Positions 1-64,000 of a stretch of DNA of 64,000 nt are shown here, one piece after another. Made by a program: the position numbers and the translations under genes. Source of the stretch: Candidatus Altimarinota bacterium (lineage in GTDB: Bacteria > Patescibacteriota > Gracilibacteria > JAUYGZ01); the NCBI GenBank assembly GCA_029233985.1, contig JARGOK010000002.1, positions 372,001 to 436,000 on the forward strand, written 5' to 3'. Each line of letters opens with the position of its first letter. The first letter of the stretch is position 1. The notes beneath the pieces are model-generated. The model had not been told where the DNA came from. It saw only the letters and a program-made list of their open reading frames with translations, and did not search any database.

Positions 1-1561
1 TCTCCAATCCATCATACTTTTGAGCCACAGTAATCAACTCCTGAATATTTTCCATACGAGTCTGCCCCACCTCTTTTTCTTCGACCAACATTCGATCATA
101 TCCCGATCGATGAAGGATCTCACGAATAAGTGCAGAAACAGAAAACTCTCGGCTAAACTGATTCAAATCATCAATCATTCGGGCAAAACTTTGCAGAACA
201 GCAATTTTTGAAACCGGTAATTCACCATCCAGCTGATTTTTATCTCCTTTCATGACCTGATAGAGCGATTCGATATGGCGAGTAGCAACACGTTGAGCTG
301 CCTCTAATGTTTTCGCACCAATCTTTCGCGAAGGCGTATTAATAATCCGAATAAGTGCTCCATCATCACGCAAATTATGAATCAAGCGCATATACGCAAT
401 AATATCCTTAATTTCTTTCCGAGCATAAAACTTCACCCCTCCGATCACTTTATAAGGAATACCATGACGCAAGCAAGATTCTTCTATAACACGTGACTGG
501 GCATTTGTTCGATACAAGACCACATGATCCTTCATACTCCCAAAATGCCTTCGAACACGCTTCACAACATACTCAGCCTCACCACGCTCGTCATCCACAT
601 CTACCATTCGTATGAGCTGACCATCCGTTTCATCCGTCCATAATTTTTTTTCAATACGAGATTTGTTATTTTGAATAACCGCCTCAGCTCCTGCCAAAAT
701 ATGAGGCGTAGAACGATAGTTTTGTTCTAGTTTTACTACCACAGCCTCTGGATATTCTTTTTCAAACTGAAGGATATTGGTAATATCAGCCCCTCGCCAA
801 GAATAAATATTCTGATCTGGATCTCCTACCACACACAGATTCCGAAACTCTTTGGCTAGCATTTGCACCAATTTGTACTGAGCAACATTCGTATCCTGGT
901 ACTCATCCACATGAATGTATTTCCAACGATACTGAAATTTTTGAAGGATCTGAGGAAAGGTTTCAAATAACTCCACTACTTTCATAATCAAATCATCAAA
1001 ATCCAAAGCTGCAAGCTTCATCAGCTGATTTTGATAAGCCTCATAAACCATCCCTACCTTTTGCTCAAACACGCTATTCGACATTCGCTGAACCTCCTCA
1101 TAAGTCTGAAGAACATTCTTTGCCTTGCTAATAGCTCCTCGTATTGCTTTTGGATTAAAATTTTTCTCAGAAATCTGCATTTCCTTCATTATCCTCTTCA
1201 CCAAGGCCAAACTATCGTCTTGGTCATAAATCACAAAACTCGACTCATACCCTAAATGCTGTATCTCTCGACGAAGTACCTGCACACAAATCGAATGAAA
1301 AGTTCCCATTGTCGGCTGCGATTTAAAACCTTCTCCTAATAAGGATTTTATCCGCTCTTTCATCTCACCAGCCGCTTTATTGGTAAAAGTCACAGCCAAT
1401 ATCTGAGCTGGATCAACACCCTTTTCTGAAATCAAATAGGCAATTCGATGCGTTAAAGCCATCGTTTTACCAGTTCCAGCACCCGCTAGGATCAATAAAG
1501 GACCGTCTGTAGTTTGTACAGCTTGCAATTGGGGCTCATTAAGATGTTCGAGAAGACTCAT
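1..1561 (-). CDS. uvrD: UvrD/PcrA-type superfamily 1 DNA helicase (C-terminus outside window)
   Basis: ATP-dependent 3'-5' DNA helicase of the UvrD/PcrA/Rep family, expected to act in nucleotide excision repair and in clearing proteins from DNA. Translating the minus strand from the ATG at 1561 gives an open frame to the window edge, at least 520 codons. Visible motifs are the Q-motif region LNEPQLQAV, Walker A AGAGTGKT at about residues 26-33, Walker B VDEYQDTN, motif III GDPDQNIYSWRGA and motif IV QNYRST. Walker A has Thr where PcrA/UvrD usually has Ser (GSGKT), a conservative change. The family is normally 650-750 residues, so the last helicase motifs and C-terminal region are missing only because the window ends. 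A terminator-like hairpin upstream separates it from the next minus-strand gene, so it probably has its own promoter. The choice among UvrD, PcrA and Rep cannot be made from this part. Confidence 0.95.
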   Translation of the reverse strand, partial: MSLLEHLNEPQLQAVQTTDGPLLILAGAGTGKTMALTHRIAYLISEKGVDPAQILAVTFTNKAAGEMKERIKSLLGEGFKSQPTMGTFHSICVQVLRREIQHLGYESSFVIYDQDDSLALVKRIMKEMQISEKNFNPKAIRGAISKAKNVLQTYEEVQRMSNSVFEQKVGMVYEAYQNQLMKLAALDFDDLIMKVVELFETFPQILQKFQYRWKYIHVDEYQDTNVAQYKLVQMLAKEFRNLCVVGDPDQNIYSWRGADITNILQFEKEYPEAVVVKLEQNYRSTPHILAGAEAVIQNNKSRIEKKLWTDETDGQLIRMVDVDDERGEAEYVVKRVRRHFGSMKDHVVLYRTNAQSRVIEESCLRHGIPYKVIGGVKFYARKEIKDIIAYMRLIHNLRDDGALIRIINTPSRKIGAKTLEAAQRVATRHIESLYQVMKGDKNQLDGELPVSKIAVLQSFARMIDDLNQFSREFSVSALIREILHRSGYDRMLVEEKEVGQTRMENIQELITVAQKYDGLE

Positions 1562-1612
1562 AAAAGGAATGAAAGGAACTTCATCTTATCGGGACATGAA
1601 AACCAACACAAC

Positions 1613-1640
1613 AAAAAGGCCCCACAAATGTGGGGCCTTT
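1613..1640 (-). terminator. Rho-independent terminator of the 344-aa secreted protein gene
   Basis: A 12-bp perfect stem (1615-1626 with 1629-1640, core GGCCCCACA) closes on a two-base loop. On the minus strand it is followed by five T residues. It lies about 24 bp beyond the stop of the minus-strand gene ending at 1664 and before the helicase start at 1561. Confidence 0.85.
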
Positions 1641-1663
1641 ATTGAGATTACAATCAAGAAACC

Positions 1664-2698
1664 TTATCGATTAAAGATTCGATTGATCACTCCACTTCCA
1701 GAATCTTCTCTCATCTCCTTAATATTCTCTTTAATCGTACTCTTGATTTCTCTTTTTTTCGCCTCGCATGCGTCTGAGTTCCTATTACTTACACAAGCGT
1801 CTCTAAGCTCTGTCGCCCTCTGCTTCATCGCATCATTTCGTTCTTGTTGTCGCTGCTTCATGTTCTCCAGACGGGTCGAACATGTTGTAGGATCCTCAGA
1901 ATTTGCACATCGATCTTCAAGCTTCTCCATGACATTCGCCTTACGCTCCTGACGATTTTCACGCTCTTCTTTCAGTTTTTCCTGACAAGTCTCCTTATCA
2001 GAAGCACACTTCATCCGCATCATTTTCACTCGTTCTTTCAGAGCAGTCTTTGCTTCTTCTTTTCGTTCTCCATCCGCATCTCCAGCTTGTGATTTGAGAC
2101 GTTTTCTCGCCTGCATTATTTGTTCAGAATCAAGCTCTGTCCCCTGGCGAAGAATAGTCCGAAGAGTTCCCTTAGCCGTTCGAATTTTTTTTCTCGCTTC
2201 TCGACGCTCCTCTTTAATCTCAACATTTTTATCCTTATATTTTGCCAAAATCTTCCGATGCCATTTAGCAAGGTTTCGAAGGCGGTCTTTTATCTTCTTT
2301 GAAACATAGCGACGCTGACCATTCACAAGATCAGATTGTTGGTAATACTGATCTAAAACTCCATTTTCAAGAAACTCATCACCATCGGATCCCTCACCCA
2401 AGATAACATCAACCTGTGACTCAAGTTCAGTAAGAACAGCATCAATAACATCTTCATTTACCGTTCCATCCTCATTAAGGATATCCTCAACAATATTTTC
2501 AGCATCATCTAATACAGAGTCTTGTTCTCCTTCAGACAATACTTCTTCTTCATATTCATCGAGCTGTACTTCTACAGAAATTTCCTCAGGAACATCTTCG
2601 AGAGCTACAGAAAGATCGTCAGCATGGACCTGAGAAACCATACTAGCCGAGACAGCAAACATTCCGAGTGCCATCATAAGTGATAAAAAACGCTTCAT
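1664..2698 (-). CDS. Secreted charged coiled-coil protein with paired-cysteine helical repeats
   Basis: Unrecognised 344-aa exported protein. Residues 1-26 form a signal peptide (MKR, hydrophobic core, cleavage after VHA). Residues 27 to about 105 are very acidic. The rest is rich in Lys, Arg, Glu and Gln and should be helical. In the C-terminal half three segments of roughly 40 residues each carry a cysteine pair (CX6C, CX8C, CX8C) between long charged helices, which suggests helical hairpins stapled by disulfides outside the membrane. The start ATG at 2698 gives the signal peptide directly. A strong terminator follows the gene. No enzymatic motif is visible; a structural or periplasmic binding role is a guess. 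Confidence 0.8.
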   Translation of the reverse strand: MKRFLSLMMALGMFAVSASMVSQVHADDLSVALEDVPEEISVEVQLDEYEEEVLSEGEQDSVLDDAENIVEDILNEDGTVNEDVIDAVLTELESQVDVILGEGSDGDEFLENGVLDQYYQQSDLVNGQRRYVSKKIKDRLRNLAKWHRKILAKYKDKNVEIKEERREARKKIRTAKGTLRTILRQGTELDSEQIMQARKRLKSQAGDADGERKEEAKTALKERVKMMRMKCASDKETCQEKLKEERENRQERKANVMEKLEDRCANSEDPTTCSTRLENMKQRQQERNDAMKQRATELRDACVSNRNSDACEAKKREIKSTIKENIKEMREDSGSGVINRIFNR

Positions 2699-2798
2699 AA
2701 AATTGGGTAAAAAATATTACACAAAGTATGACAAAAAGCCTCTCCAATAGCCAAAGACTCCTCTTGCACAATAAAGAGAAAATGTCTCAACGAATAGC

Positions 2799-3122
2799 CT
2801 AAACAACTCCTAAAAGAAAGAAAATCAACTGAAGAGAAGCATACCGAGTCAGGTCAATTAAAAGAAGAGCAATCAGCGGAGACCAGTCCATCATCATCCC
2901 ATTAGCAGAACGAGGTAAACGATTTCGTATTGGAGCCAATATCGGTTCAGTACATTGGTGGACAAAAAGAACCACGGGGCCATTCGCTCGAGGAACCAAC
3001 CAAGAAAAAATCACTCGAGCAAAAATAAGGAAAGTCAAAGCCCTAAAAAAGTACACTACCCCTTGCACCAACCATGTTAAATCTAAAGCCATAAGCATTA
3101 TTAAAGCCAAAACATCATACAC
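2799..3122 (-). CDS. YggT family membrane protein (GTG start)
   Basis: Small integral membrane protein of the YggT family, which in many bacteria sits near cell-division or secretion genes and has no firmly established reaction. The 107-aa product has hydrophobic segments at both ends. The family-typical stretches ARVIFSWL, TEPILAPIR and MDWSPLIALLLI lie between and after the first segment. Length fits the family (about 90-110 aa). The frame opens with GTG at 3122 and an upstream in-frame stop excludes an earlier start. A GAGGAG motif lies about 20 bp upstream, too far for a normal ribosome site. It is divergent from argS, sharing a 67-bp gap. Confidence 0.88.
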   Translation of the reverse strand: MYDVLALIMLMALDLTWLVQGVVYFFRALTFLIFARVIFSWLVPRANGPVVLFVHQCTEPILAPIRNRLPRSANGMMMDWSPLIALLLIDLTRYASLQLIFFLLGVV

Positions 3123-3189
3123 GAGCTTTGATCAGGTCCAAATCTCCTCTATACTCTATAAGCTATTATCTACCAGCTACAAGCTCATT

Positions 3190-4905
3190 ATGCTCACAAC
3201 AGAACTCCAACTCCTTCTCAAAAAAGCGATCAAACAAGTCTCAGAAAACGAACCGGAAATAATTCATCTAGAAGAAACACCAAATCCAGAGTTTGGAGAT
3301 TTTGCCAGCAATGAAGCGATGAAACTGTCTAAAAAAATGGGAGAAAACCCACGTATCATTGCTGAAAAAATCATTGCTGCTATTCCACAAAATAGTGTTA
3401 TTAAAAAAATGGAAGTCGCTGGGCCAGGTTTTATCAATATTTGGTTACATGATGAAATCTTCAACACGGCATTTGTAGAACTATGCAAACTCATTAAATC
3501 TCAATCCTTTGGACATCTCAATACTGGAAAAGGAAAGACAGCTATTACCGACAGTTCACATCCAAATATTGCCAAACCAATGGGGGTCCATCATCTTCTT
3601 TCTACTATTATAGGTCAAGCCATCAACACTCTCCTTTCAAGATCTGGATACACGGTCATCCGAGACAACTACATCGGAGACTGGGGAACACAATATGGAA
3701 AACTCACCTATGCCATCCAAACCTGGGGAGACATGGAAACAATCAAAGAAGACCCCATTCCTGAACTCCTCAAGCTCTATGTACAGTTTCACGATGAAGC
3801 AGAAAAAGATGAAAACCTACTAGACAAAGGCAGAGAAGCTTTTCGCAAACTCGAAGAAGGTGACCAAGAACTCAACACTCTATGGCAATGGATCAGAGAT
3901 GTGAGTATAGACCACTGTGAACAAACCTGGAGTCGTCTTGGAGCAATTTTTGATATCAAAAATGGTGAAAGCTTTTACGAAAAAATGCTCACAGATATTA
4001 TTGCAGAAGGACAGAAAAAAGGAGTCATTACTGAAGGGAACGAAGGAGCTCTCATCATCAAAATGGATGATGAAAACAAACCACCAGCTATTATTAGAAA
4101 GAAAGATGGAGCAACTCTTTATGCCACCAGAGACCTCGCTCGGGTCAAGTACTGGCAAGACGAACTCAATGGCGATCTTGGTATCAATGTCGTTGACGTC
4201 GCTCAAAAACTCTACTTCGAACAACTTTTTGAATCTGCAGAAAAAATGGGTTTTACAAAAATGAAACACATCCATGTCGACTTCGGCAGAATGGCCTTCC
4301 CAGAAGGATCCATGAGCACTCGGAAAGGAAAAGTCGTCCTCCTAGAAGACGTCCTGGACGAAGCTGAAAAACAAGCCCTCCAAAAAATAAAAGACCATAA
4401 TTCCGAGCTCTCTGAAGATGATCAAAAAGAACTCGCTAGAAAACTCGGGATTGGAGCGATCAAGTACAATGTCCTCAGCCAAAGCAGAAACAAGAACTAC
4501 ACTTTCGACTGGGACGTCATGCTGAGCTTCGACGGAAACTCTGCCCCCTACCTCCAATACGCCTACACCCGTACCCAAAGCATCCTCAGAAAAGCCCCTG
4601 AATTCAAAACTCAAAACTCACTTCTCCTAACTCCAAACTCCTCCGAAGAGCGTTCCCTCCTCAAAAAACTCCTCAACTACGAGCCTGCTATCCAACGTTC
4701 CCTCGGAGAATACAAACCCAATCTCCTCTGTACCTATCTTTACGAACTCGCCCAGACCTTCAGCACCTTTTACAATAACCTCCGGGTCATTGATGAACAA
4801 AACCCTCAAACAACAGCTAACCGTCTAAAGCTCGTAGAATCAACCGGATACATTCTCAAAAACGGCCTGGAAATCCTTGGAATAGAAGTCCCAGACCGTA
4901 TGTAA
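3190..4905 (+). CDS. argS: Arginyl-tRNA synthetase
   Basis: Class I aminoacyl-tRNA synthetase that charges tRNA-Arg with arginine in the cytoplasm. The 571-aa length is normal for bacterial ArgRS. In order: an Add-1-like N-terminal region, the catalytic fold around PNIAKP (residues 125-130), the second signature MSTRKGK at about 375, and an anticodon-binding C-terminus with a DALR-like pattern ending in VPDRM. The class signature usually written HVGH reads GVHH at residues 132-135, so the first His is replaced and the Gly-His order altered. As is common for ArgRS, the KMSK motif is not canonical. The ATG at 3190 is the first start after a short AT-rich leader without a Shine-Dalgarno motif. 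The gene converges on the SerB-like gene with only one base between stops. Confidence 0.96.
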   Translation: MLTTELQLLLKKAIKQVSENEPEIIHLEETPNPEFGDFASNEAMKLSKKMGENPRIIAEKIIAAIPQNSVIKKMEVAGPGFINIWLHDEIFNTAFVELCKLIKSQSFGHLNTGKGKTAITDSSHPNIAKPMGVHHLLSTIIGQAINTLLSRSGYTVIRDNYIGDWGTQYGKLTYAIQTWGDMETIKEDPIPELLKLYVQFHDEAEKDENLLDKGREAFRKLEEGDQELNTLWQWIRDVSIDHCEQTWSRLGAIFDIKNGESFYEKMLTDIIAEGQKKGVITEGNEGALIIKMDDENKPPAIIRKKDGATLYATRDLARVKYWQDELNGDLGINVVDVAQKLYFEQLFESAEKMGFTKMKHIHVDFGRMAFPEGSMSTRKGKVVLLEDVLDEAEKQALQKIKDHNSELSEDDQKELARKLGIGAIKYNVLSQSRNKNYTFDWDVMLSFDGNSAPYLQYAYTRTQSILRKAPEFKTQNSLLLTPNSSEERSLLKKLLNYEPAIQRSLGEYKPNLLCTYLYELAQTFSTFYNNLRVIDEQNPQTTANRLKLVESTGYILKNGLEILGIEVPDRM

Positions 4906-4906
4906 G

Positions 4907-5638
4907 CTACTTCGCTGCCAAAGGCAACTGCTGTCGCTCTCGCAAAATACGAACTGTATCTTCATGATCTTCAGAAGCAAACATATCTTTATGGTCATCC
5001 ACATCCTTTGCAATATTCTCACGGTTTTGCTTACCAGCAATTCCCGTAAAATGAACAAATGTTTTTGCTAATCCAGAAGTGAGAATTTTTTTATCAGAAC
5101 CTCCATCTCCTACAACTGAAGTACCGTTAGCAACAGGATTCAAATGTGTAAATTCATCTACAGACATGATCCGAGTCATTTGTTGAACCTTTCCATTATC
5201 CTGAGCTAATAAGTTGTTTTCATCATGACCAGTGATAACTTCACCATCATCAGTAAAAATATTCGTGAAAACATTTTCTTCTACAAATCCAATACTCAAA
5301 AGAAGTGGAAGAAGAATCCTCCGAAACCCACCTGTGAGAACAATATGTTGCTCAGGATTTTCTTGAATGAGTTTTTGGATATGTTCTCGAACCCCAACAG
5401 CCACCTCAATTGTTTTGGCAAAATTTTCAAGATCACTCACAGTCACTCTTGCCTCTACAATAATATTGATGCGTCTTTGAAGAGACTCAGAAAATGGTAT
5501 TTCTCCATTCATTCCTAACTTTGTGATTATGGCAAAATCCTGATACTGCTCTTCAGACAATTTCGTCCGAGCGAGTTCATCCAGTGATTCTCCAGTAAGC
5601 GTGCTATCCACATCCCAGACAGTATATTGTGTTTCCAT
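4907..5638 (-). CDS. HAD-superfamily phosphatase, phosphoserine phosphatase (SerB)-like
   Basis: Predicted Mg-dependent HAD hydrolase of the SerB type, which removes phosphate from phosphoserine in serine synthesis. All four HAD motifs are visible: the nucleophile motif DVDST (Asp9 and Asp11 from the chosen start), TGG of motif II, a conserved Lys in DNGKVQQ and the metal site VGDGGSDKK. I start at the ATG at 5638 (243 aa) because the nucleophile then lies ten residues in, as in the family. The frame stays open to 5725, but that extension would add a hydrophobic stretch and overlap the end of the next gene's leader. Substrate is uncertain: no other serine-pathway gene is nearby, and several SerB-like HAD proteins act on other phosphates. 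Confidence 0.82.
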   Translation of the reverse strand: METQYTVWDVDSTLTGESLDELARTKLSEEQYQDFAIITKLGMNGEIPFSESLQRRINIIVEARVTVSDLENFAKTIEVAVGVREHIQKLIQENPEQHIVLTGGFRRILLPLLLSIGFVEENVFTNIFTDDGEVITGHDENNLLAQDNGKVQQMTRIMSVDEFTHLNPVANGTSVVGDGGSDKKILTSGLAKTFVHFTGIAGKQNRENIAKDVDDHKDMFASEDHEDTVRILRERQQLPLAAK

Positions 5639-5700
5639 AAGGTAGTAATAATGAGAAAGTAAAAATAAAATAGCAAGTTTTACAAAAACTGAAACCAATT

Positions 5701-5720
5701 CCGCCCACGACAGTGGGCGG
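5701..5720 (-). terminator. GC-rich hairpin after the gene ending at 5729
   Basis: CCGCCCAC (5701-5708) and GTGGGCGG (5713-5720) form a perfect 8-bp stem with loop GACA. It starts 8 bp after the stop of the minus-strand gene at 5729. No strong T tract follows, so it may be a transcript-end stabiliser rather than an efficient terminator. Confidence 0.55.
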
Positions 5721-5728
5721 ACCACAAA

Positions 5729-6523
5729 CTATCCATGAGTGATTGTAGTAGCAATATAGTCTCCCTCTTTCTGGAGAGCTCCATCCCAGTGCCATCCTCT
5801 ACCAAGTACATCAAAAGTCTGAGAGAGCTGAGTTTGGATTTTCTTTTCATTTTCAGAAAGAGACTCTCCTTTTCTTCTATCAATCAAGTGGACACGCCTG
5901 CTTGCTCCTTCCAAGCGCTCCAGATGAGCATGCAAGTCACCATAGTAGTTCGGATGAATAATTTCTTCTCGAGCATCATGATAGCTCTCAACATGTTCTC
6001 GATCCTTGAGATCAAAGAGAAATCCCGTCCGGAGAAACAAAACATCTTTCGTTTCCGGTAGTGGGAGAATCTCATCTGTTCCATTCAAGACATGCCATGC
6101 TCTTTCTCTCACTTCAGTCAATCGATCTTGAAAACCAAAGTGATGAATCAATCTCTCTGGAGTTGAAAACTGATAATGCATATCAAGATGATAACATTCA
6201 ATCTTCTCGAGAAAACCTCCAAGGACAAGTGCCATGACCTCAAGATTATTTCGAGAAACAAGGTCCAAAAGTTCTTTCATTTTAAACTCTCGAACAATTC
6301 TCAACAACAATTTATGAGTTTGCTTTTGAACAGAGAAACGCTGTTGATTGAATGCTCTATTCTTATCTCGGCGAGTGATCAATTCTCTCCGACTGGGTTG
6401 CTCACCATTACTCTGATTTTCAAAGTATTTCTGAGCATTCTGAGTGGCCTCAAGCTTCTGAAGAACCTGTAGAGCATTTCTTGGAACACCTTGCTCTTTC
6501 CGTGATGATGTAGGAGCATTCAT
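5729..6523 (-). CDS. Hypothetical cytoplasmic protein, 264 aa
   Basis: Not recognised. The product is soluble, without signal peptide or membrane segment, and charged. The first 60 residues are polar and probably disordered or helical (many Gln, Asn, Arg). The rest is a mixed helical/strand region with conserved-looking His and Tyr residues (for example CYHLDMHY and HPNYYGDLHAH, where several His could bind metal). It lies upstream of the SerB-like phosphatase in the same direction with a hairpin between, so co-transcription is possible but not certain. The ATG at 6523 is preceded only by an AT-rich leader. The TrmB-type regulator is divergently placed 150 bp away and could control this gene. 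Confidence 0.7.
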   Translation of the reverse strand: MNAPTSSRKEQGVPRNALQVLQKLEATQNAQKYFENQSNGEQPSRRELITRRDKNRAFNQQRFSVQKQTHKLLLRIVREFKMKELLDLVSRNNLEVMALVLGGFLEKIECYHLDMHYQFSTPERLIHHFGFQDRLTEVRERAWHVLNGTDEILPLPETKDVLFLRTGFLFDLKDREHVESYHDAREEIIHPNYYGDLHAHLERLEGASRRVHLIDRRKGESLSENEKKIQTQLSQTFDVLGRGWHWDGALQKEGDYIATTITHG

Positions 6524-6617
6524 AAAAATGAAATTAAAAAATAAGGTAACTCCGTTTTACATTCATTTTGAAAAATATCAAAATAATATCGCCCATCAAT
6601 TCAGGCAGGCAAAAGAG

Positions 6618-6667
6618 TTGATTAGCAAGTAAATAAGGGTAATATAGGATTGCACATACAATATAAT
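6618..6667 (+). promoter_or_regulatory. Promoter region of the TrmB-type regulator
   Basis: Two candidate cores are visible. TTGATT (6618-6623) and TAATAT (6640-6645) are 16 bp apart and would give a leader of about 20 nt. A perfect TATAAT at 6662-6667 lies only 6 bp before the ATG at 6674 and would give a leaderless mRNA. No Shine-Dalgarno motif precedes the start. Confidence 0.5.
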
Positions 6668-6673
6668 AAATAA

Positions 6674-7441
6674 ATGCCCATGCTTACCGACGTTCTACAC
6701 AACCTTGGATTCACCGATAAAGAAGCAGCAATCTACATGGCATGCATCAGATCTGGCACAGCAGCCATCAGTGAAATAGCCAAACGTGCCCAACTTCCTC
6801 GATCTACCGGATACAATGTCCTCATGAAACTCAATGAACGAGGAATCGTAAAACACTTCAGCAAGGGCAACAAAATGCTCTTCTCTGCCTTATCACCCAA
6901 TGAGCTAGTCGATTTTCTGAAGAACAAAAAAGAAAAGGTCACAGATCAAATGGAACTCCTTAAAACTTATCTGCCGCAATTTGAAGCTCTCATCAATCCA
7001 AACCTCAGTCTCCCAAAGGTGTCATTCCACGAAGGAATCAAAGGTGTGCAATTCATCTACCAAGACATCCTCAAAAAAACAAAAGCTGGAGAAGAAACCA
7101 AAGCATGGATAACCCTCAGCGATATCGACCCTGAACTAAAAGACTGGCTCTACAACAAATTTACTCCCAAAAAAGTGAGCAAGAAAATTAAATCTAAAGT
7201 TATCCTCAGCTCTCCAAAGTCTTCTCATTACCGAAAGCTCGACAAAAAACACCTGAGAGAAACCAGAGCGATTCCCTATGGTCAGTTTCCTTTCAAAGTA
7301 GAAGTCGATCTCTATGGAAAAAATCGCATTGCCATCGTTTCTTTTGCCTCAAACGATCTCTTTGGACTCATTATCGAAAGCGAAAACATCTACCAAACTC
7401 TAAACTCAATGTTTAGCTTTATGTGGATTGCAACAAAATAA
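6674..7441 (+). CDS. TrmB-family transcriptional regulator
   Basis: DNA-binding regulator with the TrmB arrangement. An N-terminal winged helix (about residues 1-75, including the recognition-helix region LPRSTGYNVLMKL) is followed by a short coiled linker and a C-terminal sensor-like domain (about 110-255). TrmB proteins control sugar or other metabolic genes in archaea and some bacteria; ligand and targets here are unknown. A second ATG lies two codons downstream. The gene ends with TAA immediately beside the stop of the convergent SLH gene at 7442, leaving no intergenic base. The divergent unknown gene at 5729-6523 is the nearest possible target. Confidence 0.85.
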   Translation: MPMLTDVLHNLGFTDKEAAIYMACIRSGTAAISEIAKRAQLPRSTGYNVLMKLNERGIVKHFSKGNKMLFSALSPNELVDFLKNKKEKVTDQMELLKTYLPQFEALINPNLSLPKVSFHEGIKGVQFIYQDILKKTKAGEETKAWITLSDIDPELKDWLYNKFTPKKVSKKIKSKVILSSPKSSHYRKLDKKHLRETRAIPYGQFPFKVEVDLYGKNRIAIVSFASNDLFGLIIESENIYQTLNSMFSFMWIATK

Positions 7442-9145
7442 TTAGCGAAGGGACTCCTCCACCTTGTAGTCAAAAGAACTAAAGTCCTCAAATTCATCAG
7501 GACTTCTTCTGACATCAGCATTGGTATAATTAATCCGATTCACCGGGAATAAAAAACTTCTCACAATCAACTTAGCAGCTTTTGCTCGAGTAATAGCTTG
7601 GTTTGGGAAGACGTTTCGACCTGGAACAATATCCTCAAGAATTCCTTCTCGATACGCCGTTTGAATATAACGACTATACCAATCTCGGTAGTCCACATCA
7701 CCAAAAACAACCTCAAGAGAATCCTTCACTTCGATATCTGTAAACTGCACTAAAATCTTCAATGCTTCAGCCAAGTTGATCGTTCGCTCAGGATGAAATT
7801 TCCCATCTGGATAGCCTTTAATCACACCCAGCACATCAGCCTGGTACACAAAAGGTGCAAACCAATCTGTTGGGATCACATCTGGATAACGAGCTGAATA
7901 AGTAGTATCAGGAATATCGTAATTCAAAGTACTGAAGAGCAACTTCAAAAATTCCGCTCGGTTTACTGATCGATTAGGCCTCATCGTCCCATCATCATAT
8001 CCCTGCATCGCACTAATATGATACAAATCATAGATATAGTTTTGGAAACCTGGAGCCGAAGCCAGGTCTCGGAAATCAGTTGATTTGTTGTTCACAATCA
8101 CTCGTATTGTCAATGCTTGAGAAGTCAGGTTGCCCACCACATTCCCGCAGACTTCCTTCGCCATCACCCGCAAAGTAAAAGATCCCTCATTCCCAGGAAC
8201 AAAAAATAAGTCACCAAAACGATCATTAATCTCAAACTCACTCACGACCATTCGAGTTGGTTTTTGCCATTGAAACTGAAAGGATTGGCATTTTCCATCA
8301 GGATCTACAATATCATCAAGTTTAATCGTCACAGGCTCTCCAATAAAAGTCAGACGAAGATCATTCGAAACACTGAGAACTGGTGGACGATTTGCTCTTC
8401 CACTAAAATCCAATTCAGCAAGATTTGAGGGGTCAGACACAGCTCCAGTTGGACTAAAGCCTGGTTCTAATACTGATGAACCACCACTGGCTTCAACACT
8501 TCCAGGGCAAATTTCAGGAATTCGACTATTTGATCCCAACTCACGGCACAACTGGTCAATATTCAGTTCATTATCTTCTTTAAAATCATCGAAGTCCGTC
8601 TCATCATCTCGAATAGCAAACAAGAATGAATCCTTTTGCTGACGTGTATGCGGCAAGTAATACACCACTACTTCATAGCTGACAGCTAAACGTTCCTGAC
8701 TTGTATAAGGCTGAAAAAACTCAATATCCACTTCTCCTTTCTCAAAAATCTGAAGCCCCTTCGCGAGACTCACTTCCTCTCCATTATTCTTTAGGAACAC
8801 AAACGAACTCGAATTGAGTCCTCCTTCGGCATTAAAGCCTCCTCCATCTCGTTCTTTAAAATACACAGCCAAATAACCAGTATCCGGTACAAATCGAGCA
8901 ATCTTATGAGTTTTTTGAAGCACATTATTCGGAGTGCCATCCAACTGAGAACACAGCTTAGAACCAGATAGTTTACATCCTGGCAAATTCAATATTTCAT
9001 CATAAATCACTGCCACTTCCGAAGCCCCTGTCACTTGAGCAGACAAGTCTTCTCCATTGAACCACGGCAAAAAAACACTCCACGTCACTGCAACAATGAC
9101 GACAAAAAGAACACTCGGGACGACAAAAGAAATCCATTTTCTCAT
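7442..9145 (-). CDS. SLH-domain surface protein with Ig-like domain
   Basis: Exported 567-aa envelope protein. An uncleaved or signal-anchor hydrophobic segment lies at residues 8-28. Next come a beta-rich region, a polar linker, and an Ig/cadherin-like domain starting around RPPVLSVSNDLRL with the tell-tale DIVDPDG. The last 200 residues hold three SLH repeats (GYDDGTMRPNRSVNRAE; GYPDGKFHPERTINLAE; a third ending NQAITRAKAAKL). SLH repeats bind pyruvylated or other secondary cell-wall polymer and hold S-layer proteins on the cell. It is the last gene of the minus-strand surface block and directly abuts the TrmB gene. No catalytic motif is seen. Confidence 0.9.
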   Translation of the reverse strand: MRKWISFVVPSVLFVVIVAVTWSVFLPWFNGEDLSAQVTGASEVAVIYDEILNLPGCKLSGSKLCSQLDGTPNNVLQKTHKIARFVPDTGYLAVYFKERDGGGFNAEGGLNSSSFVFLKNNGEEVSLAKGLQIFEKGEVDIEFFQPYTSQERLAVSYEVVVYYLPHTRQQKDSFLFAIRDDETDFDDFKEDNELNIDQLCRELGSNSRIPEICPGSVEASGGSSVLEPGFSPTGAVSDPSNLAELDFSGRANRPPVLSVSNDLRLTFIGEPVTIKLDDIVDPDGKCQSFQFQWQKPTRMVVSEFEINDRFGDLFFVPGNEGSFTLRVMAKEVCGNVVGNLTSQALTIRVIVNNKSTDFRDLASAPGFQNYIYDLYHISAMQGYDDGTMRPNRSVNRAEFLKLLFSTLNYDIPDTTYSARYPDVIPTDWFAPFVYQADVLGVIKGYPDGKFHPERTINLAEALKILVQFTDIEVKDSLEVVFGDVDYRDWYSRYIQTAYREGILEDIVPGRNVFPNQAITRAKAAKLIVRSFLFPVNRINYTNADVRRSPDEFEDFSSFDYKVEESLR

Positions 9146-9246
9146 GCAAGAATCGTATCACCTTAATATGTCTGGAATAAGATAAGTATGATATATGTAC
9201 CACATCTAGTAAGACTATCCAGTGATGGAAAATTATTTACAAGTCA

Positions 9247-11047
9247 CTATTTTTCTACAGAATATGGACTATAAATGACGTCATCATGTATTACAGAAAA
9301 ATTTTTAGCTTGATCCATAAGATAAATAAAGTTATTTCTTGTCATTATTTTATACGGCTTCATAACTTCAATACCATTTTCCTGAAGTGCATTTAGATAC
9401 TTACCATACCAATTTGAATTATCATTATCTGTTTGCAACTTAATTCTAAGAGATTCTTTTTCCAAAGCAAACATTTCAACAAAAATCTTAGAAGCTTCAG
9501 AAAATGTGATCTTCCTTTCTGGTTCAAAGTATCCATTAATATTACCAGACACTAATCCTATTTTTTGCAATGAACATACATATTCCTCAGACCAATGATT
9601 AACAACATCTGAAAAACATTTTCCATTTTGAAATTCAATATTTGAGAACCAGGTTAAATAAATTATTTTTGCTACCTCTGCCCGAGTTATCTTCTTTCTC
9701 CAACCAAATTTCCTTCCTGGATATCCCCTAACAATATTCATATTTGCCAAGGTTTGAAGCAAATGGTGATACTCAGAATTAAAAGAAACATCTGAAAAAT
9801 ATTTGTATTTCATAAAAATTGGATTATCTGAAGTCAAAACTTCACCATTCCTATAAAAGTGATTTTTATCTTGAAAAACATCCATGTAAGCTCTTTTAAA
9901 ACTAACGGGATCAGCATCATGAATAAGCTTATCTTTATAGAATACATTTCTATCATCTTTTAAGTAATTAAAAGCAATAACTTTTAAAGATTCAGGACGA
10001 GCCCCAAAAAAAACCTGCCCATTAAAATAAACATTATTATCGTCCTTTGATAAAGTAGCTGAGATTGATCTAAAAGATTTCTTATCAGCACCATCAATTA
10101 CAATAAAATATCCCTCATCCATATCCCAAAAATATACACTTTCAGAATCATATAAATATACACAATAAGAACCATTATCTAAATTAACAAATTCTAATGA
10201 CTCAGACATAGGAGCTTTTCCATTTATTTTACTAAATTTATAATACACATTATTTTCATCTATTTGAAAATTACAGCCAATATCCTTAAATGAATTAGAG
10301 TATTCAATATTCAATCTTTTAAAATTTCCATCATCAAACAGAAATACCCCATTTTGGTCCTTATAATACCCTAGATAATTATCAATTATTTCAAAGGTTT
10401 TTCCATCAAATTGAGTTTGATTTCCCTTATAGTAAACATTGTTATTGTCTTTGCTAAAAAAAAGATTCAAAACGTTAAAACTTGATAGATCAACACCATC
10501 TATCTCAATAAAATACTCATTTATTTGGCTTATATAAAAATAACTACACATCTTATCGTTAAATAAGACTCTCTCGTTCTTTTCAAGAATATGAAAGTCC
10601 ATAAATAAAAAATCTTCGGGTAACTTATTAGAAAACTTTAAATCACAGTAATATATTGAAGAACCATCACTACTAAAAAAATCATAAAAATGTGTTTTAT
10701 TTGATATTTTAAGTATCTCAAAATTATCTACATCTATTACATCAATTTTTCTACCAAACACATAAACAGTATCTTTATCTTTTGCATAATACTGATTAAT
10801 CAATTCAAATGAAGGAGAATGTGATTCATCAATAATCGACCCCATGTAGTATGCATTGTCACTATCAACAGCATAATTTTCACTTAATGCATTAAAACTA
10901 TGAGCATCAATATTTGTTAAAACCCCTCCCCAATAAATTCGATCATTTTTATTTTGATAAAAATCAGGGACAGTAGCATTAGTTTTTTGATGAACAAAAC
11001 TAAGTAGTATTACAACCGAAAAAAAACAACAGAACAATATTTTTCAT
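9247..11047 (-). CDS. DKNYY-repeat SLH protein, signal peptide frameshifted at a T8 tract
   Basis: Surface protein of about 600 aa with at least four DKNYY-type repeats (pattern KD.NNVYY..G, each about 30-60 residues), ending in SLH-like repeats (GYPGRKFGWRKKITRAE and two weaker copies). Translation from the ATG at 11047 reads MKNIVLLFFF and then leaves frame, reaching a stop after 15 codons. The long frame is open from a TTG at 11037 downwards. If the run of eight A (T on the coding strand) at 11019-11026 is shortened by one, the two join into a perfect signal peptide (MKNIVLLFFSVVILL, ending near TNA). This is either a sequencing error, a pseudogene in its first step, or phase variation by slippage. 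The gene is visibly more AT-rich than its neighbours, which hints at a separate origin. Confidence 0.82.
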
Positions 11048-11105
11048 AATAATGATTGATAGTATTATTAATTACGAAATAAAAAAGAATTTGTTACAAA
11101 CAACA

Positions 11106-12983
11106 TCACTCTCCCGGTTCCTCTTCTGCAGGACAATACCCCGGCTGAGCCTCAGCAAACGTATACATTTGCTGATATATATATTTCAAGAGACCATAAT
11201 GTGTTTTCTCTTGCCGCTTCTTTCCTGAATACGGATTCCTATTTTTTGGATCAAACAAATCAGTCGAAATATCCGCAACGAGCTGCTCCAATTGCGTCAC
11301 TCCATCACTCGTGGCTACATACCTCTGAGTCATACGGTTTCGAAGAGATGCATAATGAATATTCCGCTTATTCAAGAGATCATTCAAAGCCTGTTCTTCC
11401 AAGAGCTCTCCCAAATCTTCAGCATCTTGTTGAACCAAATTACGCTGCTGTTGACTGAGACCCAGCTCACTAGAATTAAACAAAAAACCACTACACTCGG
11501 CAAGTTTCGAATCTCCGCTAGAAATTCCTGAAAGATTAAAAAGATTTACATTCGCACACTCTGGACGTGCCCGGCAGTACACTTTGCCATTTGCTGATCC
11601 AATAATGGGCAAATCTGAGGTACTCCGACCAGATTGGGAGTACATCGTAGAAATCCGTGCACAAATAGACTGAAGAGTTTTTTCTTGTCGCTTTTGAAAC
11701 CTCTCCGCAAGTGAAATCTTTGAGCTCACTTTTCCATCATTATCCTTTCTCACGACCAATAATGCTTCAACCAAACTCGCTAAACTCTTCCCAATTTTTG
11801 CCAATGACGTCTCTCCAGGCTTTCGGAGTTTTGCAATAACCATACTATCGTACTCTATCGATGCTTTCACATATGCTCGATCGATACTAAGTTTTTGTAG
11901 TTTCTCTTCCTCTTCTTTAGTGAGTATTTCGTTCTGCAATTGTTGATTTTCTAAGCGAACCACCTCTTTTTCAAACTCGCCCAAAGCATCAGTATAAAAC
12001 TCAAGCTTTTGAGTGAGTCGGCTAGCAAAATTCTCATACTGCTCCTCAAGGCTCGTTTGTCCTTCTTCAATCTTCAGAGGTGACAATGCCCCTTGTCTCT
12101 TACACACCTCCGAATAAGAGCTCTTTTCTGCCTGGTCAAGAGCTCTTTTCTGTAAAAATTCTTCAAAATTTTGGTAATTAGATTGCCTCAAACCTGCATT
12201 AAAAGTATACAAAAACAATTCCAGTTGATCATCCAAAACACTTGTAAATGCAAAACACCCCTCTGGAATCTGATTAAAAAAGACTTCAAAAGCTGGACTC
12301 AAGCGCCCTCTGAAGAATTCTCGAGTATCCCTCTCATATTGTTCCCAATCAACCTTAACTGGAACCTCCAGCAAAGTGTGATAGATCTTATCTGTTGGAA
12401 CAGCTTTCAAAGCGGTAAATTCATCTGGAACAGTATCTGCATCTCCATATCGAAAAAACACTGGCTTATCAAAAGTCATCTGCTTCTTTTTCATAGCAAA
12501 ATAGTCACTCGTAATCTCTACTTGCTCCACAGCTCGATCAAGCTGACCTTTTTGCAACTCTAGACGCTCCACCAAATCATCTCGTCCTCGAGAAACCAAT
12601 TCTGGGATAGAAAAATTGAGCAAGCACTGCTGTTGTTTGAGTCCAACTAAACGGTCTCTCATCACATCGCGCCGATCATCAATAGCCCAAATCAATTCTC
12701 TCCAGTCTTCATTTCGAAAAAGCACAGTAATATCCACCAATGAATTTTGAATATTCCATACATCCAAAAAATTCACCACATCAACACCGAGTCCATACAA
12801 TTGACAAGCCGGACGAGCTACTGCCTCTATTTGCTTATACACAACCTCATCTGCCAATTGTTCTCCCAATCCCTGAAAAAAATTAAAGGTTCGATCAACC
12901 TCCTGAGCTTGCGTATTCACAACTGGAACCATCATCCCCAGCATCAGCATCACCACCGCTATTGAGAAAACTTTTTTCATCAT
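11106..12983 (-). CDS. Secreted helical protein of the giant-protein cluster, 625 aa
   Basis: Unrecognised exported protein. Residues 1-27 are a signal peptide (MMKKVFSIAVV, cleavage near TQAQ). The mature part is predominantly helical with long Gln/Glu/Lys-rich coiled stretches around residues 120-160 and 300-380, and a Cys-containing C-terminal third ending in an acidic tail. It is one of the few genes here that stop with TGA. It follows the 914-aa gene with a 75-bp spacer that resembles the spacer before the 356-aa gene, and the two signal peptides are alike as well. Expected location is outside the cytoplasmic membrane. Function is probably tied to the giant SLH protein encoded upstream in the same direction. 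Confidence 0.78.
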   Translation of the reverse strand: MMKKVFSIAVVMLMLGMMVPVVNTQAQEVDRTFNFFQGLGEQLADEVVYKQIEAVARPACQLYGLGVDVVNFLDVWNIQNSLVDITVLFRNEDWRELIWAIDDRRDVMRDRLVGLKQQQCLLNFSIPELVSRGRDDLVERLELQKGQLDRAVEQVEITSDYFAMKKKQMTFDKPVFFRYGDADTVPDEFTALKAVPTDKIYHTLLEVPVKVDWEQYERDTREFFRGRLSPAFEVFFNQIPEGCFAFTSVLDDQLELFLYTFNAGLRQSNYQNFEEFLQKRALDQAEKSSYSEVCKRQGALSPLKIEEGQTSLEEQYENFASRLTQKLEFYTDALGEFEKEVVRLENQQLQNEILTKEEEEKLQKLSIDRAYVKASIEYDSMVIAKLRKPGETSLAKIGKSLASLVEALLVVRKDNDGKVSSKISLAERFQKRQEKTLQSICARISTMYSQSGRSTSDLPIIGSANGKVYCRARPECANVNLFNLSGISSGDSKLAECSGFLFNSSELGLSQQQRNLVQQDAEDLGELLEEQALNDLLNKRNIHYASLRNRMTQRYVATSDGVTQLEQLVADISTDLFDPKNRNPYSGKKRQEKTHYGLLKYIYQQMYTFAEAQPGYCPAEEEPGE

Positions 12984-12990
12984 ATAATAT

Positions 12991-13038
12991 TACATTCTGA
13001 TAATTCGAAAATTTGATTAATTCTTGTTTCCTTCCCAA
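12991..13038 (-). repeat. Intergenic spacer repeat, copy 1
   Basis: The segment upstream of the 625-aa gene matches 17062-17110 upstream of the 356-aa gene at roughly three quarters of positions by eye. Shared parts are TTCTGATAATT and CTTGTTT.CTTCCCAA. Similarity continues into the first codons, so the leader and signal-peptide region were probably duplicated together. Confidence 0.65.
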
Positions 13039-13058
13039 TCATTGAAATCCTGACTCTC

Positions 13059-15803
13059 CTATCTCCGAACTTTTTTTGTAAAACTCTCCAAAGCATTAAT
13101 CCTCGTCCCACTCTCATCGACAAATTGCTTCTTATCCACCATTTCAGACCACCAATCTGTGAAGCTCTGCAAATTCGTCCGCAAACTGTTCAATTCTTGA
13201 CCCAAAGCCGACGGCAAGACCTGACTCTTTTCCTGCATCATCTGAAAAACACGTTTATTCTGTTCTTCTTTAAGAGACTCCTGGTTATTTTCCACAGCCT
13301 GACCAATCTCATTCAAGAGCACATCAATATCGGTAATATCGGTGTTATCTAAAATCTGCCCACTCACTTTTTCTTGAGGAGTCTGAGTTGCTCGGAATTC
13401 TGTATCAATATAATAGCTCCCACTAATGACCCGGTTTTCAGCAAAGTCGACCAACTGATCCAAAAGACCTGGATCAGAAAAAGGACCACAAGAAGAATTT
13501 CTATTAAAATCACGTGCTGCCTGATTAAACCGAGCAGCTTCTTTCATCACTCGGTTTCTCTCATCAGTAATATCTTTTTCAAGAGTAGATACCGTATCAA
13601 CAGCATCGCAGCCTTCTGGAACCAAACCTGGCTGTATATCAGCATTGGAATATCCCTTCACAACCAAGAGCTGTAGTGTTTTTTGATCTTCCAGAGTAGA
13701 GACTGGCAAACTACTCGTTTGAATCAAATGAATTCGCTGAGCCAAACACTCACGACGTTTTTGATAGTGCTTTTTTTCATCATCAAAGAGAATGGCCTCT
13801 TCACCATGTCGTGGCTCAGCTTTCCCAAGACGTACCAAAAACTCATGCAGCTCTCTTTCTACTTCTCCTCTTTCACCCACTAGGCGTTTCCAACGGTCAT
13901 CTTTGATCAAGTATGCACCATCATACTCACTCGAAGACATTGTATTGGTGAAAACAAGGGCATCTCGACAAGTATCTTTCGCCTCATCACTTTCTAAGGT
14001 ACGACAATCCACTGAATTACCACTCTGCTCCAGTTTTGAAACAAGCTCTGGATACCCCGTCAAACGTGCTGTTCCTTCATTTGTAATCCCACCTTCTGGA
14101 TAACAAATATCTGGATAAAACTTCACCGGGACCCATTCGATGAATGAAAAGAATCCTACATCATTCCCATATGCATCCTCGCACAGAGCACTTTCCATAA
14201 TGGTCCCCGTGTTTTTATGAGGTCTCACACTCTTATTCAGCAACATTTCCTCAAAAACCTGATTCATTTTGGCAATATGACAAGAAATACAGTCATCACG
14301 AACTACTTTCCATGTTTTCCCAACCTTATTGAATTCAATCGAGAGACAGAAAACCATCCGAATTAATTGATTCCCAAAATCAAAACCAGTATTCCCCTGA
14401 CACACACTTTGCGCATTAAGAGCAGTCTGTTTTCCTTCTTGCAATTGTCCATTTTCAACAACAGGATTTGCCAAGCGCTGAGCCACTCGCTCCTGAAGAT
14501 CAATATCCAAATCAACAGCATCTTGTCGAATGATTTCAGCAGCTCTAGAAGCAGCAATGTCTTCTAAAGTTCCCAAATCTCTATTCTGTACATCATTGGT
14601 CTTCCCTATAGTAGAAAAGTCTAATCCTAAACCAGCTTGATCAGGACACAAAGGTCCAGCAGATGCACTACTTCGCTTCCCAAAACCAAGAGTCGTTGAT
14701 TCACCAGATATTTTTCCAAGGAAAGCATTTTCAAACGGATCGAGTAGAGCCCGCACAAAAGACTGTGAACCCACTCCAGTTGCCACTCCTGAACCAGGCA
14801 ACTCTGCCACCGTGCTATCCACTACATCACGAAAGACTTCGAGAGCTTCGTCTTTCCTTTTTTTCTCTTCTGTATTTTTCCCACCAGTATCACCACTCGA
14901 CACTCCAGTCCCAAAAAATACTGATTCAATCACGTCAATATCCAAGAGAAGATCATAACGCGGCAATCCTTCAAAGTCTTCCAGCTTTCCATTCATAAAG
15001 GTCTGCAAGATTTCTAACTGCTTCCGATGAGGATGCAACAGCTGCTGCAATCTCATCTCAAAATCAACCGCGTCTCGTATCTCGCGATCGCAGTCCAACA
15101 AGACCGATTGCTCATCCAACTGATTACCTTGAGGGATATTTTTCACTAATTCTTGTACAAAACCTTCTTTCACAGCTGGGAATGACTGAATCAATCGGTT
15201 CACAGCTGCAATATCCAACTCATCTTGCGTTGGCTCTGGTTTTACCGTCTTTTTTTCAGCAAAAATTTTCTTATCTTGAAGCCGAGCAAATAGAAGGTCC
15301 ATTCGTCGAGCTTCTTGATCAATCACTCCCGCCTGTATCCGAGCACAACTTTCGTCCAAAGTATTGGTCAACTCAGGAATATATTGTGGGCTGTATCCAT
15401 CAGCAGGTGAATCATAAAGCGAAACAAAAGTCTTTTGACCCGTCAGAGCTTTTGGCTGCAGAGAAATCTTAAAATCGAGTCCAAATCTTTGAGAAAGCTC
15501 TTCTTTCATCATTTCATTTGGTTCTACAACAACATTCTTGTATATACTCATATAAAACCCCTTCCCAGTATCAGAAGTTTGCGCAGCATCTTCCAAACCC
15601 TGACCAATCACTCGTGGCGCACCTTGAACAAATCCCAGTGCACCCTGACCAGCTTGATCTATACCTGATCCAATCTGACTAGAAAGTGTTCCAGCATCAC
15701 GATTCAACTGCTTTAAAGGCGTGACATCAAAAGCAGAGCTCATCCCCACACTCAACATCACAAGTCCCATCACCACTACCGATCTGAAGAAAATTTTCTT
15801 CAT
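13059..15803 (-). CDS. Secreted helical protein of the giant-protein cluster, 914 aa
   Basis: Unrecognised exported protein with a clear signal peptide (MKKIFFRSVVVMGLVMLSVGMSS, cleaved near residue 24). The mature protein is long, mostly helical and polar, with Gln/Glu-rich stretches near the C-terminus and several isolated cysteines. At about residues 505-509 it carries CISCH, which fits the CXXCH haem-attachment pattern of c-type cytochromes, but a single copy in 900 residues may be chance. It sits between the 356-aa and 625-aa secreted genes in the minus-strand block. The spacers of 181 bp before and 75 bp after contain repeated or hairpin-forming sequence. No enzymatic domain could be named. 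Confidence 0.78.
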   Translation of the reverse strand: MKKIFFRSVVVMGLVMLSVGMSSAFDVTPLKQLNRDAGTLSSQIGSGIDQAGQGALGFVQGAPRVIGQGLEDAAQTSDTGKGFYMSIYKNVVVEPNEMMKEELSQRFGLDFKISLQPKALTGQKTFVSLYDSPADGYSPQYIPELTNTLDESCARIQAGVIDQEARRMDLLFARLQDKKIFAEKKTVKPEPTQDELDIAAVNRLIQSFPAVKEGFVQELVKNIPQGNQLDEQSVLLDCDREIRDAVDFEMRLQQLLHPHRKQLEILQTFMNGKLEDFEGLPRYDLLLDIDVIESVFFGTGVSSGDTGGKNTEEKKRKDEALEVFRDVVDSTVAELPGSGVATGVGSQSFVRALLDPFENAFLGKISGESTTLGFGKRSSASAGPLCPDQAGLGLDFSTIGKTNDVQNRDLGTLEDIAASRAAEIIRQDAVDLDIDLQERVAQRLANPVVENGQLQEGKQTALNAQSVCQGNTGFDFGNQLIRMVFCLSIEFNKVGKTWKVVRDDCISCHIAKMNQVFEEMLLNKSVRPHKNTGTIMESALCEDAYGNDVGFFSFIEWVPVKFYPDICYPEGGITNEGTARLTGYPELVSKLEQSGNSVDCRTLESDEAKDTCRDALVFTNTMSSSEYDGAYLIKDDRWKRLVGERGEVERELHEFLVRLGKAEPRHGEEAILFDDEKKHYQKRRECLAQRIHLIQTSSLPVSTLEDQKTLQLLVVKGYSNADIQPGLVPEGCDAVDTVSTLEKDITDERNRVMKEAARFNQAARDFNRNSSCGPFSDPGLLDQLVDFAENRVISGSYYIDTEFRATQTPQEKVSGQILDNTDITDIDVLLNEIGQAVENNQESLKEEQNKRVFQMMQEKSQVLPSALGQELNSLRTNLQSFTDWWSEMVDKKQFVDESGTRINALESFTKKVRR

Positions 15804-15868
15804 GTAAATTTTTACGTTTTAAGTTTTACGTTATTTGATATCTCTCACCTTTCCCAAAGCTCTCAAGC

Positions 15869-15935
15869 GCTGGCTCCATGTCTCCGGATTGGAGCCATAA
15901 GCGTGTGGGATCCAGTACAGAGACATGAAGCCAGC
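15869..15935 (-). promoter_or_regulatory. Nested alternative hairpins in the leader of the 914-aa gene
   Basis: Long arms GCTGGCTCCATGTCTC (15869-15884) and GAGACATGAAGCCAGC (15920-15935) pair over 16 bp with one mismatch. Inside them TGGCTCCA (15871-15878) and TGGAGCCA (15890-15897) pair perfectly. Both use the same left arm, so the two structures exclude each other. They lie in the 181-bp spacer between the 356-aa and 914-aa genes. Confidence 0.6.
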
Positions 15936-15984
15936 AAGATAAATTTGTGTCAATTTTGTATTTTAAATTTTTAATTTTGCATTC

Positions 15985-17055
15985 TTAATTACATTTCGTC
16001 GTCGCCACTCCCACAAACTTATTTGGGAAGCACCCTACCAAAGTTCTCAAATACCCTGTCCAATCCTTAATCTTAACCAAGTTTTGAACCATTTCCTTTA
16101 GCCGTAAATGAAGCCGGTAACTTTGAAAAAACTGATCATACACCGCTAAAGCAGTTTCTATTGCTCGCTCTGCATGATGTGCTTCTTCGAGCAAAGCCTG
16201 GTCTCTCTTTTGAACCGTCTGAAGGAGCTTTTGAATATCACCAGCCGCTTCTTGATCATTTACCACATTTTGACTCGCTTCATAAAACAACACCTGCCCA
16301 TACTTTTCATGACTACAAAGCAATCGTTGAGCAACGCATTCAGGCTTTGGATTCGCTCCTCGACATTCTCCTTCATACGACAATAAGAGTTTATTCAGCT
16401 TTTCTGATGACTCATAAAACATCATCGTCGAAAGAGCAGAAGCAAACTCTTCGTCCAAAAAGGTATGATACTGCTTCGTATGAGTATCAGAAAGTACACG
16501 AGCAAGTGTCCAAAGACCATTCTTTGCTCCGACAAACAACCCCTCAATTATTCGATAAGCAATCACTGAAGGAATAACAACTGGAATCGAAGCAATCCCA
16601 CCTATTGTACCAGCCGTCTGAATAGCTCTTACTTGTAAGGTCAAAGATGAGAGTTCTTCTTCCATACGTGAAATATCCCTTTGAAGAACACTTCTTTCTG
16701 CATCAGAAAACCCAAGAGTACTCGCGCTTTGAAATCGTTCTTTTTCAGCCGCCAAAGTTTTTTTCAGTTGTTCCCATTTTTCATATAAGCCCACATCATC
16801 AGTATCTTTTGAATCTTCTTCATTCTCTCCTTTCTCCAATTCCTTATCTTTATCAAACGGAACTGAAACCACACAATTACCCGATTCTTGATCAATTTTC
16901 GGCTGCTCATCACCATACACTCGCACCGACTGAGCACAACAAAACGCACCAACCTCAAAATCAGGAGTCACCACCTCAGCTTTCACCACATTCACAGGCA
17001 TCATCAGTGCCATCATCACACCTATCACCGCTATTGAAACTGTCTTTTTAATCAT
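15985..17055 (-). CDS. Secreted/membrane helical protein of the giant-protein cluster, 356 aa
   Basis: Unrecognised exported protein. Residues 1-26 form a signal peptide (MIKKTVSIAVIGVMM, cleavage near VKAE). The mature N-terminus has a Cys pair (FCCAQS) and a third Cys about 20 residues on. A coiled-coil of about 50 residues (85-145) is followed by a hydrophobic stretch (about 147-170, GGIASIPVVIPSVIAY) that could be a membrane segment. The remaining half is helical with further cysteines near the C-terminus. Its leader and signal peptide resemble those of the 625-aa gene. It lies between the 207-aa and 914-aa genes in the same direction, suggesting one transcription unit with the giant protein. 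Confidence 0.76.
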   Translation of the reverse strand: MIKKTVSIAVIGVMMALMMPVNVVKAEVVTPDFEVGAFCCAQSVRVYGDEQPKIDQESGNCVVSVPFDKDKELEKGENEEDSKDTDDVGLYEKWEQLKKTLAAEKERFQSASTLGFSDAERSVLQRDISRMEEELSSLTLQVRAIQTAGTIGGIASIPVVIPSVIAYRIIEGLFVGAKNGLWTLARVLSDTHTKQYHTFLDEEFASALSTMMFYESSEKLNKLLLSYEGECRGANPKPECVAQRLLCSHEKYGQVLFYEASQNVVNDQEAAGDIQKLLQTVQKRDQALLEEAHHAERAIETALAVYDQFFQSYRLHLRLKEMVQNLVKIKDWTGYLRTLVGCFPNKFVGVATTKCN

Positions 17056-17061
17056 ATGATT

Positions 17062-17110
17062 TTACGTTCTGATAATTTGATAATTCTGAAAATCCTTGTT
17101 TACTTCCCAA
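17062..17110 (-). repeat. Intergenic spacer repeat, copy 2
   Basis: This is the partner of 12991-13038, upstream of the 356-aa secreted gene. The shared box next to the start reads, on the coding strand, ATTATCAGAA(C/T)GTAA and could hold a common promoter or translation element. Confidence 0.65.
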
Positions 17111-17134
17111 GCCTTGCGATCATAGCAATCCCCT

Positions 17135-17758
17135 TTAATCTCTCTCTCCTGTAATCACTCCACCCAAACGAAAACTAAAGGTAAAGAAATTATTCACCAA
17201 ACGACTATAACTCGACATCAAGACCGTCAACTTCCCATTCAATGCTCTCAAACGAGCCACAACAGGTTCTGTCGAAGTTCTTACCGCTTGCGTAACCAAA
17301 TACCCAGCCAAACTATCCATCAAGGCATTGACACCATCATCAGCAACCCGAAAACAAGTATCAATAAGATCCTGTCGTCTCTGTAAATCATTTTGAGATT
17401 TTTTTTGAACCCCACCACAGCTCTTTAGTCCATAAGCCACATCCATATGTTCTGACATTTCATCAAACTTCTCCACCTCCCGACAAATCCCTCTCATCTC
17501 TATCCGAGCATCCCGAACCAAAACTTGTACTTCATCGATCAAGAGATAAGTCGACATATTCGTCGAAAGCAAATCTTCTAGCTGCTTCAAATACCCTCGA
17601 ATAGGACTCTCTTCATCACCAGACAATACCTGCTTTACCGAGCTAACAGCCTCCAATTCACAAGCCCCCAAAGTATCCGCCCACACTGGATTCACTGAAC
17701 CCATCACCATCGTAGACATCATCATTACAGCCATCATTATTGAAACACTTGTTCTCAT
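17135..17758 (-). CDS. Secreted helical protein of the giant-protein cluster, 207 aa
   Basis: Unrecognised exported protein, the first gene after the giant SLH gene. A methionine-rich signal peptide (residues 1-28, MRTSVSIMMAVMMMS, cleavage after VWA) precedes an all-helical mature part with four cysteines (ACELE, GICRE, KSCGG, DTCFR) and no recognisable domain. The gap to the giant gene is only 28 bp, so co-transcription is likely. Small size, helical content and spaced cysteines would suit a subunit or chaperone of a surface assembly. That is inference from position only. Confidence 0.76.
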   Translation of the reverse strand: MRTSVSIMMAVMMMSTMVMGSVNPVWADTLGACELEAVSSVKQVLSGDEESPIRGYLKQLEDLLSTNMSTYLLIDEVQVLVRDARIEMRGICREVEKFDEMSEHMDVAYGLKSCGGVQKKSQNDLQRRQDLIDTCFRVADDGVNALMDSLAGYLVTQAVRTSTEPVVARLRALNGKLTVLMSSYSRLVNNFFTFSFRLGGVITGERD

Positions 17759-17786
17759 TAAGATCTAGAAATTAGAAATTAGAAAT

Positions 17787-20700
17787 TTACTCATACCTCA
17801 CCTCTTGACTCTTCACCAACACCTCCTTCACAGCTGTTTCAATCCCCGTGATCACTGCATAAAACACCGTACCTTCTAATAAATCCGCTGGAACCACTGC
17901 CAAACATCTGCACTCCAACATTTGCGTTATTTCTATACCACTATACAGCTCAGGCAAGCTCCGAGGGTCAAAGAGAACTGGACCAAATAGCTGATCACTT
18001 TCTGGATCTGGACACCCGTCTGCCACATCAAAATCCCCAAAATCCTCGGCCAAACATGGACATTTGTCTCCATCATTAGCAATCCCATCTTCATCCAAAT
18101 CAGCTTCAGAATTTTGTGTCAGCACTCTATACGCTGCATAGGCCACCTCTGCTCTGGTCGCAGTACGAAGAGGATTCGCATAATCTTCCTCATAAATAAG
18201 CAATTGCAAGTCTTCCTCGGCTCGTGCCAAATAATTATTCTCTGGATCATTCCACCATCCATCAGGAGATCCATATACTCGATCACTTACCTTACCTCCC
18301 TTTCCAATAGCTTCTGTCACTACCTTCATCAGCTCAGCAATGTTCACACCTCGTGAAGGAATAAAGCTTCCCAAAGCATTGACACCATCTTCAAATCCCT
18401 TATACCCATTTACCAATCCCAACTGTGTCGCAATCTCCACACAAAAATAAAACCAGTCCGAAGAGCTCACATCAAAGTAGGTCCCAATTTCATCAACTTT
18501 TCCCTCCAACACCGACTTATCAAACGCGAAGATTTTCAGTCGCTCTTCTGCTGACAACTCTTGACTACCAACTGCAAACTCTCCCTCATGAAACGCTACA
18601 AACTCATCCAAACCACTCAATCCTGGATCAAACTCCTCGACAGTATCTGCACTGGGTTTTTCACAATTTTCACAACGAATAACTGACATAATAATCTTCA
18701 AAGCCTCAGCCCTCGTCACCGACTGATCAGGCTTGAAAGTTCCGTCGCCATACCCCTGAATAAACCCAAGCTCTGCCAAACGGGTAATCGATTCAAAGTA
18801 AGGATTCGACTCATTCACATCATCAAAACGAACCAACTGATCACCCGATTTTCGATCCAATGGATCTGCTCCTTGTTCAATTTCTTCTCCATCCAAAACA
18901 CCATCAGCATCTGTATCAGGTTTTTTTGGATGTGTTCCCTGTGCAAATTCTTGGTAATTATTCAATCCATCATTATCAGGGTCCTGATTTGGATCCGTTA
19001 CGCTATACTCGAGCTCCCACTGATCCAAAATCCCATCACCATCTTGATCTCCCTTGAGAGGACTCCCTTCTTTAGGATCTACGATTGTAACCTTATCTCC
19101 ATCCCCTTTTACTCGGAGTTCTACCAATAAAACACCATTCCTTTCCACCCGCCAAACCAGTGGTTCTTCAGGATCAATAAATTCCCGAGTTGCAATGTCA
19201 AATGGCCCGTCAAGACTTTGAATCACTCCATTTGGACCAATCACCATCAAAACTTGATCATCCACATCCAAGACCTGAACTCCTCCACGTACAAACTCAG
19301 ATCCTTCTCCTAAAGCTACTACATCCAAAGCATCCTGCATTTTGCGAACAGACACACCAGAATCCAAAGACGTAAAAGTCTGTACAATCCCCACATCCGT
19401 ATCCAGATGAGGAATCATTGTCGAATCAAATTTATGAACCATCAATCCTTGATCCAAACACGATACTCGGAAACTCAAGTACCCCTCTTCATCTATTAAA
19501 GGAGTGTTATTACATGTATCAATAAAATCTGGTAATAAAACAACTCTCCCATTCTGATACAAGGTCGCTACTTCACGACCTTCATCGATCACGATAGTAT
19601 GCCCTCGTTTTTCTGGAAGCGGAGCAAATTCAAGAATACCATCAGCATTCGTCAAAAACCGATCACCTCTCACTTCACCATTCGTAATATCCTGACGGAA
19701 CCAATCCGACACTCCATCTCTCTCTGCAACAACACCAATTGGCACTCCAGCAAATGAAGGGTCTACTTGCACGCGCAACACACGAGAAGACTGTAATACA
19801 GCTTCATCAATACTCAATTCTGGATACATCACTCGGATCACCAAAGACTTCGAAACGACCTGATCATCACCATTTCGAACAAATAAGGTCACTTCACGAT
19901 CTCCCACTGAAGTAAATCCAGGGTATGAAAGTGAAGATCCAATAATCACTCCATTTTCTCCTTCAATATCCCATTGATAACTCTCATCAGGCAAATTTCC
20001 GATCACATATTGAGCAGCTGAAAGCTTCAAAGGAGCATATATCGGCAAACTAATGGTTTCCTGGCCATCTAAAATCTGTGCTCCAGAAAAGACCTGTCGA
20101 GCTGATCCATGAAGTATCGGAGAGAAACCTCTTATTCCCTCTCGTTCTCGTGCACGTCCATAATACTGACCAACTGGCAGCGTCACTTCAAAACGAGACT
20201 CATCGACATCAAACCAAGCCACCTCTTGCTGAGGATACAACCGTGTCACTTCTCCAAATTCTTCAACCTGTACATCGCCTGTCACAAGCTCTCCATTCAA
20301 GATCACAAAACCAGCTTCCAGTACTCTATTTTCCAACTGCTCTGAAACAATACTATATCCTCGCCCTGACATAATTGTCCATGTTTCTCCAGCCTGAGCA
20401 GAGAAAACATCTCCTGCTTGGAGACTCATTTGGAGTCTTTCTTCTTGAGCTTGCAACGTAGTCGCTTGAGTCGCTAAGAATTGTGTGTTTTCTAAACGTT
20501 CTCCCGACAAGATTTCACGTCGCTGTCTCACCAATCCCACCACTTCATCATTCACTGTTTTGATAAAAGGATGTCGAGAAAGTGCTGGCACCCGTACTGT
20601 CTGTCCTCCTTCTGCATTGGCATCCGTATCTCCACTCACCACTAACTGCACTTGCTCACCTAAGATCATGTCCCACTCTACACCACTAGAGCGATTTAGA

Positions 20701-23700
20701 CGGACGACACCTTCGCCATCCAAGCTCAAAGAACGAATTCCTCGTGCAGGAATACGGAATTGCATACCAGACGGAATACTGAGAATATCCTCACCAAAGC
20801 TCAATTGGAGAGCCTGGTCAGACTGTACCAGTTGCCCAATCTCAATCTCAAATCCAGCAGTCTCAGATTGAAAAATTTCATCTACAAAGGATTCATTCAT
20901 ATGCAAAAAGAATCGCTGATGATCTAGATCCAATCGCTGGGCCTTTCCAACACTATCCCATATCGTCAGCTCGACATCAGATACACCAGGAGAATCCCAA
21001 CTCCATTCAAGAGTCGCTTTACCAGGTCCTACATTCACACTCGAAACAGGTCGCACATCTAGCTGGTGAACCTTTGATCGCTGTAAATCTGTCAAAGACA
21101 TTTCGAGAACTCGACCTGTATAGGGCAGAGACCGTCGTGCTCTTCCATCTACTGGCTTGAGATAAAGAGCATCTTCGTAGGCCAATAAAATATCGTCTTC
21201 CCAAACCTGTATCACAGGATCATCCAATGGATAATCTTGAATACGAGTTGCTTGATTATTTCGGACAGCCACAACCCCTTCAGTCTGAGAATCAAGCTGT
21301 GAAGTACCTAAAAGAGACTGTTGCACTTCATCAAGATTTCGTCGAGTTTCTTGTACCTGACTCAGGAGTACTCTTTTGTCAACTAAGGCAATCTCTCGTT
21401 CAGATATTTCATCAGAAGCAGGGTATGAAGAACTCACCCGATCAAAAATCTGCTGTTGAGTACTGGCTAATTGATAATCCCCACTTGCCAATTGAGCCAT
21501 CATCAGATTTGGGTCGAGCTGAGACCATGCAGAAATCTGAGATTGGTAAGCCAAAAAGTCTTGCTTCATTTGAGACTGAGCGGATCTCAATCCTTCTACA
21601 CGTTGTGCAAATACTTCCCCTACTTTGTTTTCTGGTCGAGGAATAAGCTGTCTCAAAGAATTAATTTGGACCTGTCCAGGTTTTTCAAAATCACTAAAAT
21701 CAAGATCTGGAAATTCTTCTTTCAAATCCAGGCTCGTACCACCTTGAATACTTGCACTTGGAATTTGAAATCCTTCGATACTTTGACGAAATCCTTCTTG
21801 ATATGATCCAAGGCCTTGTTGAACGGTTCCTCTCAATGCATTTATCCACTGATCGATTCCTTGAGTAAAAGCATTCATTGGCTGATGAAACTGCTGATCA
21901 ATCGTCTCCTGCAGCTGACCAGAAAGGTCTACTTGAGCCTCAGTCTGAAACTGACTCTTCACATCAATACTGTCAAAAGGCACCGCACTACTCAAGAGAT
22001 CAGCTGGAAAGAGATTTAGCTCCAACATCAGATCAATTGGCAAAATCAAATTCCCAGACCGATTAGTCAGGTTTTCTATCTGACTCTTTAAAGACAATTC
22101 AGGAATAGGAATCAACGACTTATTGATCAAGCACCAAATATCCAAAATCGTCTTGATAATCTGCATAATCGGTAAAAACTGCTCGAGTACTCGAGGAACC
22201 TCTGGCGCAGGAGGCAAGTTCGGTAAATTAATCTGCGGAAGATTTGGCAATGGCTGCAGAGGTGGCAAATCTGGTGGTGAAGGAATCACCAATGGCACTT
22301 CTGGCAAGACCACTGAAAAATTAAATCCTGCTTTAAAATCAAAATCATTAAATCGTGGAAACTTCACTTCAGGCAGCTCTGGCCACTTCAGCTCAACTGC
22401 TTTCACATCAAAGACCGGCACCGTCACATCAATCCCCAACTGCACATCTGTGAAATCCAGGTTTACATCCGGCCAGCTTGGAAAATCAATAATCGGAAAA
22501 TTAGGTACCACTCCAAAGAGTACTTTGAGCAGCAAACTCTTCAAGGTGAGTCGATCACTTGTACAGAGTCCACAACTCTTGTTATACCCCTTCAAGATAT
22601 CAATCAGAAGCTTTACCATCGCTACAAACTCGTAGTAAAAGAACGCCGCATCGATCCATAGATCCAATTTCTTTTGGAACTCACTCCACCATCTCAAGAC
22701 TGTTCCCGTCAGCTGATCGATCATATTCACAATCTGAGCCGTGTAGAATTCTACGATATTGAGGTATTTCGCCAGTTGTCGCGGGAAATCCTTCCAGACC
22801 TCGAGAGCTTCAATATTTTTTTGAATCCCAGAGACAAGCGGCGTCACATTCACACTCATATTCAGCGCCAATTTCTTTGCCGCACATTGTCCCAAAGCTT
22901 TCGCTGAAGCATTTTTCGAAGCATTGCTCTCTGAAACAGCATCAAACTGCGAAATATTCTCTCCCCAACTCTTGAGAACCAATTCTGTAAACCCAATAAA
23001 TTCGGGAAGAATTGTAAAGATTCCAGATGGATCACTCAATCTACTCACCGCTAAATCTATTTCATCTTTTCTTTTTTTCACTTCAGATACCTTCACCACA
23101 ATTTCTTCAAACTCTTGAAGATACGCAGCCTTATTTTTAAGAACACCAGAGTCATTATCGAGTTCATTTTTCTTCAAGAAAGCATCCAAAACTTCTCGTC
23201 TCTTCTCTACCGTATCCGCCTTATCTTGAGTATCTTGAAGAGCTCCGATCAACACTCGAATCTGCTCACGAGTCTTTCCTGGTGCCGCAAGAGCCATTCG
23301 GTCTTCAAGAGCATTGAAAAAATCCAAACGATTCACACCAATATCACATGGAAGATTGAACGACTCTACAAACGCTAAAAACTCTATAATAAAAGTGTAC
23401 AAGAATTTATACAGAGACTGTTCTATACGTCTCAACAAGCCTGGTTCGATCCAAGGGATCTGAATCTCAACCGTCTCAGGCTTCAGCTGAACAATTGGCA
23501 AACTATTCACCAAATCATAGACAGCTTGAAGATTCACCACATTTTTTCCCGTTAAACTATCGACCTTACTCGAAAACTTTTCTCGGTAGTCAGCATCGGT
23601 GATCCCAAAAGCATTTTCAGGATATGGCAAACGAACTGTGATATCTGGTAAATCTGTCAGAGAATTAATCACCTCTTCCCATTGCTTATCCCACCAGTTT

Positions 23701-26700
23701 ACAAATATTTTTGGAATGGGCTCCAAAAGAACTTTTGGTTCCATCTGTGTCACACCTTGTGGCTGAATACCGCCTGCGATCCCAATACCGATAAGAGACT
23801 CACCATCACGAGGTGGAGTCGTTGGTTTCGAAGCCTTGATAACACCAGTTGAATTAATCTCATTTTCAACACTCTGTGTAAAAGCATTCACTTGACCAAT
23901 AGCTTGGTTGATTCCTGCAACAATATTTTGAAGACCTGCTTTTGCAGCATCACAAACAGCTTCTCCACCCAATTTATCAGGCGGAACTGCAAAAACAAAA
24001 CACTGTCCAAGAAGCCAAGGTCCCAGACAAATACCAATTCCCAATCCTGCAGTCAACGTCGGTGAAATATATAGTCGTCCTCCTAAACTCCCTTGGTACG
24101 GACTCGGTGGCCACACTGGTATCAAGCTCGGAACTCCCCACGCAAAAACTGGAAGTCCTGGGTCGAATCCTGTCGGCTCACCAAAAACATTAATCGGACC
24201 AGGTGCCAAGAATGCAAAATTTATTGGAAGTGGTAAACACCCTCGAGAACACTTCAATATACTCACTACCCCCTGTACCGAACTCTCGATCCCTTCTAGC
24301 ATCAGATCAGCATTCGCAAGCCCTGCCAATCCTAAATCAATTTGGTTCTGATTATTCGTCTGCGCATTCACTTCTGGCATAAAAGTCTTGAAAAAAGAGT
24401 CACGCAATACATCAAGAGCATCATCTCGAGAAATATTCCCACGGTCTGTAGAAATCATTGGAGGATCCAAGTTTGGATTTTCTTGAAAAACATCAGGATA
24501 ACCATCACCATTTTCATCAACATACAAATCATCTATCAGACCATTTGCATCATTTTCTACCTCTTGTTGTTTTTCCAAAATCTTACTCTTGATAGCCTCT
24601 GGTGACATTCCTTCGACACCTACTCCTCTCAATAAATCACTGAGTTCTTTTCCAACATCTGGCTCAGATCCAGCAGTGTTTTGAGCTGCAGTAATTCCAA
24701 AAGCAATTTCTTCATATGTTCTCGTGCTTCTCGACTCAAAAACTGTAATCGCAGCAGACTGATTTGATCCCACATTCACACCAATATCACCAAACTCATC
24801 AGCATTTGTCTTCAAGATTTGAAGAGAAAAATCTGGACCTTCTTGGTACAAAACAGAAAAACTGAGCGTGATCTGTTCTCCAGCATTCACATTCCCTTGT
24901 AAATTCCAGAGAGCGTCAAGAGGAGATACCAGTTCAAGATCAGTATCACATCCATCACAAACAACTGAACCATTCAGATCAAAGCCGAGACCAAGATCAA
25001 ACTGCAGGGCAATCTCATCAGAAAGAGATGGGGTATAGATCAGCTCAAACTGCAAAACATCTCCAACAGACAATTGCTCTGAAGTTTCATGAGAAAGTAA
25101 ATCTAATTTCATCTGAGATCGAAGGTTTGCAAACTGATCGACTCGAACCAAAGAGCGCTGTTTGACAAAGACTTCTTCTGACGGAACAAATCCAATATCA
25201 TCAGCCTGTTTCTGAAAAGCTTCAAGACGATCAAGTGCAGCATCCTCATCGTCAAAGACAACATTAGAAGACCTAAAGAGTTCTGATCGACAAGAGGGCT
25301 CTTGCGTATCTATACATCCAATCTGCGGCTCAGGATTACTGTTGGACTGAAGCCATAAAGCAGACAAGAAAGAGCTCTTATCCTGTATTCGGACTGCGAG
25401 TGTATTCACCAAAACTCGATCATCTGGCTCAGTCCCAAAGGCATAACCCTGACTCGTATCACGACCATACAACGCCCAGACCTCATGCGATCCATTCAAG
25501 AGCACCAAGTCATCACGAGAATCACCATCAAGATCAGAAATCTGATACTGAGTGATGAGGTCCGACCCCATAAATGAAGAAAAATCTAAACCTCTAGACA
25601 AATACTTGCCATCAATGAGGTCAAAGAACACTACTTGTCCTGTTGTATAAGACGCAAAAAGTGACCCATTTTGAACAACCTCCACTTGATCCACATCAGC
25701 ACCCAAATCAAGCAAATTGCTAACTTTACCCCATCGGTACCCTTCTCCCTGTCCCTCAAAATATTGCACCACACTTCGAGAACCTTCATCTACCACGACC
25801 AAAAGATCATCCTCACCATCCATCTCTATATCTGCTCTCAGAACCTGACGAACAGTACCATTTGGAGGACTATACAAAAGCTGTCCTACCGAATAATCAC
25901 CCGCCGCAAAAATCCGATTTTCCTTTACAACCGGGATTAATTGTCCGAATTCATCTTTGTGACGAGCTTGTCTCAACGAAGCAACAGGGTCACCGAGGTT
26001 GATAATCCCCTCACTTTGCAAAAGAGTGCTCTCTCCTACCGTATTCCCTGCCAAATAATTCAGTGCCATCTTATCTTGTCCACCAAACCCTTGACCATTG
26101 TTATCATACACATCACTCAGAGCAGAGCGCCCTTTTCCCAATCCATAAGTCACGATCTGAGACTGATCAAGAACCACGAGACCTTGTTCATCCAGAGTGC
26201 TCTCTCCTGCATAAAAATCTTCTGTAGCATACTGACCAAGTGGCTCACTAGATCTCCATAACAAAGGAGACACTTCATCCACAGCCACTTTTGCAACATC
26301 AACATCGACATACCATCGAGCCAAAACAGTCGCCCCAATACTAAATTCAAAAACCACCGCATCAACTCCTTCATCGAGTACGGCTGCTTGGATCTGATTA
26401 GAAAAAAAGGTGACTTTACCATTTTGAAAACTCATCAATTCACGACCATCTGTAGCTTTCAAAAGCACGTCAGTATTTCCAAAGTCATCTGGAACAGAAT
26501 TCACTGGCTCTACTACAGACTTCCCTCGATACTGCTCCTTTGACCATTCAAAAGATCCTACTGGACCATCAAAAAGAGAAAAATCTAATTCTCGAGGGGA
26601 AACATAGAGTCTTCCGATTTCATGTTCTGGGTTTTGAAAAACCAAAACAGGCTGACCATTCTCCCATACCAACGAAGCAGAAACCTGAAACCCTAGATCA

Positions 26701-29700
26701 AATCGTCCACTCGGAAAAATACGTAATATTTTTTCAGGACCTCGATGAGGAACAATCTCTGTAGTAATCGTCTGAACAGCTGATTGATCACCGAAAAGTA
26801 CCGCCTGAGCAACCGAATCAACCTGACGATAGTCTCCAAACCCTGCACCACCCAAGACCATATAAGGAGTTTGCCACGGAAGCTGTTGTATCTGACCTTT
26901 CGTCAACATTTGTTCGAGAGAAATAGTGCTCGTTACTTCATCAAACCCATCACCACTCACTTTCAACAACAATCGGTCAGGTCGATCAAGCAAAGTGTTC
27001 TTATAAGCGATATTTCCATCCTTCACAGCCAAGTTTCTCTGATCCAAAACCTTTCCAAGATCTCCAACAAGAACTATTTCCAAAACATTTTCAGGCAATG
27101 ATACCTTATTTCCAAATTCATCTGCACCAAAAATATCAGCTTTCAGTTCTCCATCTCGGTACTCAAATTCTGTGATTTGAAGACGAACAGCTTTTCCTCC
27201 AATAAGCTCAACCTCTTGAGAAATCATACCAAAATTTTCATCATCAATACTGACTCTTAGAATACCCGTTCGACCTCCCACAGGAACGTTCACAAAAGCA
27301 GTTTTTCCTTCAAATGGAGCTGACAAGGATGTCACCTGACCTCCCATTTCCATCTGAACTTCCAGTGAAGTGTTATTAAAATCAACAATCTCACCATCAG
27401 CCTGAACCTGGATCCCAAAACTCAGTTCCTTCCCCACCTGAACTTCAGTTGGCATATTTCTGAGGAATAATTGAGCATCCGCTCCGAGGACAAATGAAGT
27501 CACGCTTGGCAAACGAACCTCATCAAACCCTTCGATACCTAAAACCCGAACTCGAGCCACAGATGAATTAGCTAATCGATTCAATTGCAGTGAAAGAACT
27601 CCTCCAAGAGCAAAATATGTACTCTGTTGATTTTGAGAATCATCATCACCCACACCCTCAAACCCTTCCGTTTCGATCTCTACCACCAAGCTTTCACCTC
27701 TATACGCATTTCCAAAAGAATCCAATATCTGTAGTTCACCAAAGATCTGACCATCTCTCCCAATCACTCCATCTCCAAAATCCCATTCAGCTTGCTGAGG
27801 AGGACCCGACAAAACATTCACCAGCATCAGATCACTTTGTGCAACTCCATCAGCCTCTAGTCGAAATGCAATCACTCCTGCAGATTCATCGGCACCCACC
27901 ACAAAACTCGCCTTCCCATCTCGAATAGAGATATTTCTAGGCACTTCAAGAGTTTTCCCACTCGACACTATCACCTGAGCTTCAAGAGAAGTCTCTACAA
28001 TTACTCTATCAGAATCCACCACCTGCACTTCAAAAGAAATCGTATCTTCAGCTCCTACTTTCAAATCCGCCACCCCTACCTGTCGCACAACCAGTTTTCT
28101 GGAAACAACCTCCACATCCACGCTAACCCGCTTTTCATTCAATAAGTCTCCATAAAAAGCGATCACTTTCCCCTTCCCCACTTCATTCCCAATCACAACT
28201 GCCTTCCCACTCCGCCCAGCTGTCACCTGAACAGCTCCCTCACTTTCCCATCGAACAGGTACACCAATTTCAACATCAAGGAGAGCCTCCACCTGATCCT
28301 GCAACCCAAAGATTTTTTGACTTATAGCAATTTGAGCAGCTCCCTCATTCGAATTTTTTGAATTTTGTACTTTGGATTTTGAGCTTTCTCCCTCTTCTTC
28401 ATCCCCTGGAAAAACAAGAAGTGGCCCTGCCAACATCTCATCCATCCAGCACGTCACCGCTCCTGGCCATTCCACCAAAGAAACACTCTCTCCACATTTC
28501 GAAATCTTGTCACCATTTTTCCGAGACTCTGCCGTACGTTGTTTGAGTTTTTCATTTTGCTTTCGAAGTAATGCTTTTTCGCGCTCAGCCACTTCACGAA
28601 TAACTCCTCGATCGACTCCTAAGTCTGAACCATCTGATTCAAATACTCCTTTCAAATGTGGAAGTGAGACATCAATACGCTCTGCATCTCCATTCATCAC
28701 TAAATAGGTCATTTCTTTTTCTTCTGCCAAAAGACTCAATCCTTCACGATGTTTCGATTCCACACTCAAGTTCAACCAGTGCAAAGCCTGAATCACAAGC
28801 TGTTCATGTTGCTTCACGATAGTATCCAATTCACCTACATCAACCAAATCAACCGGTCCTACGTTTTGAGAAAATGTCGTAAGAGGCTGAGTACCTTGTT
28901 CAGCCTTTTTCAATTGTTCATCAAACAACTTGATCGCAATCAGCATATTTGTATTCGGTGGAACAACTGGTGGAGGCGGAGTAAAAAAGAGCTTTACTGC
29001 AACCAAATCCAAAATTTCCACGTACTTATCAGCATTGTGTAAAATCGCAATATCAACCGTAGCTCCCTCCTTGTTGTCATAAAACTCCTTCAAGGTCTTT
29101 ACTTCATCCTGAGTATTTTTTGCAATAGTGTCACGGCAAGTTCGATCAATCGAGGGTGGATTCACTGTTGGAATAAACAGGTCTGGTGGATCATATATTG
29201 CAGTACTCGGATCAACTTCAGGTAATTGAACATCTTGATCCAAAGGAGGAATTTCATACGCATAGGAACACTCCAAACCCAAATCTTGCTTTGCAAAAGC
29301 CTGTGGAAAAGTCTTCTCAACCTCTTCAAGAACGCTCTGCTCCAAAGCATCAGACCCTTGCCCCTTCAAATACTTCTCCACGACAACATACTCTTCATCC
29401 TGACCGCTCGGATCCAATTCATTTCGCAAGAGCCTCACCACATCCTCTCGATACTCTACAAAACTCTCGTGAAATCCCTCGATTTCATTATAGTTCCAAT
29501 AATCCTGACGACCATCAACTGGAGTGGTATACGCGAGATACCTCTCAAAACGACTCCAGTTTGCTTCCACACGACTCTTACGGAGCTCATTTTCCTTTTG
29601 CTCGATCAGAGTTCGCATTTGAGAAATCACATCTTGATCATCCTTGGATTCGAGAGCAAAAAAATTCGGGTACTGAAATCTCCCCACTTGTCGGTCTTCA

Positions 29701-31673
29701 TACTGCCCAACACCTCCCCAGTTGAAACTAACATGTCGAACAGAGTCGATCGGCAAGTAATGAGCTAATTTCTGTTTCAAAAAATTCTGTACGACATCTC
29801 CTGAAGGTTCGACATGATCGATCACACTCGAAAACCTCTGAATACTCGAGTTTTCGATATCCTTTGGGATCGGTGGCCCTTGACCAATAAAGCAACGTCG
29901 AAAATCATTTTCACCAACAAAGCGATCACTCGAAGCGTAATCATAGAGTGGTTTTTTCGAAAAACGTGGATCACATCGGTCTTTTTCTGCATAAGTACAG
30001 TATCCCACATTTCGATACGCTTCTTTGAGTTCTTCTTTGGCATCACTCCCCCCAACTCCCACCAAATCTTCTTGGACAGTAAGAGGGTTTTCCTTTCGAT
30101 TTGATACGATAGCTTTTCCAAATTCATCATCAGAAGAAAGGAAATTCGACCCACGAACAAGAGAACATTGCTGAGCTTCTGTCAGCTGGTTGATTGGAAA
30201 ACCATTTCCAAAACGAGGGATCTCATCAGAGTCGTACTTAAATTCTTCAAAAGTAAAATAATCATGCTGCAATTTGAAGCGACTCACGAGTTCAATATCA
30301 GACGCCAACAAATCAACCTGACTCAGAATATGCTGTTCAAGAGCACGACCAACTAAAAACAATACCGAGCTGTGGTATTTGTCCATCTTGGTAATCAACG
30401 CTGGGAGTGTTTCTCCATATTGACGACGTCCCGCCACATCCAACAACTCTCCAGCACCAGAGACGTACCGAGACACCACATTGACATAATCCTTGAGCAA
30501 ATTTCGAATCGGTCCTGCAGAAAACAAATCTGGAACCGTTTCTTTCAAATCAGGAGGCAAGATCAATTCTCCATCCAATGCCGTCTCTTCGGATTCTACC
30601 AATGTTGTGGCAGCATTCGCCTCAATAGTGGTCTGCTGAGCATTAAACCCCACATCATTTTCTAATTCTTCTTGTGTAGGCTTGCTCAAGGTCAAAGGCG
30701 CATCTTCAAAGGTTTGCGATGACAGCAAAGATAACCGATCAATAGCCTCACCGGTTAATTGCTGCAACCACTCGCCACTAAAACGAAAATGCATCAAACG
30801 TTCTAAATATTGCAATTTCTTCAAATACCAACGCATCGTCTCATTATCGAAAGAATCATTTTCCCAGTACTGATCATGAAAACCGATCTTCTCCTTCACC
30901 ACAGAATACTGTTCATCTTGAGCATAAAAAGCCTCATTTTTTTCAAAATACCTCACCAACTCATCGACTCGCTCGTCTCCCTCACCTTTTGGACGAATCA
31001 ACCCATGCCAAATCTCTGCCTGGGGTTGATCCACGATTGAACTCACAAAAATCTGCTGATCAGGATCAAACACATACCCAGGATTCACCAGATCGACATA
31101 AGGAAACACACTCGGAAAAGACTCCACTCCACGGTGAACAATCGGAAGAGGCACATCTCCCACAATCACCAACCCCGTCAAAGTTGCAAGACCTTCAGAA
31201 ACCTCCAGCCCCTCGAAATACACTTGCTGAAGAGACTCAACAATACGGGACGCGGTTTCACCACGCCAAGGAGTCAACACACAAACCACTCCCAACACCT
31301 CTTGAACTCGTTCACAATATTCATCCAAAACAGACTCTACAGCCGAAGAATCATATAAATCTCCCTCCACCAAAACTTGCACCATACCAAATTCCTCTAA
31401 ATCCTCAGGTGAAGAGGCTTCAATTTCATTCAATGACGTCTCAAATTGAGAAGCATACACACTCGCCGAAAGCAGTCCAGATTGAGATAAAAGAAGCACA
31501 CTCAAAAAAGCAGCAATACTCCGCTGGAGAGAAGAAAATGAAGACTGATTTTTTAAAAAGAAATGATGAAGAAAAGCACCCACTCCTTTCCAGAAATTTT
31601 TAACGAGAAAACCGGTCTGAAACTCATTCTGATTCACCCAACAAAAACGATAAAATACACCACTAAAAATCAT
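17787..31673 (-). CDS. Giant SLH-anchored surface protein (about 4630 aa)
   Basis: Single uninterrupted gene of about 14 kb. The frame is open from a TTG at 31760; the first ATG is at 31673. Residue numbers below count from the TTG. A hydrophobic export segment lies at about 81-103 (SIAAFLSVLLLSQSGLL), unusually far from the N-terminus. Residues 125-285 contain VIVGDVPLP, PYVDL and a segment like IWHGLIRP, recalling the fold of peptidase C25 (gingipain), but I find no convincing catalytic His-Cys pair. A long beta-rich and linker region follows, with FG-GAP-like repeats near 1975-2080 (DGEDDLLVV, DGDSRDDLVLL) and proline-rich linkers. Near the C-terminus are thrombospondin-3-like Ca-binding repeats (about 4230-4310), three SLH repeats (4310-4550) and a Cys-containing acidic tail. 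SLH repeats should fix it to the cell wall. Probable role is adhesion or cell-cell interaction. Confidence 0.9.
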   Translation of the reverse strand: MIFSGVFYRFCWVNQNEFQTGFLVKNFWKGVGAFLHHFFLKNQSSFSSLQRSIAAFLSVLLLSQSGLLSASVYASQFETSLNEIEASSPEDLEEFGMVQVLVEGDLYDSSAVESVLDEYCERVQEVLGVVCVLTPWRGETASRIVESLQQVYFEGLEVSEGLATLTGLVIVGDVPLPIVHRGVESFPSVFPYVDLVNPGYVFDPDQQIFVSSIVDQPQAEIWHGLIRPKGEGDERVDELVRYFEKNEAFYAQDEQYSVVKEKIGFHDQYWENDSFDNETMRWYLKKLQYLERLMHFRFSGEWLQQLTGEAIDRLSLLSSQTFEDAPLTLSKPTQEELENDVGFNAQQTTIEANAATTLVESEETALDGELILPPDLKETVPDLFSAGPIRNLLKDYVNVVSRYVSGAGELLDVAGRRQYGETLPALITKMDKYHSSVLFLVGRALEQHILSQVDLLASDIELVSRFKLQHDYFTFEEFKYDSDEIPRFGNGFPINQLTEAQQCSLVRGSNFLSSDDEFGKAIVSNRKENPLTVQEDLVGVGGSDAKEELKEAYRNVGYCTYAEKDRCDPRFSKKPLYDYASSDRFVGENDFRRCFIGQGPPIPKDIENSSIQRFSSVIDHVEPSGDVVQNFLKQKLAHYLPIDSVRHVSFNWGGVGQYEDRQVGRFQYPNFFALESKDDQDVISQMRTLIEQKENELRKSRVEANWSRFERYLAYTTPVDGRQDYWNYNEIEGFHESFVEYREDVVRLLRNELDPSGQDEEYVVVEKYLKGQGSDALEQSVLEEVEKTFPQAFAKQDLGLECSYAYEIPPLDQDVQLPEVDPSTAIYDPPDLFIPTVNPPSIDRTCRDTIAKNTQDEVKTLKEFYDNKEGATVDIAILHNADKYVEILDLVAVKLFFTPPPPVVPPNTNMLIAIKLFDEQLKKAEQGTQPLTTFSQNVGPVDLVDVGELDTIVKQHEQLVIQALHWLNLSVESKHREGLSLLAEEKEMTYLVMNGDAERIDVSLPHLKGVFESDGSDLGVDRGVIREVAEREKALLRKQNEKLKQRTAESRKNGDKISKCGESVSLVEWPGAVTCWMDEMLAGPLLVFPGDEEEGESSKSKVQNSKNSNEGAAQIAISQKIFGLQDQVEALLDVEIGVPVRWESEGAVQVTAGRSGKAVVIGNEVGKGKVIAFYGDLLNEKRVSVDVEVVSRKLVVRQVGVADLKVGAEDTISFEVQVVDSDRVIVETSLEAQVIVSSGKTLEVPRNISIRDGKASFVVGADESAGVIAFRLEADGVAQSDLMLVNVLSGPPQQAEWDFGDGVIGRDGQIFGELQILDSFGNAYRGESLVVEIETEGFEGVGDDDSQNQQSTYFALGGVLSLQLNRLANSSVARVRVLGIEGFDEVRLPSVTSFVLGADAQLFLRNMPTEVQVGKELSFGIQVQADGEIVDFNNTSLEVQMEMGGQVTSLSAPFEGKTAFVNVPVGGRTGILRVSIDDENFGMISQEVELIGGKAVRLQITEFEYRDGELKADIFGADEFGNKVSLPENVLEIVLVGDLGKVLDQRNLAVKDGNIAYKNTLLDRPDRLLLKVSGDGFDEVTSTISLEQMLTKGQIQQLPWQTPYMVLGGAGFGDYRQVDSVAQAVLFGDQSAVQTITTEIVPHRGPEKILRIFPSGRFDLGFQVSASLVWENGQPVLVFQNPEHEIGRLYVSPRELDFSLFDGPVGSFEWSKEQYRGKSVVEPVNSVPDDFGNTDVLLKATDGRELMSFQNGKVTFFSNQIQAAVLDEGVDAVVFEFSIGATVLARWYVDVDVAKVAVDEVSPLLWRSSEPLGQYATEDFYAGESTLDEQGLVVLDQSQIVTYGLGKGRSALSDVYDNNGQGFGGQDKMALNYLAGNTVGESTLLQSEGIINLGDPVASLRQARHKDEFGQLIPVVKENRIFAAGDYSVGQLLYSPPNGTVRQVLRADIEMDGEDDLLVVVDEGSRSVVQYFEGQGEGYRWGKVSNLLDLGADVDQVEVVQNGSLFASYTTGQVVFFDLIDGKYLSRGLDFSSFMGSDLITQYQISDLDGDSRDDLVLLNGSHEVWALYGRDTSQGYAFGTEPDDRVLVNTLAVRIQDKSSFLSALWLQSNSNPEPQIGCIDTQEPSCRSELFRSSNVVFDDEDAALDRLEAFQKQADDIGFVPSEEVFVKQRSLVRVDQFANLRSQMKLDLLSHETSEQLSVGDVLQFELIYTPSLSDEIALQFDLGLGFDLNGSVVCDGCDTDLELVSPLDALWNLQGNVNAGEQITLSFSVLYQEGPDFSLQILKTNADEFGDIGVNVGSNQSAAITVFESRSTRTYEEIAFGITAAQNTAGSEPDVGKELSDLLRGVGVEGMSPEAIKSKILEKQQEVENDANGLIDDLYVDENGDGYPDVFQENPNLDPPMISTDRGNISRDDALDVLRDSFFKTFMPEVNAQTNNQNQIDLGLAGLANADLMLEGIESSVQGVVSILKCSRGCLPLPINFAFLAPGPINVFGEPTGFDPGLPVFAWGVPSLIPVWPPSPYQGSLGGRLYISPTLTAGLGIGICLGPWLLGQCFVFAVPPDKLGGEAVCDAAKAGLQNIVAGINQAIGQVNAFTQSVENEINSTGVIKASKPTTPPRDGESLIGIGIAGGIQPQGVTQMEPKVLLEPIPKIFVNWWDKQWEEVINSLTDLPDITVRLPYPENAFGITDADYREKFSSKVDSLTGKNVVNLQAVYDLVNSLPIVQLKPETVEIQIPWIEPGLLRRIEQSLYKFLYTFIIEFLAFVESFNLPCDIGVNRLDFFNALEDRMALAAPGKTREQIRVLIGALQDTQDKADTVEKRREVLDAFLKKNELDNDSGVLKNKAAYLQEFEEIVVKVSEVKKRKDEIDLAVSRLSDPSGIFTILPEFIGFTELVLKSWGENISQFDAVSESNASKNASAKALGQCAAKKLALNMSVNVTPLVSGIQKNIEALEVWKDFPRQLAKYLNIVEFYTAQIVNMIDQLTGTVLRWWSEFQKKLDLWIDAAFFYYEFVAMVKLLIDILKGYNKSCGLCTSDRLTLKSLLLKVLFGVVPNFPIIDFPSWPDVNLDFTDVQLGIDVTVPVFDVKAVELKWPELPEVKFPRFNDFDFKAGFNFSVVLPEVPLVIPSPPDLPPLQPLPNLPQINLPNLPPAPEVPRVLEQFLPIMQIIKTILDIWCLINKSLIPIPELSLKSQIENLTNRSGNLILPIDLMLELNLFPADLLSSAVPFDSIDVKSQFQTEAQVDLSGQLQETIDQQFHQPMNAFTQGIDQWINALRGTVQQGLGSYQEGFRQSIEGFQIPSASIQGGTSLDLKEEFPDLDFSDFEKPGQVQINSLRQLIPRPENKVGEVFAQRVEGLRSAQSQMKQDFLAYQSQISAWSQLDPNLMMAQLASGDYQLASTQQQIFDRVSSSYPASDEISEREIALVDKRVLLSQVQETRRNLDEVQQSLLGTSQLDSQTEGVVAVRNNQATRIQDYPLDDPVIQVWEDDILLAYEDALYLKPVDGRARRSLPYTGRVLEMSLTDLQRSKVHQLDVRPVSSVNVGPGKATLEWSWDSPGVSDVELTIWDSVGKAQRLDLDHQRFFLHMNESFVDEIFQSETAGFEIEIGQLVQSDQALQLSFGEDILSIPSGMQFRIPARGIRSLSLDGEGVVRLNRSSGVEWDMILGEQVQLVVSGDTDANAEGGQTVRVPALSRHPFIKTVNDEVVGLVRQRREILSGERLENTQFLATQATTLQAQEERLQMSLQAGDVFSAQAGETWTIMSGRGYSIVSEQLENRVLEAGFVILNGELVTGDVQVEEFGEVTRLYPQQEVAWFDVDESRFEVTLPVGQYYGRAREREGIRGFSPILHGSARQVFSGAQILDGQETISLPIYAPLKLSAAQYVIGNLPDESYQWDIEGENGVIIGSSLSYPGFTSVGDREVTLFVRNGDDQVVSKSLVIRVMYPELSIDEAVLQSSRVLRVQVDPSFAGVPIGVVAERDGVSDWFRQDITNGEVRGDRFLTNADGILEFAPLPEKRGHTIVIDEGREVATLYQNGRVVLLPDFIDTCNNTPLIDEEGYLSFRVSCLDQGLMVHKFDSTMIPHLDTDVGIVQTFTSLDSGVSVRKMQDALDVVALGEGSEFVRGGVQVLDVDDQVLMVIGPNGVIQSLDGPFDIATREFIDPEEPLVWRVERNGVLLVELRVKGDGDKVTIVDPKEGSPLKGDQDGDGILDQWELEYSVTDPNQDPDNDGLNNYQEFAQGTHPKKPDTDADGVLDGEEIEQGADPLDRKSGDQLVRFDDVNESNPYFESITRLAELGFIQGYGDGTFKPDQSVTRAEALKIIMSVIRCENCEKPSADTVEEFDPGLSGLDEFVAFHEGEFAVGSQELSAEERLKIFAFDKSVLEGKVDEIGTYFDVSSSDWFYFCVEIATQLGLVNGYKGFEDGVNALGSFIPSRGVNIAELMKVVTEAIGKGGKVSDRVYGSPDGWWNDPENNYLARAEEDLQLLIYEEDYANPLRTATRAEVAYAAYRVLTQNSEADLDEDGIANDGDKCPCLAEDFGDFDVADGCPDPESDQLFGPVLFDPRSLPELYSGIEITQMLECRCLAVVPADLLEGTVFYAVITGIETAVKEVLVKSQEVRYE

Positions 31674-31828
31674 ACCAAAAAAAGGCCTACAAGTGGATTT
31701 CAATGGGGTTATCAGACCATCTAAGCGACGAAGGAAAAGGGTCCTTTTAAGACCAGACAAGAATATGTAAAAAAAGCGAGAAACACCTCAAAAATAATGA
31801 AGAAACATTGCCCAATATTACAATTAAA

Positions 31829-32128
31829 TCATTGTTCTTCATCATACTCACCATCCTCATTTTCAAAAAGAAAGCCCAAATCCAATCGCTCAATCTCTTC
31901 TAAGGTAGCAGGTCTCAAAGCATGAATATTGATCTCAATAGCGAAGTCAAGTGGGACCCAATCTTCAGTCACTCCCCCCTGTTCAGCTACAAGCTCAGCT
32001 CTTGTGCCTAAATATTTTCCATCTTTGTCATACAAACCACTATGAACAACAGAGCCATCAAATATTTTTCGAACAAGCTCATCATCATGATTTTCTTTAC
32101 CTTCAGAGCAGTCAAAATAATCAGACAC
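31829..32128 (-). CDS. Small acidic hypothetical protein, 99 aa
   Basis: Unrecognised soluble protein, strongly acidic, especially at the C-terminus (EDGEYDEEQ). It has no signal peptide and no membrane segment. The centre (VPLDFAIEINIHALRPATLEEIERL) reads like a real folded sequence. The gene stops with TGA, one of the four TGA stops seen. It lies directly before the giant-protein gene in the same direction with about 70-155 bp between, depending on the giant's start, and is divergent from gmk. A regulatory or chaperone link to the giant gene is only positional. Confidence 0.65.
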   Translation of the reverse strand: MSDYFDCSEGKENHDDELVRKIFDGSVVHSGLYDKDGKYLGTRAELVAEQGGVTEDWVPLDFAIEINIHALRPATLEEIERLDLGFLFENEDGEYDEEQ

Positions 32129-32211
32129 AATACAACTCTTTAAAAATATGGCAAGATTCTATCATCACATTTCGCTTTCTGCTACTCTAAAAGTCCTTTT
32201 AAACTATATTT

Positions 32212-32787
32212 ATGCTTGTCCTTATATTAGGTCCCTCTGGTGTCGGAAAAGGAACTCAAATAAAACTCCTCCAAGAACGACACCCAGAATTCATCTTTCC
32301 AAAATCGGTTTCCACTAGAAAAATGCGCCCCAATGAATCCGATGGAAACCCCTATTACTTCATTTCAAATGATCAGTTTGATGAATACATACAAAACAAC
32401 GACTTTCTCGAATACGCCGTGGTCCATCAGTCAGCTCGCTATGGAACCCTAAAAAAACCCGTCAAAGAAGCTCTTTTAGAAAATAAAACCATCATCAAAG
32501 AGCTTGATATCCAGGGCCTTAAAAATATCTTAGCAACCATCAAGCAAGGCGATGCCGATTTCCTCAAAAACCACCTCAAAACCATCTTCATCATGCCTCC
32601 AAACGAAGAAACCCTGATCGAACGCATTACCGGAAGAAGTGAAATCAAAGAAATCGAACTCAATGCCCGTCTCGAAAGCGCCCGCAATGAAATAAACGAT
32701 GCTCATCTATGTACTGATATCGTCGATACCGATACAAAAGACACTGTTGAAGAGGTTTATAAGAAGCTTGAGGCAGTAATACTATAG
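32212..32787 (+). CDS. gmk: Guanylate kinase
   Basis: Cytoplasmic nucleoside monophosphate kinase converting GMP and ATP to GDP and ADP. Walker A GPSGVGKGT sits at residues 7-15. The GMP-binding segment STRKMRPNE with DG..YYF follows, then the ELDIQGLKN stretch typical of the family (usually E-x-DVQGA). The lid with an arginine-rich motif (RITGRSE) is present. The 191-aa length is normal. The ATG at 32212 is the only sensible start and has an AT-rich leader without a Shine-Dalgarno motif. It stands alone; the next + strand gene begins about 290 bp downstream. Confidence 0.95.
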   Translation: MLVLILGPSGVGKGTQIKLLQERHPEFIFPKSVSTRKMRPNESDGNPYYFISNDQFDEYIQNNDFLEYAVVHQSARYGTLKKPVKEALLENKTIIKELDIQGLKNILATIKQGDADFLKNHLKTIFIMPPNEETLIERITGRSEIKEIELNARLESARNEINDAHLCTDIVDTDTKDTVEEVYKKLEAVIL

Positions 32788-33078
32788 CCCCATTCCTGAC
32801 CCCGACTTCTTACAGGGGGACCACCTCATTCCTGTCATAATTCCTGGCTTCAAAAAAACCTAAGGGTCCTCAAAAGCCAATTGGGAACTATTCTTCGCAC
32901 CCTCGGACTATGCCAAAGCTTCGACAGACAAACTAAATGACTGGCTATTAGTTAATGAAAAAAGAAACGTAACCATCAATACAAGCAACAGTTGATCTCC
33001 CCACAAAACTTGCTAAGCTCAAAGAGCAAATAAATCCCCAACACTCCTAAAACTCTCAACATTCCTAATATTCCCACT
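32788..33078. other. Intergenic region without recognised gene
   Basis: About 290 bp between gmk and trxB. I see a short direct repeat (CATTCCTG near 32793 and 32828) and a weak C/G-run hairpin around 32803-32820. I see no convincing small gene, tRNA or strong promoter. Confidence 0.5.
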
Positions 33079-34005
33079 ATGTACGATTCCATCATCATCG
33101 GTTCTGGACCTGCAGGTCTTACCGCTGCTATCTACAACGCCCGTGCCGACATGAAAGTCCTTTGTATAGAAGGCGCCACTCCGGGAGGTCAGCTCATGCT
33201 CACCACAGAAGTCGAAAACTATCCGGGGTTTCCTGAAGGAATCACTGGACCAGACATGATGCAGCTCTTTCGTAAGCAAGCCGAACGTTTTGGAACAGAA
33301 TACGTCACCAAAAATGTCACAGCAGTAGACTTCTCAGGTGATATCAAAAAAGTCATGGTCGGAGACGACATATATGAAACAAAGACCGTCACCATTGCCA
33401 CCGGATCAAACGCCAAATGGCTAGGCGTACCTGGTGAAAAAGAGTTTCAGAGCAAAGGTGTATCAGCATGTGCCACCTGTGACGGATTCTTTTTCCGTGG
33501 CAAAGAAGTCGCCATCATTGGAGGTGGAGACACCGCCATGGAAGAAGCTCTCTTTCTGACAAAATTTGCCACAAAAGTAACAGTACTCGTTCGAAAAGAA
33601 GAGCTCAAAGCGAGTAAGATCATGCAAGACAGAGCCATAGAACACGAAAAAATAGAATTTTTGTGGAATACCGAAGTAAAAGAATACATGGGAACAGAAA
33701 AACTCGAAAAACTCAAACTCTGGAACAACAAGACCAACGAAGAATCTGAGCTGGAAGTCCAAGGAACATTTGTAGCGATTGGTCACACCCCTGCTACAGA
33801 AATCTTTAAAGGAAAGCTCGAAATGGATGACGTAGGCTACGTCCTCCGAAAAGAAAATTCTATGACCTCAATCACTGGAGTCTTCACCGCTGGAGACGTC
33901 CACGACCACCGCTACATGCAGGCTGTCACTGCCGCTGGAATGGGGTGTCAGGCGGCTATTGATGCTGAGAGGTGGCTGGAGGAAAACCATGGAAAGTTTG
34001 AGTAG
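33079..34005 (+). CDS. trxB: Thioredoxin reductase
   Basis: FAD- and NADPH-dependent flavoenzyme that reduces thioredoxin. Visible are the FAD-binding GSGPAG motif (residues 8-13), the redox-active CATC (Cys131 and Cys134), the NADPH-binding GGGDTAMEEA after it, and the C-terminal FAD motif TAGDVHD. The 308-aa length is typical of the low-molecular-weight bacterial enzyme. A TlpA/thioredoxin-fold lipoprotein is encoded elsewhere in the window (53604), but no cytoplasmic thioredoxin gene is next to trxB. The leader lacks a Shine-Dalgarno motif. Confidence 0.96.
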   Translation: MYDSIIIGSGPAGLTAAIYNARADMKVLCIEGATPGGQLMLTTEVENYPGFPEGITGPDMMQLFRKQAERFGTEYVTKNVTAVDFSGDIKKVMVGDDIYETKTVTIATGSNAKWLGVPGEKEFQSKGVSACATCDGFFFRGKEVAIIGGGDTAMEEALFLTKFATKVTVLVRKEELKASKIMQDRAIEHEKIEFLWNTEVKEYMGTEKLEKLKLWNNKTNEESELEVQGTFVAIGHTPATEIFKGKLEMDDVGYVLRKENSMTSITGVFTAGDVHDHRYMQAVTAAGMGCQAAIDAERWLEENHGKFE

Positions 34006-34123
34006 GATAGAGATATGCTATCTCAGAACCCCAAAAAACATCTAAACTTTTCAAAACCTCAAGTGGCATTGATTCTGACAAAGCATCTTGAAGAAGCATT
34101 TGTGAATTCATAATAGATGATCT

Positions 34124-34669
34124 ATGAAAATTGGAGTATACGGTTCTGCTGCCGGTATCATGAATGATGAAATAAAAGTTAAAGCCAAAGAAATTGGCAG
34201 AGAAATTGCTCGTAAAGGACATACTATCATAACAGGTGGATGCCCTGGACTACCACACGAAGCAATTTTAGGAGCATATGAATATGGCGGAAAATGCATC
34301 GGGTATTCTCCAGCAGTTGATCTATCCTCTCACAAGCAATCAAATTATCCTACCGAAGGATTTTCTGAGCTTATTTTTGTTCCAAAAAACTACAAACACA
34401 TAGACAACCCTCTAGTATGCAAGAAATACCGTAATGTTTCATCAGTTGCTTCAATCGATGCTGCAGTCATCATTAGTGGAAGAATCGGATCAATGAACGA
34501 ATTCACTATTGCTTACGACTTAGGGGTAAACATAGGAATTCTAGAAGGATCAGGTGGTATATCAAACCGTGCTATTAAAGTTTTACTAACAGATATTGAT
34601 AAAGAAACTGGATCAAAAGTTATTTATGAAAAAGACCCCATAATACTCCTAGAAAAACTAATCAAATAA
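34124..34669 (+). CDS. SLOG/LOG-like nucleotide-binding protein
   Basis: A 181-aa Rossmann-like protein related to the LOG/TIGR00725 group. The start MKIGVYGSA is typical, TGGCPGLPHEA binds phosphate, and SGRIGSMNEFTIA corresponds to the family's PGG.GT..E motif with its conserved Glu. LOG enzymes release cytokinin bases from nucleotide monophosphates, while SLOG proteins in bacteria are often sensors of nucleotide ligands in conflict systems. It lies directly next to the repeat-bounded islet at 34699-38343, and the first 184-bp repeat starts 30 bp after its stop, so it may mark the integration point. Substrate unknown. Confidence 0.8.
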   Translation: MKIGVYGSAAGIMNDEIKVKAKEIGREIARKGHTIITGGCPGLPHEAILGAYEYGGKCIGYSPAVDLSSHKQSNYPTEGFSELIFVPKNYKHIDNPLVCKKYRNVSSVASIDAAVIISGRIGSMNEFTIAYDLGVNIGILEGSGGISNRAIKVLLTDIDKETGSKVIYEKDPIILLEKLIK

Positions 34670-34698
34670 TCAAAATCAAAACCAAAAGCAAAATCACA

Positions 34699-34882
34699 AG
34701 TCTGCCGTCACCGAAGAACAAAATCTACCCTTCTCGATCTAAAGAGAAAACGTGCCCAAAAACCAACTCACGTGAACAATAGACAACCCTCTATTTTCAA
34801 GGAAATCAGGTACATTCGTCCAATCTCAAAAGACAAATCCACAATCAGCTTTAGACTGACATAATTGAAGCAACTGAAGAAG
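34699..34882. repeat. 184-bp direct repeat, copy 1
   Basis: Matches 38161-38343 in the same orientation with nine differences counted by eye (one a single-base indel), about 95% identity. The two copies bracket a 3.28-kb segment holding the ATPase-DUF4435 gene and the YHYH gene. Confidence 0.9.
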
Positions 34883-35067
34883 TTGTACTGCACTATATTC
34901 ACCAGACAAAGATTTTGAATAGTATCTTCAGTTTGAGTTTTTGTAAGGTGAGCTAAAAATTCAAATTCATTTTCTGTGCACTCCGAGTTCGGATAATAAG
35001 CAAAAAAGTGGTGTTGACAGGTAAACAGTTCGTATATACTGGAGATGTATGACATGCATGTTTTCCT

Positions 35068-35083
35068 TGGGGCTGTCGCCCCA
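35068..35083. repeat. GC-rich hairpin immediately outside the left inverted repeat
   Basis: TGGGGC and GCCCCA pair over 6 bp around loop TGTC. The hairpin ends one base before the 31-bp inverted repeat begins. It could be a terminator remnant or part of a mobile-element end. Confidence 0.6.
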
Positions 35084-35114
35084 GCTCTTAAAAAGAATCC
35101 GATTTTGTTTTCCT
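35084..35114. repeat. 31-bp inverted repeat, left copy
   Basis: The reverse complement of this segment matches 36895-36925 at 30 of 31 positions; both hold the core AAACAAAATCGG. A further shared block, AGAGGGGAAT, lies just inside each copy at slightly different spacing. Confidence 0.9.
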
Positions 35115-35141
35115 TTTTTAATAGAGGGGAATATAGTTGAT

Positions 35142-35162
35142 TTCCTCAGCACAACTGAGGAA
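35142..35162 (+). promoter_or_regulatory. Perfect hairpin upstream of the ATPase-DUF4435 gene
   Basis: TTCCTCAG (35142-35149) and CTGAGGAA (35155-35162) form an 8-bp stem with loop CACAA, 54 bp before the start codon. It may be an operator or leader structure. A TTGA at 35138 just before it could be part of a -35 element. Confidence 0.5.
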
Positions 35163-35215
35163 CTACTCTAAATAAATAGACCGTGAGACTCAAATAAGTT
35201 TAAAACAACCAAATC

Positions 35216-36838
35216 ATGACAAATTCAGAAAATATAGAAGTCAAGATCCCCCCAGATCAAACTATTCCGGGCACACACCCTATTATTATTATTGGGCCAA
35301 ATGGTTCAGGGAAAACTACGTTCGGATCACAACTAGCGATTCAAAACAATGCTGAATGGATACCTGCAACCAGGAATTTGGAATTTGCAGATTCAATTCC
35401 AATGCAAACTACAGTACAAGCTCAGAGCGTTCATTCAAACAGCAAGAACAAACAACGTAATGAAATTTGGCGACAAGCAAATGATCTGATCAATTTATTA
35501 GCAAAACTAAAGGCTGAAGAAAACGAAGAAGCAATTGCATTCAAAAGGGCATACAGAAGCGGAAAAAGAGAAGACCCGCCACTTACGAAGATCGAAAATC
35601 TAACTGGCATATGGAATTCACTTTTTCCTAAAAGAGAAATTAATTTTTCTTCTTATTCCCCAAAGGTAAAAGCAAATCACAGAACCAACCCTGCCCCATT
35701 TGCAATTGGAAGAATGAGTGGTGGAGAAAGAGTCGCATTATACCTACTTGCAAGAATCATTGATGCCCCCATCGGAATTATAGTCATAGATGAACCAGAG
35801 CTACATTTTCACGGAGTGTTAGCTAGAAAATTTTGGAATGCTCTAGAAATTTTGAGAACTGACTGCCGTTTTGTCTACATAACACATGATTTACCATTCG
35901 CTCTTTCACGTAATAATCCTCAGTTCATAATTGTCACATCTGAATCAAATCATCAAATTCTACCTCCACAGACTAATATTCCTGATGAAATAATTGAGAG
36001 CGTACTTGGTGCAGCATCTTTCTCAATTTCTGCAAAAAATTTCATATTTTGTGAAGGTAGTAAACTCAATAAAAAGGATAATGAACTTTATTCAGCGTGG
36101 CTTCAAGATGACAACACGGTCATAATACCTGTAGGCAGCTGTGAAGAAGTAATTAAGTGTGTAGAAGTCTTTAATAGCAATGAAGCAGTAATAGGACTTC
36201 AAGCAAAAGGCATTATTGATCGGGATTTTCGTTCAGATGAATTTCTCTCACAGCTTCCAGAGAATATCCAACCTCTTTCCCTGCACGAAATTGAATCTCT
36301 CTATTGCACCAAAAATGTATATGCAGCCGTTGCCAAATACATGGGAGTAAGTGCTGCCGATATAGAAACAGCATACAAAAACTTCATCAGCCAAGTAAAA
36401 CAACATTTTATTAGTAACCCATTGGAAAAAAATAAGATTATTCTTGAGAGGACAAGACAACGCACCGAAGAGAAATCAAAAAGCCTTCTAAATGGATTAC
36501 ATACAGAAACAAATATCGATATTGTAAAATCAAGCTATTTAGCAGCACTAAACATTACCAATTGGTCATTCTCTCCAGAAAATTACTTCGATGAGGAAAA
36601 AACCAGAGTTGAGACAGTTTTGGAAGAAGCAGCAACAGCCGAACAATTATTAATAATTTTACCAGGAAAAACACTATTCTCACGTATAATAAATAGCCTT
36701 GGAATTACCCAAGAAAGTTTTCTGAATTTAGTAATCTCTGCATTAAATACCACTTCTGAAATAAAAAGCAGCCCTCTGAAAACTCTAAAAACAGAGTTGA
36801 TTGCAGCATTGCATTCACACAAGCCATTTCAAGAATAA
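35216..36838 (+). CDS. Fused ABC-ATPase + DUF4435 (TOPRIM-like) protein; PARIS AriAB/OLD-like defence candidate
   Basis: A 540-aa cytoplasmic protein with two halves. Residues 20-265 are an ABC/AAA_15-21 type ATPase: Walker A GPNGSGKTT (27-35), signature MSGGERV (167-173), Walker B IIVIDEPE (188-195) and switch His in ITHD (222-225). Residues 270 to about 400 look like DUF4435: FIFCEG with Glu280, then GIIDRDF with Asp335 and Asp337, and LHEIESLY. These form the acidic E...DxD set of a TOPRIM nuclease. The C-terminal 140 residues are helical. PARIS systems pair an ATPase (AriA) with a DUF4435 TOPRIM effector (AriB) and exist in fused form; OLD nucleases have the same order. The gene stands alone, framed by inverted repeats, which fits a mobile defence module. 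Function is inferred from domains, not shown. Alternatives are an OLD-family nuclease or another conflict ATPase. Confidence 0.82.
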   Translation: MTNSENIEVKIPPDQTIPGTHPIIIIGPNGSGKTTFGSQLAIQNNAEWIPATRNLEFADSIPMQTTVQAQSVHSNSKNKQRNEIWRQANDLINLLAKLKAEENEEAIAFKRAYRSGKREDPPLTKIENLTGIWNSLFPKREINFSSYSPKVKANHRTNPAPFAIGRMSGGERVALYLLARIIDAPIGIIVIDEPELHFHGVLARKFWNALEILRTDCRFVYITHDLPFALSRNNPQFIIVTSESNHQILPPQTNIPDEIIESVLGAASFSISAKNFIFCEGSKLNKKDNELYSAWLQDDNTVIIPVGSCEEVIKCVEVFNSNEAVIGLQAKGIIDRDFRSDEFLSQLPENIQPLSLHEIESLYCTKNVYAAVAKYMGVSAADIETAYKNFISQVKQHFISNPLEKNKIILERTRQRTEEKSKSLLNGLHTETNIDIVKSSYLAALNITNWSFSPENYFDEEKTRVETVLEEAATAEQLLIILPGKTLFSRIINSLGITQESFLNLVISALNTTSEIKSSPLKTLKTELIAALHSHKPFQE

Positions 36839-36894
36839 GGTGTATGGGCTCCGGGCATTCACCCCTTTAATTCCCCTCTGCCCTCCGCCTCAAT

Positions 36895-36925
36895 AGGAAA
36901 ACAAAATCGGGTTCTTTTTAAGAGC
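36895..36925. repeat. 31-bp inverted repeat, right copy
   Basis: Partner of 35084-35114, beginning 56 bp after the stop of the ATPase gene. The 12-bp word ATAGGAAAACAA at its inner edge (36893-36904) recurs directly at 36943-36954. Confidence 0.9.
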
Positions 36926-36959
36926 ATCCCTCCTTCGTCAGGATAGGAAAACAAGCACA

Positions 36960-37046
36960 TCATACATCAGCGCACTATCCATCATATCTCATGGTTAAAA
37001 ACCCTACCATTTCGATTCGACGGATCAGTGCGCAAACGATGTATGA
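36960..37046. repeat. Long imperfect inverted repeat next to the right 31-bp repeat
   Basis: TCATACATC plus GCGCACT (36960-36976) pair with AGTGCGC (37027-37033) plus GATGTATGA (37038-37046), leaving a loop of about 50 bp. It lies just beyond the stop of the minus-strand YHYH gene and could serve as its terminator or as a structured element end. Confidence 0.6.
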
Positions 37047-37054
37047 CATACCCT

Positions 37055-38098
37055 CTACCGTCCCCCACGACCACCAGTCCTTACAGAAGCATCACACGCT
37101 ATCCCCTTTTCATCGTGAACACAACCAGATTCACCATGATAACAACCCAAGATCTGATTGGCACCTTTCTCAGCCACATGATAATGGTATGGAAGGTCAT
37201 TACTGGCATGACCATTACACTCATCCAAATCAGTTGGGGCTGTCCCATCGAGGTTTAGCTGTGTATGCATGGCATATCCATCAAGAGCTAGACCAATAAC
37301 TGGCGCATGCTCATCATCCACGATGATCTGATCAGGACAATCTGTGGCAGCATGATAATGATAGCCTACGTGAGGATTCACATGGCCTCCACAGTCGTCA
37401 AAAGGAGCAATAGTATGTGCTGCAAGGATCGCATCAACTGGTGCGGGAGCATCATAGCGCACTCCATTGAAAGCAATCCCAATCCCATTTTGATTATTGA
37501 TAGATTGGACAGTCTTCCCAGGCACTGGCTCAAGAGGAATAGTGTAGGTCACTTCAGGAAGTTCTTCGAGATAGCTAATCTGACACTCCACACAATGATT
37601 GTGATAAGCCTCGTCTACATCTGGACGGGCTGCTGCTTCGCAAGCTTCTTTGGTATCAGTAACATATATTTCACCAGTGGCTTCATCATAAAGCTTCCAT
37701 TGTTCATCCTCATAAAACGCATTGAGGTTTGCAACAAAAGTCCCATCCACTTCATATGCTTCATTATTCTCCAACCACATCCCACCAGCTTCAGCTCCAG
37801 CATCAGTAATATTTGTCGGACACCACGGGCCAACTGTTTCAGTACGAGGAGCTTGAATGGTAGTAAACTGAAAACACTCCGTCTGCGTTCCAGCAGACAA
37901 GGTACATTCTACAATAGAAACATCACTCACAAGCGCATCTTCACGAAAAGAATCCGTAATAACGTCTATTTTTTCCGCATATTCAGCACTCTCCAGCATC
38001 ACTACAGGCAGCGTACTAAGAGACGAAGTCTTCAAAAAAGCACTCCACACAAAACCAATAAACAAAGCAAACAGCACCACAAGAATATATTTTTTCAT
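37055..38098 (-). CDS. YHYH-domain exported protein
   Basis: A 347-aa protein anchored or exported by an N-terminal hydrophobic segment (MKKYILVVLFALFIGFVW). I use the ATG at 38098 because it gives a clean signal sequence; the frame opens at 38131. The C-terminal half contains the family-naming YHYH tetrapeptide twice (VGYHYHAA, LPYHYHVA) among many Asp, His and Cys residues, including GGHVNPH and CNGHASND, which look like metal-binding clusters. YHYH proteins are widespread secreted proteins of unknown reaction. It lies inside the segment bounded by the 184-bp direct repeats, with copy 2 beginning 63 bp upstream of its start, and is convergent with the ATPase gene. Confidence 0.85.
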   Translation of the reverse strand: MKKYILVVLFALFIGFVWSAFLKTSSLSTLPVVMLESAEYAEKIDVITDSFREDALVSDVSIVECTLSAGTQTECFQFTTIQAPRTETVGPWCPTNITDAGAEAGGMWLENNEAYEVDGTFVANLNAFYEDEQWKLYDEATGEIYVTDTKEACEAAARPDVDEAYHNHCVECQISYLEELPEVTYTIPLEPVPGKTVQSINNQNGIGIAFNGVRYDAPAPVDAILAAHTIAPFDDCGGHVNPHVGYHYHAATDCPDQIIVDDEHAPVIGLALDGYAMHTQLNLDGTAPTDLDECNGHASNDLPYHYHVAEKGANQILGCYHGESGCVHDEKGIACDASVRTGGRGGR

Positions 38099-38160
38099 GA
38101 GAATTTTTTTTATATGAAGAAAATTGTACAAATATTTCTAAACAGAAAGTCAGCACTATA

Positions 38161-38343
38161 AGTCTGCCATCACCAAAGAACAAAATCTACCCTTCTCGTC
38201 TGAAGAGAAAACGTGCCCAAAAGCCAACTCGCGTGAACAATAGACAACCCTCAATTTTCAAGAAAATCAGGTACATTCGTCCAATCTCAAAAGACAAGTC
38301 CACAATCAGCTTTAGACTGACATAATTGAAGCAACTGAAGAAG
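38161..38343. repeat. 184-bp direct repeat, copy 2 (183 bp)
   Basis: Partner of 34699-34882. Its right end overlaps the last codons of the broken small gene at 38312-38554. The copies differ at nine positions. Confidence 0.9.
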
Positions 38344-38554
38344 AACTCTTTTCAGACAAAATACTAATCCGTTCTAATATCGCTACCTACCAACTTACAA
38401 TTTTCCTCTGATCCAATGGAACTTCCTCTCTCGATTGCCACCTTTCCTTCAAACCCACAGAAAAAACATCTGTATTTCCATTTATAATCCAACTATTCAA
38501 AACAATCACCAATTGTGAAAAACCTACATTTTCCTGATCCTTTTCTGTATTCAT
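38312..38554 (-). pseudogene. Small gene broken by an in-frame TAG
   Basis: From the ATG at 38554 the minus strand encodes 55 codons (MNTEKDQENVGFSQL to QRKIVSW) and stops at TAG (38387-38389). The same frame stays open for another 24 codons (VAILERISILSEK to IMSV) until TAA at 38312. The amphipathic continuation suggests one earlier protein of about 80 residues. Its end lies inside the direct repeat. No family is recognised. It could also be an intact 55-aa protein. Confidence 0.4.
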
Positions 38555-38697
38555 AGACGCACACTATACCATATTTTTCTATTTCTCATAAAAACATAAA
38601 ACAAAGGAAATATGGCGACATAGGTATCTTTTTTCACCATTTTAAACTACACTACAAGCTAATAAAAGAAGACACACCACTACTAAACACTTAAAAA

Positions 38698-39411
38698 ATG
38701 AAAAGATTCAATGGTGCAGCTGGAGATGATTACGAGCTTTTTGAAAAGGCTTGTCCACATTTTGAAGAGCTAGAAAACACGCTTGGAAAAACTCTTCAAG
38801 AGCATTTTAAAAAAATCGACATTGATGAAATAAAAGTGCTCGAAATAGGCTGTGGGCCAGGTTTTACGAGCTTGATTATTTTGGAGGCAGACGATAGAAC
38901 AAACGTAACAGCTATAGACAACGAACCAGTGATGCTTGCACAAGCAAAAGACATCTTGCAAAGATACATTAAAAACAAAAAAATTGAGCTGATACAAGCT
39001 GATGCTCTAGGTTTCCTCAAAAAACAAGCGTCATACACCTTTGATGTTTTTGCTTCAGGCTTCACTTTGCATAATTTCACAAAGAAATATAGAAAAGAGG
39101 TTTTGAAAGAAATTTATAGGGTATTAAAAAATGGAGGAATATTTGTAAACGCTGATAAATATGCACTCGACAATAAAGTGGAACACACCAAAACCTTAGA
39201 TTGGCAATTAGCTCAATTTCAGAAAGTATATACAAAATTAAAACGCTCTGATCTCAGACAAGAATGGACAACTCATTACTTAGAAGATAACAAAGCAGAG
39301 ATCATCATGAAAGAATCTGCGTCCAAAGTCTCAATGGAAAAAAGTGGTTTTAAAAACATAAAAACCGTCTTTCGTAAAAAAATGGAAGCTGTGATATTTG
39401 CTCAAAAGTAA
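38698..39411 (+). CDS. Class I SAM-dependent methyltransferase
   Basis: A 237-aa soluble methyltransferase with the Rossmann motif I VLEIGCGPG (about residues 45-53), an acidic residue at the end of strand 2 (TAIDNE) and the post-motif region VLKNGGIFVNAD. It most resembles the methyltransferase 11/25 group that modifies small molecules, but the acceptor is unknown. Its last 47 bp (39361-39407) recur almost exactly at 40353-40399 beyond the next gene. The coding sequence itself is complete, and the start ATG is followed by a normal fold. The upstream 140 bp are AT-rich without a clear -35. Confidence 0.88.
   Translation: MKRFNGAAGDDYELFEKACPHFEELENTLGKTLQEHFKKIDIDEIKVLEIGCGPGFTSLIILEADDRTNVTAIDNEPVMLAQAKDILQRYIKNKKIELIQADALGFLKKQASYTFDVFASGFTLHNFTKKYRKEVLKEIYRVLKNGGIFVNADKYALDNKVEHTKTLDWQLAQFQKVYTKLKRSDLRQEWTTHYLEDNKAEIIMKESASKVSMEKSGFKNIKTVFRKKMEAVIFAQK
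39361..39407. repeat. 47-bp direct repeat, copy 1 (3' end of the methyltransferase gene)
   Basis: Identical to 40353-40399 at 46 of 47 positions, 992 bp apart, in the same orientation. Flanking sequence on both sides differs. Confidence 0.92.
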
Positions 39412-39437
39412 TTTGAAGAACACATACCTTGAAAAAA

Positions 39438-40283
39438 TCACAGATCCACCACTATAGATGCTCTGAATCTAGCATCAGGATCTACAAAACGAGGATCTAC
39501 AGGGTAAAAACAAAGTTGGCTAGAACCCCAACTAGCAGCAGCAACAAAAAGGCTTTCTGAACGAGAAGATTGATCTAAAACGGTAAGAAATTCTCTATCT
39601 ATACCTTGACCAGCCTGAGATAAGGCATTCAACTGAAGCAATGAATATTGTAATTTATTAACTATACTGAGTTTTCTTTGTTCATAGTCATTCGTAGTCT
39701 TCTCCAATTGATCAGAAATAGGCTCATTCACATATCGATTACTATCTACAGGCAATACTGGAACACCTTCTGTCACAGCCACCTGCCAATTAATAATTTT
39801 TCCATCTGTATCAGAAACATCTGAATTATATTTCCACGGCATATAGAAAACTGCACGAATAATACAAGAAACTGGCTTTAATACACGTGAAAACCCATTT
39901 GCTTCTTGGCCTTCTTCAAAAACAGGAACAAGCTGAAAAACTGGTTCTTTCATAAGCTTAATTTCCTCAATCAAATCTGGATTGATCATCAAATGCTGAT
40001 AAAGTGCAATAATACACTGATCAATCTTCGGAATATCTGCATCAAAATCTGGCCGATGGTAATTATTCTGTTTCATCGTATTCAAAGATACAGTATATCC
40101 TTTATTTACTATTTCATGTAACTCAGGATGAATCAAAAGCATGGCTTCATTTATTCTGCCATTTCTGATATATAATTCTCCTAATTTAAATCGGGAATTG
40201 TGATCTCCAGGATTTTTTACAATTCGCCTTTCTAGATTGGCCATCATATCTCTAAAACCAGATATGCTGTTTTTTGAAAACAT
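39438..40283 (-). CDS. Hypothetical protein, 281 aa, with TPR-like N-terminus
   Basis: Not recognised. The first 55 residues (LERRIVKNPGDHNSRFKLGELYIRNGRINEAM) fit one or two tetratricopeptide-like helices, often used for protein binding. The remainder is a soluble mixed region without catalytic motif. No signal peptide is present. It stops with TGA, rare in this genome, and its product ends VVDL. The gene lies between the two 47-bp direct repeats and on the strand opposite to the methyltransferase, so it may have arrived as an insert. Confidence 0.72.
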   Translation of the reverse strand: MFSKNSISGFRDMMANLERRIVKNPGDHNSRFKLGELYIRNGRINEAMLLIHPELHEIVNKGYTVSLNTMKQNNYHRPDFDADIPKIDQCIIALYQHLMINPDLIEEIKLMKEPVFQLVPVFEEGQEANGFSRVLKPVSCIIRAVFYMPWKYNSDVSDTDGKIINWQVAVTEGVPVLPVDSNRYVNEPISDQLEKTTNDYEQRKLSIVNKLQYSLLQLNALSQAGQGIDREFLTVLDQSSRSESLFVAAASWGSSQLCFYPVDPRFVDPDARFRASIVVDL

Positions 40284-40352
40284 AAAAAGTAATTATTTAC
40301 ATCTCATGATTATAACATATTTTCCATAATTTTTCATTAAAAATAACGAGAA

Positions 40353-40399
40353 AAAACCGTCTTTCGTAAAAAAATGGAAGCTATGATATTTGCTCAAAA
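40353..40399. repeat. 47-bp direct repeat, copy 2
   Basis: Partner of 39361-39407 with a single G-to-A difference. It contributes the -35-like TTGCTC to the candidate promoter of the small gene that follows. Confidence 0.92.
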
Positions 40400-40419
40400 A
40401 TTGCAAAACAATGTACAAT
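40390..40419 (+). promoter_or_regulatory. Candidate promoter of the 32-aa membrane protein
   Basis: TTGCTC (40390-40395) and TACAAT (40414-40419) are separated by 18 bp. Transcription would start about 30 bp before the ATG at 40458. Confidence 0.5.
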
Positions 40420-40457
40420 GAGGCACGGTAAATCAAAATACAATAACCAATCATCGT

Positions 40458-40556
40458 ATGGAAATCATCTTAAGCTGGGGTTCACCAGTAGGAATAGCAA
40501 TATTTATGGCAGGATTAGGAGTGTTTTTTTGGGGGCTAACAAAACTCTGGAGATAA
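40458..40556 (+). CDS. 32-aa single-span membrane protein
   Basis: ATG at 40458, TAA at 40554. The product starts MEIILSWGSPVG, continues with one hydrophobic helix of about 17 residues (IAIFMAGLGVFFWGL) and ends with a basic TKLWR. This is a typical small inner-membrane protein layout with a positively charged end. The overlapping 66-codon frame from 40418 lacks any such order. Function unknown. The gene has a plausible promoter of its own. Confidence 0.6.
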   Translation: MEIILSWGSPVGIAIFMAGLGVFFWGLTKLWR

Positions 40557-40596
40557 GGCATTTCATGACCTATTTCAAATTCAGGGAGAGGTTTTT

Positions 40597-41184
40597 TTAC
40601 AAAGAAAAGAAAGCCTGAAAACTATCAAAAGCATAGTAACCAATCAACGCGAGACCAATGTTATAAAAAGTATTTCCAATTGAAAGAGGGATAATCACTC
40701 TCCAGTACGAGTACTGAACAAGTCCCGTGGAAATCATAATAAAATCGTTGGAAAAAGGAGAAATAGTGCCGTACACCAATAAAAATGGAGTAACGGCTCT
40801 CGGATATTTGTGCAAATAATAGCCCACGCTCTCCAAAGCCGTCTTAAATCTTGTTGGCAATACTTGTTCCCCTTGTTTCCCCAAAAAATAAGAAGCACTA
40901 TCACCAATCATGACACCACCTGCAGTGGTTACTCCAAGGAGAACAGGATTCAGTCCTCCTGCAGCAAAGCTCATGAGGATAAAATGATAAGGCACGCCAG
41001 TAAAGGTTGTCAGACCGCCAACGACCGCCAATACAAACATAATAAAATACGCATTCTCTGCCCCTACCGCCAGCAACAATTCATCAGAAGAGGTACTCGC
41101 AAGAAGAAGAGAAAGCCCGATAAACAAACAGACTGCGATCAGCACAAAAGCTTTTTTTTTGATATTTGTAATAGGAAGTTTCAT
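40597..41184 (-). CDS. VTT/DedA (SNARE-associated) family membrane protein
   Basis: Polytopic membrane protein of 195 aa with about five hydrophobic segments and the re-entrant-loop pattern of VTT-domain proteins: G.PYHFILMSFAAGG, then GGVMIGDSASYFLG, then PFLLVYGTISPFSNDF. VTT/DedA proteins are linked to lipid translocation and membrane homeostasis. It resembles the YqaA-like subgroup. Length is normal for the family. It is followed on the same strand by nothing close; the next minus-strand gene upstream (41196-41537) is 11 bp away and may be co-transcribed. Confidence 0.85.
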   Translation of the reverse strand: MKLPITNIKKKAFVLIAVCLFIGLSLLLASTSSDELLLAVGAENAYFIMFVLAVVGGLTTFTGVPYHFILMSFAAGGLNPVLLGVTTAGGVMIGDSASYFLGKQGEQVLPTRFKTALESVGYYLHKYPRAVTPFLLVYGTISPFSNDFIMISTGLVQYSYWRVIIPLSIGNTFYNIGLALIGYYAFDSFQAFFSL

Positions 41185-41195
41185 ATAAGCAATAA

Positions 41196-41537
41196 CTAGT
41201 CGAGCGGAGGTGAGAGAAGCCGTACAAAGTGTGCATAAATCACTCTCTTGTCTTCTCTTTTGCCAGAAACATGCACAAAATCACCCTCTTCAATATCTTC
41301 TTTATCAGATTCATGAGGAAAGCGTATTTTTGTATCTTCTCCGAGCAGTATACGGGTTTCTTCAAGATGCCTATCCTGAATAACAAATTCACTTTCAGAA
41401 CTAGAAACAACAAAGCCAGCACTCTGTCGAATACCTTGTACAGCAAACTTATACCACCCATAAAAAGTATATCCTGAGAGCAAAAGACCAATAATAAAGA
41501 CTCCTGATAGTATTTTTATTGCCTGTTTATTGGCCAT
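41196..41537 (-). CDS. Small membrane-anchored protein with OB-like extracytoplasmic domain
   Basis: Unrecognised. From the ATG at 41537 the product is 113 aa. Residues 8-28 are a hydrophobic anchor (IKILSGVFIIGLLLSGYTFYGW). The rest is a short beta-rich domain (FVVSSSESEFVIQD...ILLGEDTKIRF...GDFVHVSGK) resembling the DUF5666/OB-like modules that follow anchors in many small bacterial proteins. The open frame extends to 41702 but would add 55 unlikely residues. It lies 11 bp upstream of the VTT protein in the same direction. Confidence 0.7.
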   Translation of the reverse strand: MANKQAIKILSGVFIIGLLLSGYTFYGWYKFAVQGIRQSAGFVVSSSESEFVIQDRHLEETRILLGEDTKIRFPHESDKEDIEEGDFVHVSGKREDKRVIYAHFVRLLSPPLD

Positions 41538-41701
41538 AGCTAAAAAATAACGATATATAGACAAAGAGATACTACCTGATATTTCATTATTTTCAGAATA
41601 TACTCTTCTGATCGAACAAAAGAACATGTCGAGTTCATCAGAAGTCATCTCCAACAAGAATACCCTTGCAAGCACAAGGTATTTCGATGATGATATGAGC
41701 A

Positions 41702-41899
41702 ATGAAACTCTATCGACTCATTACCGGACCCGACGACGCCAACTTTTGTTTTCGCGTCACCGAAGCCCTCAATAAGGGCTGGGAACTGCATGGAGCACCA
41801 ACGCTCACTCATGATGGAAAAACAGCCATCGCTGGGCAAGCTCTCCTCAAAGAAGCAGAAGGAATTTTCACTTCTGATATCGATTTTCACAATCTCTAA
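41702..41899 (+). CDS. DUF1737 family protein, 65 aa
   Basis: Small soluble protein matching the DUF1737 pattern YRL.TGPDDA.FC.RV.EAL..GW.L.G.PTLT with GQA near the end. No function is known for the family. The ATG at 41702 is the natural start. It stands between two minus-strand genes and has no obvious partner. Confidence 0.88.
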   Translation: MKLYRLITGPDDANFCFRVTEALNKGWELHGAPTLTHDGKTAIAGQALLKEAEGIFTSDIDFHNL

Positions 41900-42055
41900 A
41901 ACTTTCTCTTTCATCTCCCTCCCAGCCTTCCTGGTTCAAGTACTCTAAAAAACAACAGGAACCTTACACCTAACGATCCCAAAAAATCATCCAAAAGATA
42001 AAAGATCGCGCTCTTGTTATAACAAATGGAAAGGAGGTACCAGGCTCAAAAAACC

Positions 42056-43858
42056 CTATTCAGAAAGCACTGACTGCTCTAAAAGCAAAGCTTCATCCTG
42101 AACCTCTTTTTCTTCAAGTGAGGTTTTTGAAGGAATTACATCTGCCTCCTCTTTTACAGTATTCTCAATGATATCCATATTTTTTTCTTCTTCACATTTC
42201 TCCTTTTGCTCTTTCACACACTCTTCTCCCTTTTCACCACAGATTTCCTCAGCTTTCACAGTACACTCATCCTTCTCTGACTCATCAACAACAGGCAGGT
42301 CAATTATCTCAGAAACAGTCGCTGAAACATCTATATCAGCCGTCAGATCAGCCATCTCATTGGCCATATCCGATTTAGTCAGAGAGTTTTCTTCAACTGC
42401 AACCAAATCTTCGAGAGGCTGAGCCAGCATTGATTCTGCTCTATCCATCATCTCAGAGAGCAAAGCGTCATTTTCTGGAAAAGAATCCGTCAAAAGATTC
42501 GATTCAGAAACAACTCCATCGGTTTTCACTACTGGAGCCAAGACTTTTGCTCGTTCAGACACAATATCAGAAGAAGCAGCTATTTCAGTTCCCTGATCTT
42601 GGAGTTCATTTTCTAGCAAGAGATCTGATTCCTCAAGCTCAGAATCTTCACGAAGGACTTCAAGCTCTACGATCTCTCTTTCGTTGGTCAATGCCATGTT
42701 TTCTTGTTGTACAAGCTCTTGTGCAACCAGAATTTCGTCTAATTTTGCGCGTTCCTTTTCATGCACCACTTTGGCAAGCTTGAGTAACGCATCGTTTCCA
42801 TCTTCATCAAAATCAGTCAAAAGTTCAGACGGCAACTTTTTCATTTCCCTCACTTTAGATTTCATCACGTATGCAACAGAAGCTCCCACAACCTCATCAG
42901 CACGCACCTCTTCGGCAACAGCGACCGTTTTCTCCATTTGATCCAAGAGTTCATCTTGTAAGGTCAACTGCTCATCAAAAAAATCTGCAATACTCGCCAT
43001 TTGCATAACTTCAGGCAATGCGACCTCTAGCACATCATTTTCATTAGAGAGAGCATTTTCATTTGGAGATACGAGCAAAGACTCTTCTTCAGCTCGATCA
43101 GAACCTAAAGAAGATGCCGTATCAATTCGAGATTCTGCGTCGAGCAAAGCTTGGTTTTCGTCATCAGCAATCTCATCTTGAGAAATATTTTGAGGAACTG
43201 ACAAAAGTGTTTGTTCTACAACAACAAGAGGTTTTTCAAGAGTATCCATTTTTTCAAAAACTGGCTTCATTTCAGCAAAAAACTGTTTTTGTTTCGTCAT
43301 TTTTTCTTTAATTTTTTCTTTTACAACAACCACCTTTTTCACTTCACGGATTTCATCAGAAATAACAAATGCTGTTTCTACATTTTTTGAAGCCCGTTGC
43401 AGTGTTTCTAATAAAATTTTATCCAATTCACTCAGTCCTTCATCAGCAGCGTGTGCAGCTGGAATAAATGCCGCAAAGTTCGTCTCTCCTCTTCTTTTCA
43501 AGATCTCTCGCACTTCATCATATCGTCGATCACTGAGCCATAAATGGTATGCGATACGATCCTCAGATCCACTCGGATACATCCAAGTTTCGAGAGTTGA
43601 TTTCACAGTGTACAAAGCATCCCCACGGACCACTGTAGGACTATAAAACGCATAGCTTGTTGTACTTACCACCATCAACATCAATGCTACAGGCACAGCA
43701 GCCAATTGCTGAATAGAGAGCATCCATGAGGATCTTCCATTCAATTCAGCAAAACGCCTCTTCAGTCGGCTCTTGATCCGCCGATCGGCAAACCAAGACA
43801 GCTTCCGATCAGGAAGATTTTTGAGAGACTCTTTGAAATGTTGGTCGAGACGACTCAT
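42056..43858 (-). CDS. DUF5667-type membrane protein, putative anti-sigma factor
   Basis: A 600-aa protein encoded 19 bp downstream of an ECF sigma gene. The N-terminus is cytoplasmic and basic (residues 1-45), followed by one membrane segment (about 46-70, LSIQQLAAVPVALMLMVVSTTSY). After that comes the DUF5667 pattern (YSPTVVRGDALYTVKSTLE, then a conserved helical region with YHLWLSDRRYDEV). The remaining 430 residues are a very acidic, Glu/Leu-rich extracytoplasmic region with a Cys cluster near the C-terminus (ECTVKAEEICGEKGEECVK). The arrangement sigma, then one-span protein, is that of a sigma/anti-sigma pair. The sensing signal is unknown. No zinc anti-sigma (HXXXCXXC) motif was seen. 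Confidence 0.78.
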   Translation of the reverse strand: MSRLDQHFKESLKNLPDRKLSWFADRRIKSRLKRRFAELNGRSSWMLSIQQLAAVPVALMLMVVSTTSYAFYSPTVVRGDALYTVKSTLETWMYPSGSEDRIAYHLWLSDRRYDEVREILKRRGETNFAAFIPAAHAADEGLSELDKILLETLQRASKNVETAFVISDEIREVKKVVVVKEKIKEKMTKQKQFFAEMKPVFEKMDTLEKPLVVVEQTLLSVPQNISQDEIADDENQALLDAESRIDTASSLGSDRAEEESLLVSPNENALSNENDVLEVALPEVMQMASIADFFDEQLTLQDELLDQMEKTVAVAEEVRADEVVGASVAYVMKSKVREMKKLPSELLTDFDEDGNDALLKLAKVVHEKERAKLDEILVAQELVQQENMALTNEREIVELEVLREDSELEESDLLLENELQDQGTEIAASSDIVSERAKVLAPVVKTDGVVSESNLLTDSFPENDALLSEMMDRAESMLAQPLEDLVAVEENSLTKSDMANEMADLTADIDVSATVSEIIDLPVVDESEKDECTVKAEEICGEKGEECVKEQKEKCEEEKNMDIIENTVKEEADVIPSKTSLEEKEVQDEALLLEQSVLSE

Positions 43859-43877
43859 ACAAATACAATAAATAATT

Positions 43878-44432
43878 TTAAACGGAAAAATGAAGAGAAA
43901 ACACTAGTATAGAAATCACAATGCAGGCAAAAGTTGAGGCGTACTGTTTTTGAAGCTTTGCCAAGGCCCGATGAATAATAACTCGAACATTCCCATCATC
44001 ACGGTCAACAATATCTGCAATCTCTTTAGTCGGCAGACCCTGGTGAAAACGCATCAATAAAATTTCTCGTTCTTCATCGGACACATGCTGGAGTAGCTCT
44101 GTCATTTGCTCACTCGCGATACGTCTATTGAGCATACTTTTCACATCATCAGACTCACTTTCAATAATATTTTCAACTGCTGTGAGATCAACTGTCGTTC
44201 GGTTTTTTCTATAGTGATCAATAAGATGATTGTGAGCAATCGCATAAATCCAGCTTTTAAAACTCTTATCAGGCTGATAAGAATCAAATTTCTGGAGCGC
44301 TTTCATAAAAATCTCAGAGGTCAAATCCTCTGCAAGCGCGTTATTTCGGCCACTTCTATAGTACAAGTACGAGTAAATACTGTCCTTATACTCATTGTAA
44401 TAGCCTTCAAATTCGGAATAATCTCGGTCCAT
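43878..44432 (-). CDS. ECF (sigma-70 family) sigma factor with hydrophobic C-terminal tail
   Basis: RNA polymerase sigma factor of the RpoE/ECF class. Region 2 lies at residues 10-80 (EDLTSEIFMKALQKFDSYQ, WIYAIAHNHLIDHYRK) and region 4 at about 115-165 (LLMRFHQGLPTKEIADIVD, with the recognition helix NVRVIIHRALAKL). After region 4 the protein continues with about 18 hydrophobic residues (STFACIVISILVFSL), which could anchor it in the membrane. The gene directly precedes the DUF5667 membrane protein. A GAACCT box at 44483-44488 (minus strand), about 50 bp upstream, resembles an ECF -35 element and would fit self-regulation. Confidence 0.9.
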   Translation of the reverse strand: MDRDYSEFEGYYNEYKDSIYSYLYYRSGRNNALAEDLTSEIFMKALQKFDSYQPDKSFKSWIYAIAHNHLIDHYRKNRTTVDLTAVENIIESESDDVKSMLNRRIASEQMTELLQHVSDEEREILLMRFHQGLPTKEIADIVDRDDGNVRVIIHRALAKLQKQYASTFACIVISILVFSLHFSV

Positions 44433-44532
44433 AGTTTCAGATGATTATCCAGGCAATGATATCATTTTTCCGCTGTAACTCAAGGTTCTACAAGAGTTAT
44501 TACGAGGGAGGAAAGAAAATGTTACAGCAAAA

Positions 44533-44949
44533 TTAGCAATGACATAACGAACAAAGCCCATAAAATTCGAGCATATGAGAAGTCACAGAAAAGTTTTGAT
44601 CCTTTAGGATTCCTTGCTCTAGCTCGTGAAGAGCCTCTTCCATATGGACAAGCTCCACCTTGTCACAAGCAGTACAGATCAAGTGATGATGATGATGCGG
44701 TGAATCGAGCTCGTATCTCATAAGAGTATCCTTGAAAACTACCTCGCGAACAATATGTTGTTCATGCAAAAACTGCATCTCACGATACACAGTAGAAAGA
44801 TCCGTACTCAATCCCTCATCACACAAGAATTGATGCACCTCTTTTACAGAAAGAGCACAGTTTTGTTTCATTAAATAATCTAGAGTAGATTTACGAGCTT
44901 TCGTGATTCGAAAACCTTTTGACCGAAGAAGAGTGAGATATTGATTCAT
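44533..44949 (-). CDS. Fur/Zur-family metal-dependent repressor
   Basis: A 138-aa Fur-superfamily regulator. The winged helix occupies residues 5-80 (GFRITKARKSTLDYL, recognition part LSTDLSTVYREMQ). The metal-binding dimerisation half has the HHHHHLICTACDK cluster and a C-terminal CSLCHC, together making the CXXC pairs of the structural zinc site. The ATG at 44949 fits the family start; the frame runs on to 45006 with an unlikely hydrophobic extension. It is divergent from a ZIP-type metal transporter with 97 bp between, which argues for a zinc-sensing (Zur) role over iron. Confidence 0.88.
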   Translation of the reverse strand: MNQYLTLLRSKGFRITKARKSTLDYLMKQNCALSVKEVHQFLCDEGLSTDLSTVYREMQFLHEQHIVREVVFKDTLMRYELDSPHHHHHLICTACDKVELVHMEEALHELEQGILKDQNFSVTSHMLEFYGLCSLCHC

Positions 44950-44999
44950 AAGCCATATGCAAACAATGAAGAAACAAACAGTATCACAAATCAATTGCG

Positions 45000-45036
45000 T
45001 TAACAATGCGCGTCACATACACTAGTATCAATACTA
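45000..45036 (+). promoter_or_regulatory. Promoter and palindromic operator of the ZIP transporter
   Basis: TTAACA (45000-45005), 17 bp, then TAGTAT (45023-45028) form a good promoter. The -10 is the left half of a perfect palindrome TAGTAT-CA-ATACTA (45023-45036). The divergent Fur/Zur-type gene makes it the obvious binder, which would block transcription when metal is plentiful. The promoter ends 10 bp before the ATG. Confidence 0.65.
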
Positions 45037-45046
45037 ATCATTACCT

Positions 45047-45901
45047 ATGAGCATTCTTTCTTACATCATCTGTAGCACTGTCTTGGTAAGCATACTATCG
45101 CTTATCGGGATCATCACCCTCAGCCTAAAGAAAAACTTCTTGATGAGGATCATTTTTGTTCTCATTAGTCTGTCTGCAGGAGCGCTCTTAGGAGATGTCT
45201 TTTTTCACCTTCTTCCCGAACTCACCGAAGAAACAGGAGGACTTACTACTTCACAAGGGACCTATATCCTCGGCGGGATTATTCTCTTTTTTATTCTAGA
45301 AAAATTCATTATTTGGCATCACTGTCATGGCATAGAAACACCAGAAGACCATAAAAAAGGTGAGCACAGCCACTCTCATTCTATCGGATACATGAATCTC
45401 ATCGGAGATGGACTCCACAATTTCATCGATGGAATGATCATCGCGGCCAGCTACCTTATCAACATACCCATTGGGATTGCTACAACCATAGCCGTTATTC
45501 TACACGAAATCCCTCAAGAAATAGGAGATTTTGGAGTACTCATTCATTCTGGCTTTAGTACCAAAAAAGCTCTTCTCTTCAATCTATTGTCTGCCTCTCT
45601 TTCAATACTTGGGGCTCTGATAGCCTACAGTATAGGAGGAACAAATGAGTTTTTCCTCGAAGCCATCATTCCTATCGTTGCAGGTGGATTCATTTACATC
45701 GCTGGAAGTGATCTCATACCAGAACTCAAAAAACACACCAAAGTTTCTGAATCACTTCTTCAATTAACAGCTCTCATGCTAGGTATGCTCATGATGTATG
45801 GTTTGATTTTCATCGAACCAGAAGGACACCACAGTCATCATTCCGATGACATCAAACATCATGAACAACATGATGAAGATCATGATGAAGATCATGAATA
45901 G
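45047..45901 (+). CDS. ZIP-family metal (zinc) transporter
   Basis: Inner-membrane importer of the ZIP family, 284 aa with about eight membrane segments. The binuclear transport site is visible as HNFIDG (residues 124-129, His, Asn and Asp) and HEIPQE (153-158). A His-rich loop (GEHSHSHS) lies between segments 3 and 4, and the C-terminal tail is rich in His, Asp and Glu (GHHSHHSDD, HDEDHDEDHE), both typical of metal handling. Zinc is the likeliest substrate. The promoter overlaps a palindrome next to a divergent Fur/Zur-type gene, so expression is probably metal-repressed. Confidence 0.92.
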   Translation: MSILSYIICSTVLVSILSLIGIITLSLKKNFLMRIIFVLISLSAGALLGDVFFHLLPELTEETGGLTTSQGTYILGGIILFFILEKFIIWHHCHGIETPEDHKKGEHSHSHSIGYMNLIGDGLHNFIDGMIIAASYLINIPIGIATTIAVILHEIPQEIGDFGVLIHSGFSTKKALLFNLLSASLSILGALIAYSIGGTNEFFLEAIIPIVAGGFIYIAGSDLIPELKKHTKVSESLLQLTALMLGMLMMYGLIFIEPEGHHSHHSDDIKHHEQHDEDHDEDHE

Positions 45902-45923
45902 TGCAAAGATAGCCAAGACTCAT

Positions 45924-46493
45924 TCAATCACGAAATGTCTTCGAGAGAAAATATTCGAGAACCAAGGACAAACAAACAGCAACACCAAGAATAAAGAGGT
46001 AGCCCATCAATAATTCTCCAAAAGACCATTCTATTTCTTTTAGTGCTCCTAAAAGAAAAACACTATACCAAGAAACAAAAGAGATGGCTCCCATTACAAA
46101 CCCCAAATGACGCAAGTGAACCGTTTGAGTAATAAAATGATCTTTGTGAAAAGAAAATTTCACCAATTTCGGCAAAATAAAAGAATGAAGAAGACAACCA
46201 TTGAGAGACAGTACTGTGAAAATAATCAGCTTCACCAAAAATTTTGGCGTTGAAAGCAATGCTTCAGACTTTGGAATATACAAAAAGAAACCACTCACGA
46301 ACGCCAAAAATATACCAATTAAAATCACATGCGACATCTGACGAATAATTCCTGCCTCCTTATGAGAAATCTTCAGGTCTTTCAAAAAACGAACAAGTAA
46401 GATATCGGTATAGGTTGCTCCTCCAAGTCCTAATACCATGGCAAAGAGATGAACAACAAGCCACACTTGACCAAATTCAGCCAAATAATTCAT
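45924..46493 (-). CDS. Multi-span membrane protein, unknown family
   Basis: A 189-aa integral membrane protein from the ATG at 46493, with about five hydrophobic segments (starting VWLVVHLFAMVLGLGGATYTD). A His in the first segment and others (HVILIG, HSFILPKL, HLRHLGF) recall haem-binding or DUF2269/CopD-like membrane proteins, but no family is certain. The frame opens further upstream at 46595. It stops with TGA (rare here), just 23 bp beyond the convergent ZIP gene's end. It is divergent from the purK operon. Confidence 0.75.
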   Translation of the reverse strand: MNYLAEFGQVWLVVHLFAMVLGLGGATYTDILLVRFLKDLKISHKEAGIIRQMSHVILIGIFLAFVSGFFLYIPKSEALLSTPKFLVKLIIFTVLSLNGCLLHSFILPKLVKFSFHKDHFITQTVHLRHLGFVMGAISFVSWYSVFLLGALKEIEWSFGELLMGYLFILGVAVCLSLVLEYFLSKTFRD

Positions 46494-46598
46494 AAAAGAA
46501 AGACATAAAAACAAGAACAACAAAAAAAACATATCACGATATAGAAAAAGATCGAACTCAGTGATACAATAAAACTCTAGAAAGCTAATCAACAAAAT

Positions 46599-47108
46599 AT
46601 GGAAACCGTTTCAAAGTCCATCAAAGAAATGTTCCACGAACATACGTCTCGAATTGTTGAGCAAACTGCTGAAAAATTTCGTCTGTACCCAAAAAACATT
46701 ATCTGGCTCATTCTTTTTTTGAGCTACAACGTCTTAATACAAGGAGTTGCCGATGTAATTATAAAAATTGCAGGATTCACACCATGGTTCGAGCCACTAC
46801 TCCTCAGAGTCGACTTCCTGTTCCTTACAGCTATTTCAGTTTTGATGGGATACCAGGCACTCAGAGGGATGAGACGCAGAGAACTCGATGTCACGAGAAA
46901 TTCCATAGCCGTTGGTTTGTTGGTAGAAGCAGGATTAGTCACCTCTGATATCCTTCACCTCATGGAATACAGTGCCACAAACCCAAATCTTATTTATATA
47001 AGATCACCCTTTATTGTATTCACAACCATCAATTTCTTTATCCTGGTTTATATTGCTATCCACTTCAAACTTTTCCGGGATAAAAACAATAAATTTATCA
47101 TCGCATAA
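46599..47108 (+). CDS. Membrane protein, first gene of the purK-purE operon
   Basis: Unrecognised 169-aa protein with an amphipathic N-terminus (about 30 residues) and four hydrophobic segments (IIWLILFLSYNVLIQGVAD; LLLRVDFLFLTAISVLMGY; IAVGLLVEAGLVTSDIL; IVFTTINFFILVYIAIHF), the second followed by basic RGMRRRE. Its TAA overlaps the ATG of purK by one base, so translation is probably coupled. No transport or enzyme motif is visible. Confidence 0.75.
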   Translation: METVSKSIKEMFHEHTSRIVEQTAEKFRLYPKNIIWLILFLSYNVLIQGVADVIIKIAGFTPWFEPLLLRVDFLFLTAISVLMGYQALRGMRRRELDVTRNSIAVGLLVEAGLVTSDILHLMEYSATNPNLIYIRSPFIVFTTINFFILVYIAIHFKLFRDKNNKFIIA

Positions 47109-48235
47109 TGAGAAACACTCAAATTGGAATCATCGGAGGAGGTCAGCTAGGGATGTTTCTACTTGAAACAGCAATAGAATTCCCAGCCCATATTTCTATT
47201 TTTGACCCTGACCCACACTGTTCTGCGAGTTTTTTTACAAACTCATTTACCCAAGGAGAATTTACTAACCCAGATCAAATCATTGCGTTTGGAGAATCAT
47301 GCGACGTGATTGTCTATGAAACAGAAAAAGTTCATTTGGGAGCTTTAAAGCAGCTCGAGAAAAACGGAAAAAAAATACTAGCATCAGTTCAATCACTCGA
47401 ATGGATTCATGATAAAGGCATCCAAAAAGAAAAACTCAAGTCCTTAGGTTTTCCAGTGCCCGATTTCAAACTCGTATCAAAAGAAGAAATACAACAATAC
47501 AATGGTCCATTCCCTATCGTTTTCAAGTGGAGGAAAGACGGGTATGATGGAAAGGGTGTCCACATCATCAGATCAAAAACAGACCTTGAAAAAATTAAAG
47601 CAACAGAGGGAATGTTTGAAGAACTGACTCCTATAAAGCATGAAATAAGCGTTCTGATAGCACGGGATAACCAAGGAAATGTCGCAATCTACCCTCCAAT
47701 TGAAATGGTCTTTGACCAAGAAGCAAACCTTGTTGATTACCTCATTGCCCCAGCAAGAATTTCCTCAGAGTTAGAAAAAAAACTCATCAAATTGAGTACA
47801 GAACTCGCTCATAAATGCGATTTTGAAGGAATGTACGCAATAGAGTATTTCGTCGACACATCAGAAAAAATACTGGTCAATGAAATTGCTCCTCGGCCAC
47901 ATAATAGTGGTCACCATACCCTTTCAGCAAATGTGACATCACAATACGAGCAGCTAATAAGGCTCGCACTCAATCTCCCTCTAGGATCCACAGAAACCCT
48001 CACTCCATGCGTCATGGTCAATCTCATCGGGGAAGGAGAACCTGGCCCAACACAATACAAAGGGATTGAAAAAGCATTTACAATTCCAAATGTTCAGTAT
48101 ATGTTTTATGGCAAGTCAGAAGTACGCCCAAACAGAAAAATGGGCCATGCTCTCATTTTAGAATCAGACATCAACACAGCACTCAATCGTATACAAGATA
48201 TTCGCAACTCTCTATCCATCATTTCTTATGAGTAA
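47108..48235 (+). CDS. purK: N5-carboxyaminoimidazole ribonucleotide synthase
   Basis: ATP-grasp enzyme making N5-CAIR from AIR, bicarbonate and ATP in purine synthesis. The start [13 protein letters not shown] is diagnostic. The ATP-grasp domain shows [17 protein letters not shown], and the catalytic region [14 protein letters not shown] (about residues 260-275) matches the family. Length 375 aa is normal. The gene overlaps its upstream neighbour by one base and purE by 8 bp, so the three are one operon. Confidence 0.95.
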
Positions 48236-48731
48236 TCATCCAAAAGTAGGGATTATCATGGGGTCTGACTCAGACCTCCCGATCATGAAAAAAGCAGTAG
48301 ATGTTCTTAAAGAATTCTCAATTCCTTACGAAATCACTGTTGTGTCAGCACACCGAACTCCAGAAAGAATGATGGAATACGGAAAAACAGCAGAAGAAAG
48401 AGGCCTAAAGGTCATTATTGCTGGAGCAGGTGGAGCAGCTCATCTCCCAGGGATGATCGCCTCTATTAGTCTCCTTCCTGTTATTGGAGTCCCCATTCTT
48501 TCATCAAACTCTATCAAAGGCATCGACTCACTCCTATCCATTGTACAAATGCCTGGTGGCGTACCTGTAGCAACAGTAGGAATAGACAACGCAAAAAATG
48601 CAGCTCTTTTAGCAGCAAGAATACTGGCTGGTGAAGATGACACTGTTAAAGAAAATATGAGATCTTTCATAAAAAAACAAGAAGAGAAAGTCATGGAGAT
48701 GGTCAAAAAAATGAATTCTGATAAACTCTAA
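48228..48731 (+). CDS. purE: N5-carboxyaminoimidazole ribonucleotide mutase
   Basis: Moves the carboxyl group of N5-CAIR to give CAIR. The small octameric enzyme is recognised by [20 protein letters not shown] and [13 protein letters not shown]. The 167-aa length is typical of class I PurE, which needs PurK, encoded immediately upstream with an 8-bp overlap. A SulP transporter begins 7 bp after the stop. Confidence 0.96.
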
Positions 48732-48738
48732 CTCACGT

Positions 48739-49998
48739 ATGAAACCACCAAGCTCAACGGAACGGCTTCAGTTTCTTCCGGTTTTTAGCGTTGCGATAGT
48801 AGTTCTGACGATAGGTGCAGCCTTTGGGGTGCTGGTAGGCAGAGGAGCACTCATTGGTATGCTTTCAGCTACCGTTATGACCACATTCACAGCACTCATT
48901 GGAGGTTCTCGATACGGGATTTCATCACCCACAGGGCCAATGTCAGCAGCTATTGCTGTAATACTCATGATGGAAAAAGACTGGGCAAGCGCTCATCATT
49001 CAGATATTGATCCCATCATGTTAATGAATGTGACAGTTGCTCTTGCTGGTGTAATTCTATTTATCATGACTCTTTTCAAAATCCATCGTCTAGTTTCATA
49101 TGTACCTCAACTCGCCATTTCAGGCTTTGTAAACGGAATTGCAGTCCTGATTATTCTTTCACAACTCCAATCAACTACAGGAATCTCAAATTGGGTTCTT
49201 TTAGTGATAACTTTTTTACTCAGCTTCGGAGCCTCTCGTTTTTGCAATCATTACAACCATTTAGTTTGGAAAGTACTCGCAAGTTCTTTTGGGGTGATGG
49301 TAGTAATGGCTGCTACTGCTTATTTCTTTAATCTCCCCGTTGAATATCTCGATATATCAGACTCTCTCAATTGGAGCCAACTTGCACTACCAAACATCTC
49401 CCTACTAACTTGGGACACTATAGGAATAATCTCTATTTTAGCTCTAGAACTCGCTTTTATAGCACTGTTGGACACACTCTTGACAGCGGTCATCATGGAC
49501 AAAAAAACAAAAACATCAACCAATCACATGCGAGAACTAACTGGACAAAGCTTGTCATTCTTAGGAGTCAGTCTTTTTGGAGGTCTGCCTGGAGCACAGT
49601 CCACAGTACCTTCTATGATGATGGTCGAAGAAAAAAACCACCATCTACATTCAAAAAAACTCTTAGCGTTCTACTGCATAATACTCTGCCTTATATTTGC
49701 AGGTTTTCTTCAATTCATCCCTTCAGCAGTTTTTGGTGGGCTCATTATAAAAATTGCCTTGGATGTGGCTGACACGACTTCTTTCAAAACCGTACTCACA
49801 TCAAAAAACCCAAAACGACACGCTCAGCTTTTCCTTATCCTAGCAGTACTGATCTCCACTGTAATGATTAGTTTAAATCTTGCCGTTATTGGCTGCACTC
49901 TCTTCTTTGTTCTCTGGAATCAATGGTCTCCCAAAAAATGGAATATTCCTGACCTCATCCCTCTCACTCAATCTGAAGGACTATCTGACGAAATCTAA
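48739..49998 (+). CDS. SulP-family anion transporter without STAS domain
   Basis: A 419-aa membrane transporter with about 11-12 hydrophobic segments and SulP features: GISSPTGPMSA in the first repeat, AISGFVNGIAVLIIL in the middle, and GLPGAQSTVP late. SulP proteins move sulfate, bicarbonate or other anions. The C-terminal STAS domain usual for the family is absent. Seven bp separate it from purE and six from the DUF6671 gene. Position next to PurK, which consumes bicarbonate, makes a BicA-like bicarbonate role attractive, but that is inference. Confidence 0.88.
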   Translation: MKPPSSTERLQFLPVFSVAIVVLTIGAAFGVLVGRGALIGMLSATVMTTFTALIGGSRYGISSPTGPMSAAIAVILMMEKDWASAHHSDIDPIMLMNVTVALAGVILFIMTLFKIHRLVSYVPQLAISGFVNGIAVLIILSQLQSTTGISNWVLLVITFLLSFGASRFCNHYNHLVWKVLASSFGVMVVMAATAYFFNLPVEYLDISDSLNWSQLALPNISLLTWDTIGIISILALELAFIALLDTLLTAVIMDKKTKTSTNHMRELTGQSLSFLGVSLFGGLPGAQSTVPSMMMVEEKNHHLHSKKLLAFYCIILCLIFAGFLQFIPSAVFGGLIIKIALDVADTTSFKTVLTSKNPKRHAQLFLILAVLISTVMISLNLAVIGCTLFFVLWNQWSPKKWNIPDLIPLTQSEGLSDEI

Positions 49999-50004
49999 AA
50001 AACT

Positions 50005-50850
50005 ATGGATTTTTTTCTCAACAGAACAGCTCTTTTGGCCACACAACACCAAAAAGAAAAAGTTATCGCCCCAATACTAGAAAGTGCTCTTGGAATAACA
50101 GTGCTCGTTCCAAAAGAAATCAATACTGATCAATTTGGAACCTTTACCAGGGAAAAAAAAAGACATGGAACAGCACAAGAAGTGGTTAAAAAAAAAGCAC
50201 TACATGCTCTAGATACCTTTGGAGGAGACCTTTCAATCGCTAGTGAGGGGAGTTTTGGAAACCATCCCAGTATCCCATTTATCATCTCAAACCAAGAAAT
50301 CGTCACACTAATCGACAAAAAACATCAGCTCACAATATCAGGGGTCATTACAACAGCTAAAACGAATCTTTGGAGCCAATACATTTCAAATACAACAGAA
50401 CTAAAAACACTCATTAAGAAACACGACTTCCCAAATCATGGTCTTCTTTTGCGATATCATCCTCATCTCAATTTTGGAATACACAAAGACATCAAAACTA
50501 GCCCGGAAATCCTCCATAAAGCAAGTAAAATGCTCTCAAAACCATTCATAAAAAAAATATATGTAGAAACTGATATGCGCGCTCACCGAAATCCAACCCG
50601 TATGAAAGCAATACAGCTGGCAACAGAGTCACTTCTCAAAAACATAAAATCTCTATGTCCATCATGCAATTTACCAGGCTACATCGTAAAAAAAACAAAA
50701 GGGCAAAAAAATTGCAAAGAATGCAAGACTCCGACCAAAATCCCATTGTATAATATTTCAATATGCCAACACTGCAATCACAAAGAAAACACCCATATTG
50801 GAATAGAAACAGAGGTTAAAGCAATGTATTGCAACTACTGTAATCCTTAA
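50005..50850 (+). CDS. DUF6671-type protein with C-terminal zinc ribbons
   Basis: A 281-aa soluble protein. Residues 1-200 follow the DUF6671 pattern: ALLATQHQKEKVIAP, then DQFGTFTREKKR, then ASEGSFGNHPSIPF. The C-terminal 60 residues carry cysteine knuckles (CPSC, CKEC, CQHC, CNYC) able to bind two zinc ions. The reaction is unknown. It is the fifth and last gene of the operon that includes purK, purE and a SulP transporter, six bp after the latter. Confidence 0.85.
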   Translation: MDFFLNRTALLATQHQKEKVIAPILESALGITVLVPKEINTDQFGTFTREKKRHGTAQEVVKKKALHALDTFGGDLSIASEGSFGNHPSIPFIISNQEIVTLIDKKHQLTISGVITTAKTNLWSQYISNTTELKTLIKKHDFPNHGLLLRYHPHLNFGIHKDIKTSPEILHKASKMLSKPFIKKIYVETDMRAHRNPTRMKAIQLATESLLKNIKSLCPSCNLPGYIVKKTKGQKNCKECKTPTKIPLYNISICQHCNHKENTHIGIETEVKAMYCNYCNP

Positions 50851-50944
50851 TTAGGACACCCTGTTGAACATTCAAGATATCACCTAAAAGCAAATCTCGA
50901 CAATATATCATTTCATTTCATCGAGTTTACGCCAGGCATTATCA

Positions 50945-50972
50945 TTGCAATTTGTCAATTAAACTGTAAGAT
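50945..50972 (+). promoter_or_regulatory. Candidate promoter of the second SulP gene
   Basis: TTGCAA (50945-50950) and TAAGAT (50967-50972) with a 16-bp spacer lie about 30 bp before the TTG start at 51003. Confidence 0.45.
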
Positions 50973-51002
50973 GCGAAGCCTAACACTGTAAATCCCTCTA
51001 TT

Positions 51003-52553
51003 TTGAAGCTCATTCAAACTCTAAAAAAACAATTTTCATCGAACAAGAAGTACTTCAAGAATGATTTCTTAGCTGGTATTACTGTAGCTCTTGCCCTCAT
51101 ACCAGAAGCCATAGCTTTTGCATTTGTCGCTGGAGTGAGCCCAATTATCAGCCTCCAAACAGCTGTTGTAATTGGTCTTGTTGCAGCAAGTATCACAGGA
51201 AGACCTGGAATGATCAGCTCTTCAACAGCAGCAATTGCTATTATATTAGCACCGCTGATTGCGCAGTATGGCCTCGAATACCTTTTTGCAACGGTTATTT
51301 TGATTGGAGTGATTCAAATCATGATGGGAGTATTCAAACTTGGAAAATATACTTCAATCATCCCCCACCCTGTCGTATTAGGATTTCTCAATGGTCTAGC
51401 TATTGTGATATTTTTTGCTCAATGGGCTCAATTCAAAAGAGATGGCATATGGTTACCTACTCCAGACCTTTTAATCATGCTTGGTTTCGTCGGTCTCACC
51501 ATGCTGATTATTCATTATTTCCCAAAAATCACAAAAGCCGTACCCTCCAGCCTTGTGGCAATTGCAACACTCACACTTATATCTGTAATTCTCTCAAAAA
51601 ACGGTATCTATAGCCTCGAAACGGTTCAAGATTTTGCTGGAATAGAACTAAAAGGAGGGCTACCTAGTTTTTATATTCCACAAATAACAATCTCATGGGA
51701 AGTACTACAAGTCATCTTCCCCTACGCTTTCATAGCTTCACTTGTTGGACTGACCGAGGCAACACTCACCCTTCGTGTGATTGATGAAATGACAGACACA
51801 AAAGGAAAGACAAATAAAGAATATTTTGCTCAAGGATTAGCAAACGTTGTAAATGGATTTTTTGGAGGGATGGGAGGTGACGCCATGATCGGTCAATCAA
51901 TAGTAAATATCAAGTCTGGAGGTCGAACTCGGCTTTCAGGACTCGTCGCTGCAATAGCTCTCATGATGTTTATCATGTTTGCTTCCCCCTTGGTAAACGC
52001 TATCCCACTGGCAAGTCTCGTTGGGCTAATGTTTATGGTAGTTATTTCTACATTCAAGTGGGAAAGCCTAAAATACGGGAAAAACATTCCTCGGGAAGAC
52101 TTCATTGTCATTATTGCGGTAAGCCTTATTACAATTTTCCAGGATCTCGCGACAGCAGTTATTATTGGAGTCCTTCTCTCCACAGTCATGTTTGCCTGGA
52201 AGAAAGGAAAAAAAATGTATGTAAACACCATGACTGGAAATGACGGTTCAAAAATATACAAAATTAACGGCGTCCTATTCTTCGGGTCAGTCCTCAATTT
52301 TAAAAGCCTCTTTACAATAAAAGAAGACCCAAAAAAAGTAGTACTCGATCTCAAGTACGCCAAAGTAATGGATTATTCAGCTCTCGAAGCGATCAATTCT
52401 ATTGCAGAAAAATACAAACTTGCTGGAAAAAAATTAATTGTAACTCGTCCAGGAGAGTCCTGCAAACAACTCCTAAAAGATGCTGAAAGAATTACTTCTA
52501 TCGTGATCGATCACAGCCATGACCCAACACATAAGGCAACTGCTGATATCTAA
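51003..52553 (+). CDS. SulP-family anion transporter with STAS domain (TTG start)
   Basis: A 516-aa transporter of full SulP layout. The N-terminal signature is DFLAGITVALALIPEAIAFA, followed by GRPGMISSSTAA and a transmembrane domain to about residue 400. A cytoplasmic STAS domain makes up the last 110 residues (VLFFGSVLNF, DLKYAKVMDYSALEAI). It differs clearly from the STAS-less SulP 1 kb upstream. The only start that keeps the N-terminal helix is TTG at 51003; no in-frame ATG lies near. Substrate may be sulfate or bicarbonate. Confidence 0.9.
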   Translation: MKLIQTLKKQFSSNKKYFKNDFLAGITVALALIPEAIAFAFVAGVSPIISLQTAVVIGLVAASITGRPGMISSSTAAIAIILAPLIAQYGLEYLFATVILIGVIQIMMGVFKLGKYTSIIPHPVVLGFLNGLAIVIFFAQWAQFKRDGIWLPTPDLLIMLGFVGLTMLIIHYFPKITKAVPSSLVAIATLTLISVILSKNGIYSLETVQDFAGIELKGGLPSFYIPQITISWEVLQVIFPYAFIASLVGLTEATLTLRVIDEMTDTKGKTNKEYFAQGLANVVNGFFGGMGGDAMIGQSIVNIKSGGRTRLSGLVAAIALMMFIMFASPLVNAIPLASLVGLMFMVVISTFKWESLKYGKNIPREDFIVIIAVSLITIFQDLATAVIIGVLLSTVMFAWKKGKKMYVNTMTGNDGSKIYKINGVLFFGSVLNFKSLFTIKEDPKKVVLDLKYAKVMDYSALEAINSIAEKYKLAGKKLIVTRPGESCKQLLKDAERITSIVIDHSHDPTHKATADI

Positions 52554-52698
52554 AAAAGGATCACAACCAAGTCGTATTACTAATAAATTGAAACAGAAAA
52601 CGTAGAATCGTTGATATCCAGACCAAAATCTCGGCCAGATCACAAATCCATCAAGCTTGTGCTAAGCTATAGACATTATTCTCTTTCTTTTTTTTCTT

Positions 52699-53091
52699 AT
52701 GGAACGAAACGTCGTCGGATGGTTTGAAATCCCTGTAACCGATATGGAACGCGCCATCCCTTTTTACCAAAGTGTTTTTGATGTTCAACTCGAGCGGCAT
52801 CAAATGGACCCTATCGACATGGCCTGGTTTCCAATGCTCGATGAAAAAACTGGATCTCCAGGGAGCCTCGTCTGCCAAAAAGATTCCTACAAACCTTCTC
52901 ATGATGGGGCACTCCTCTACTTTACCGCTCAATCAGGCGACCTTAAAAACGAAGTCGGACGAGTAGAAGCTGCAGGGGGGAAGATCCTCAGTCCTCCAAA
53001 ACTCATCACTGAAGAATACGGCTACATGGCTCTCGTAGAAGACACTGAAGGAAACCGCATTGCTATTCATTCTCAAAAACACTCAGCATAA
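52699..53091 (+). CDS. VOC-superfamily (glyoxalase/bleomycin-resistance fold) protein
   Basis: Small 130-aa protein with one complete pair of VOC modules: VGWFEIPVTDMERAIPFYQSVF at the start, and YMALVEDTEGNRIAIHS in the second module. It is most like the group annotated as YkcA-like or dioxygenase-superfamily VOC proteins. Substrate unknown. A terminator-like hairpin follows 7 bp after the stop. The leader is pyrimidine-rich with no Shine-Dalgarno motif. Confidence 0.9.
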   Translation: MERNVVGWFEIPVTDMERAIPFYQSVFDVQLERHQMDPIDMAWFPMLDEKTGSPGSLVCQKDSYKPSHDGALLYFTAQSGDLKNEVGRVEAAGGKILSPPKLITEEYGYMALVEDTEGNRIAIHSQKHSA

Positions 53092-53097
53092 TAGAAT

Positions 53098-53124
53098 GAG
53101 GGGTAAGTGAAATACTTACCCCTC
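53098..53124 (+). terminator. Terminator-like hairpin after the VOC gene
   Basis: GAGGGGTAAGT (53098-53108) pairs perfectly over 11 bp with 53114-53124 around loop GAAAT. Few T residues follow, so it may act as an end-stabilising hairpin. Confidence 0.7.
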
Positions 53125-53603
53125 TTGAACGACAGTAATGAGAAATACCATCGCTCAAACATTCTCACGCATTTATCCGCTTCCATGCGGATTGACAATA
53201 GACAAATGAATTTTGTCTACCGAGGGCATGAATTTGCCCTCTCTTGGGTTCTGGAACTGACAAATCGATGTCTTTTTTTTCATCAATGTTTGCAACTTCA
53301 TGTGAATGAAAGGAACCACAAATATTGCATTTAGCACTCAGAAGTTCAGAAGACATGAGAAATACCTCATAAAAAAAGAAGGGGGATAAAAAGTGGGAGA
53401 ATGCCCCTTTTGGCGAATACAAAATATACCAAAAGGGGCACTCCAACGAGAAGTCAAAGAACAAAAACAAACATGACACAACACAAGCGCACTATACTGA
53501 ATTTATTGTAATAGTCAAGAATCTACGTAGTCTAATCTACAAAGCGACATACACTTCTCACAGAAGTACGCTACTATGGACCTACAATTTTTTAATCATT
53601 TTT
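53125..53603. other. Hairpin-rich non-coding region
   Basis: About 480 bp without a credible gene. Three hairpins follow closely: ATCCGC/GCGGAT (53175-53192), TAGACAAA/TTTGTCTA (53199-53219) and GAGGGCA/TGCCCTC (53222-53241). All arms are perfect, and a T8 run follows at about 53273-53280. A further 12-bp hairpin (TGCCCCTTTTGG, 53402-53440) and a 6-bp one (ACTTCT/AGAAGT, 53553-53567) lie before the lipoprotein gene. It could hold a structured RNA. Confidence 0.55.
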
Positions 53604-54065
53604 ATGAAAAAAACACTCTCACTGGCTCTCTGCAGCCTATCACTTGTTGTCCTTATGACAGCATGTACACCCGCTAGTGCTCCTACCGACACAGACACAA
53701 CAACAAACACAGAGTCTCAAGAAGAAAGCACAATAGAGGCAACTGAAGAAGTCAGTACAAAAATCCAACCCTTCACAACAGCCGCATTCACTGCTGCAAA
53801 AGGAAACCAGCCAGTTGCTATCCATTTTACAGCAGAATGGTGTCCGACGTGCAAAGCTCTCGACAAAACAATCAACGAACGAGCAGCTGAACTCCCAGAA
53901 GACGCCATTGTCTTTCTTGCGGACTACGATAACGAAACAGCTCTCAAAGCTGAACACGGTATTACTGTTCAGACAACCGTTGTGTTTTTTGACAAAGAAG
54001 GAAATAAAACAGAGACCATCAACAATCCAAAATTTGAAAAAATAAACGAACTCCTCTCTGCATAA
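53604..54065 (+). CDS. Thioredoxin-fold lipoprotein
   Basis: A 153-aa exported lipoprotein. The signal peptide ends in the lipobox LMTAC (Cys21). A Thr/Glu-rich linker of about 30 residues follows, then a thioredoxin fold with the redox motif CPTC (Cys80 and Cys83) in AEWCPTCKAL. It should act outside the cytoplasmic membrane on disulfides or as a thiol reductase of the TlpA/DsbD-C type. The neighbouring patatin-like gene begins 1 bp after its stop, so the two are co-transcribed. An ACTTCT/AGAAGT hairpin lies about 40 bp upstream. Confidence 0.9.
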   Translation: MKKTLSLALCSLSLVVLMTACTPASAPTDTDTTTNTESQEESTIEATEEVSTKIQPFTTAAFTAAKGNQPVAIHFTAEWCPTCKALDKTINERAAELPEDAIVFLADYDNETALKAEHGITVQTTVVFFDKEGNKTETINNPKFEKINELLSA

Positions 54066-54066
54066 T

Positions 54067-54912
54067 ATGGATTTCTCGAACAAGAAAATTGGGCTAGCTC
54101 TTGGTGGAGGATCCGCCAGGGGCTGTGCTCATATTGGAGTTATTAGAGCCCTCGAAAAAGCCGGTGTCCCAATCCACCTGATCTCTGGAACCAGCATCGG
54201 GTCCTTAGTCGGGGGAATTTATGCAGGAGGAAATCTGGATGAGCTCGAAAACATTGCCAAAGGCATCACCTGGAACAAAATAGTGCCTTACCTCGACATC
54301 AGAATACAACGCCAAGCACTCCTAAAAGGTCAAAAAGCAACTGACCTCATCGACAAACTCACTCCCATCAAGCAGATCGAAGACCTCCAAATCCCTTTTT
54401 GTGCAGTCGCAACTGACGTAGAAAACGGTGACGAAATAACCTTCAAAAAAGGCCCACTTTTAGATGCCATCCGGGCTAGCATATCCCTTCCGGCCATTTT
54501 TACTCCACCAAAAATAAATAATCGATACTTAGTCGACGGTGGACTCGTCAATCCCCTCCCCATAAACGTCCTCAGAGACATGGGAGCAGATATTGTCATT
54601 GCAGTAGATCTCAACCATCATTTCTCCAGCAAAGACTCCGGAAACAGCAAACAAACCTTTCCCGACAAAATAAAAAATTGGCTCAGCGGAGACGATCCCT
54701 CCATCATCGATATCCTCGGCTGGTCAGTAAACATCATGCAAGACCAAATTACACGAAAAAACCTTATGACTTATCCTGCCGATATCCTCATTCAACCAAA
54801 ACTCGGACATATCCTAGGAGCCGACTTTCACAAGGCTCAGGAGATGATCGATGAAGGGTTTCGAGCAGTGGAAGAGGCGCTAGAAACCCCTACCCTCCTA
54901 AAAGGGAAATAG
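54067..54912 (+). CDS. Patatin-like phospholipase (RssA-type)
   Basis: Serine lipid hydrolase of the patatin/RssA family, 281 aa. The oxyanion-hole motif GLALGGGSARG, the nucleophile elbow GTSIG (Ser43) and the catalytic Asp in VDGG (around residue 157) complete the Ser-Asp dyad. The C-terminal third is helical and less conserved. The start ATG lies 1 bp after the lipoprotein gene's stop. It likely acts on membrane lipids or lipoproteins; no signal peptide is seen, so it is cytoplasmic. Confidence 0.93.
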   Translation: MDFSNKKIGLALGGGSARGCAHIGVIRALEKAGVPIHLISGTSIGSLVGGIYAGGNLDELENIAKGITWNKIVPYLDIRIQRQALLKGQKATDLIDKLTPIKQIEDLQIPFCAVATDVENGDEITFKKGPLLDAIRASISLPAIFTPPKINNRYLVDGGLVNPLPINVLRDMGADIVIAVDLNHHFSSKDSGNSKQTFPDKIKNWLSGDDPSIIDILGWSVNIMQDQITRKNLMTYPADILIQPKLGHILGADFHKAQEMIDEGFRAVEEALETPTLLKGK

Positions 54913-55060
54913 CCCAAGAGCACAAAAACAACCTAAGAGTCACGGGATTGCGACGCTAGCGCTCACAATGGCAGTACTTTTTTCCTCATAGATCCTACTT
55001 TATGTATGGCTCCCTCTCTTGTCCTTCCGAAACTTTAACGGAGGAGGATCAATGGAGCTA

Positions 55061-55084
55061 GGGGGTCTGCATGACCCCCCTTTT
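55061..55084 (+). terminator. Rho-independent terminator after the lipase gene
   Basis: GGGGGTC (55061-55067) and GACCCCC (55073-55079) enclose loop TGCAT, and CTTTT follows on the + strand. The same stem also sits just beyond the end of the minus-strand M23-SLH gene (55106), so it may serve both. Confidence 0.75.
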
Positions 55085-55105
55085 AAGGGAGTAGGTGTCT
55101 CTCCT

Positions 55106-58100
55106 CTAGGTCCCCAGTAAATACTCAGCCCGTTCGCTCACCTGCCCTTCTTTATTATATTCCACACGATAATAATACTGCTTACCAGCCTTCGCCGACT
55201 GATCGGTAAATTGAGCGCCTCCTGTTTGGCCTATCAAAATCTCACCTGCCCCACCTACCGTCTCACGATATACCGTAAATGGGCCAGCAATACTATTTTC
55301 CCAACGAACAACAGCCTGTGATCCATCAAAAACAACATTCATACCAGATACAGCAACGGGTTTTAGAGAGACAGCTTCTTCCTCAGGAATGATTATTTCT
55401 ACACCAAGTGATTCAGGATCATCTCCATCTTCTTGAATTTCAATTTCCTGCACCAATTCATCTACCTTTTCAATAGCCGCAACCATAATCCTCGCAACCA
55501 ATCCTCGAGCAAGAGGTTTATCGATCAAATCTCGCTCAGCATCACTAATAAATCCAAGCTCAATAGATTTCTTCACCGCACTCTCATACCAAGGTGTTGT
55601 TTCTTCGAGTTGTACATCCAGCACCCGCAAAACCATTGTCAAAAACTCTTCCAGCTTTACCAGTCCATCAGGATCAGCAGTCCCATTTGGTCTTCCCTTA
55701 ATAATAACAGACTTGGCCTGACCATCATATTCATCAAGTGAAGCAAAGTACATCGCCGAAGCATACCAGCTGTCTTTCTTTACATCCGGGAAAGGATCCT
55801 GAGCTACAGCTAATTCTAGTAAATCCACATCTGAATAAAATGAACGAATCAAAATAGTCGCAACAGCTGCACGGTTGATCGATGTCTCCACTCCATAAGT
55901 TCCATCTGGATTTCCCTTCACTACACCAGCCTCTTTGAGGGCTGCAACAGCCGCATAAATATCATCATCCGTCACGTTCTTCACCACATCAGTAAACACA
56001 TGTTGACTCATTGGTGACCAAGTAAAAATCAAAGAATCAGTCTCGGTTCCAGTCTCATCGTAAGCAATAATTTTCTTGTAAGTATCTTCACCCACATGCT
56101 TTGGGTAATAACGAACAACTTCTTGTCCTGGGGTATATTTCGTCAATTTCAATTCTCCAGTATCAGGATAATTTCGTGAATTTAATCCTGTAAAGATCGA
56201 CACAGTATGTGTGTTCTCAGGAACCGTAAACTGCGTCTCAATCGGAAACTCAGTAGTTATATTCTGATCGTAATAGACTAAAAGCTTTCCCTCGCTATCA
56301 TTATGAATTTCATACAAATCACCGTCTTTAATGACAATATGTGATGATACGGTACCTGTATTAGATTCCTCAATCACTGGCTGTTCTTCAATAATTTCTT
56401 CAAACTCTGTGTCTACAGGAACCTCTTCAACTTCAGTTGTTTCTTCAACAACTGACACTTCTTCAAGAACGGGTTCTTCTTCTACGACGAGGGGTTCTTC
56501 CACAAGCGGCTCTTCATTTGTACCAACACTATCAAGAGGTTCTCCAATTGGTTCTGCAGGCTCTACTACATCTTCTACACTTTTTTGTACTGTCACCTGT
56601 ATTTTTTCCACCACATCTTGTGCCGTAAAAGAGAGCTCAAAAATCCCTTCCTGAGTTGGCTTGAAGGTATATTCTCCACGACCTTCACTCAGACCAAAGT
56701 CTGAAGCGGCTACTAAAAGAGGAAAGCTTTGAGCTCTGACCGTTACCGGCCGAGTAATAAGACCTCCTCGAGTTCCAATAGGTTTCATCACGACAGTGAT
56801 AGCAGAACCAACCGTCGTTTTTTGAGGAGCTGTCACTTCGAGGTAGCTCAGTTTATCGAGGAAGGTCACTTTTTTTTCGGCACTAATAGACCCTTGATTG
56901 TTTACCTGAACAACTACTTCACCTGGAACAGTATCCGTAACGGTAAAGGTTGTGTATCCCTGATCCATAACACTCACATTGTTAAAAGTCGCTGTAGTAG
57001 AAGACAAAACCACATCAATATCTTGATTGAATGAAGTAAATCGTGCTCCGTTTTGATCAAGAGCTTCTACATTGACACTCACCTGCTCTCCCATTAGCAC
57101 CGAGTCTACATTTGATGTCACTCTAAAACTCTCAAACACAGGCGCAGAAACATCCAAAATACTAGCTCCTGAAGAGTCCAAAACTGCATCTGTATTCAAA
57201 GCCACTTCTCCAAGAGACACACCAAAATACTGATCAGCTCCTGCAAAAATCTTTTGACGTTTTGTATCATCAGATACGATAGAATACGCTAAAGAAGGAT
57301 TCAAAAGAACTGATACTGGATCAATCGTTTTTACCAAGATTTCTTCTACAGTATTTGCATAATAAAAATTATACCCGGCATTATAAAGAGATTTATAATT
57401 CGATTGCCACACCAAATCTGGATGAATAGTAATATGTGCATGAGGTGTCGTAGAGCTTCCTGTAGAACCAATAGTACCAATCAACGCACCACCAGAAAGA
57501 GTTTGTCCCTCTTCAACAGAAATAGTCTCAAGATGAGCAACTCCATAAAGCACTCGAATTGTTTGACCAGAATTAGTTACAACATCTGTACACACCATTA
57601 CATGATTTCCATAACCAGAAGATGAATACTTAACCTCTACTACCAATCCTTGAGCATAAGGGTAAACCGTCTTCAAATAATGATTATCAGGTGAAAGCCA
57701 TTTCGTAACAAAATCCACAGCACCATGAGGACTCCCATCATTTTTTATCGACTCATACAATACACTCAAGTATTGTTCGGGACTAGAAGCATAAGAAATC
57801 GAATCGATCATCTGAGCTTTTGTAGCTTCAGCAAAACCTTTATCATATGACATCCAAGCCGTTAACCCATGGTTTTTTTGATTTATCCGTAATAACTCTC
57901 GACGGTTATAATCATTATTTCCCTTTTGGTATGCAAATAAATCAGGAATCGGTGAAGCTTCAAAAGCTGCATTCGACTGAGGGCAGTTATATCCAGAAAG
58001 CAATGAAACCTGCTGACCAACGATAGAACCGGTAAAATAATCACCAAACTGTTGAACCATATAGGTCAGCCCAGTAAAAAACACTAATCCAACCACCAGA

Positions 58101-58183
58101 AGCATTTTTAGCCAAGGAAGTGAATCAGGTTGGTTATTTCGTTGATCTCGTCCAAAACGAGTTTTTTGAGAGTTTTTTGCCAT
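55106..58183 (-). CDS. M23 (LytM) peptidase fused to Ig-like, SLH and fibronectin-like domains
   Basis: A 1025-aa envelope protein. Basic N-terminus, then a membrane segment (about 24-43). The M23 domain (about 150-260) has all zinc ligands: His153 and Asp157 in HGAVD, and His248 and His250 in HAH, with YGVAHL between. It should therefore be an active endopeptidase cutting peptidoglycan cross-bridges. Two Big-type Ig-like domains follow (about 355-540), then a long acidic Glu/Val linker, three SLH repeats (GNPDGTYGVETSINRAAV and two more) and a final fibronectin-III-like domain. Combining an active wall hydrolase with SLH anchoring would place the enzyme at the wall surface. It is a lone gene, convergent with the patatin gene. 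Confidence 0.92.
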   Translation of the reverse strand: MAKNSQKTRFGRDQRNNQPDSLPWLKMLLVVGLVFFTGLTYMVQQFGDYFTGSIVGQQVSLLSGYNCPQSNAAFEASPIPDLFAYQKGNNDYNRRELLRINQKNHGLTAWMSYDKGFAEATKAQMIDSISYASSPEQYLSVLYESIKNDGSPHGAVDFVTKWLSPDNHYLKTVYPYAQGLVVEVKYSSSGYGNHVMVCTDVVTNSGQTIRVLYGVAHLETISVEEGQTLSGGALIGTIGSTGSSTTPHAHITIHPDLVWQSNYKSLYNAGYNFYYANTVEEILVKTIDPVSVLLNPSLAYSIVSDDTKRQKIFAGADQYFGVSLGEVALNTDAVLDSSGASILDVSAPVFESFRVTSNVDSVLMGEQVSVNVEALDQNGARFTSFNQDIDVVLSSTTATFNNVSVMDQGYTTFTVTDTVPGEVVVQVNNQGSISAEKKVTFLDKLSYLEVTAPQKTTVGSAITVVMKPIGTRGGLITRPVTVRAQSFPLLVAASDFGLSEGRGEYTFKPTQEGIFELSFTAQDVVEKIQVTVQKSVEDVVEPAEPIGEPLDSVGTNEEPLVEEPLVVEEEPVLEEVSVVEETTEVEEVPVDTEFEEIIEEQPVIEESNTGTVSSHIVIKDGDLYEIHNDSEGKLLVYYDQNITTEFPIETQFTVPENTHTVSIFTGLNSRNYPDTGELKLTKYTPGQEVVRYYPKHVGEDTYKKIIAYDETGTETDSLIFTWSPMSQHVFTDVVKNVTDDDIYAAVAALKEAGVVKGNPDGTYGVETSINRAAVATILIRSFYSDVDLLELAVAQDPFPDVKKDSWYASAMYFASLDEYDGQAKSVIIKGRPNGTADPDGLVKLEEFLTMVLRVLDVQLEETTPWYESAVKKSIELGFISDAERDLIDKPLARGLVARIMVAAIEKVDELVQEIEIQEDGDDPESLGVEIIIPEEEAVSLKPVAVSGMNVVFDGSQAVVRWENSIAGPFTVYRETVGGAGEILIGQTGGAQFTDQSAKAGKQYYYRVEYNKEGQVSERAEYLLGT

Positions 58184-58344
58184 ATTTTTGTTTTTATTTA
58201 TCTTCTTATTATACCTTTTTTTGATACAATTTTCAAGAGAGAGCTAATAATATTGAAGACAAACATACTGGCTCCATGTGCGAGCCTGTACTAAAGAGAA
58301 AATGACCTCGGATCCTGAAACCCAACATCTCACCATTTTTCCCC

Positions 58345-58785
58345 ATGCAATACACCACACAATCACCAGAAGAAACTCAAAAACTCGCTAAGACACTCCT
58401 CCCCAACATATTGAATAAAAAAATTATACACCTTGCTGGAAATCTTGGGTCAGGAAAAACAACCTTCGTAAAAGGTATTGGGAAAGCTCTTGGAATTAAT
58501 AAACTCATCAAATCACCTACATATACGTATACAAACACTTATCAAATCAAGACTCCAAACTCAAAACTCAAAACCCTTCATCACTTTGACTTGTATAGAT
58601 TACCTGAGCATCTCGAAAACCCACACCAAACAGCCGCAGAAATCGGGCTAGATAACGCTATCAACAACCCTGAAGCACTTGTGATTATTGAGTGGCCAGA
58701 GAGAATTCCACACATAAAAGCACTATTACAAATCACCTTCGAACAGCAAAAAGATCATCATGTCATTCGGCTCAATATCTGCTAA
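58345..58785 (+). CDS. tsaE: tRNA threonylcarbamoyladenosine biosynthesis ATPase TsaE
   Basis: Small P-loop ATPase that works with TsaB and TsaD in making the t6A base at position 37 of ANN-decoding tRNAs. GNLGSGKTTFVKG is the Walker A, SPTYTYTNTY the family segment and HFDLYRL the following metal/Asp motif; IIEWPERI near the end is also typical. The 146-aa length fits. An insertion of about 10 residues (KTPNSKLKT) sits between the two central motifs. No tsaB or tsaD lies in this window. Confidence 0.94.
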   Translation: MQYTTQSPEETQKLAKTLLPNILNKKIIHLAGNLGSGKTTFVKGIGKALGINKLIKSPTYTYTNTYQIKTPNSKLKTLHHFDLYRLPEHLENPHQTAAEIGLDNAINNPEALVIIEWPERIPHIKALLQITFEQQKDHHVIRLNIC

Positions 58786-58812
58786 GATCTCATAGCCCTT
58801 TATCGAATACTT

Positions 58813-60258
58813 TTGGACCAATACAGCAATAAACAACCGGGAAACGACGACACCCAACACCCACAATTCACAACTCGAAAAGTGACTCCACACAAAGTCC
58901 ATACTTCACTTTTCAGAAGAATTGTCCGAACTATCCCCACTTCAAAAGCAGAATACAAAGAAAAAAAAGTGCCTTTCTTTTTTCTTGCTATTACCACCAT
59001 CATTACCGCTCTGTTTATTGGGTGGGTAACCTTTACGGCATACCAGTACCTCACAAATTTTGCAATAACAGACCTTGTACAGATCTTTTCTGCGGAACTC
59101 TCACAAGATGAAAAAAAACGAACAAACATTCTCCTCCTCGGAAAAGGTGGTGGAGATCACGATGGGGCAGACCTGACAGACACCATTATTATTGCCTCAC
59201 TCAACCATACAAAAAACAGCGTGAGCATGTTTTCATTACCACGAGATCTATGGGTAAATATTCCAGGATATGGATCCAGTCGTATCAATAAAATTTATGA
59301 AAACCTCAAACCAAAATTTGGATCCGATCAAGCCCTCGAGATACTAAAAGAAGGAGTAGAAACTATTTCAAATACAGAAATTCCATACGTCATAAAGATC
59401 AATTTCCAAGCTTTTGAAGATGTAGTGGATACTTTGGGTGGAATAGAGGTAGAAGTCACAAAAAGCATTTTTGATACCGAATACCCAAACCAACAAGAAA
59501 CTGGTTACGAAACCTTTTCTATCGAAGCAGGGACACAAGTTCTCGATGGAATGACAGCTCTCAAGTACGCCCGTTCACGACACTCAACATCAGATTTTGA
59601 CAGAGCTTCGAGGCAACATCAAATCATCAAAGCCATGAAGCAAAAAGTCAGCGACCTCGATTTACTCAGCTCGCCGCTCACGTTAAAAAAACTGTACGAA
59701 AAATTCTCTGAACATGTCGAAACAAACCTCACAACTACAGAACTCATCACTCTTGCCCGATTCGGAAAAAATCTTCAGCAAGATCATATTTATTCAGCAG
59801 TTCTAAAAGACCAGGACATCGTCCAACAAGGAAGCTTTCTCTACACCCCCGAAAGAAGCCAGTATGGAGGTGCTTTTGTCCTCAGACCAATGGGAGAAAG
59901 CTTTGAAAACATTCAAAAATATATTTCATTCGTCTTCGACTTCCCGGAATATCTCAAAGAAAAAGCCGGACTCCAAATTCTTAATGGAACAGGAGAACCA
60001 GGCTTAGCCTTCAAATTAGGTCAGAATCTTCTTATTTACGGGTTTACCTTAGAAAACTACGCCAATGCCGATAGCAAAAACTATGCCAAAACCAGTTATT
60101 ATGTCCACCGACCAGAAAACACTATGATGACAGAAATTGTCCTCAAAAAAATGCTTCCAGAGGCTATAAAACTCAAAGGTGATCCGCCAGAAGGGATTGA
60201 CACTAACTACGACATCACTATCATCGCAGGAAAAAACCTCGTACTCGATGAAAATTAG
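58813..60258 (+). CDS. LytR-CpsA-Psr (LCP) family cell-wall polymer ligase
   Basis: A 481-aa enzyme expected to attach anionic glycopolymers to peptidoglycan on the outer face of the membrane. The N-terminus is cytoplasmic and basic with one membrane segment (about 55-80). The LCP domain follows with ILLLGKGGGDHDGADLTDTIII, SLPRDLWVNIPG and the late YARSRHSTSDFDRASRQ, all diagnostic. A C-terminal LytR_C-like domain begins with LQILNGTGEPGLA. The frame starts at TTG 58813; upstream there is no ATG before a stop. SLH repeats elsewhere in the window need such wall polymers for binding. Confidence 0.93.
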   Translation: MDQYSNKQPGNDDTQHPQFTTRKVTPHKVHTSLFRRIVRTIPTSKAEYKEKKVPFFFLAITTIITALFIGWVTFTAYQYLTNFAITDLVQIFSAELSQDEKKRTNILLLGKGGGDHDGADLTDTIIIASLNHTKNSVSMFSLPRDLWVNIPGYGSSRINKIYENLKPKFGSDQALEILKEGVETISNTEIPYVIKINFQAFEDVVDTLGGIEVEVTKSIFDTEYPNQQETGYETFSIEAGTQVLDGMTALKYARSRHSTSDFDRASRQHQIIKAMKQKVSDLDLLSSPLTLKKLYEKFSEHVETNLTTTELITLARFGKNLQQDHIYSAVLKDQDIVQQGSFLYTPERSQYGGAFVLRPMGESFENIQKYISFVFDFPEYLKEKAGLQILNGTGEPGLAFKLGQNLLIYGFTLENYANADSKNYAKTSYYVHRPENTMMTEIVLKKMLPEAIKLKGDPPEGIDTNYDITIIAGKNLVLDEN

Positions 60259-60290
60259 CAGTAAAATGAGGTTATAGCTGTCACAACCAT

Positions 60291-60968
60291 ATGAAAAAAC
60301 TTTGCGCCCTTCTTATCTTCTTTAGTATCTTTTTTCTGAACAGTATTACTGTTGCTCACGCCCAAAGAGCACCGGTTTTTTTGCAAAGAAAGATCGTACG
60401 ACTAGAATCAACATATAAAACAAAATGTGATAACAATACGATTAAAAGAGTCTGCCAAATCATTCAGTTTCGCATCGACAATGTCACTAAACAAATCACA
60501 CTATTTCTCCTCAGGGAACAAGATAGAAAAGCTACTGCCAAACAAGACATCAATCTTATCGAGTTCCGAAATGAAGTCATCGAACTCACAAACCAAGAAC
60601 GCCTCAAAGAAGGCCTCACCCCTCTCCGATACAACAAAAAACTCGAAACCTCAGCACAACTCCACACAGACGATATGGAAAAAAATGATTACTTCGCTCA
60701 TGCGAGTATCGACGGAAGAGAACCATTCAACAGAATAGAAGATGCTGGCTATTTAGAACCATTTCACGAATGTAAATGCAGCAAAAGCTATACCGTGGGA
60801 GAAAACATCGCCAAAGGCCAGACCACCCCAGAACAAGTCATGAAAGATTGGATGAACTCACCCGACCACAAAGAAAACATCCTCAATCCTGATTATGATG
60901 AAATAGGAATTGGAATTTCAGGAAACTACTGGGGCCAAAATTTTGGCAATATCTCGTTAGTGAAATAA
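60291..60968 (+). CDS. Secreted CAP-domain (SCP/PR1) protein
   Basis: A 225-aa exported protein: signal peptide of about 25 residues (MKKLCALLIFFSIFF, cleavage near AHA), a basic helical region, and a C-terminal CAP domain from about residue 95. The domain shows LTNQERLKEGLTPL, HTDDMEKNDYFAHAS, GENIAKG and WMNSPDHKENIL. The conserved CAP-cavity His residues are present (HTDDM, FAHAS, SPDHKENIL). Bacterial CAP proteins are wall-associated; their activity is debated. It lies 32 bp downstream of the LCP gene, so probably co-transcribed. Confidence 0.92.
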   Translation: MKKLCALLIFFSIFFLNSITVAHAQRAPVFLQRKIVRLESTYKTKCDNNTIKRVCQIIQFRIDNVTKQITLFLLREQDRKATAKQDINLIEFRNEVIELTNQERLKEGLTPLRYNKKLETSAQLHTDDMEKNDYFAHASIDGREPFNRIEDAGYLEPFHECKCSKSYTVGENIAKGQTTPEQVMKDWMNSPDHKENILNPDYDEIGIGISGNYWGQNFGNISLVK

Positions 60969-61105
60969 GCCCGATTCTAATATTCAAATGACATTCGAAT
61001 AGAACGAGAATACTCAAACAATATTAAAATAGAATTTGATAAACATCATCAACATTTTATCGAATACTCCTAGCTTCGTATTTCAATAAAAGTATTAAAA
61101 TCTGA

Positions 61106-63346
61106 TTAAAGAGTTCGCTTACGCTTCTCAATCACATAAGCCTCGAGTATATCACCACTTTCTACTTTAAATTTTCCTTCATATTTGACTCCACATTCAT
61201 GACCTTCTTTGACTTCTTCAGCTTTGTCAGTCCCTTTTTGAAGTGAAGTAATTTTCCCTTCTCCTACTAATTTATCTCCTCGAATAACCCGTAAAAGAAC
61301 CCTGTTTTTAAATGACCCCTTCGTAACCTTACATCCAATAATCATTTCTTTTTTCTTAGAATGGAAGACTTCCAAAACCTTAGCAATCCCCAATTCTACT
61401 TCGATAATTTCAGGATCAAGGAGACCTTCAAGAATCAAACGAACATCTTCGAGAAGCTTGTATATTATTTTCGTATGTCGTATCTCTACTCCAATTTGTT
61501 CTGCCTGACGAGCTACTTGAGGAGGAGTATCGACATGGAACCCAAAGATTACCGCCATACTCGTCGCCGCCATATTCACATCATTCAAGCTCACATTTCC
61601 GATTCCACTGTGAATCACTTGAGCTTTCACCTCATCTGATGTCATCTTGGCAAGACTTGCCTTAATCGCTTCCAAAGATCCTTTTGTATCAGCTTTTACA
61701 ATCATCTTGAGAGACTTGAGACGACCTTCTTTAATCCGTGATAAGAGCTCTACAAATGAATTCGCATGAGCAATCATCTTTCGTTTCGTCGCAATTTTTA
61801 TCGCTCGGTCACGAGCTGTCTTTTCATCTTTTACCGCAATCAACACATCTCCAGCCAATGGCACCTCAGACAACCCAGCAATTTGTACTGGACCAGCAGG
61901 TCCTACAGCACGAAGTTTCTTTCCACGGTGATCCATCATTCGTTTGAGACGACCAAAAGATTGTCCTATAACTACATTATCCATCACCTGAAGGGTTCCA
62001 GTGTTCACTACAATTGTTGCAATAGGTCCCAAGCTCTTGTCCAAGTGACTCTCAATAACAGTACCAATCGCTTCACGGTTTGGGTTCGCTTTCAATTCTT
62101 GCATTTCTGCCAAAACCAAAATCGTATCCAAAAGATCATCAATACCGTCTCCACGTATGGCAGAAGTCTCAACAACAGGAACATTCCCTCCCCATTCTTC
62201 GAGCTCTATTCCTAATTTTTGCCCAAGCTCTCCTTTAACACGCTCAGGATCAGCATTTTCTTTATCGATTTTATTTAAGGCCACAATCAACGGAACTTCT
62301 GCTTCTTTCGCATGATGATATGCCTCTACAGTTTGTTCTTTTACTCCTTCATCGGCAGCTACTACAAGAATAGCCACATCAGTGACACGAGCACCACGTG
62401 CACGCATAGCAGAAAATGAAGCATGACCAGGTGTATCGAGAAAAGTAATTTTCTTCTCCTTATGACCGATCTGATAAGCTCCAATATGCTGGGTAATCCC
62501 ACCACTCTCACCTGCCACAACATCAGCATTTCTGATCCGGTCCAATATCTGTGTCTTCCCATGATCTACATGTCCCATGATAACAACTACAGGTGGCCGT
62601 TCTTCGAGCTGTCCAGGATCATCTTCTTTGAGTAATGATTCGAGATCACCTTCCATCATTTCTTCGATCGAAGCCTCCTCACGCTTTCGCTTTACCTTCA
62701 CTCCAAAATCCTGAGTGATAATATGCGCCGTTTCATAATCAATTTGTTGATTAATTGTCGCTAAAATTCCATTTTTCATCAATTCTCCAATAATTCTCGC
62801 AACCGGAATACCTGTTCTTTGAGCCAAATCATTTACAGAGATCACATCTGGAAGCTCCAAAAACCCATCCTTTGTTCGGAGCACGGCTTCTTGAACACCA
62901 GTATCTTTTACGGTTCCTTCGTCTGCTTCATCTTTTTTCTTCTTTTTTAATTTCTTTGAAGCATCTTTCTTTCCTGCCGTAGACTTCCGCTGAGCCTGCT
63001 TAATTTCACGCTGAAGTTTTTCTTCAAAATCATCTTCAAATTCTTCGATCTTTGTTGTTGATTCTTCACTAATAGCTATTTTATCAGGATTTTCTTGAAC
63101 ATTCCCATCTTCATCCACTTCCACTTCTTCTGCCGCAATATCTTCATTCTCATCAATATCTTCAGTCTCTTCCGCACTTTCTTCTCCGACATCTTTCAAA
63201 ATTTCTTCTTCAAGAAATGCAGCATTTTCCTCACTAATTTCTTGAGCAGATTTTGGCACATCAAGATCCAGAAAATCGATGTAATCACGCACATCAGCCA
63301 CTTTCACACCTAATTTGTCAGCAAGATCAACGAGCTTTACAGCCAT
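61106..63346 (-). CDS. infB: Translation initiation factor IF-2
   Basis: GTPase that brings fMet-tRNA to the 30S subunit. An N-terminal IF2_N domain occurs at residues 1-50. An acidic and lysine-rich linker (50-145), a second IF2_N motif (165-215), the G domain with GHVDHGKT (258-265), DTPGH and NKID, and then the beta-barrel and C-terminal domains complete the family order. The 746-aa length is normal. The G1 motif continues TQILD where most bacteria have TSLLD. The start ATG lies just downstream of two leader hairpins. Confidence 0.97.
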   Translation of the reverse strand: MAVKLVDLADKLGVKVADVRDYIDFLDLDVPKSAQEISEENAAFLEEEILKDVGEESAEETEDIDENEDIAAEEVEVDEDGNVQENPDKIAISEESTTKIEEFEDDFEEKLQREIKQAQRKSTAGKKDASKKLKKKKKDEADEGTVKDTGVQEAVLRTKDGFLELPDVISVNDLAQRTGIPVARIIGELMKNGILATINQQIDYETAHIITQDFGVKVKRKREEASIEEMMEGDLESLLKEDDPGQLEERPPVVVIMGHVDHGKTQILDRIRNADVVAGESGGITQHIGAYQIGHKEKKITFLDTPGHASFSAMRARGARVTDVAILVVAADEGVKEQTVEAYHHAKEAEVPLIVALNKIDKENADPERVKGELGQKLGIELEEWGGNVPVVETSAIRGDGIDDLLDTILVLAEMQELKANPNREAIGTVIESHLDKSLGPIATIVVNTGTLQVMDNVVIGQSFGRLKRMMDHRGKKLRAVGPAGPVQIAGLSEVPLAGDVLIAVKDEKTARDRAIKIATKRKMIAHANSFVELLSRIKEGRLKSLKMIVKADTKGSLEAIKASLAKMTSDEVKAQVIHSGIGNVSLNDVNMAATSMAVIFGFHVDTPPQVARQAEQIGVEIRHTKIIYKLLEDVRLILEGLLDPEIIEVELGIAKVLEVFHSKKKEMIIGCKVTKGSFKNRVLLRVIRGDKLVGEGKITSLQKGTDKAEEVKEGHECGVKYEGKFKVESGDILEAYVIEKRKRTL

Positions 63347-63379
63347 AAAAAGAAAAAAAGAAACAAAACAAAGGGTCGA

Positions 63380-63426
63380 GATGCAGAATACGGCATCAGA
63401 AAGCCCTTGTAAAGCAACAAAAGGGC
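63380..63426 (-). promoter_or_regulatory. Two small hairpins in the infB leader
   Basis: GATGC/GCATC (63380-63384 with 63393-63397) and GCCCTT/AAGGGC (63403-63408 with 63421-63426) lie 34-80 bp upstream of the infB start. The region is otherwise A/T-rich. They could influence infB mRNA. Confidence 0.4.
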
Positions 63427-63506
63427 AAATAAAGCCTTTTAAAGAAATTGTTTACAATTCGGAACATACTGAATATCCTCAGTATCGTTAGTATCATCAG
63501 CATTTT

Positions 63507-63773
63507 ATGAACTCTGAAGACTCCATTTTCAATTATCTCGAGTCCGACAATCGAGATCAAAGCAAAATTCCAAAAGCAGATGAGGAAATTCCTCCTTTCA
63601 AGGCTGTATGCTGCATGAAATATGCCATCGAAAAACAGTGCAAACGATGCCCTTTTCGTCAAATAGAAGACGCTAAAGAACAAGCACAGGCTCTCAAAGA
63701 ATGCCGAGAAAAACGTCGAGGGACTTATCATTATGAAAACCTCAACATCGAGTACAATTCAAAGTATTGGTAG
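63507..63773 (+). CDS. Small Cys-rich hypothetical protein, 88 aa
   Basis: Unrecognised soluble protein divergent from infB (160 bp between starts). The centre has a compact cysteine group, CC then CKRC (ACCMKYAIEKQCKRCPF type spacing), followed by a charged helix containing a fifth Cys and an aromatic C-terminus. The cysteines could hold a metal. No homologue family is recalled. The ATG start follows an AT-rich leader without a Shine-Dalgarno motif. Confidence 0.65.
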   Translation: MNSEDSIFNYLESDNRDQSKIPKADEEIPPFKAVCCMKYAIEKQCKRCPFRQIEDAKEQAQALKECREKRRGTYHYENLNIEYNSKYW

Positions 63774-63814
63774 TAATGACGACACAACGTTCATTCTGAA
63801 TAAATTCGTTAGTG

Positions 63815-63820
63815 TATAAT
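63815..63820 (+). promoter_or_regulatory. TATAAT -10 element before the last gene
   Basis: Perfect TATAAT preceded by AGTG, 77 bp before the ATG at 63897; the -35 is weak (TTCATT, 19 bp upstream). The leader contains GGAAGGTGAA about 50 bp before the start, too distant for an ordinary ribosome site. Confidence 0.45.
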
Positions 63821-63896
63821 AAGTTAGCCATATAAACGGAAGGTGAATTCCTAACAAATCATTCTGTTTTTAGAAATAAAAAATTAAAATTTTCTC

Positions 63897-64000
63897 ATGA
63901 TTTCCCTCAAGCTCAATGCTCTCACAACCTTCCCCCTCAAAGAGGAAAACTTCGCCCACCTCGACGCTATCCCAACCCGAGACTTCACGGAATGGCTCAA
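63897..64000 (+). CDS. Start of a further gene, cut by the window edge
   Basis: The frame opens with ATG at 63897 and reads MISLKLNALTTFPLK to TEWLK at the edge, 34 codons. The composition (aliphatic, acidic, aromatic mixture) looks coding and no stop interrupts it. Too short to identify. A TATAAT element lies about 80 bp upstream. Confidence 0.55.
   Translation, partial: MISLKLNALTTFPLKEENFAHLDAIPTRDFTEWL

Follow-up and report, generated by a model that had tools for sequence, protein, structure and literature searches.

The genome analyzed here (1,658,297 bases, i.e., 1.66 Mb, in 5 contigs) carries what we hold, with a probability of about 85%, to be an integron-like cassette system, on the basis of its hairpins, its cassette ends and its array. 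The window, i.e., the whole 64-kb stretch of DNA that was analyzed (bases 372001-436000 of contig C5), contains an outlying piece of this kind with a single cassette. Next to it lies a 48-nt direct repeat (repeat R2), which encloses one gene and probably marks a small gene insertion. The coordinates of the features are collected in Table 1.

Table 1. Features of the window, and cassette 2 of the main array (positions are those of the window unless a locus is given)
Feature	Position	Strand	Remarks
R1, left copy	34698-34882	+	direct repeat, 185 nt, 95% identical
Promoter/attI-like copy	34953-35048	+	91.7% over 96 bp with the main array region; identical 59-nt run from 34986
Gene cassette	35044-37037	+	1,994 bp; limits taken from end inverted repeats and attI/attC core
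Cassette start arm	35044-35117	+	cassette-specific inverted repeat
AAA ATPase, AriAB (PARIS defence) type, putative	35216-36838	+	PADLOC PDLC02982, E 7.5e-69, over 518 residues
Cassette end arm	36892-36968	-	complementary to start arm
attC-like hairpin	36956-37058	+	103 bits with covariance model R2 (E 2.3e-25), for which this copy served as one of eight sources
YHYH-domain protein	37058-38098	-	PF14240; right of attC, inside R1 frame
R1, right copy	38160-38343	+	R1 frames attI-like region, cassette and YHYH gene
Class I SAM methyltransferase	38698-39411	+	PF13649, E 9.6e-18
Repeat R2, left copy	39360-39407	+	3' end of methyltransferase gene
Segment between R2 copies	39408-40351		944 bp, one minus-strand ORF
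281-aa ORF	39438-40283	-	TPR hits under curated cut-offs
Repeat R2, right copy	40352-40399	+	outside listed ORFs, 47/48 identical
Cassette 2 of main array	L084 17104-18525		UG13b-type reverse transcriptase (DRT defence), putative; PADLOC E 9.2e-127

Main array and hairpins

The main array is localized on the same contig as the window piece, at about 290 kb from it (C5:114597-123610, i.e., L084 14597-20000 and L036 1-3610). It is composed of a gene for a 273-aa recombinase, a promoter/attI-like region and seven cassettes, the recombinase gene being divergent from the cassettes. The genome contains only two PF00589 recombinase genes, one of which adjoins the array. The region from the integrase to cassette 1 is found a second time in the window, and another genome (G001) has a match of 73% to it. 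The hexamers TTGACA and TATACT are 15 nt apart; the promoter scan covered spacings of 16-18 nt and did not list this pair.

The direct-repeat copies found in L036 correspond to an imperfect hairpin which is also present in the window. A covariance model of this hairpin was built from five copies and the genome was searched at E up to 1. Eight hairpins were obtained (weakest E 0.003), seven on one strand at C5:116852-123610 and one in the window. In the alignment of the eight hairpins, 84.6% of the cells pair, against 20-34% in slid controls, and 11 of the 20 pairs have changed on both sides. Pairing and covariation were judged by five measures: in four of them no shuffle out of 500 equalled the alignment, in the fifth 38 did; it must be noticed that the structure was derived from the same alignment.

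The conserved core is GCAAAC^G(T/A)T at attC-like sites and GGA^G at attI. The cores in the own genome are GTTGTAT, GTTGTAG, GTTGCAT, GATATAC (twice), GATATGT, AATATAT and GATGTAT, and those of the four best cassettes of other genomes are GTTATAT, GTTAGCT, GTTAGAC and GTTATGT. The R' core of integrons is GTTRRRY.

Besides cassette 2, the array cassettes contain a HAD hydrolase and, as judged from sequence alone, an HD-domain protein and an amino-acid oxidase-like protein. The AriAB and UG13b genes of the cassettes are putative defence genes, the PADLOC match extending over most of their length.

Inverted repeats at the cassette ends

In each cassette, the sequence at one end forms an inverted repeat with that at the other end, weakly so in the case of cassette 6 (c6). 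When each end was scored against each start for the eight cassettes, the own start came on top in 8 of 8 rows, with scores of 50, 91, 52, 35, 39, 27, 66 and 67 versus 12-28 off the diagonal. The end repeat of c6 is the weak one (27 vs. 24 for the next best). Pairing starts at most one base from the core in seven of the eight cassettes, and 11 bases inside the cassette in c7.

The same test was applied to other genomes, with 64 of 69 hairpin matches (left out: one in L154, opposite in strand to a match that was stronger; L165 7891; L161 3101; L160 5821; L151 9616). These gave 47 neighbouring pairs, reduced by two on account of their length (<150 or >4,500 bp). In 32 of the 45 intervals (15 genomes; best off-diagonal score 54), the own start is the best of all 45 starts, and in 13 it is not. 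By hand count, it is the best in 23 of the 25 intervals of at most 1,100 bp and in 9 of 20 longer ones; some of the longer intervals probably hide an undetected hairpin.

Predicted folding (DNA parameters) was compared for the junction of a free circle and for the integrated form. The values range from −26.0 to −77.4 kcal/mol for the circle junction and from −20.5 to −35.3 kcal/mol for the integrated form at the seven array sites, and reach −74.6 vs. −25.4 kcal/mol for the window cassette. Cassette c6 is again the exception (−26.0 for the circle vs. −23.8 integrated), and the best mismatched flank reaches −29.9. In the mechanism that we propose, the recombinase would cut at the conserved core. 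Both ends, joined in the excised circle, would lengthen the attC hairpin to a long stem, which would be split between neighbouring sites upon integration. Such a split would favour capture over loss; this bias is put forward tentatively.

The recombinase and its distribution

Residues 7-178 and 197-272 of the own recombinase align with residues 4-179 and 241-316 of IntI4 (2a3v). The gap between both blocks is 18 residues vs. 61 in IntI4, i.e., about 43 residues are missing, at what we take to be the place of the IntI additional domain. The own recombinase lacks this additional domain, as do the clade members wherever they were examined for it. All 11 clade members tested score 185.5-222.5 bits with TIGR02249, under its cut-off of 265. 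The best curated match is NF040815 (site-specific tyrosine recombinase/integron integrase) for 10 of the 11, and 5 of the 11 pass its cut-off of 220. Between KGxKxR and HxLRH, 18 of 20 clade sequences share a spacing of 58; one has 65, and the remaining one ends early at a stop. A separate Xer-like gene of about 310 aa, 32% identical to the array recombinase, is found in the own genome and in others.

Of 379 genomes of the phylum, 47 (own genome included) have a match to the recombinase at E 1e-50. Of these, 28 are outside the class; all matches but the own one are 37-58% identical. Among the 80 matches listed, relatives with at least 45% identity over more than 200 residues are labelled as Patescibacteria, Peregrinibacteria, Moranbacteria, Gracilibacteria and one «bacterium»; the host would thus belong to the same phylum. 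Hairpins were found at E 0.01 in 52 of 288 genomes of the class, and 25 of the 52, own included, were followed up. In 20 of these 25, a clade recombinase was identified with an E of at most 1e-58. The five without a full one are G138 (partial), G285 and G253 (weak), and G204 and G225 (none at E 1e-20). Recombinase and hairpin lie on one contig with the same divergent layout in 9 of the 20 (own included, by our tally), while the listed hairpins are on other contigs in 11 of 20. The hairpin was also sought in 17 of at least 80 named recombinase loci, with E 3e-4 in L175 (Peregrinibacteria), 0.15 in L184 and 0.48 in L190. Since L175 is the only clear match among the 17 loci, the hairpin model is tuned to the class.

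It could be proposed that there is no cassette system, the hairpins being simple terminators or dispersed repeats and the recombinase a plain Xer. The hairpins do sit between genes and the recombinase does fall under the curated IntI score. On the contrary, seven of the eight hairpins form one array on one strand beside the recombinase, and that geometry recurs in the 9 of 20 genomes mentioned above. Moreover, the Xer-like gene of about 310 aa is distinct, and the two ends of a unit pair much better with each other than with the ends of other units. This explanation is highly improbable and the integron-like cassette system is preferred.

The window cassette and repeat R1

The attI-like copy and the cassette of the window are framed, together with the YHYH gene, by the two copies of R1, which are the only ones in the genome. 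A search for an integrase remnant left of the attI copy gave no clear candidate, 12 of 200 and 4 of 200 shuffles scoring as well in two frames. No homolog of the AAA, YHYH, methyltransferase and 281-aa proteins of the window was found in 20 array loci at E 1e-3.

Eight other genomes of the class have loci that match sequence of the window cassette ends (E <1e-5); in G138, the matches lie at both ends of a cassette. The G138 cassette (L164 2808-5468) has the same ends as the window cassette (88% over 66 bp at the start) and other genes, and this sharing suggests an exchange between genera. The genes of the G138 cassette encode a 607-aa protein and what resembles, by eye, a RadC-like protein.

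A total of 790,634 bases of the genome were surveyed for direct repeats within 6 kb, with a minimum length of 26 nt and a minimum identity of 85%. When repeats in repetitive or duplicated genes are excluded (by our reading), R1, R2 and the L036 hairpin copies are left. R1 and R2 lie within 5.7 kb of one another; since, hairpins aside, they alone remain in the survey, they are neighbours in a genome with few repeats of this kind. A pair of 47 nt in L067 was checked and set aside, being inside one frame of 1,452 codons.

Repeat R2 and its setting

The copies of R2 (48 nt, 47 identical) are separated by 992 nt from start to start. The repeat of 47 bp with 46 identities, from 39361, described in the sequence-only reading is R2 without the first base. 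When a 39-nt pattern taken from R2 was searched over 1,658,297 bases, allowing 3 mismatches, exactly these two copies were obtained, and the same pattern read backwards gave none. In the self-BLAST of the window the pair has an E of 6e-16, and the flanks have no clear similarity outside the repeat, thus the edges are sharp. A chance match is rejected on these grounds (47/48, two copies genome-wide, E 6e-16).

The left copy stops inside the last sense codon of the methyltransferase ORF, at the second base of this codon, and the right copy overlaps no listed ORF of at least 60 aa. The GC content of the 944-bp interval is 0.337, vs. 0.404 for the window and 0.346 for the methyltransferase gene. 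The ORF list and a domain search gave no recombinase in the interval, and no tRNA was found in the 64-kb window. Rfam families searched on the window and L036 gave only rRNAs, all in L036. Between the ends of the insert there is no inverted repeat (score 14, equalled by 433 of 500 shuffles), and the 48-mer has no core dyad of inverted arms (equalled by 302 of 500 shuffles). The hairpin model finds no attC-like hairpin at R2. Neither terminal inverted repeats nor a transposase was found for the segment, which does not qualify as a transposon or IS. R2 was also considered as an attC or as a cassette and rejected (no hairpin, no end repeat, no dyad).

Orthologs of the two neighbours were sought in 40 relatives (own genome included). 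None of these relatives is of the same genus. For the methyltransferase, the best match besides the own one is 25% identical (E 3.4e-8); for the VTT protein, the right-hand neighbour, the own genome alone was retrieved. Single-protein scans of genome_contigs and viral_contigs with the methyltransferase, which reach close relatives only, found none. At 40459-40557 (+), a short frame of about 32 codons resembles, by eye, a small membrane protein.

The enclosed gene and its family

The gene inside R2 encodes a protein of 281 aa on the opposite strand. The sequence-only reading had mentioned such a gene with a rare TGA stop: the gene and its stop are as described, but TGA closes 5 of the 43 selected window ORFs of at least 100 aa and is thus uncommon and unremarkable. 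An alternative genetic code was rejected as its cause, the genes of the window being well read with table 11 and TGA serving as a stop in these five ORFs. Relatives with an in-frame TGA do exist in the other genomes searched.

Of 288 genomes of the class, 14 (own included) have a match to the family, and all matches but the own one are 20-35% identical. A nine-member family profile matches a 319-aa protein of the own genome (hhalign probability 99.3, E 7.4e-21), and a profile holding both the 281-aa and 319-aa proteins has exactly these two members genome-wide. This paralog, the sole other family member of the genome, occupies cassette 1 of the main array. Plain BLASTP gives no link between both proteins. 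Since the family of the R2 gene also fills an array cassette, the R2 cargo may come from a shared gene pool.

Sixteen of the 19 loci of the family were used for a repeat check. In none of these 16 is the end of a neighbouring gene repeated around the family gene. Long repeats of 75-93% identity are found in five (L014, L015, L019, L030 and L031): those of L015 and L030 are within the family frame and those of L031 in adjoining frames. In L014 (1754-1870 and 2242-2358) and L019 (1497-1610 and 1054-1167), the family gene's own 3' end is copied 443-488 nt downstream with 77-79% identity, a faint parallel to R2. In L021, short tandem heptamer-like arrays (1398-1442 and 2375-2419) flank the relative on both sides. 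No attC-like hairpin was found near the family gene in the 19 loci, with about 1.5 kb of flank each. It was also observed that in L015 (1381-3318) the relative is fused to two DUF4256 stretches, and that its genome (G063) has six family matches.

Origin of repeat R2

A one-gene segment would have entered the methyltransferase gene at its 3' end, in an event that left 48 bp of this gene on each side of the insert, so that the gene kept its end. No empty R2 site was seen, as no close relative was found, thus insertion is what we infer. We give even odds to a one-gene insertion in which the 48 bp would have been duplicated by homology-assisted or illegitimate recombination, or by copying by a repair polymerase. 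R2 is without integron-like signatures, so its tie to the cassette system rests on nearness and gene family only. It is rather likely, on the whole, that the region from 34.7 to 40.4 kb is an insertion-prone spot with two layers, i.e., the one-gene insertion at R2 and the adjoining outlying integron-like piece.

Integrative elements can duplicate att sites at the 3' end of genes, and the sequence-only reading had considered R2 as typical of site-specific integration; it had overlooked R1 and the upstream integron-like cassette. As in such elements, the gene end stands on both sides of the insert and the gene is preserved, so the anatomy fits. Unlike them, the R2 segment has no integrase and no core dyad, is of about 1 kb only, and its repeat exists in two copies only. 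With no recombinase, tRNA, inverted ends, dyad or attC-like hairpin found, integrase-driven integration is unsupported, and a recombinase acting on the 48-mer would not be the favoured route. R2 could still be the attL and attR of a mini-element of about 1 kb with the methyltransferase 3' end as its target, moved by a tyrosine recombinase in trans: the length of the block and its position at a 3' end resemble attachment sites, and the two PF00589 genes of the genome could serve. Both genes, however, sit elsewhere on the contig, and neither the dyad of the 48-mer, nor the inverted repeat of the ends, nor further copies in the genome were found. The enclosed protein, moreover, has no relatives in phages or plasmids (E 0.01) or in the viral_contigs scan. 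Such a mini-element is unlikely.

To the same degree, it is unlikely that the methyltransferase region was once duplicated in tandem over a greater length and that deletions have left R2 as the remnant. Tandem duplication is common, the own genome has a tandem gene family (L050 1233-3040, similar small genes in direct repeat), and the repeated 3' ends in L014 and L019 go in this direction. But the copies of R2 are 98% identical and similarity is lost abruptly on both sides, whereas a decaying copy would fade gradually unless deletions occurred at both edges. A second, decaying full methyltransferase at the right copy, which the sequence-only reading had named as evidence against an insertion, was sought in the DNA alignment and none was seen. 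Still less likely, the 281-aa gene would be a former cassette placed by the integron-like system, its attC since lost. The position of its sole paralog as cassette 1 and the stray attI-cassette-attC upstream, with a hairpin 2.3 kb from the left R2 copy, are compatible with this origin. Nevertheless, cassette integration should duplicate a few core bases and not 48, the R2 segment has no end inverted repeat, and relatives of the gene elsewhere are not beside hairpins. The one-gene insertion is thus retained for R2, which, taken alone, is a modest mark of gene gain.

Comparison with known systems

The system resembles integrons, among them the archaeal integrons of Ghaly et al. 2022 (PMC9668308), by: (i) a recombinase gene divergent from a one-strand cassette array; (ii) an attI-like site with promoter-like hexamers; (iii) imperfect bulged hairpin sites, often with a G^TT-like core; (iv) a lone cassette apart from the integrase and defence genes as cargo. 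It differs from integrons by: (i) a recombinase without the IntI additional domain, about 43 residues shorter than IntI4 and under TIGR02249; (ii) long cassette-specific inverted repeats on both sides of the presumed cut; (iii) cores which are GTT, GAT or once AAT in the own system. To our knowledge, ordinary integron cassettes have no long cassette-specific inverted repeats at their ends. Length and domain plan are those of XerA, XerC and XerD (NF040815, TIGR02224, TIGR02225), from which the array recombinase differs in being distinct from the Xer-like gene of about 310 aa and in adjoining a cassette array. Unlike known PARIS (AriAB) and UG13b genes, each of those described here is the gene of a cassette.

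According to Ghaly et al. 2022 (PMC9668308), the additional domain defines IntI, and this applies to Archaea as well. Complete integrons were counted with IntegronFinder in groundwater bacterial MAGs (PMC12259885), and the subject terms had no match in PMC12455944. No description of integrons in Patescibacteria was met in the titles and abstract beginnings among the matches listed from the open-licence literature, preprints aside; an earlier description elsewhere is possible.

The properties described above are compatible with a separate integron lineage in Patescibacteria, a proposal for and against which we see equal chances. It would be characterized by an Xer/IntI-like recombinase devoid of the IntI domain, a hairpin completed only in the free circle with strong capture and weak excision, anti-phage cargo and stray attI-cassette copies. 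If this is true, a phylum of reduced, mostly uncultured bacteria would be added to the integron-type gene collectors, with a recombinase that does without a domain held to be defining. A hairpin complete only in the free circle would give a physical reason why capture could beat loss. Tools requiring the IntI domain would probably miss such systems.

Other features of the window

An open frame of 4,657 codons is present at 17787-31760 (-). A direct repeat of about 130 nt (12915-13044 and 16990-17116, 76% identity) has each of its copies close to a gene start.
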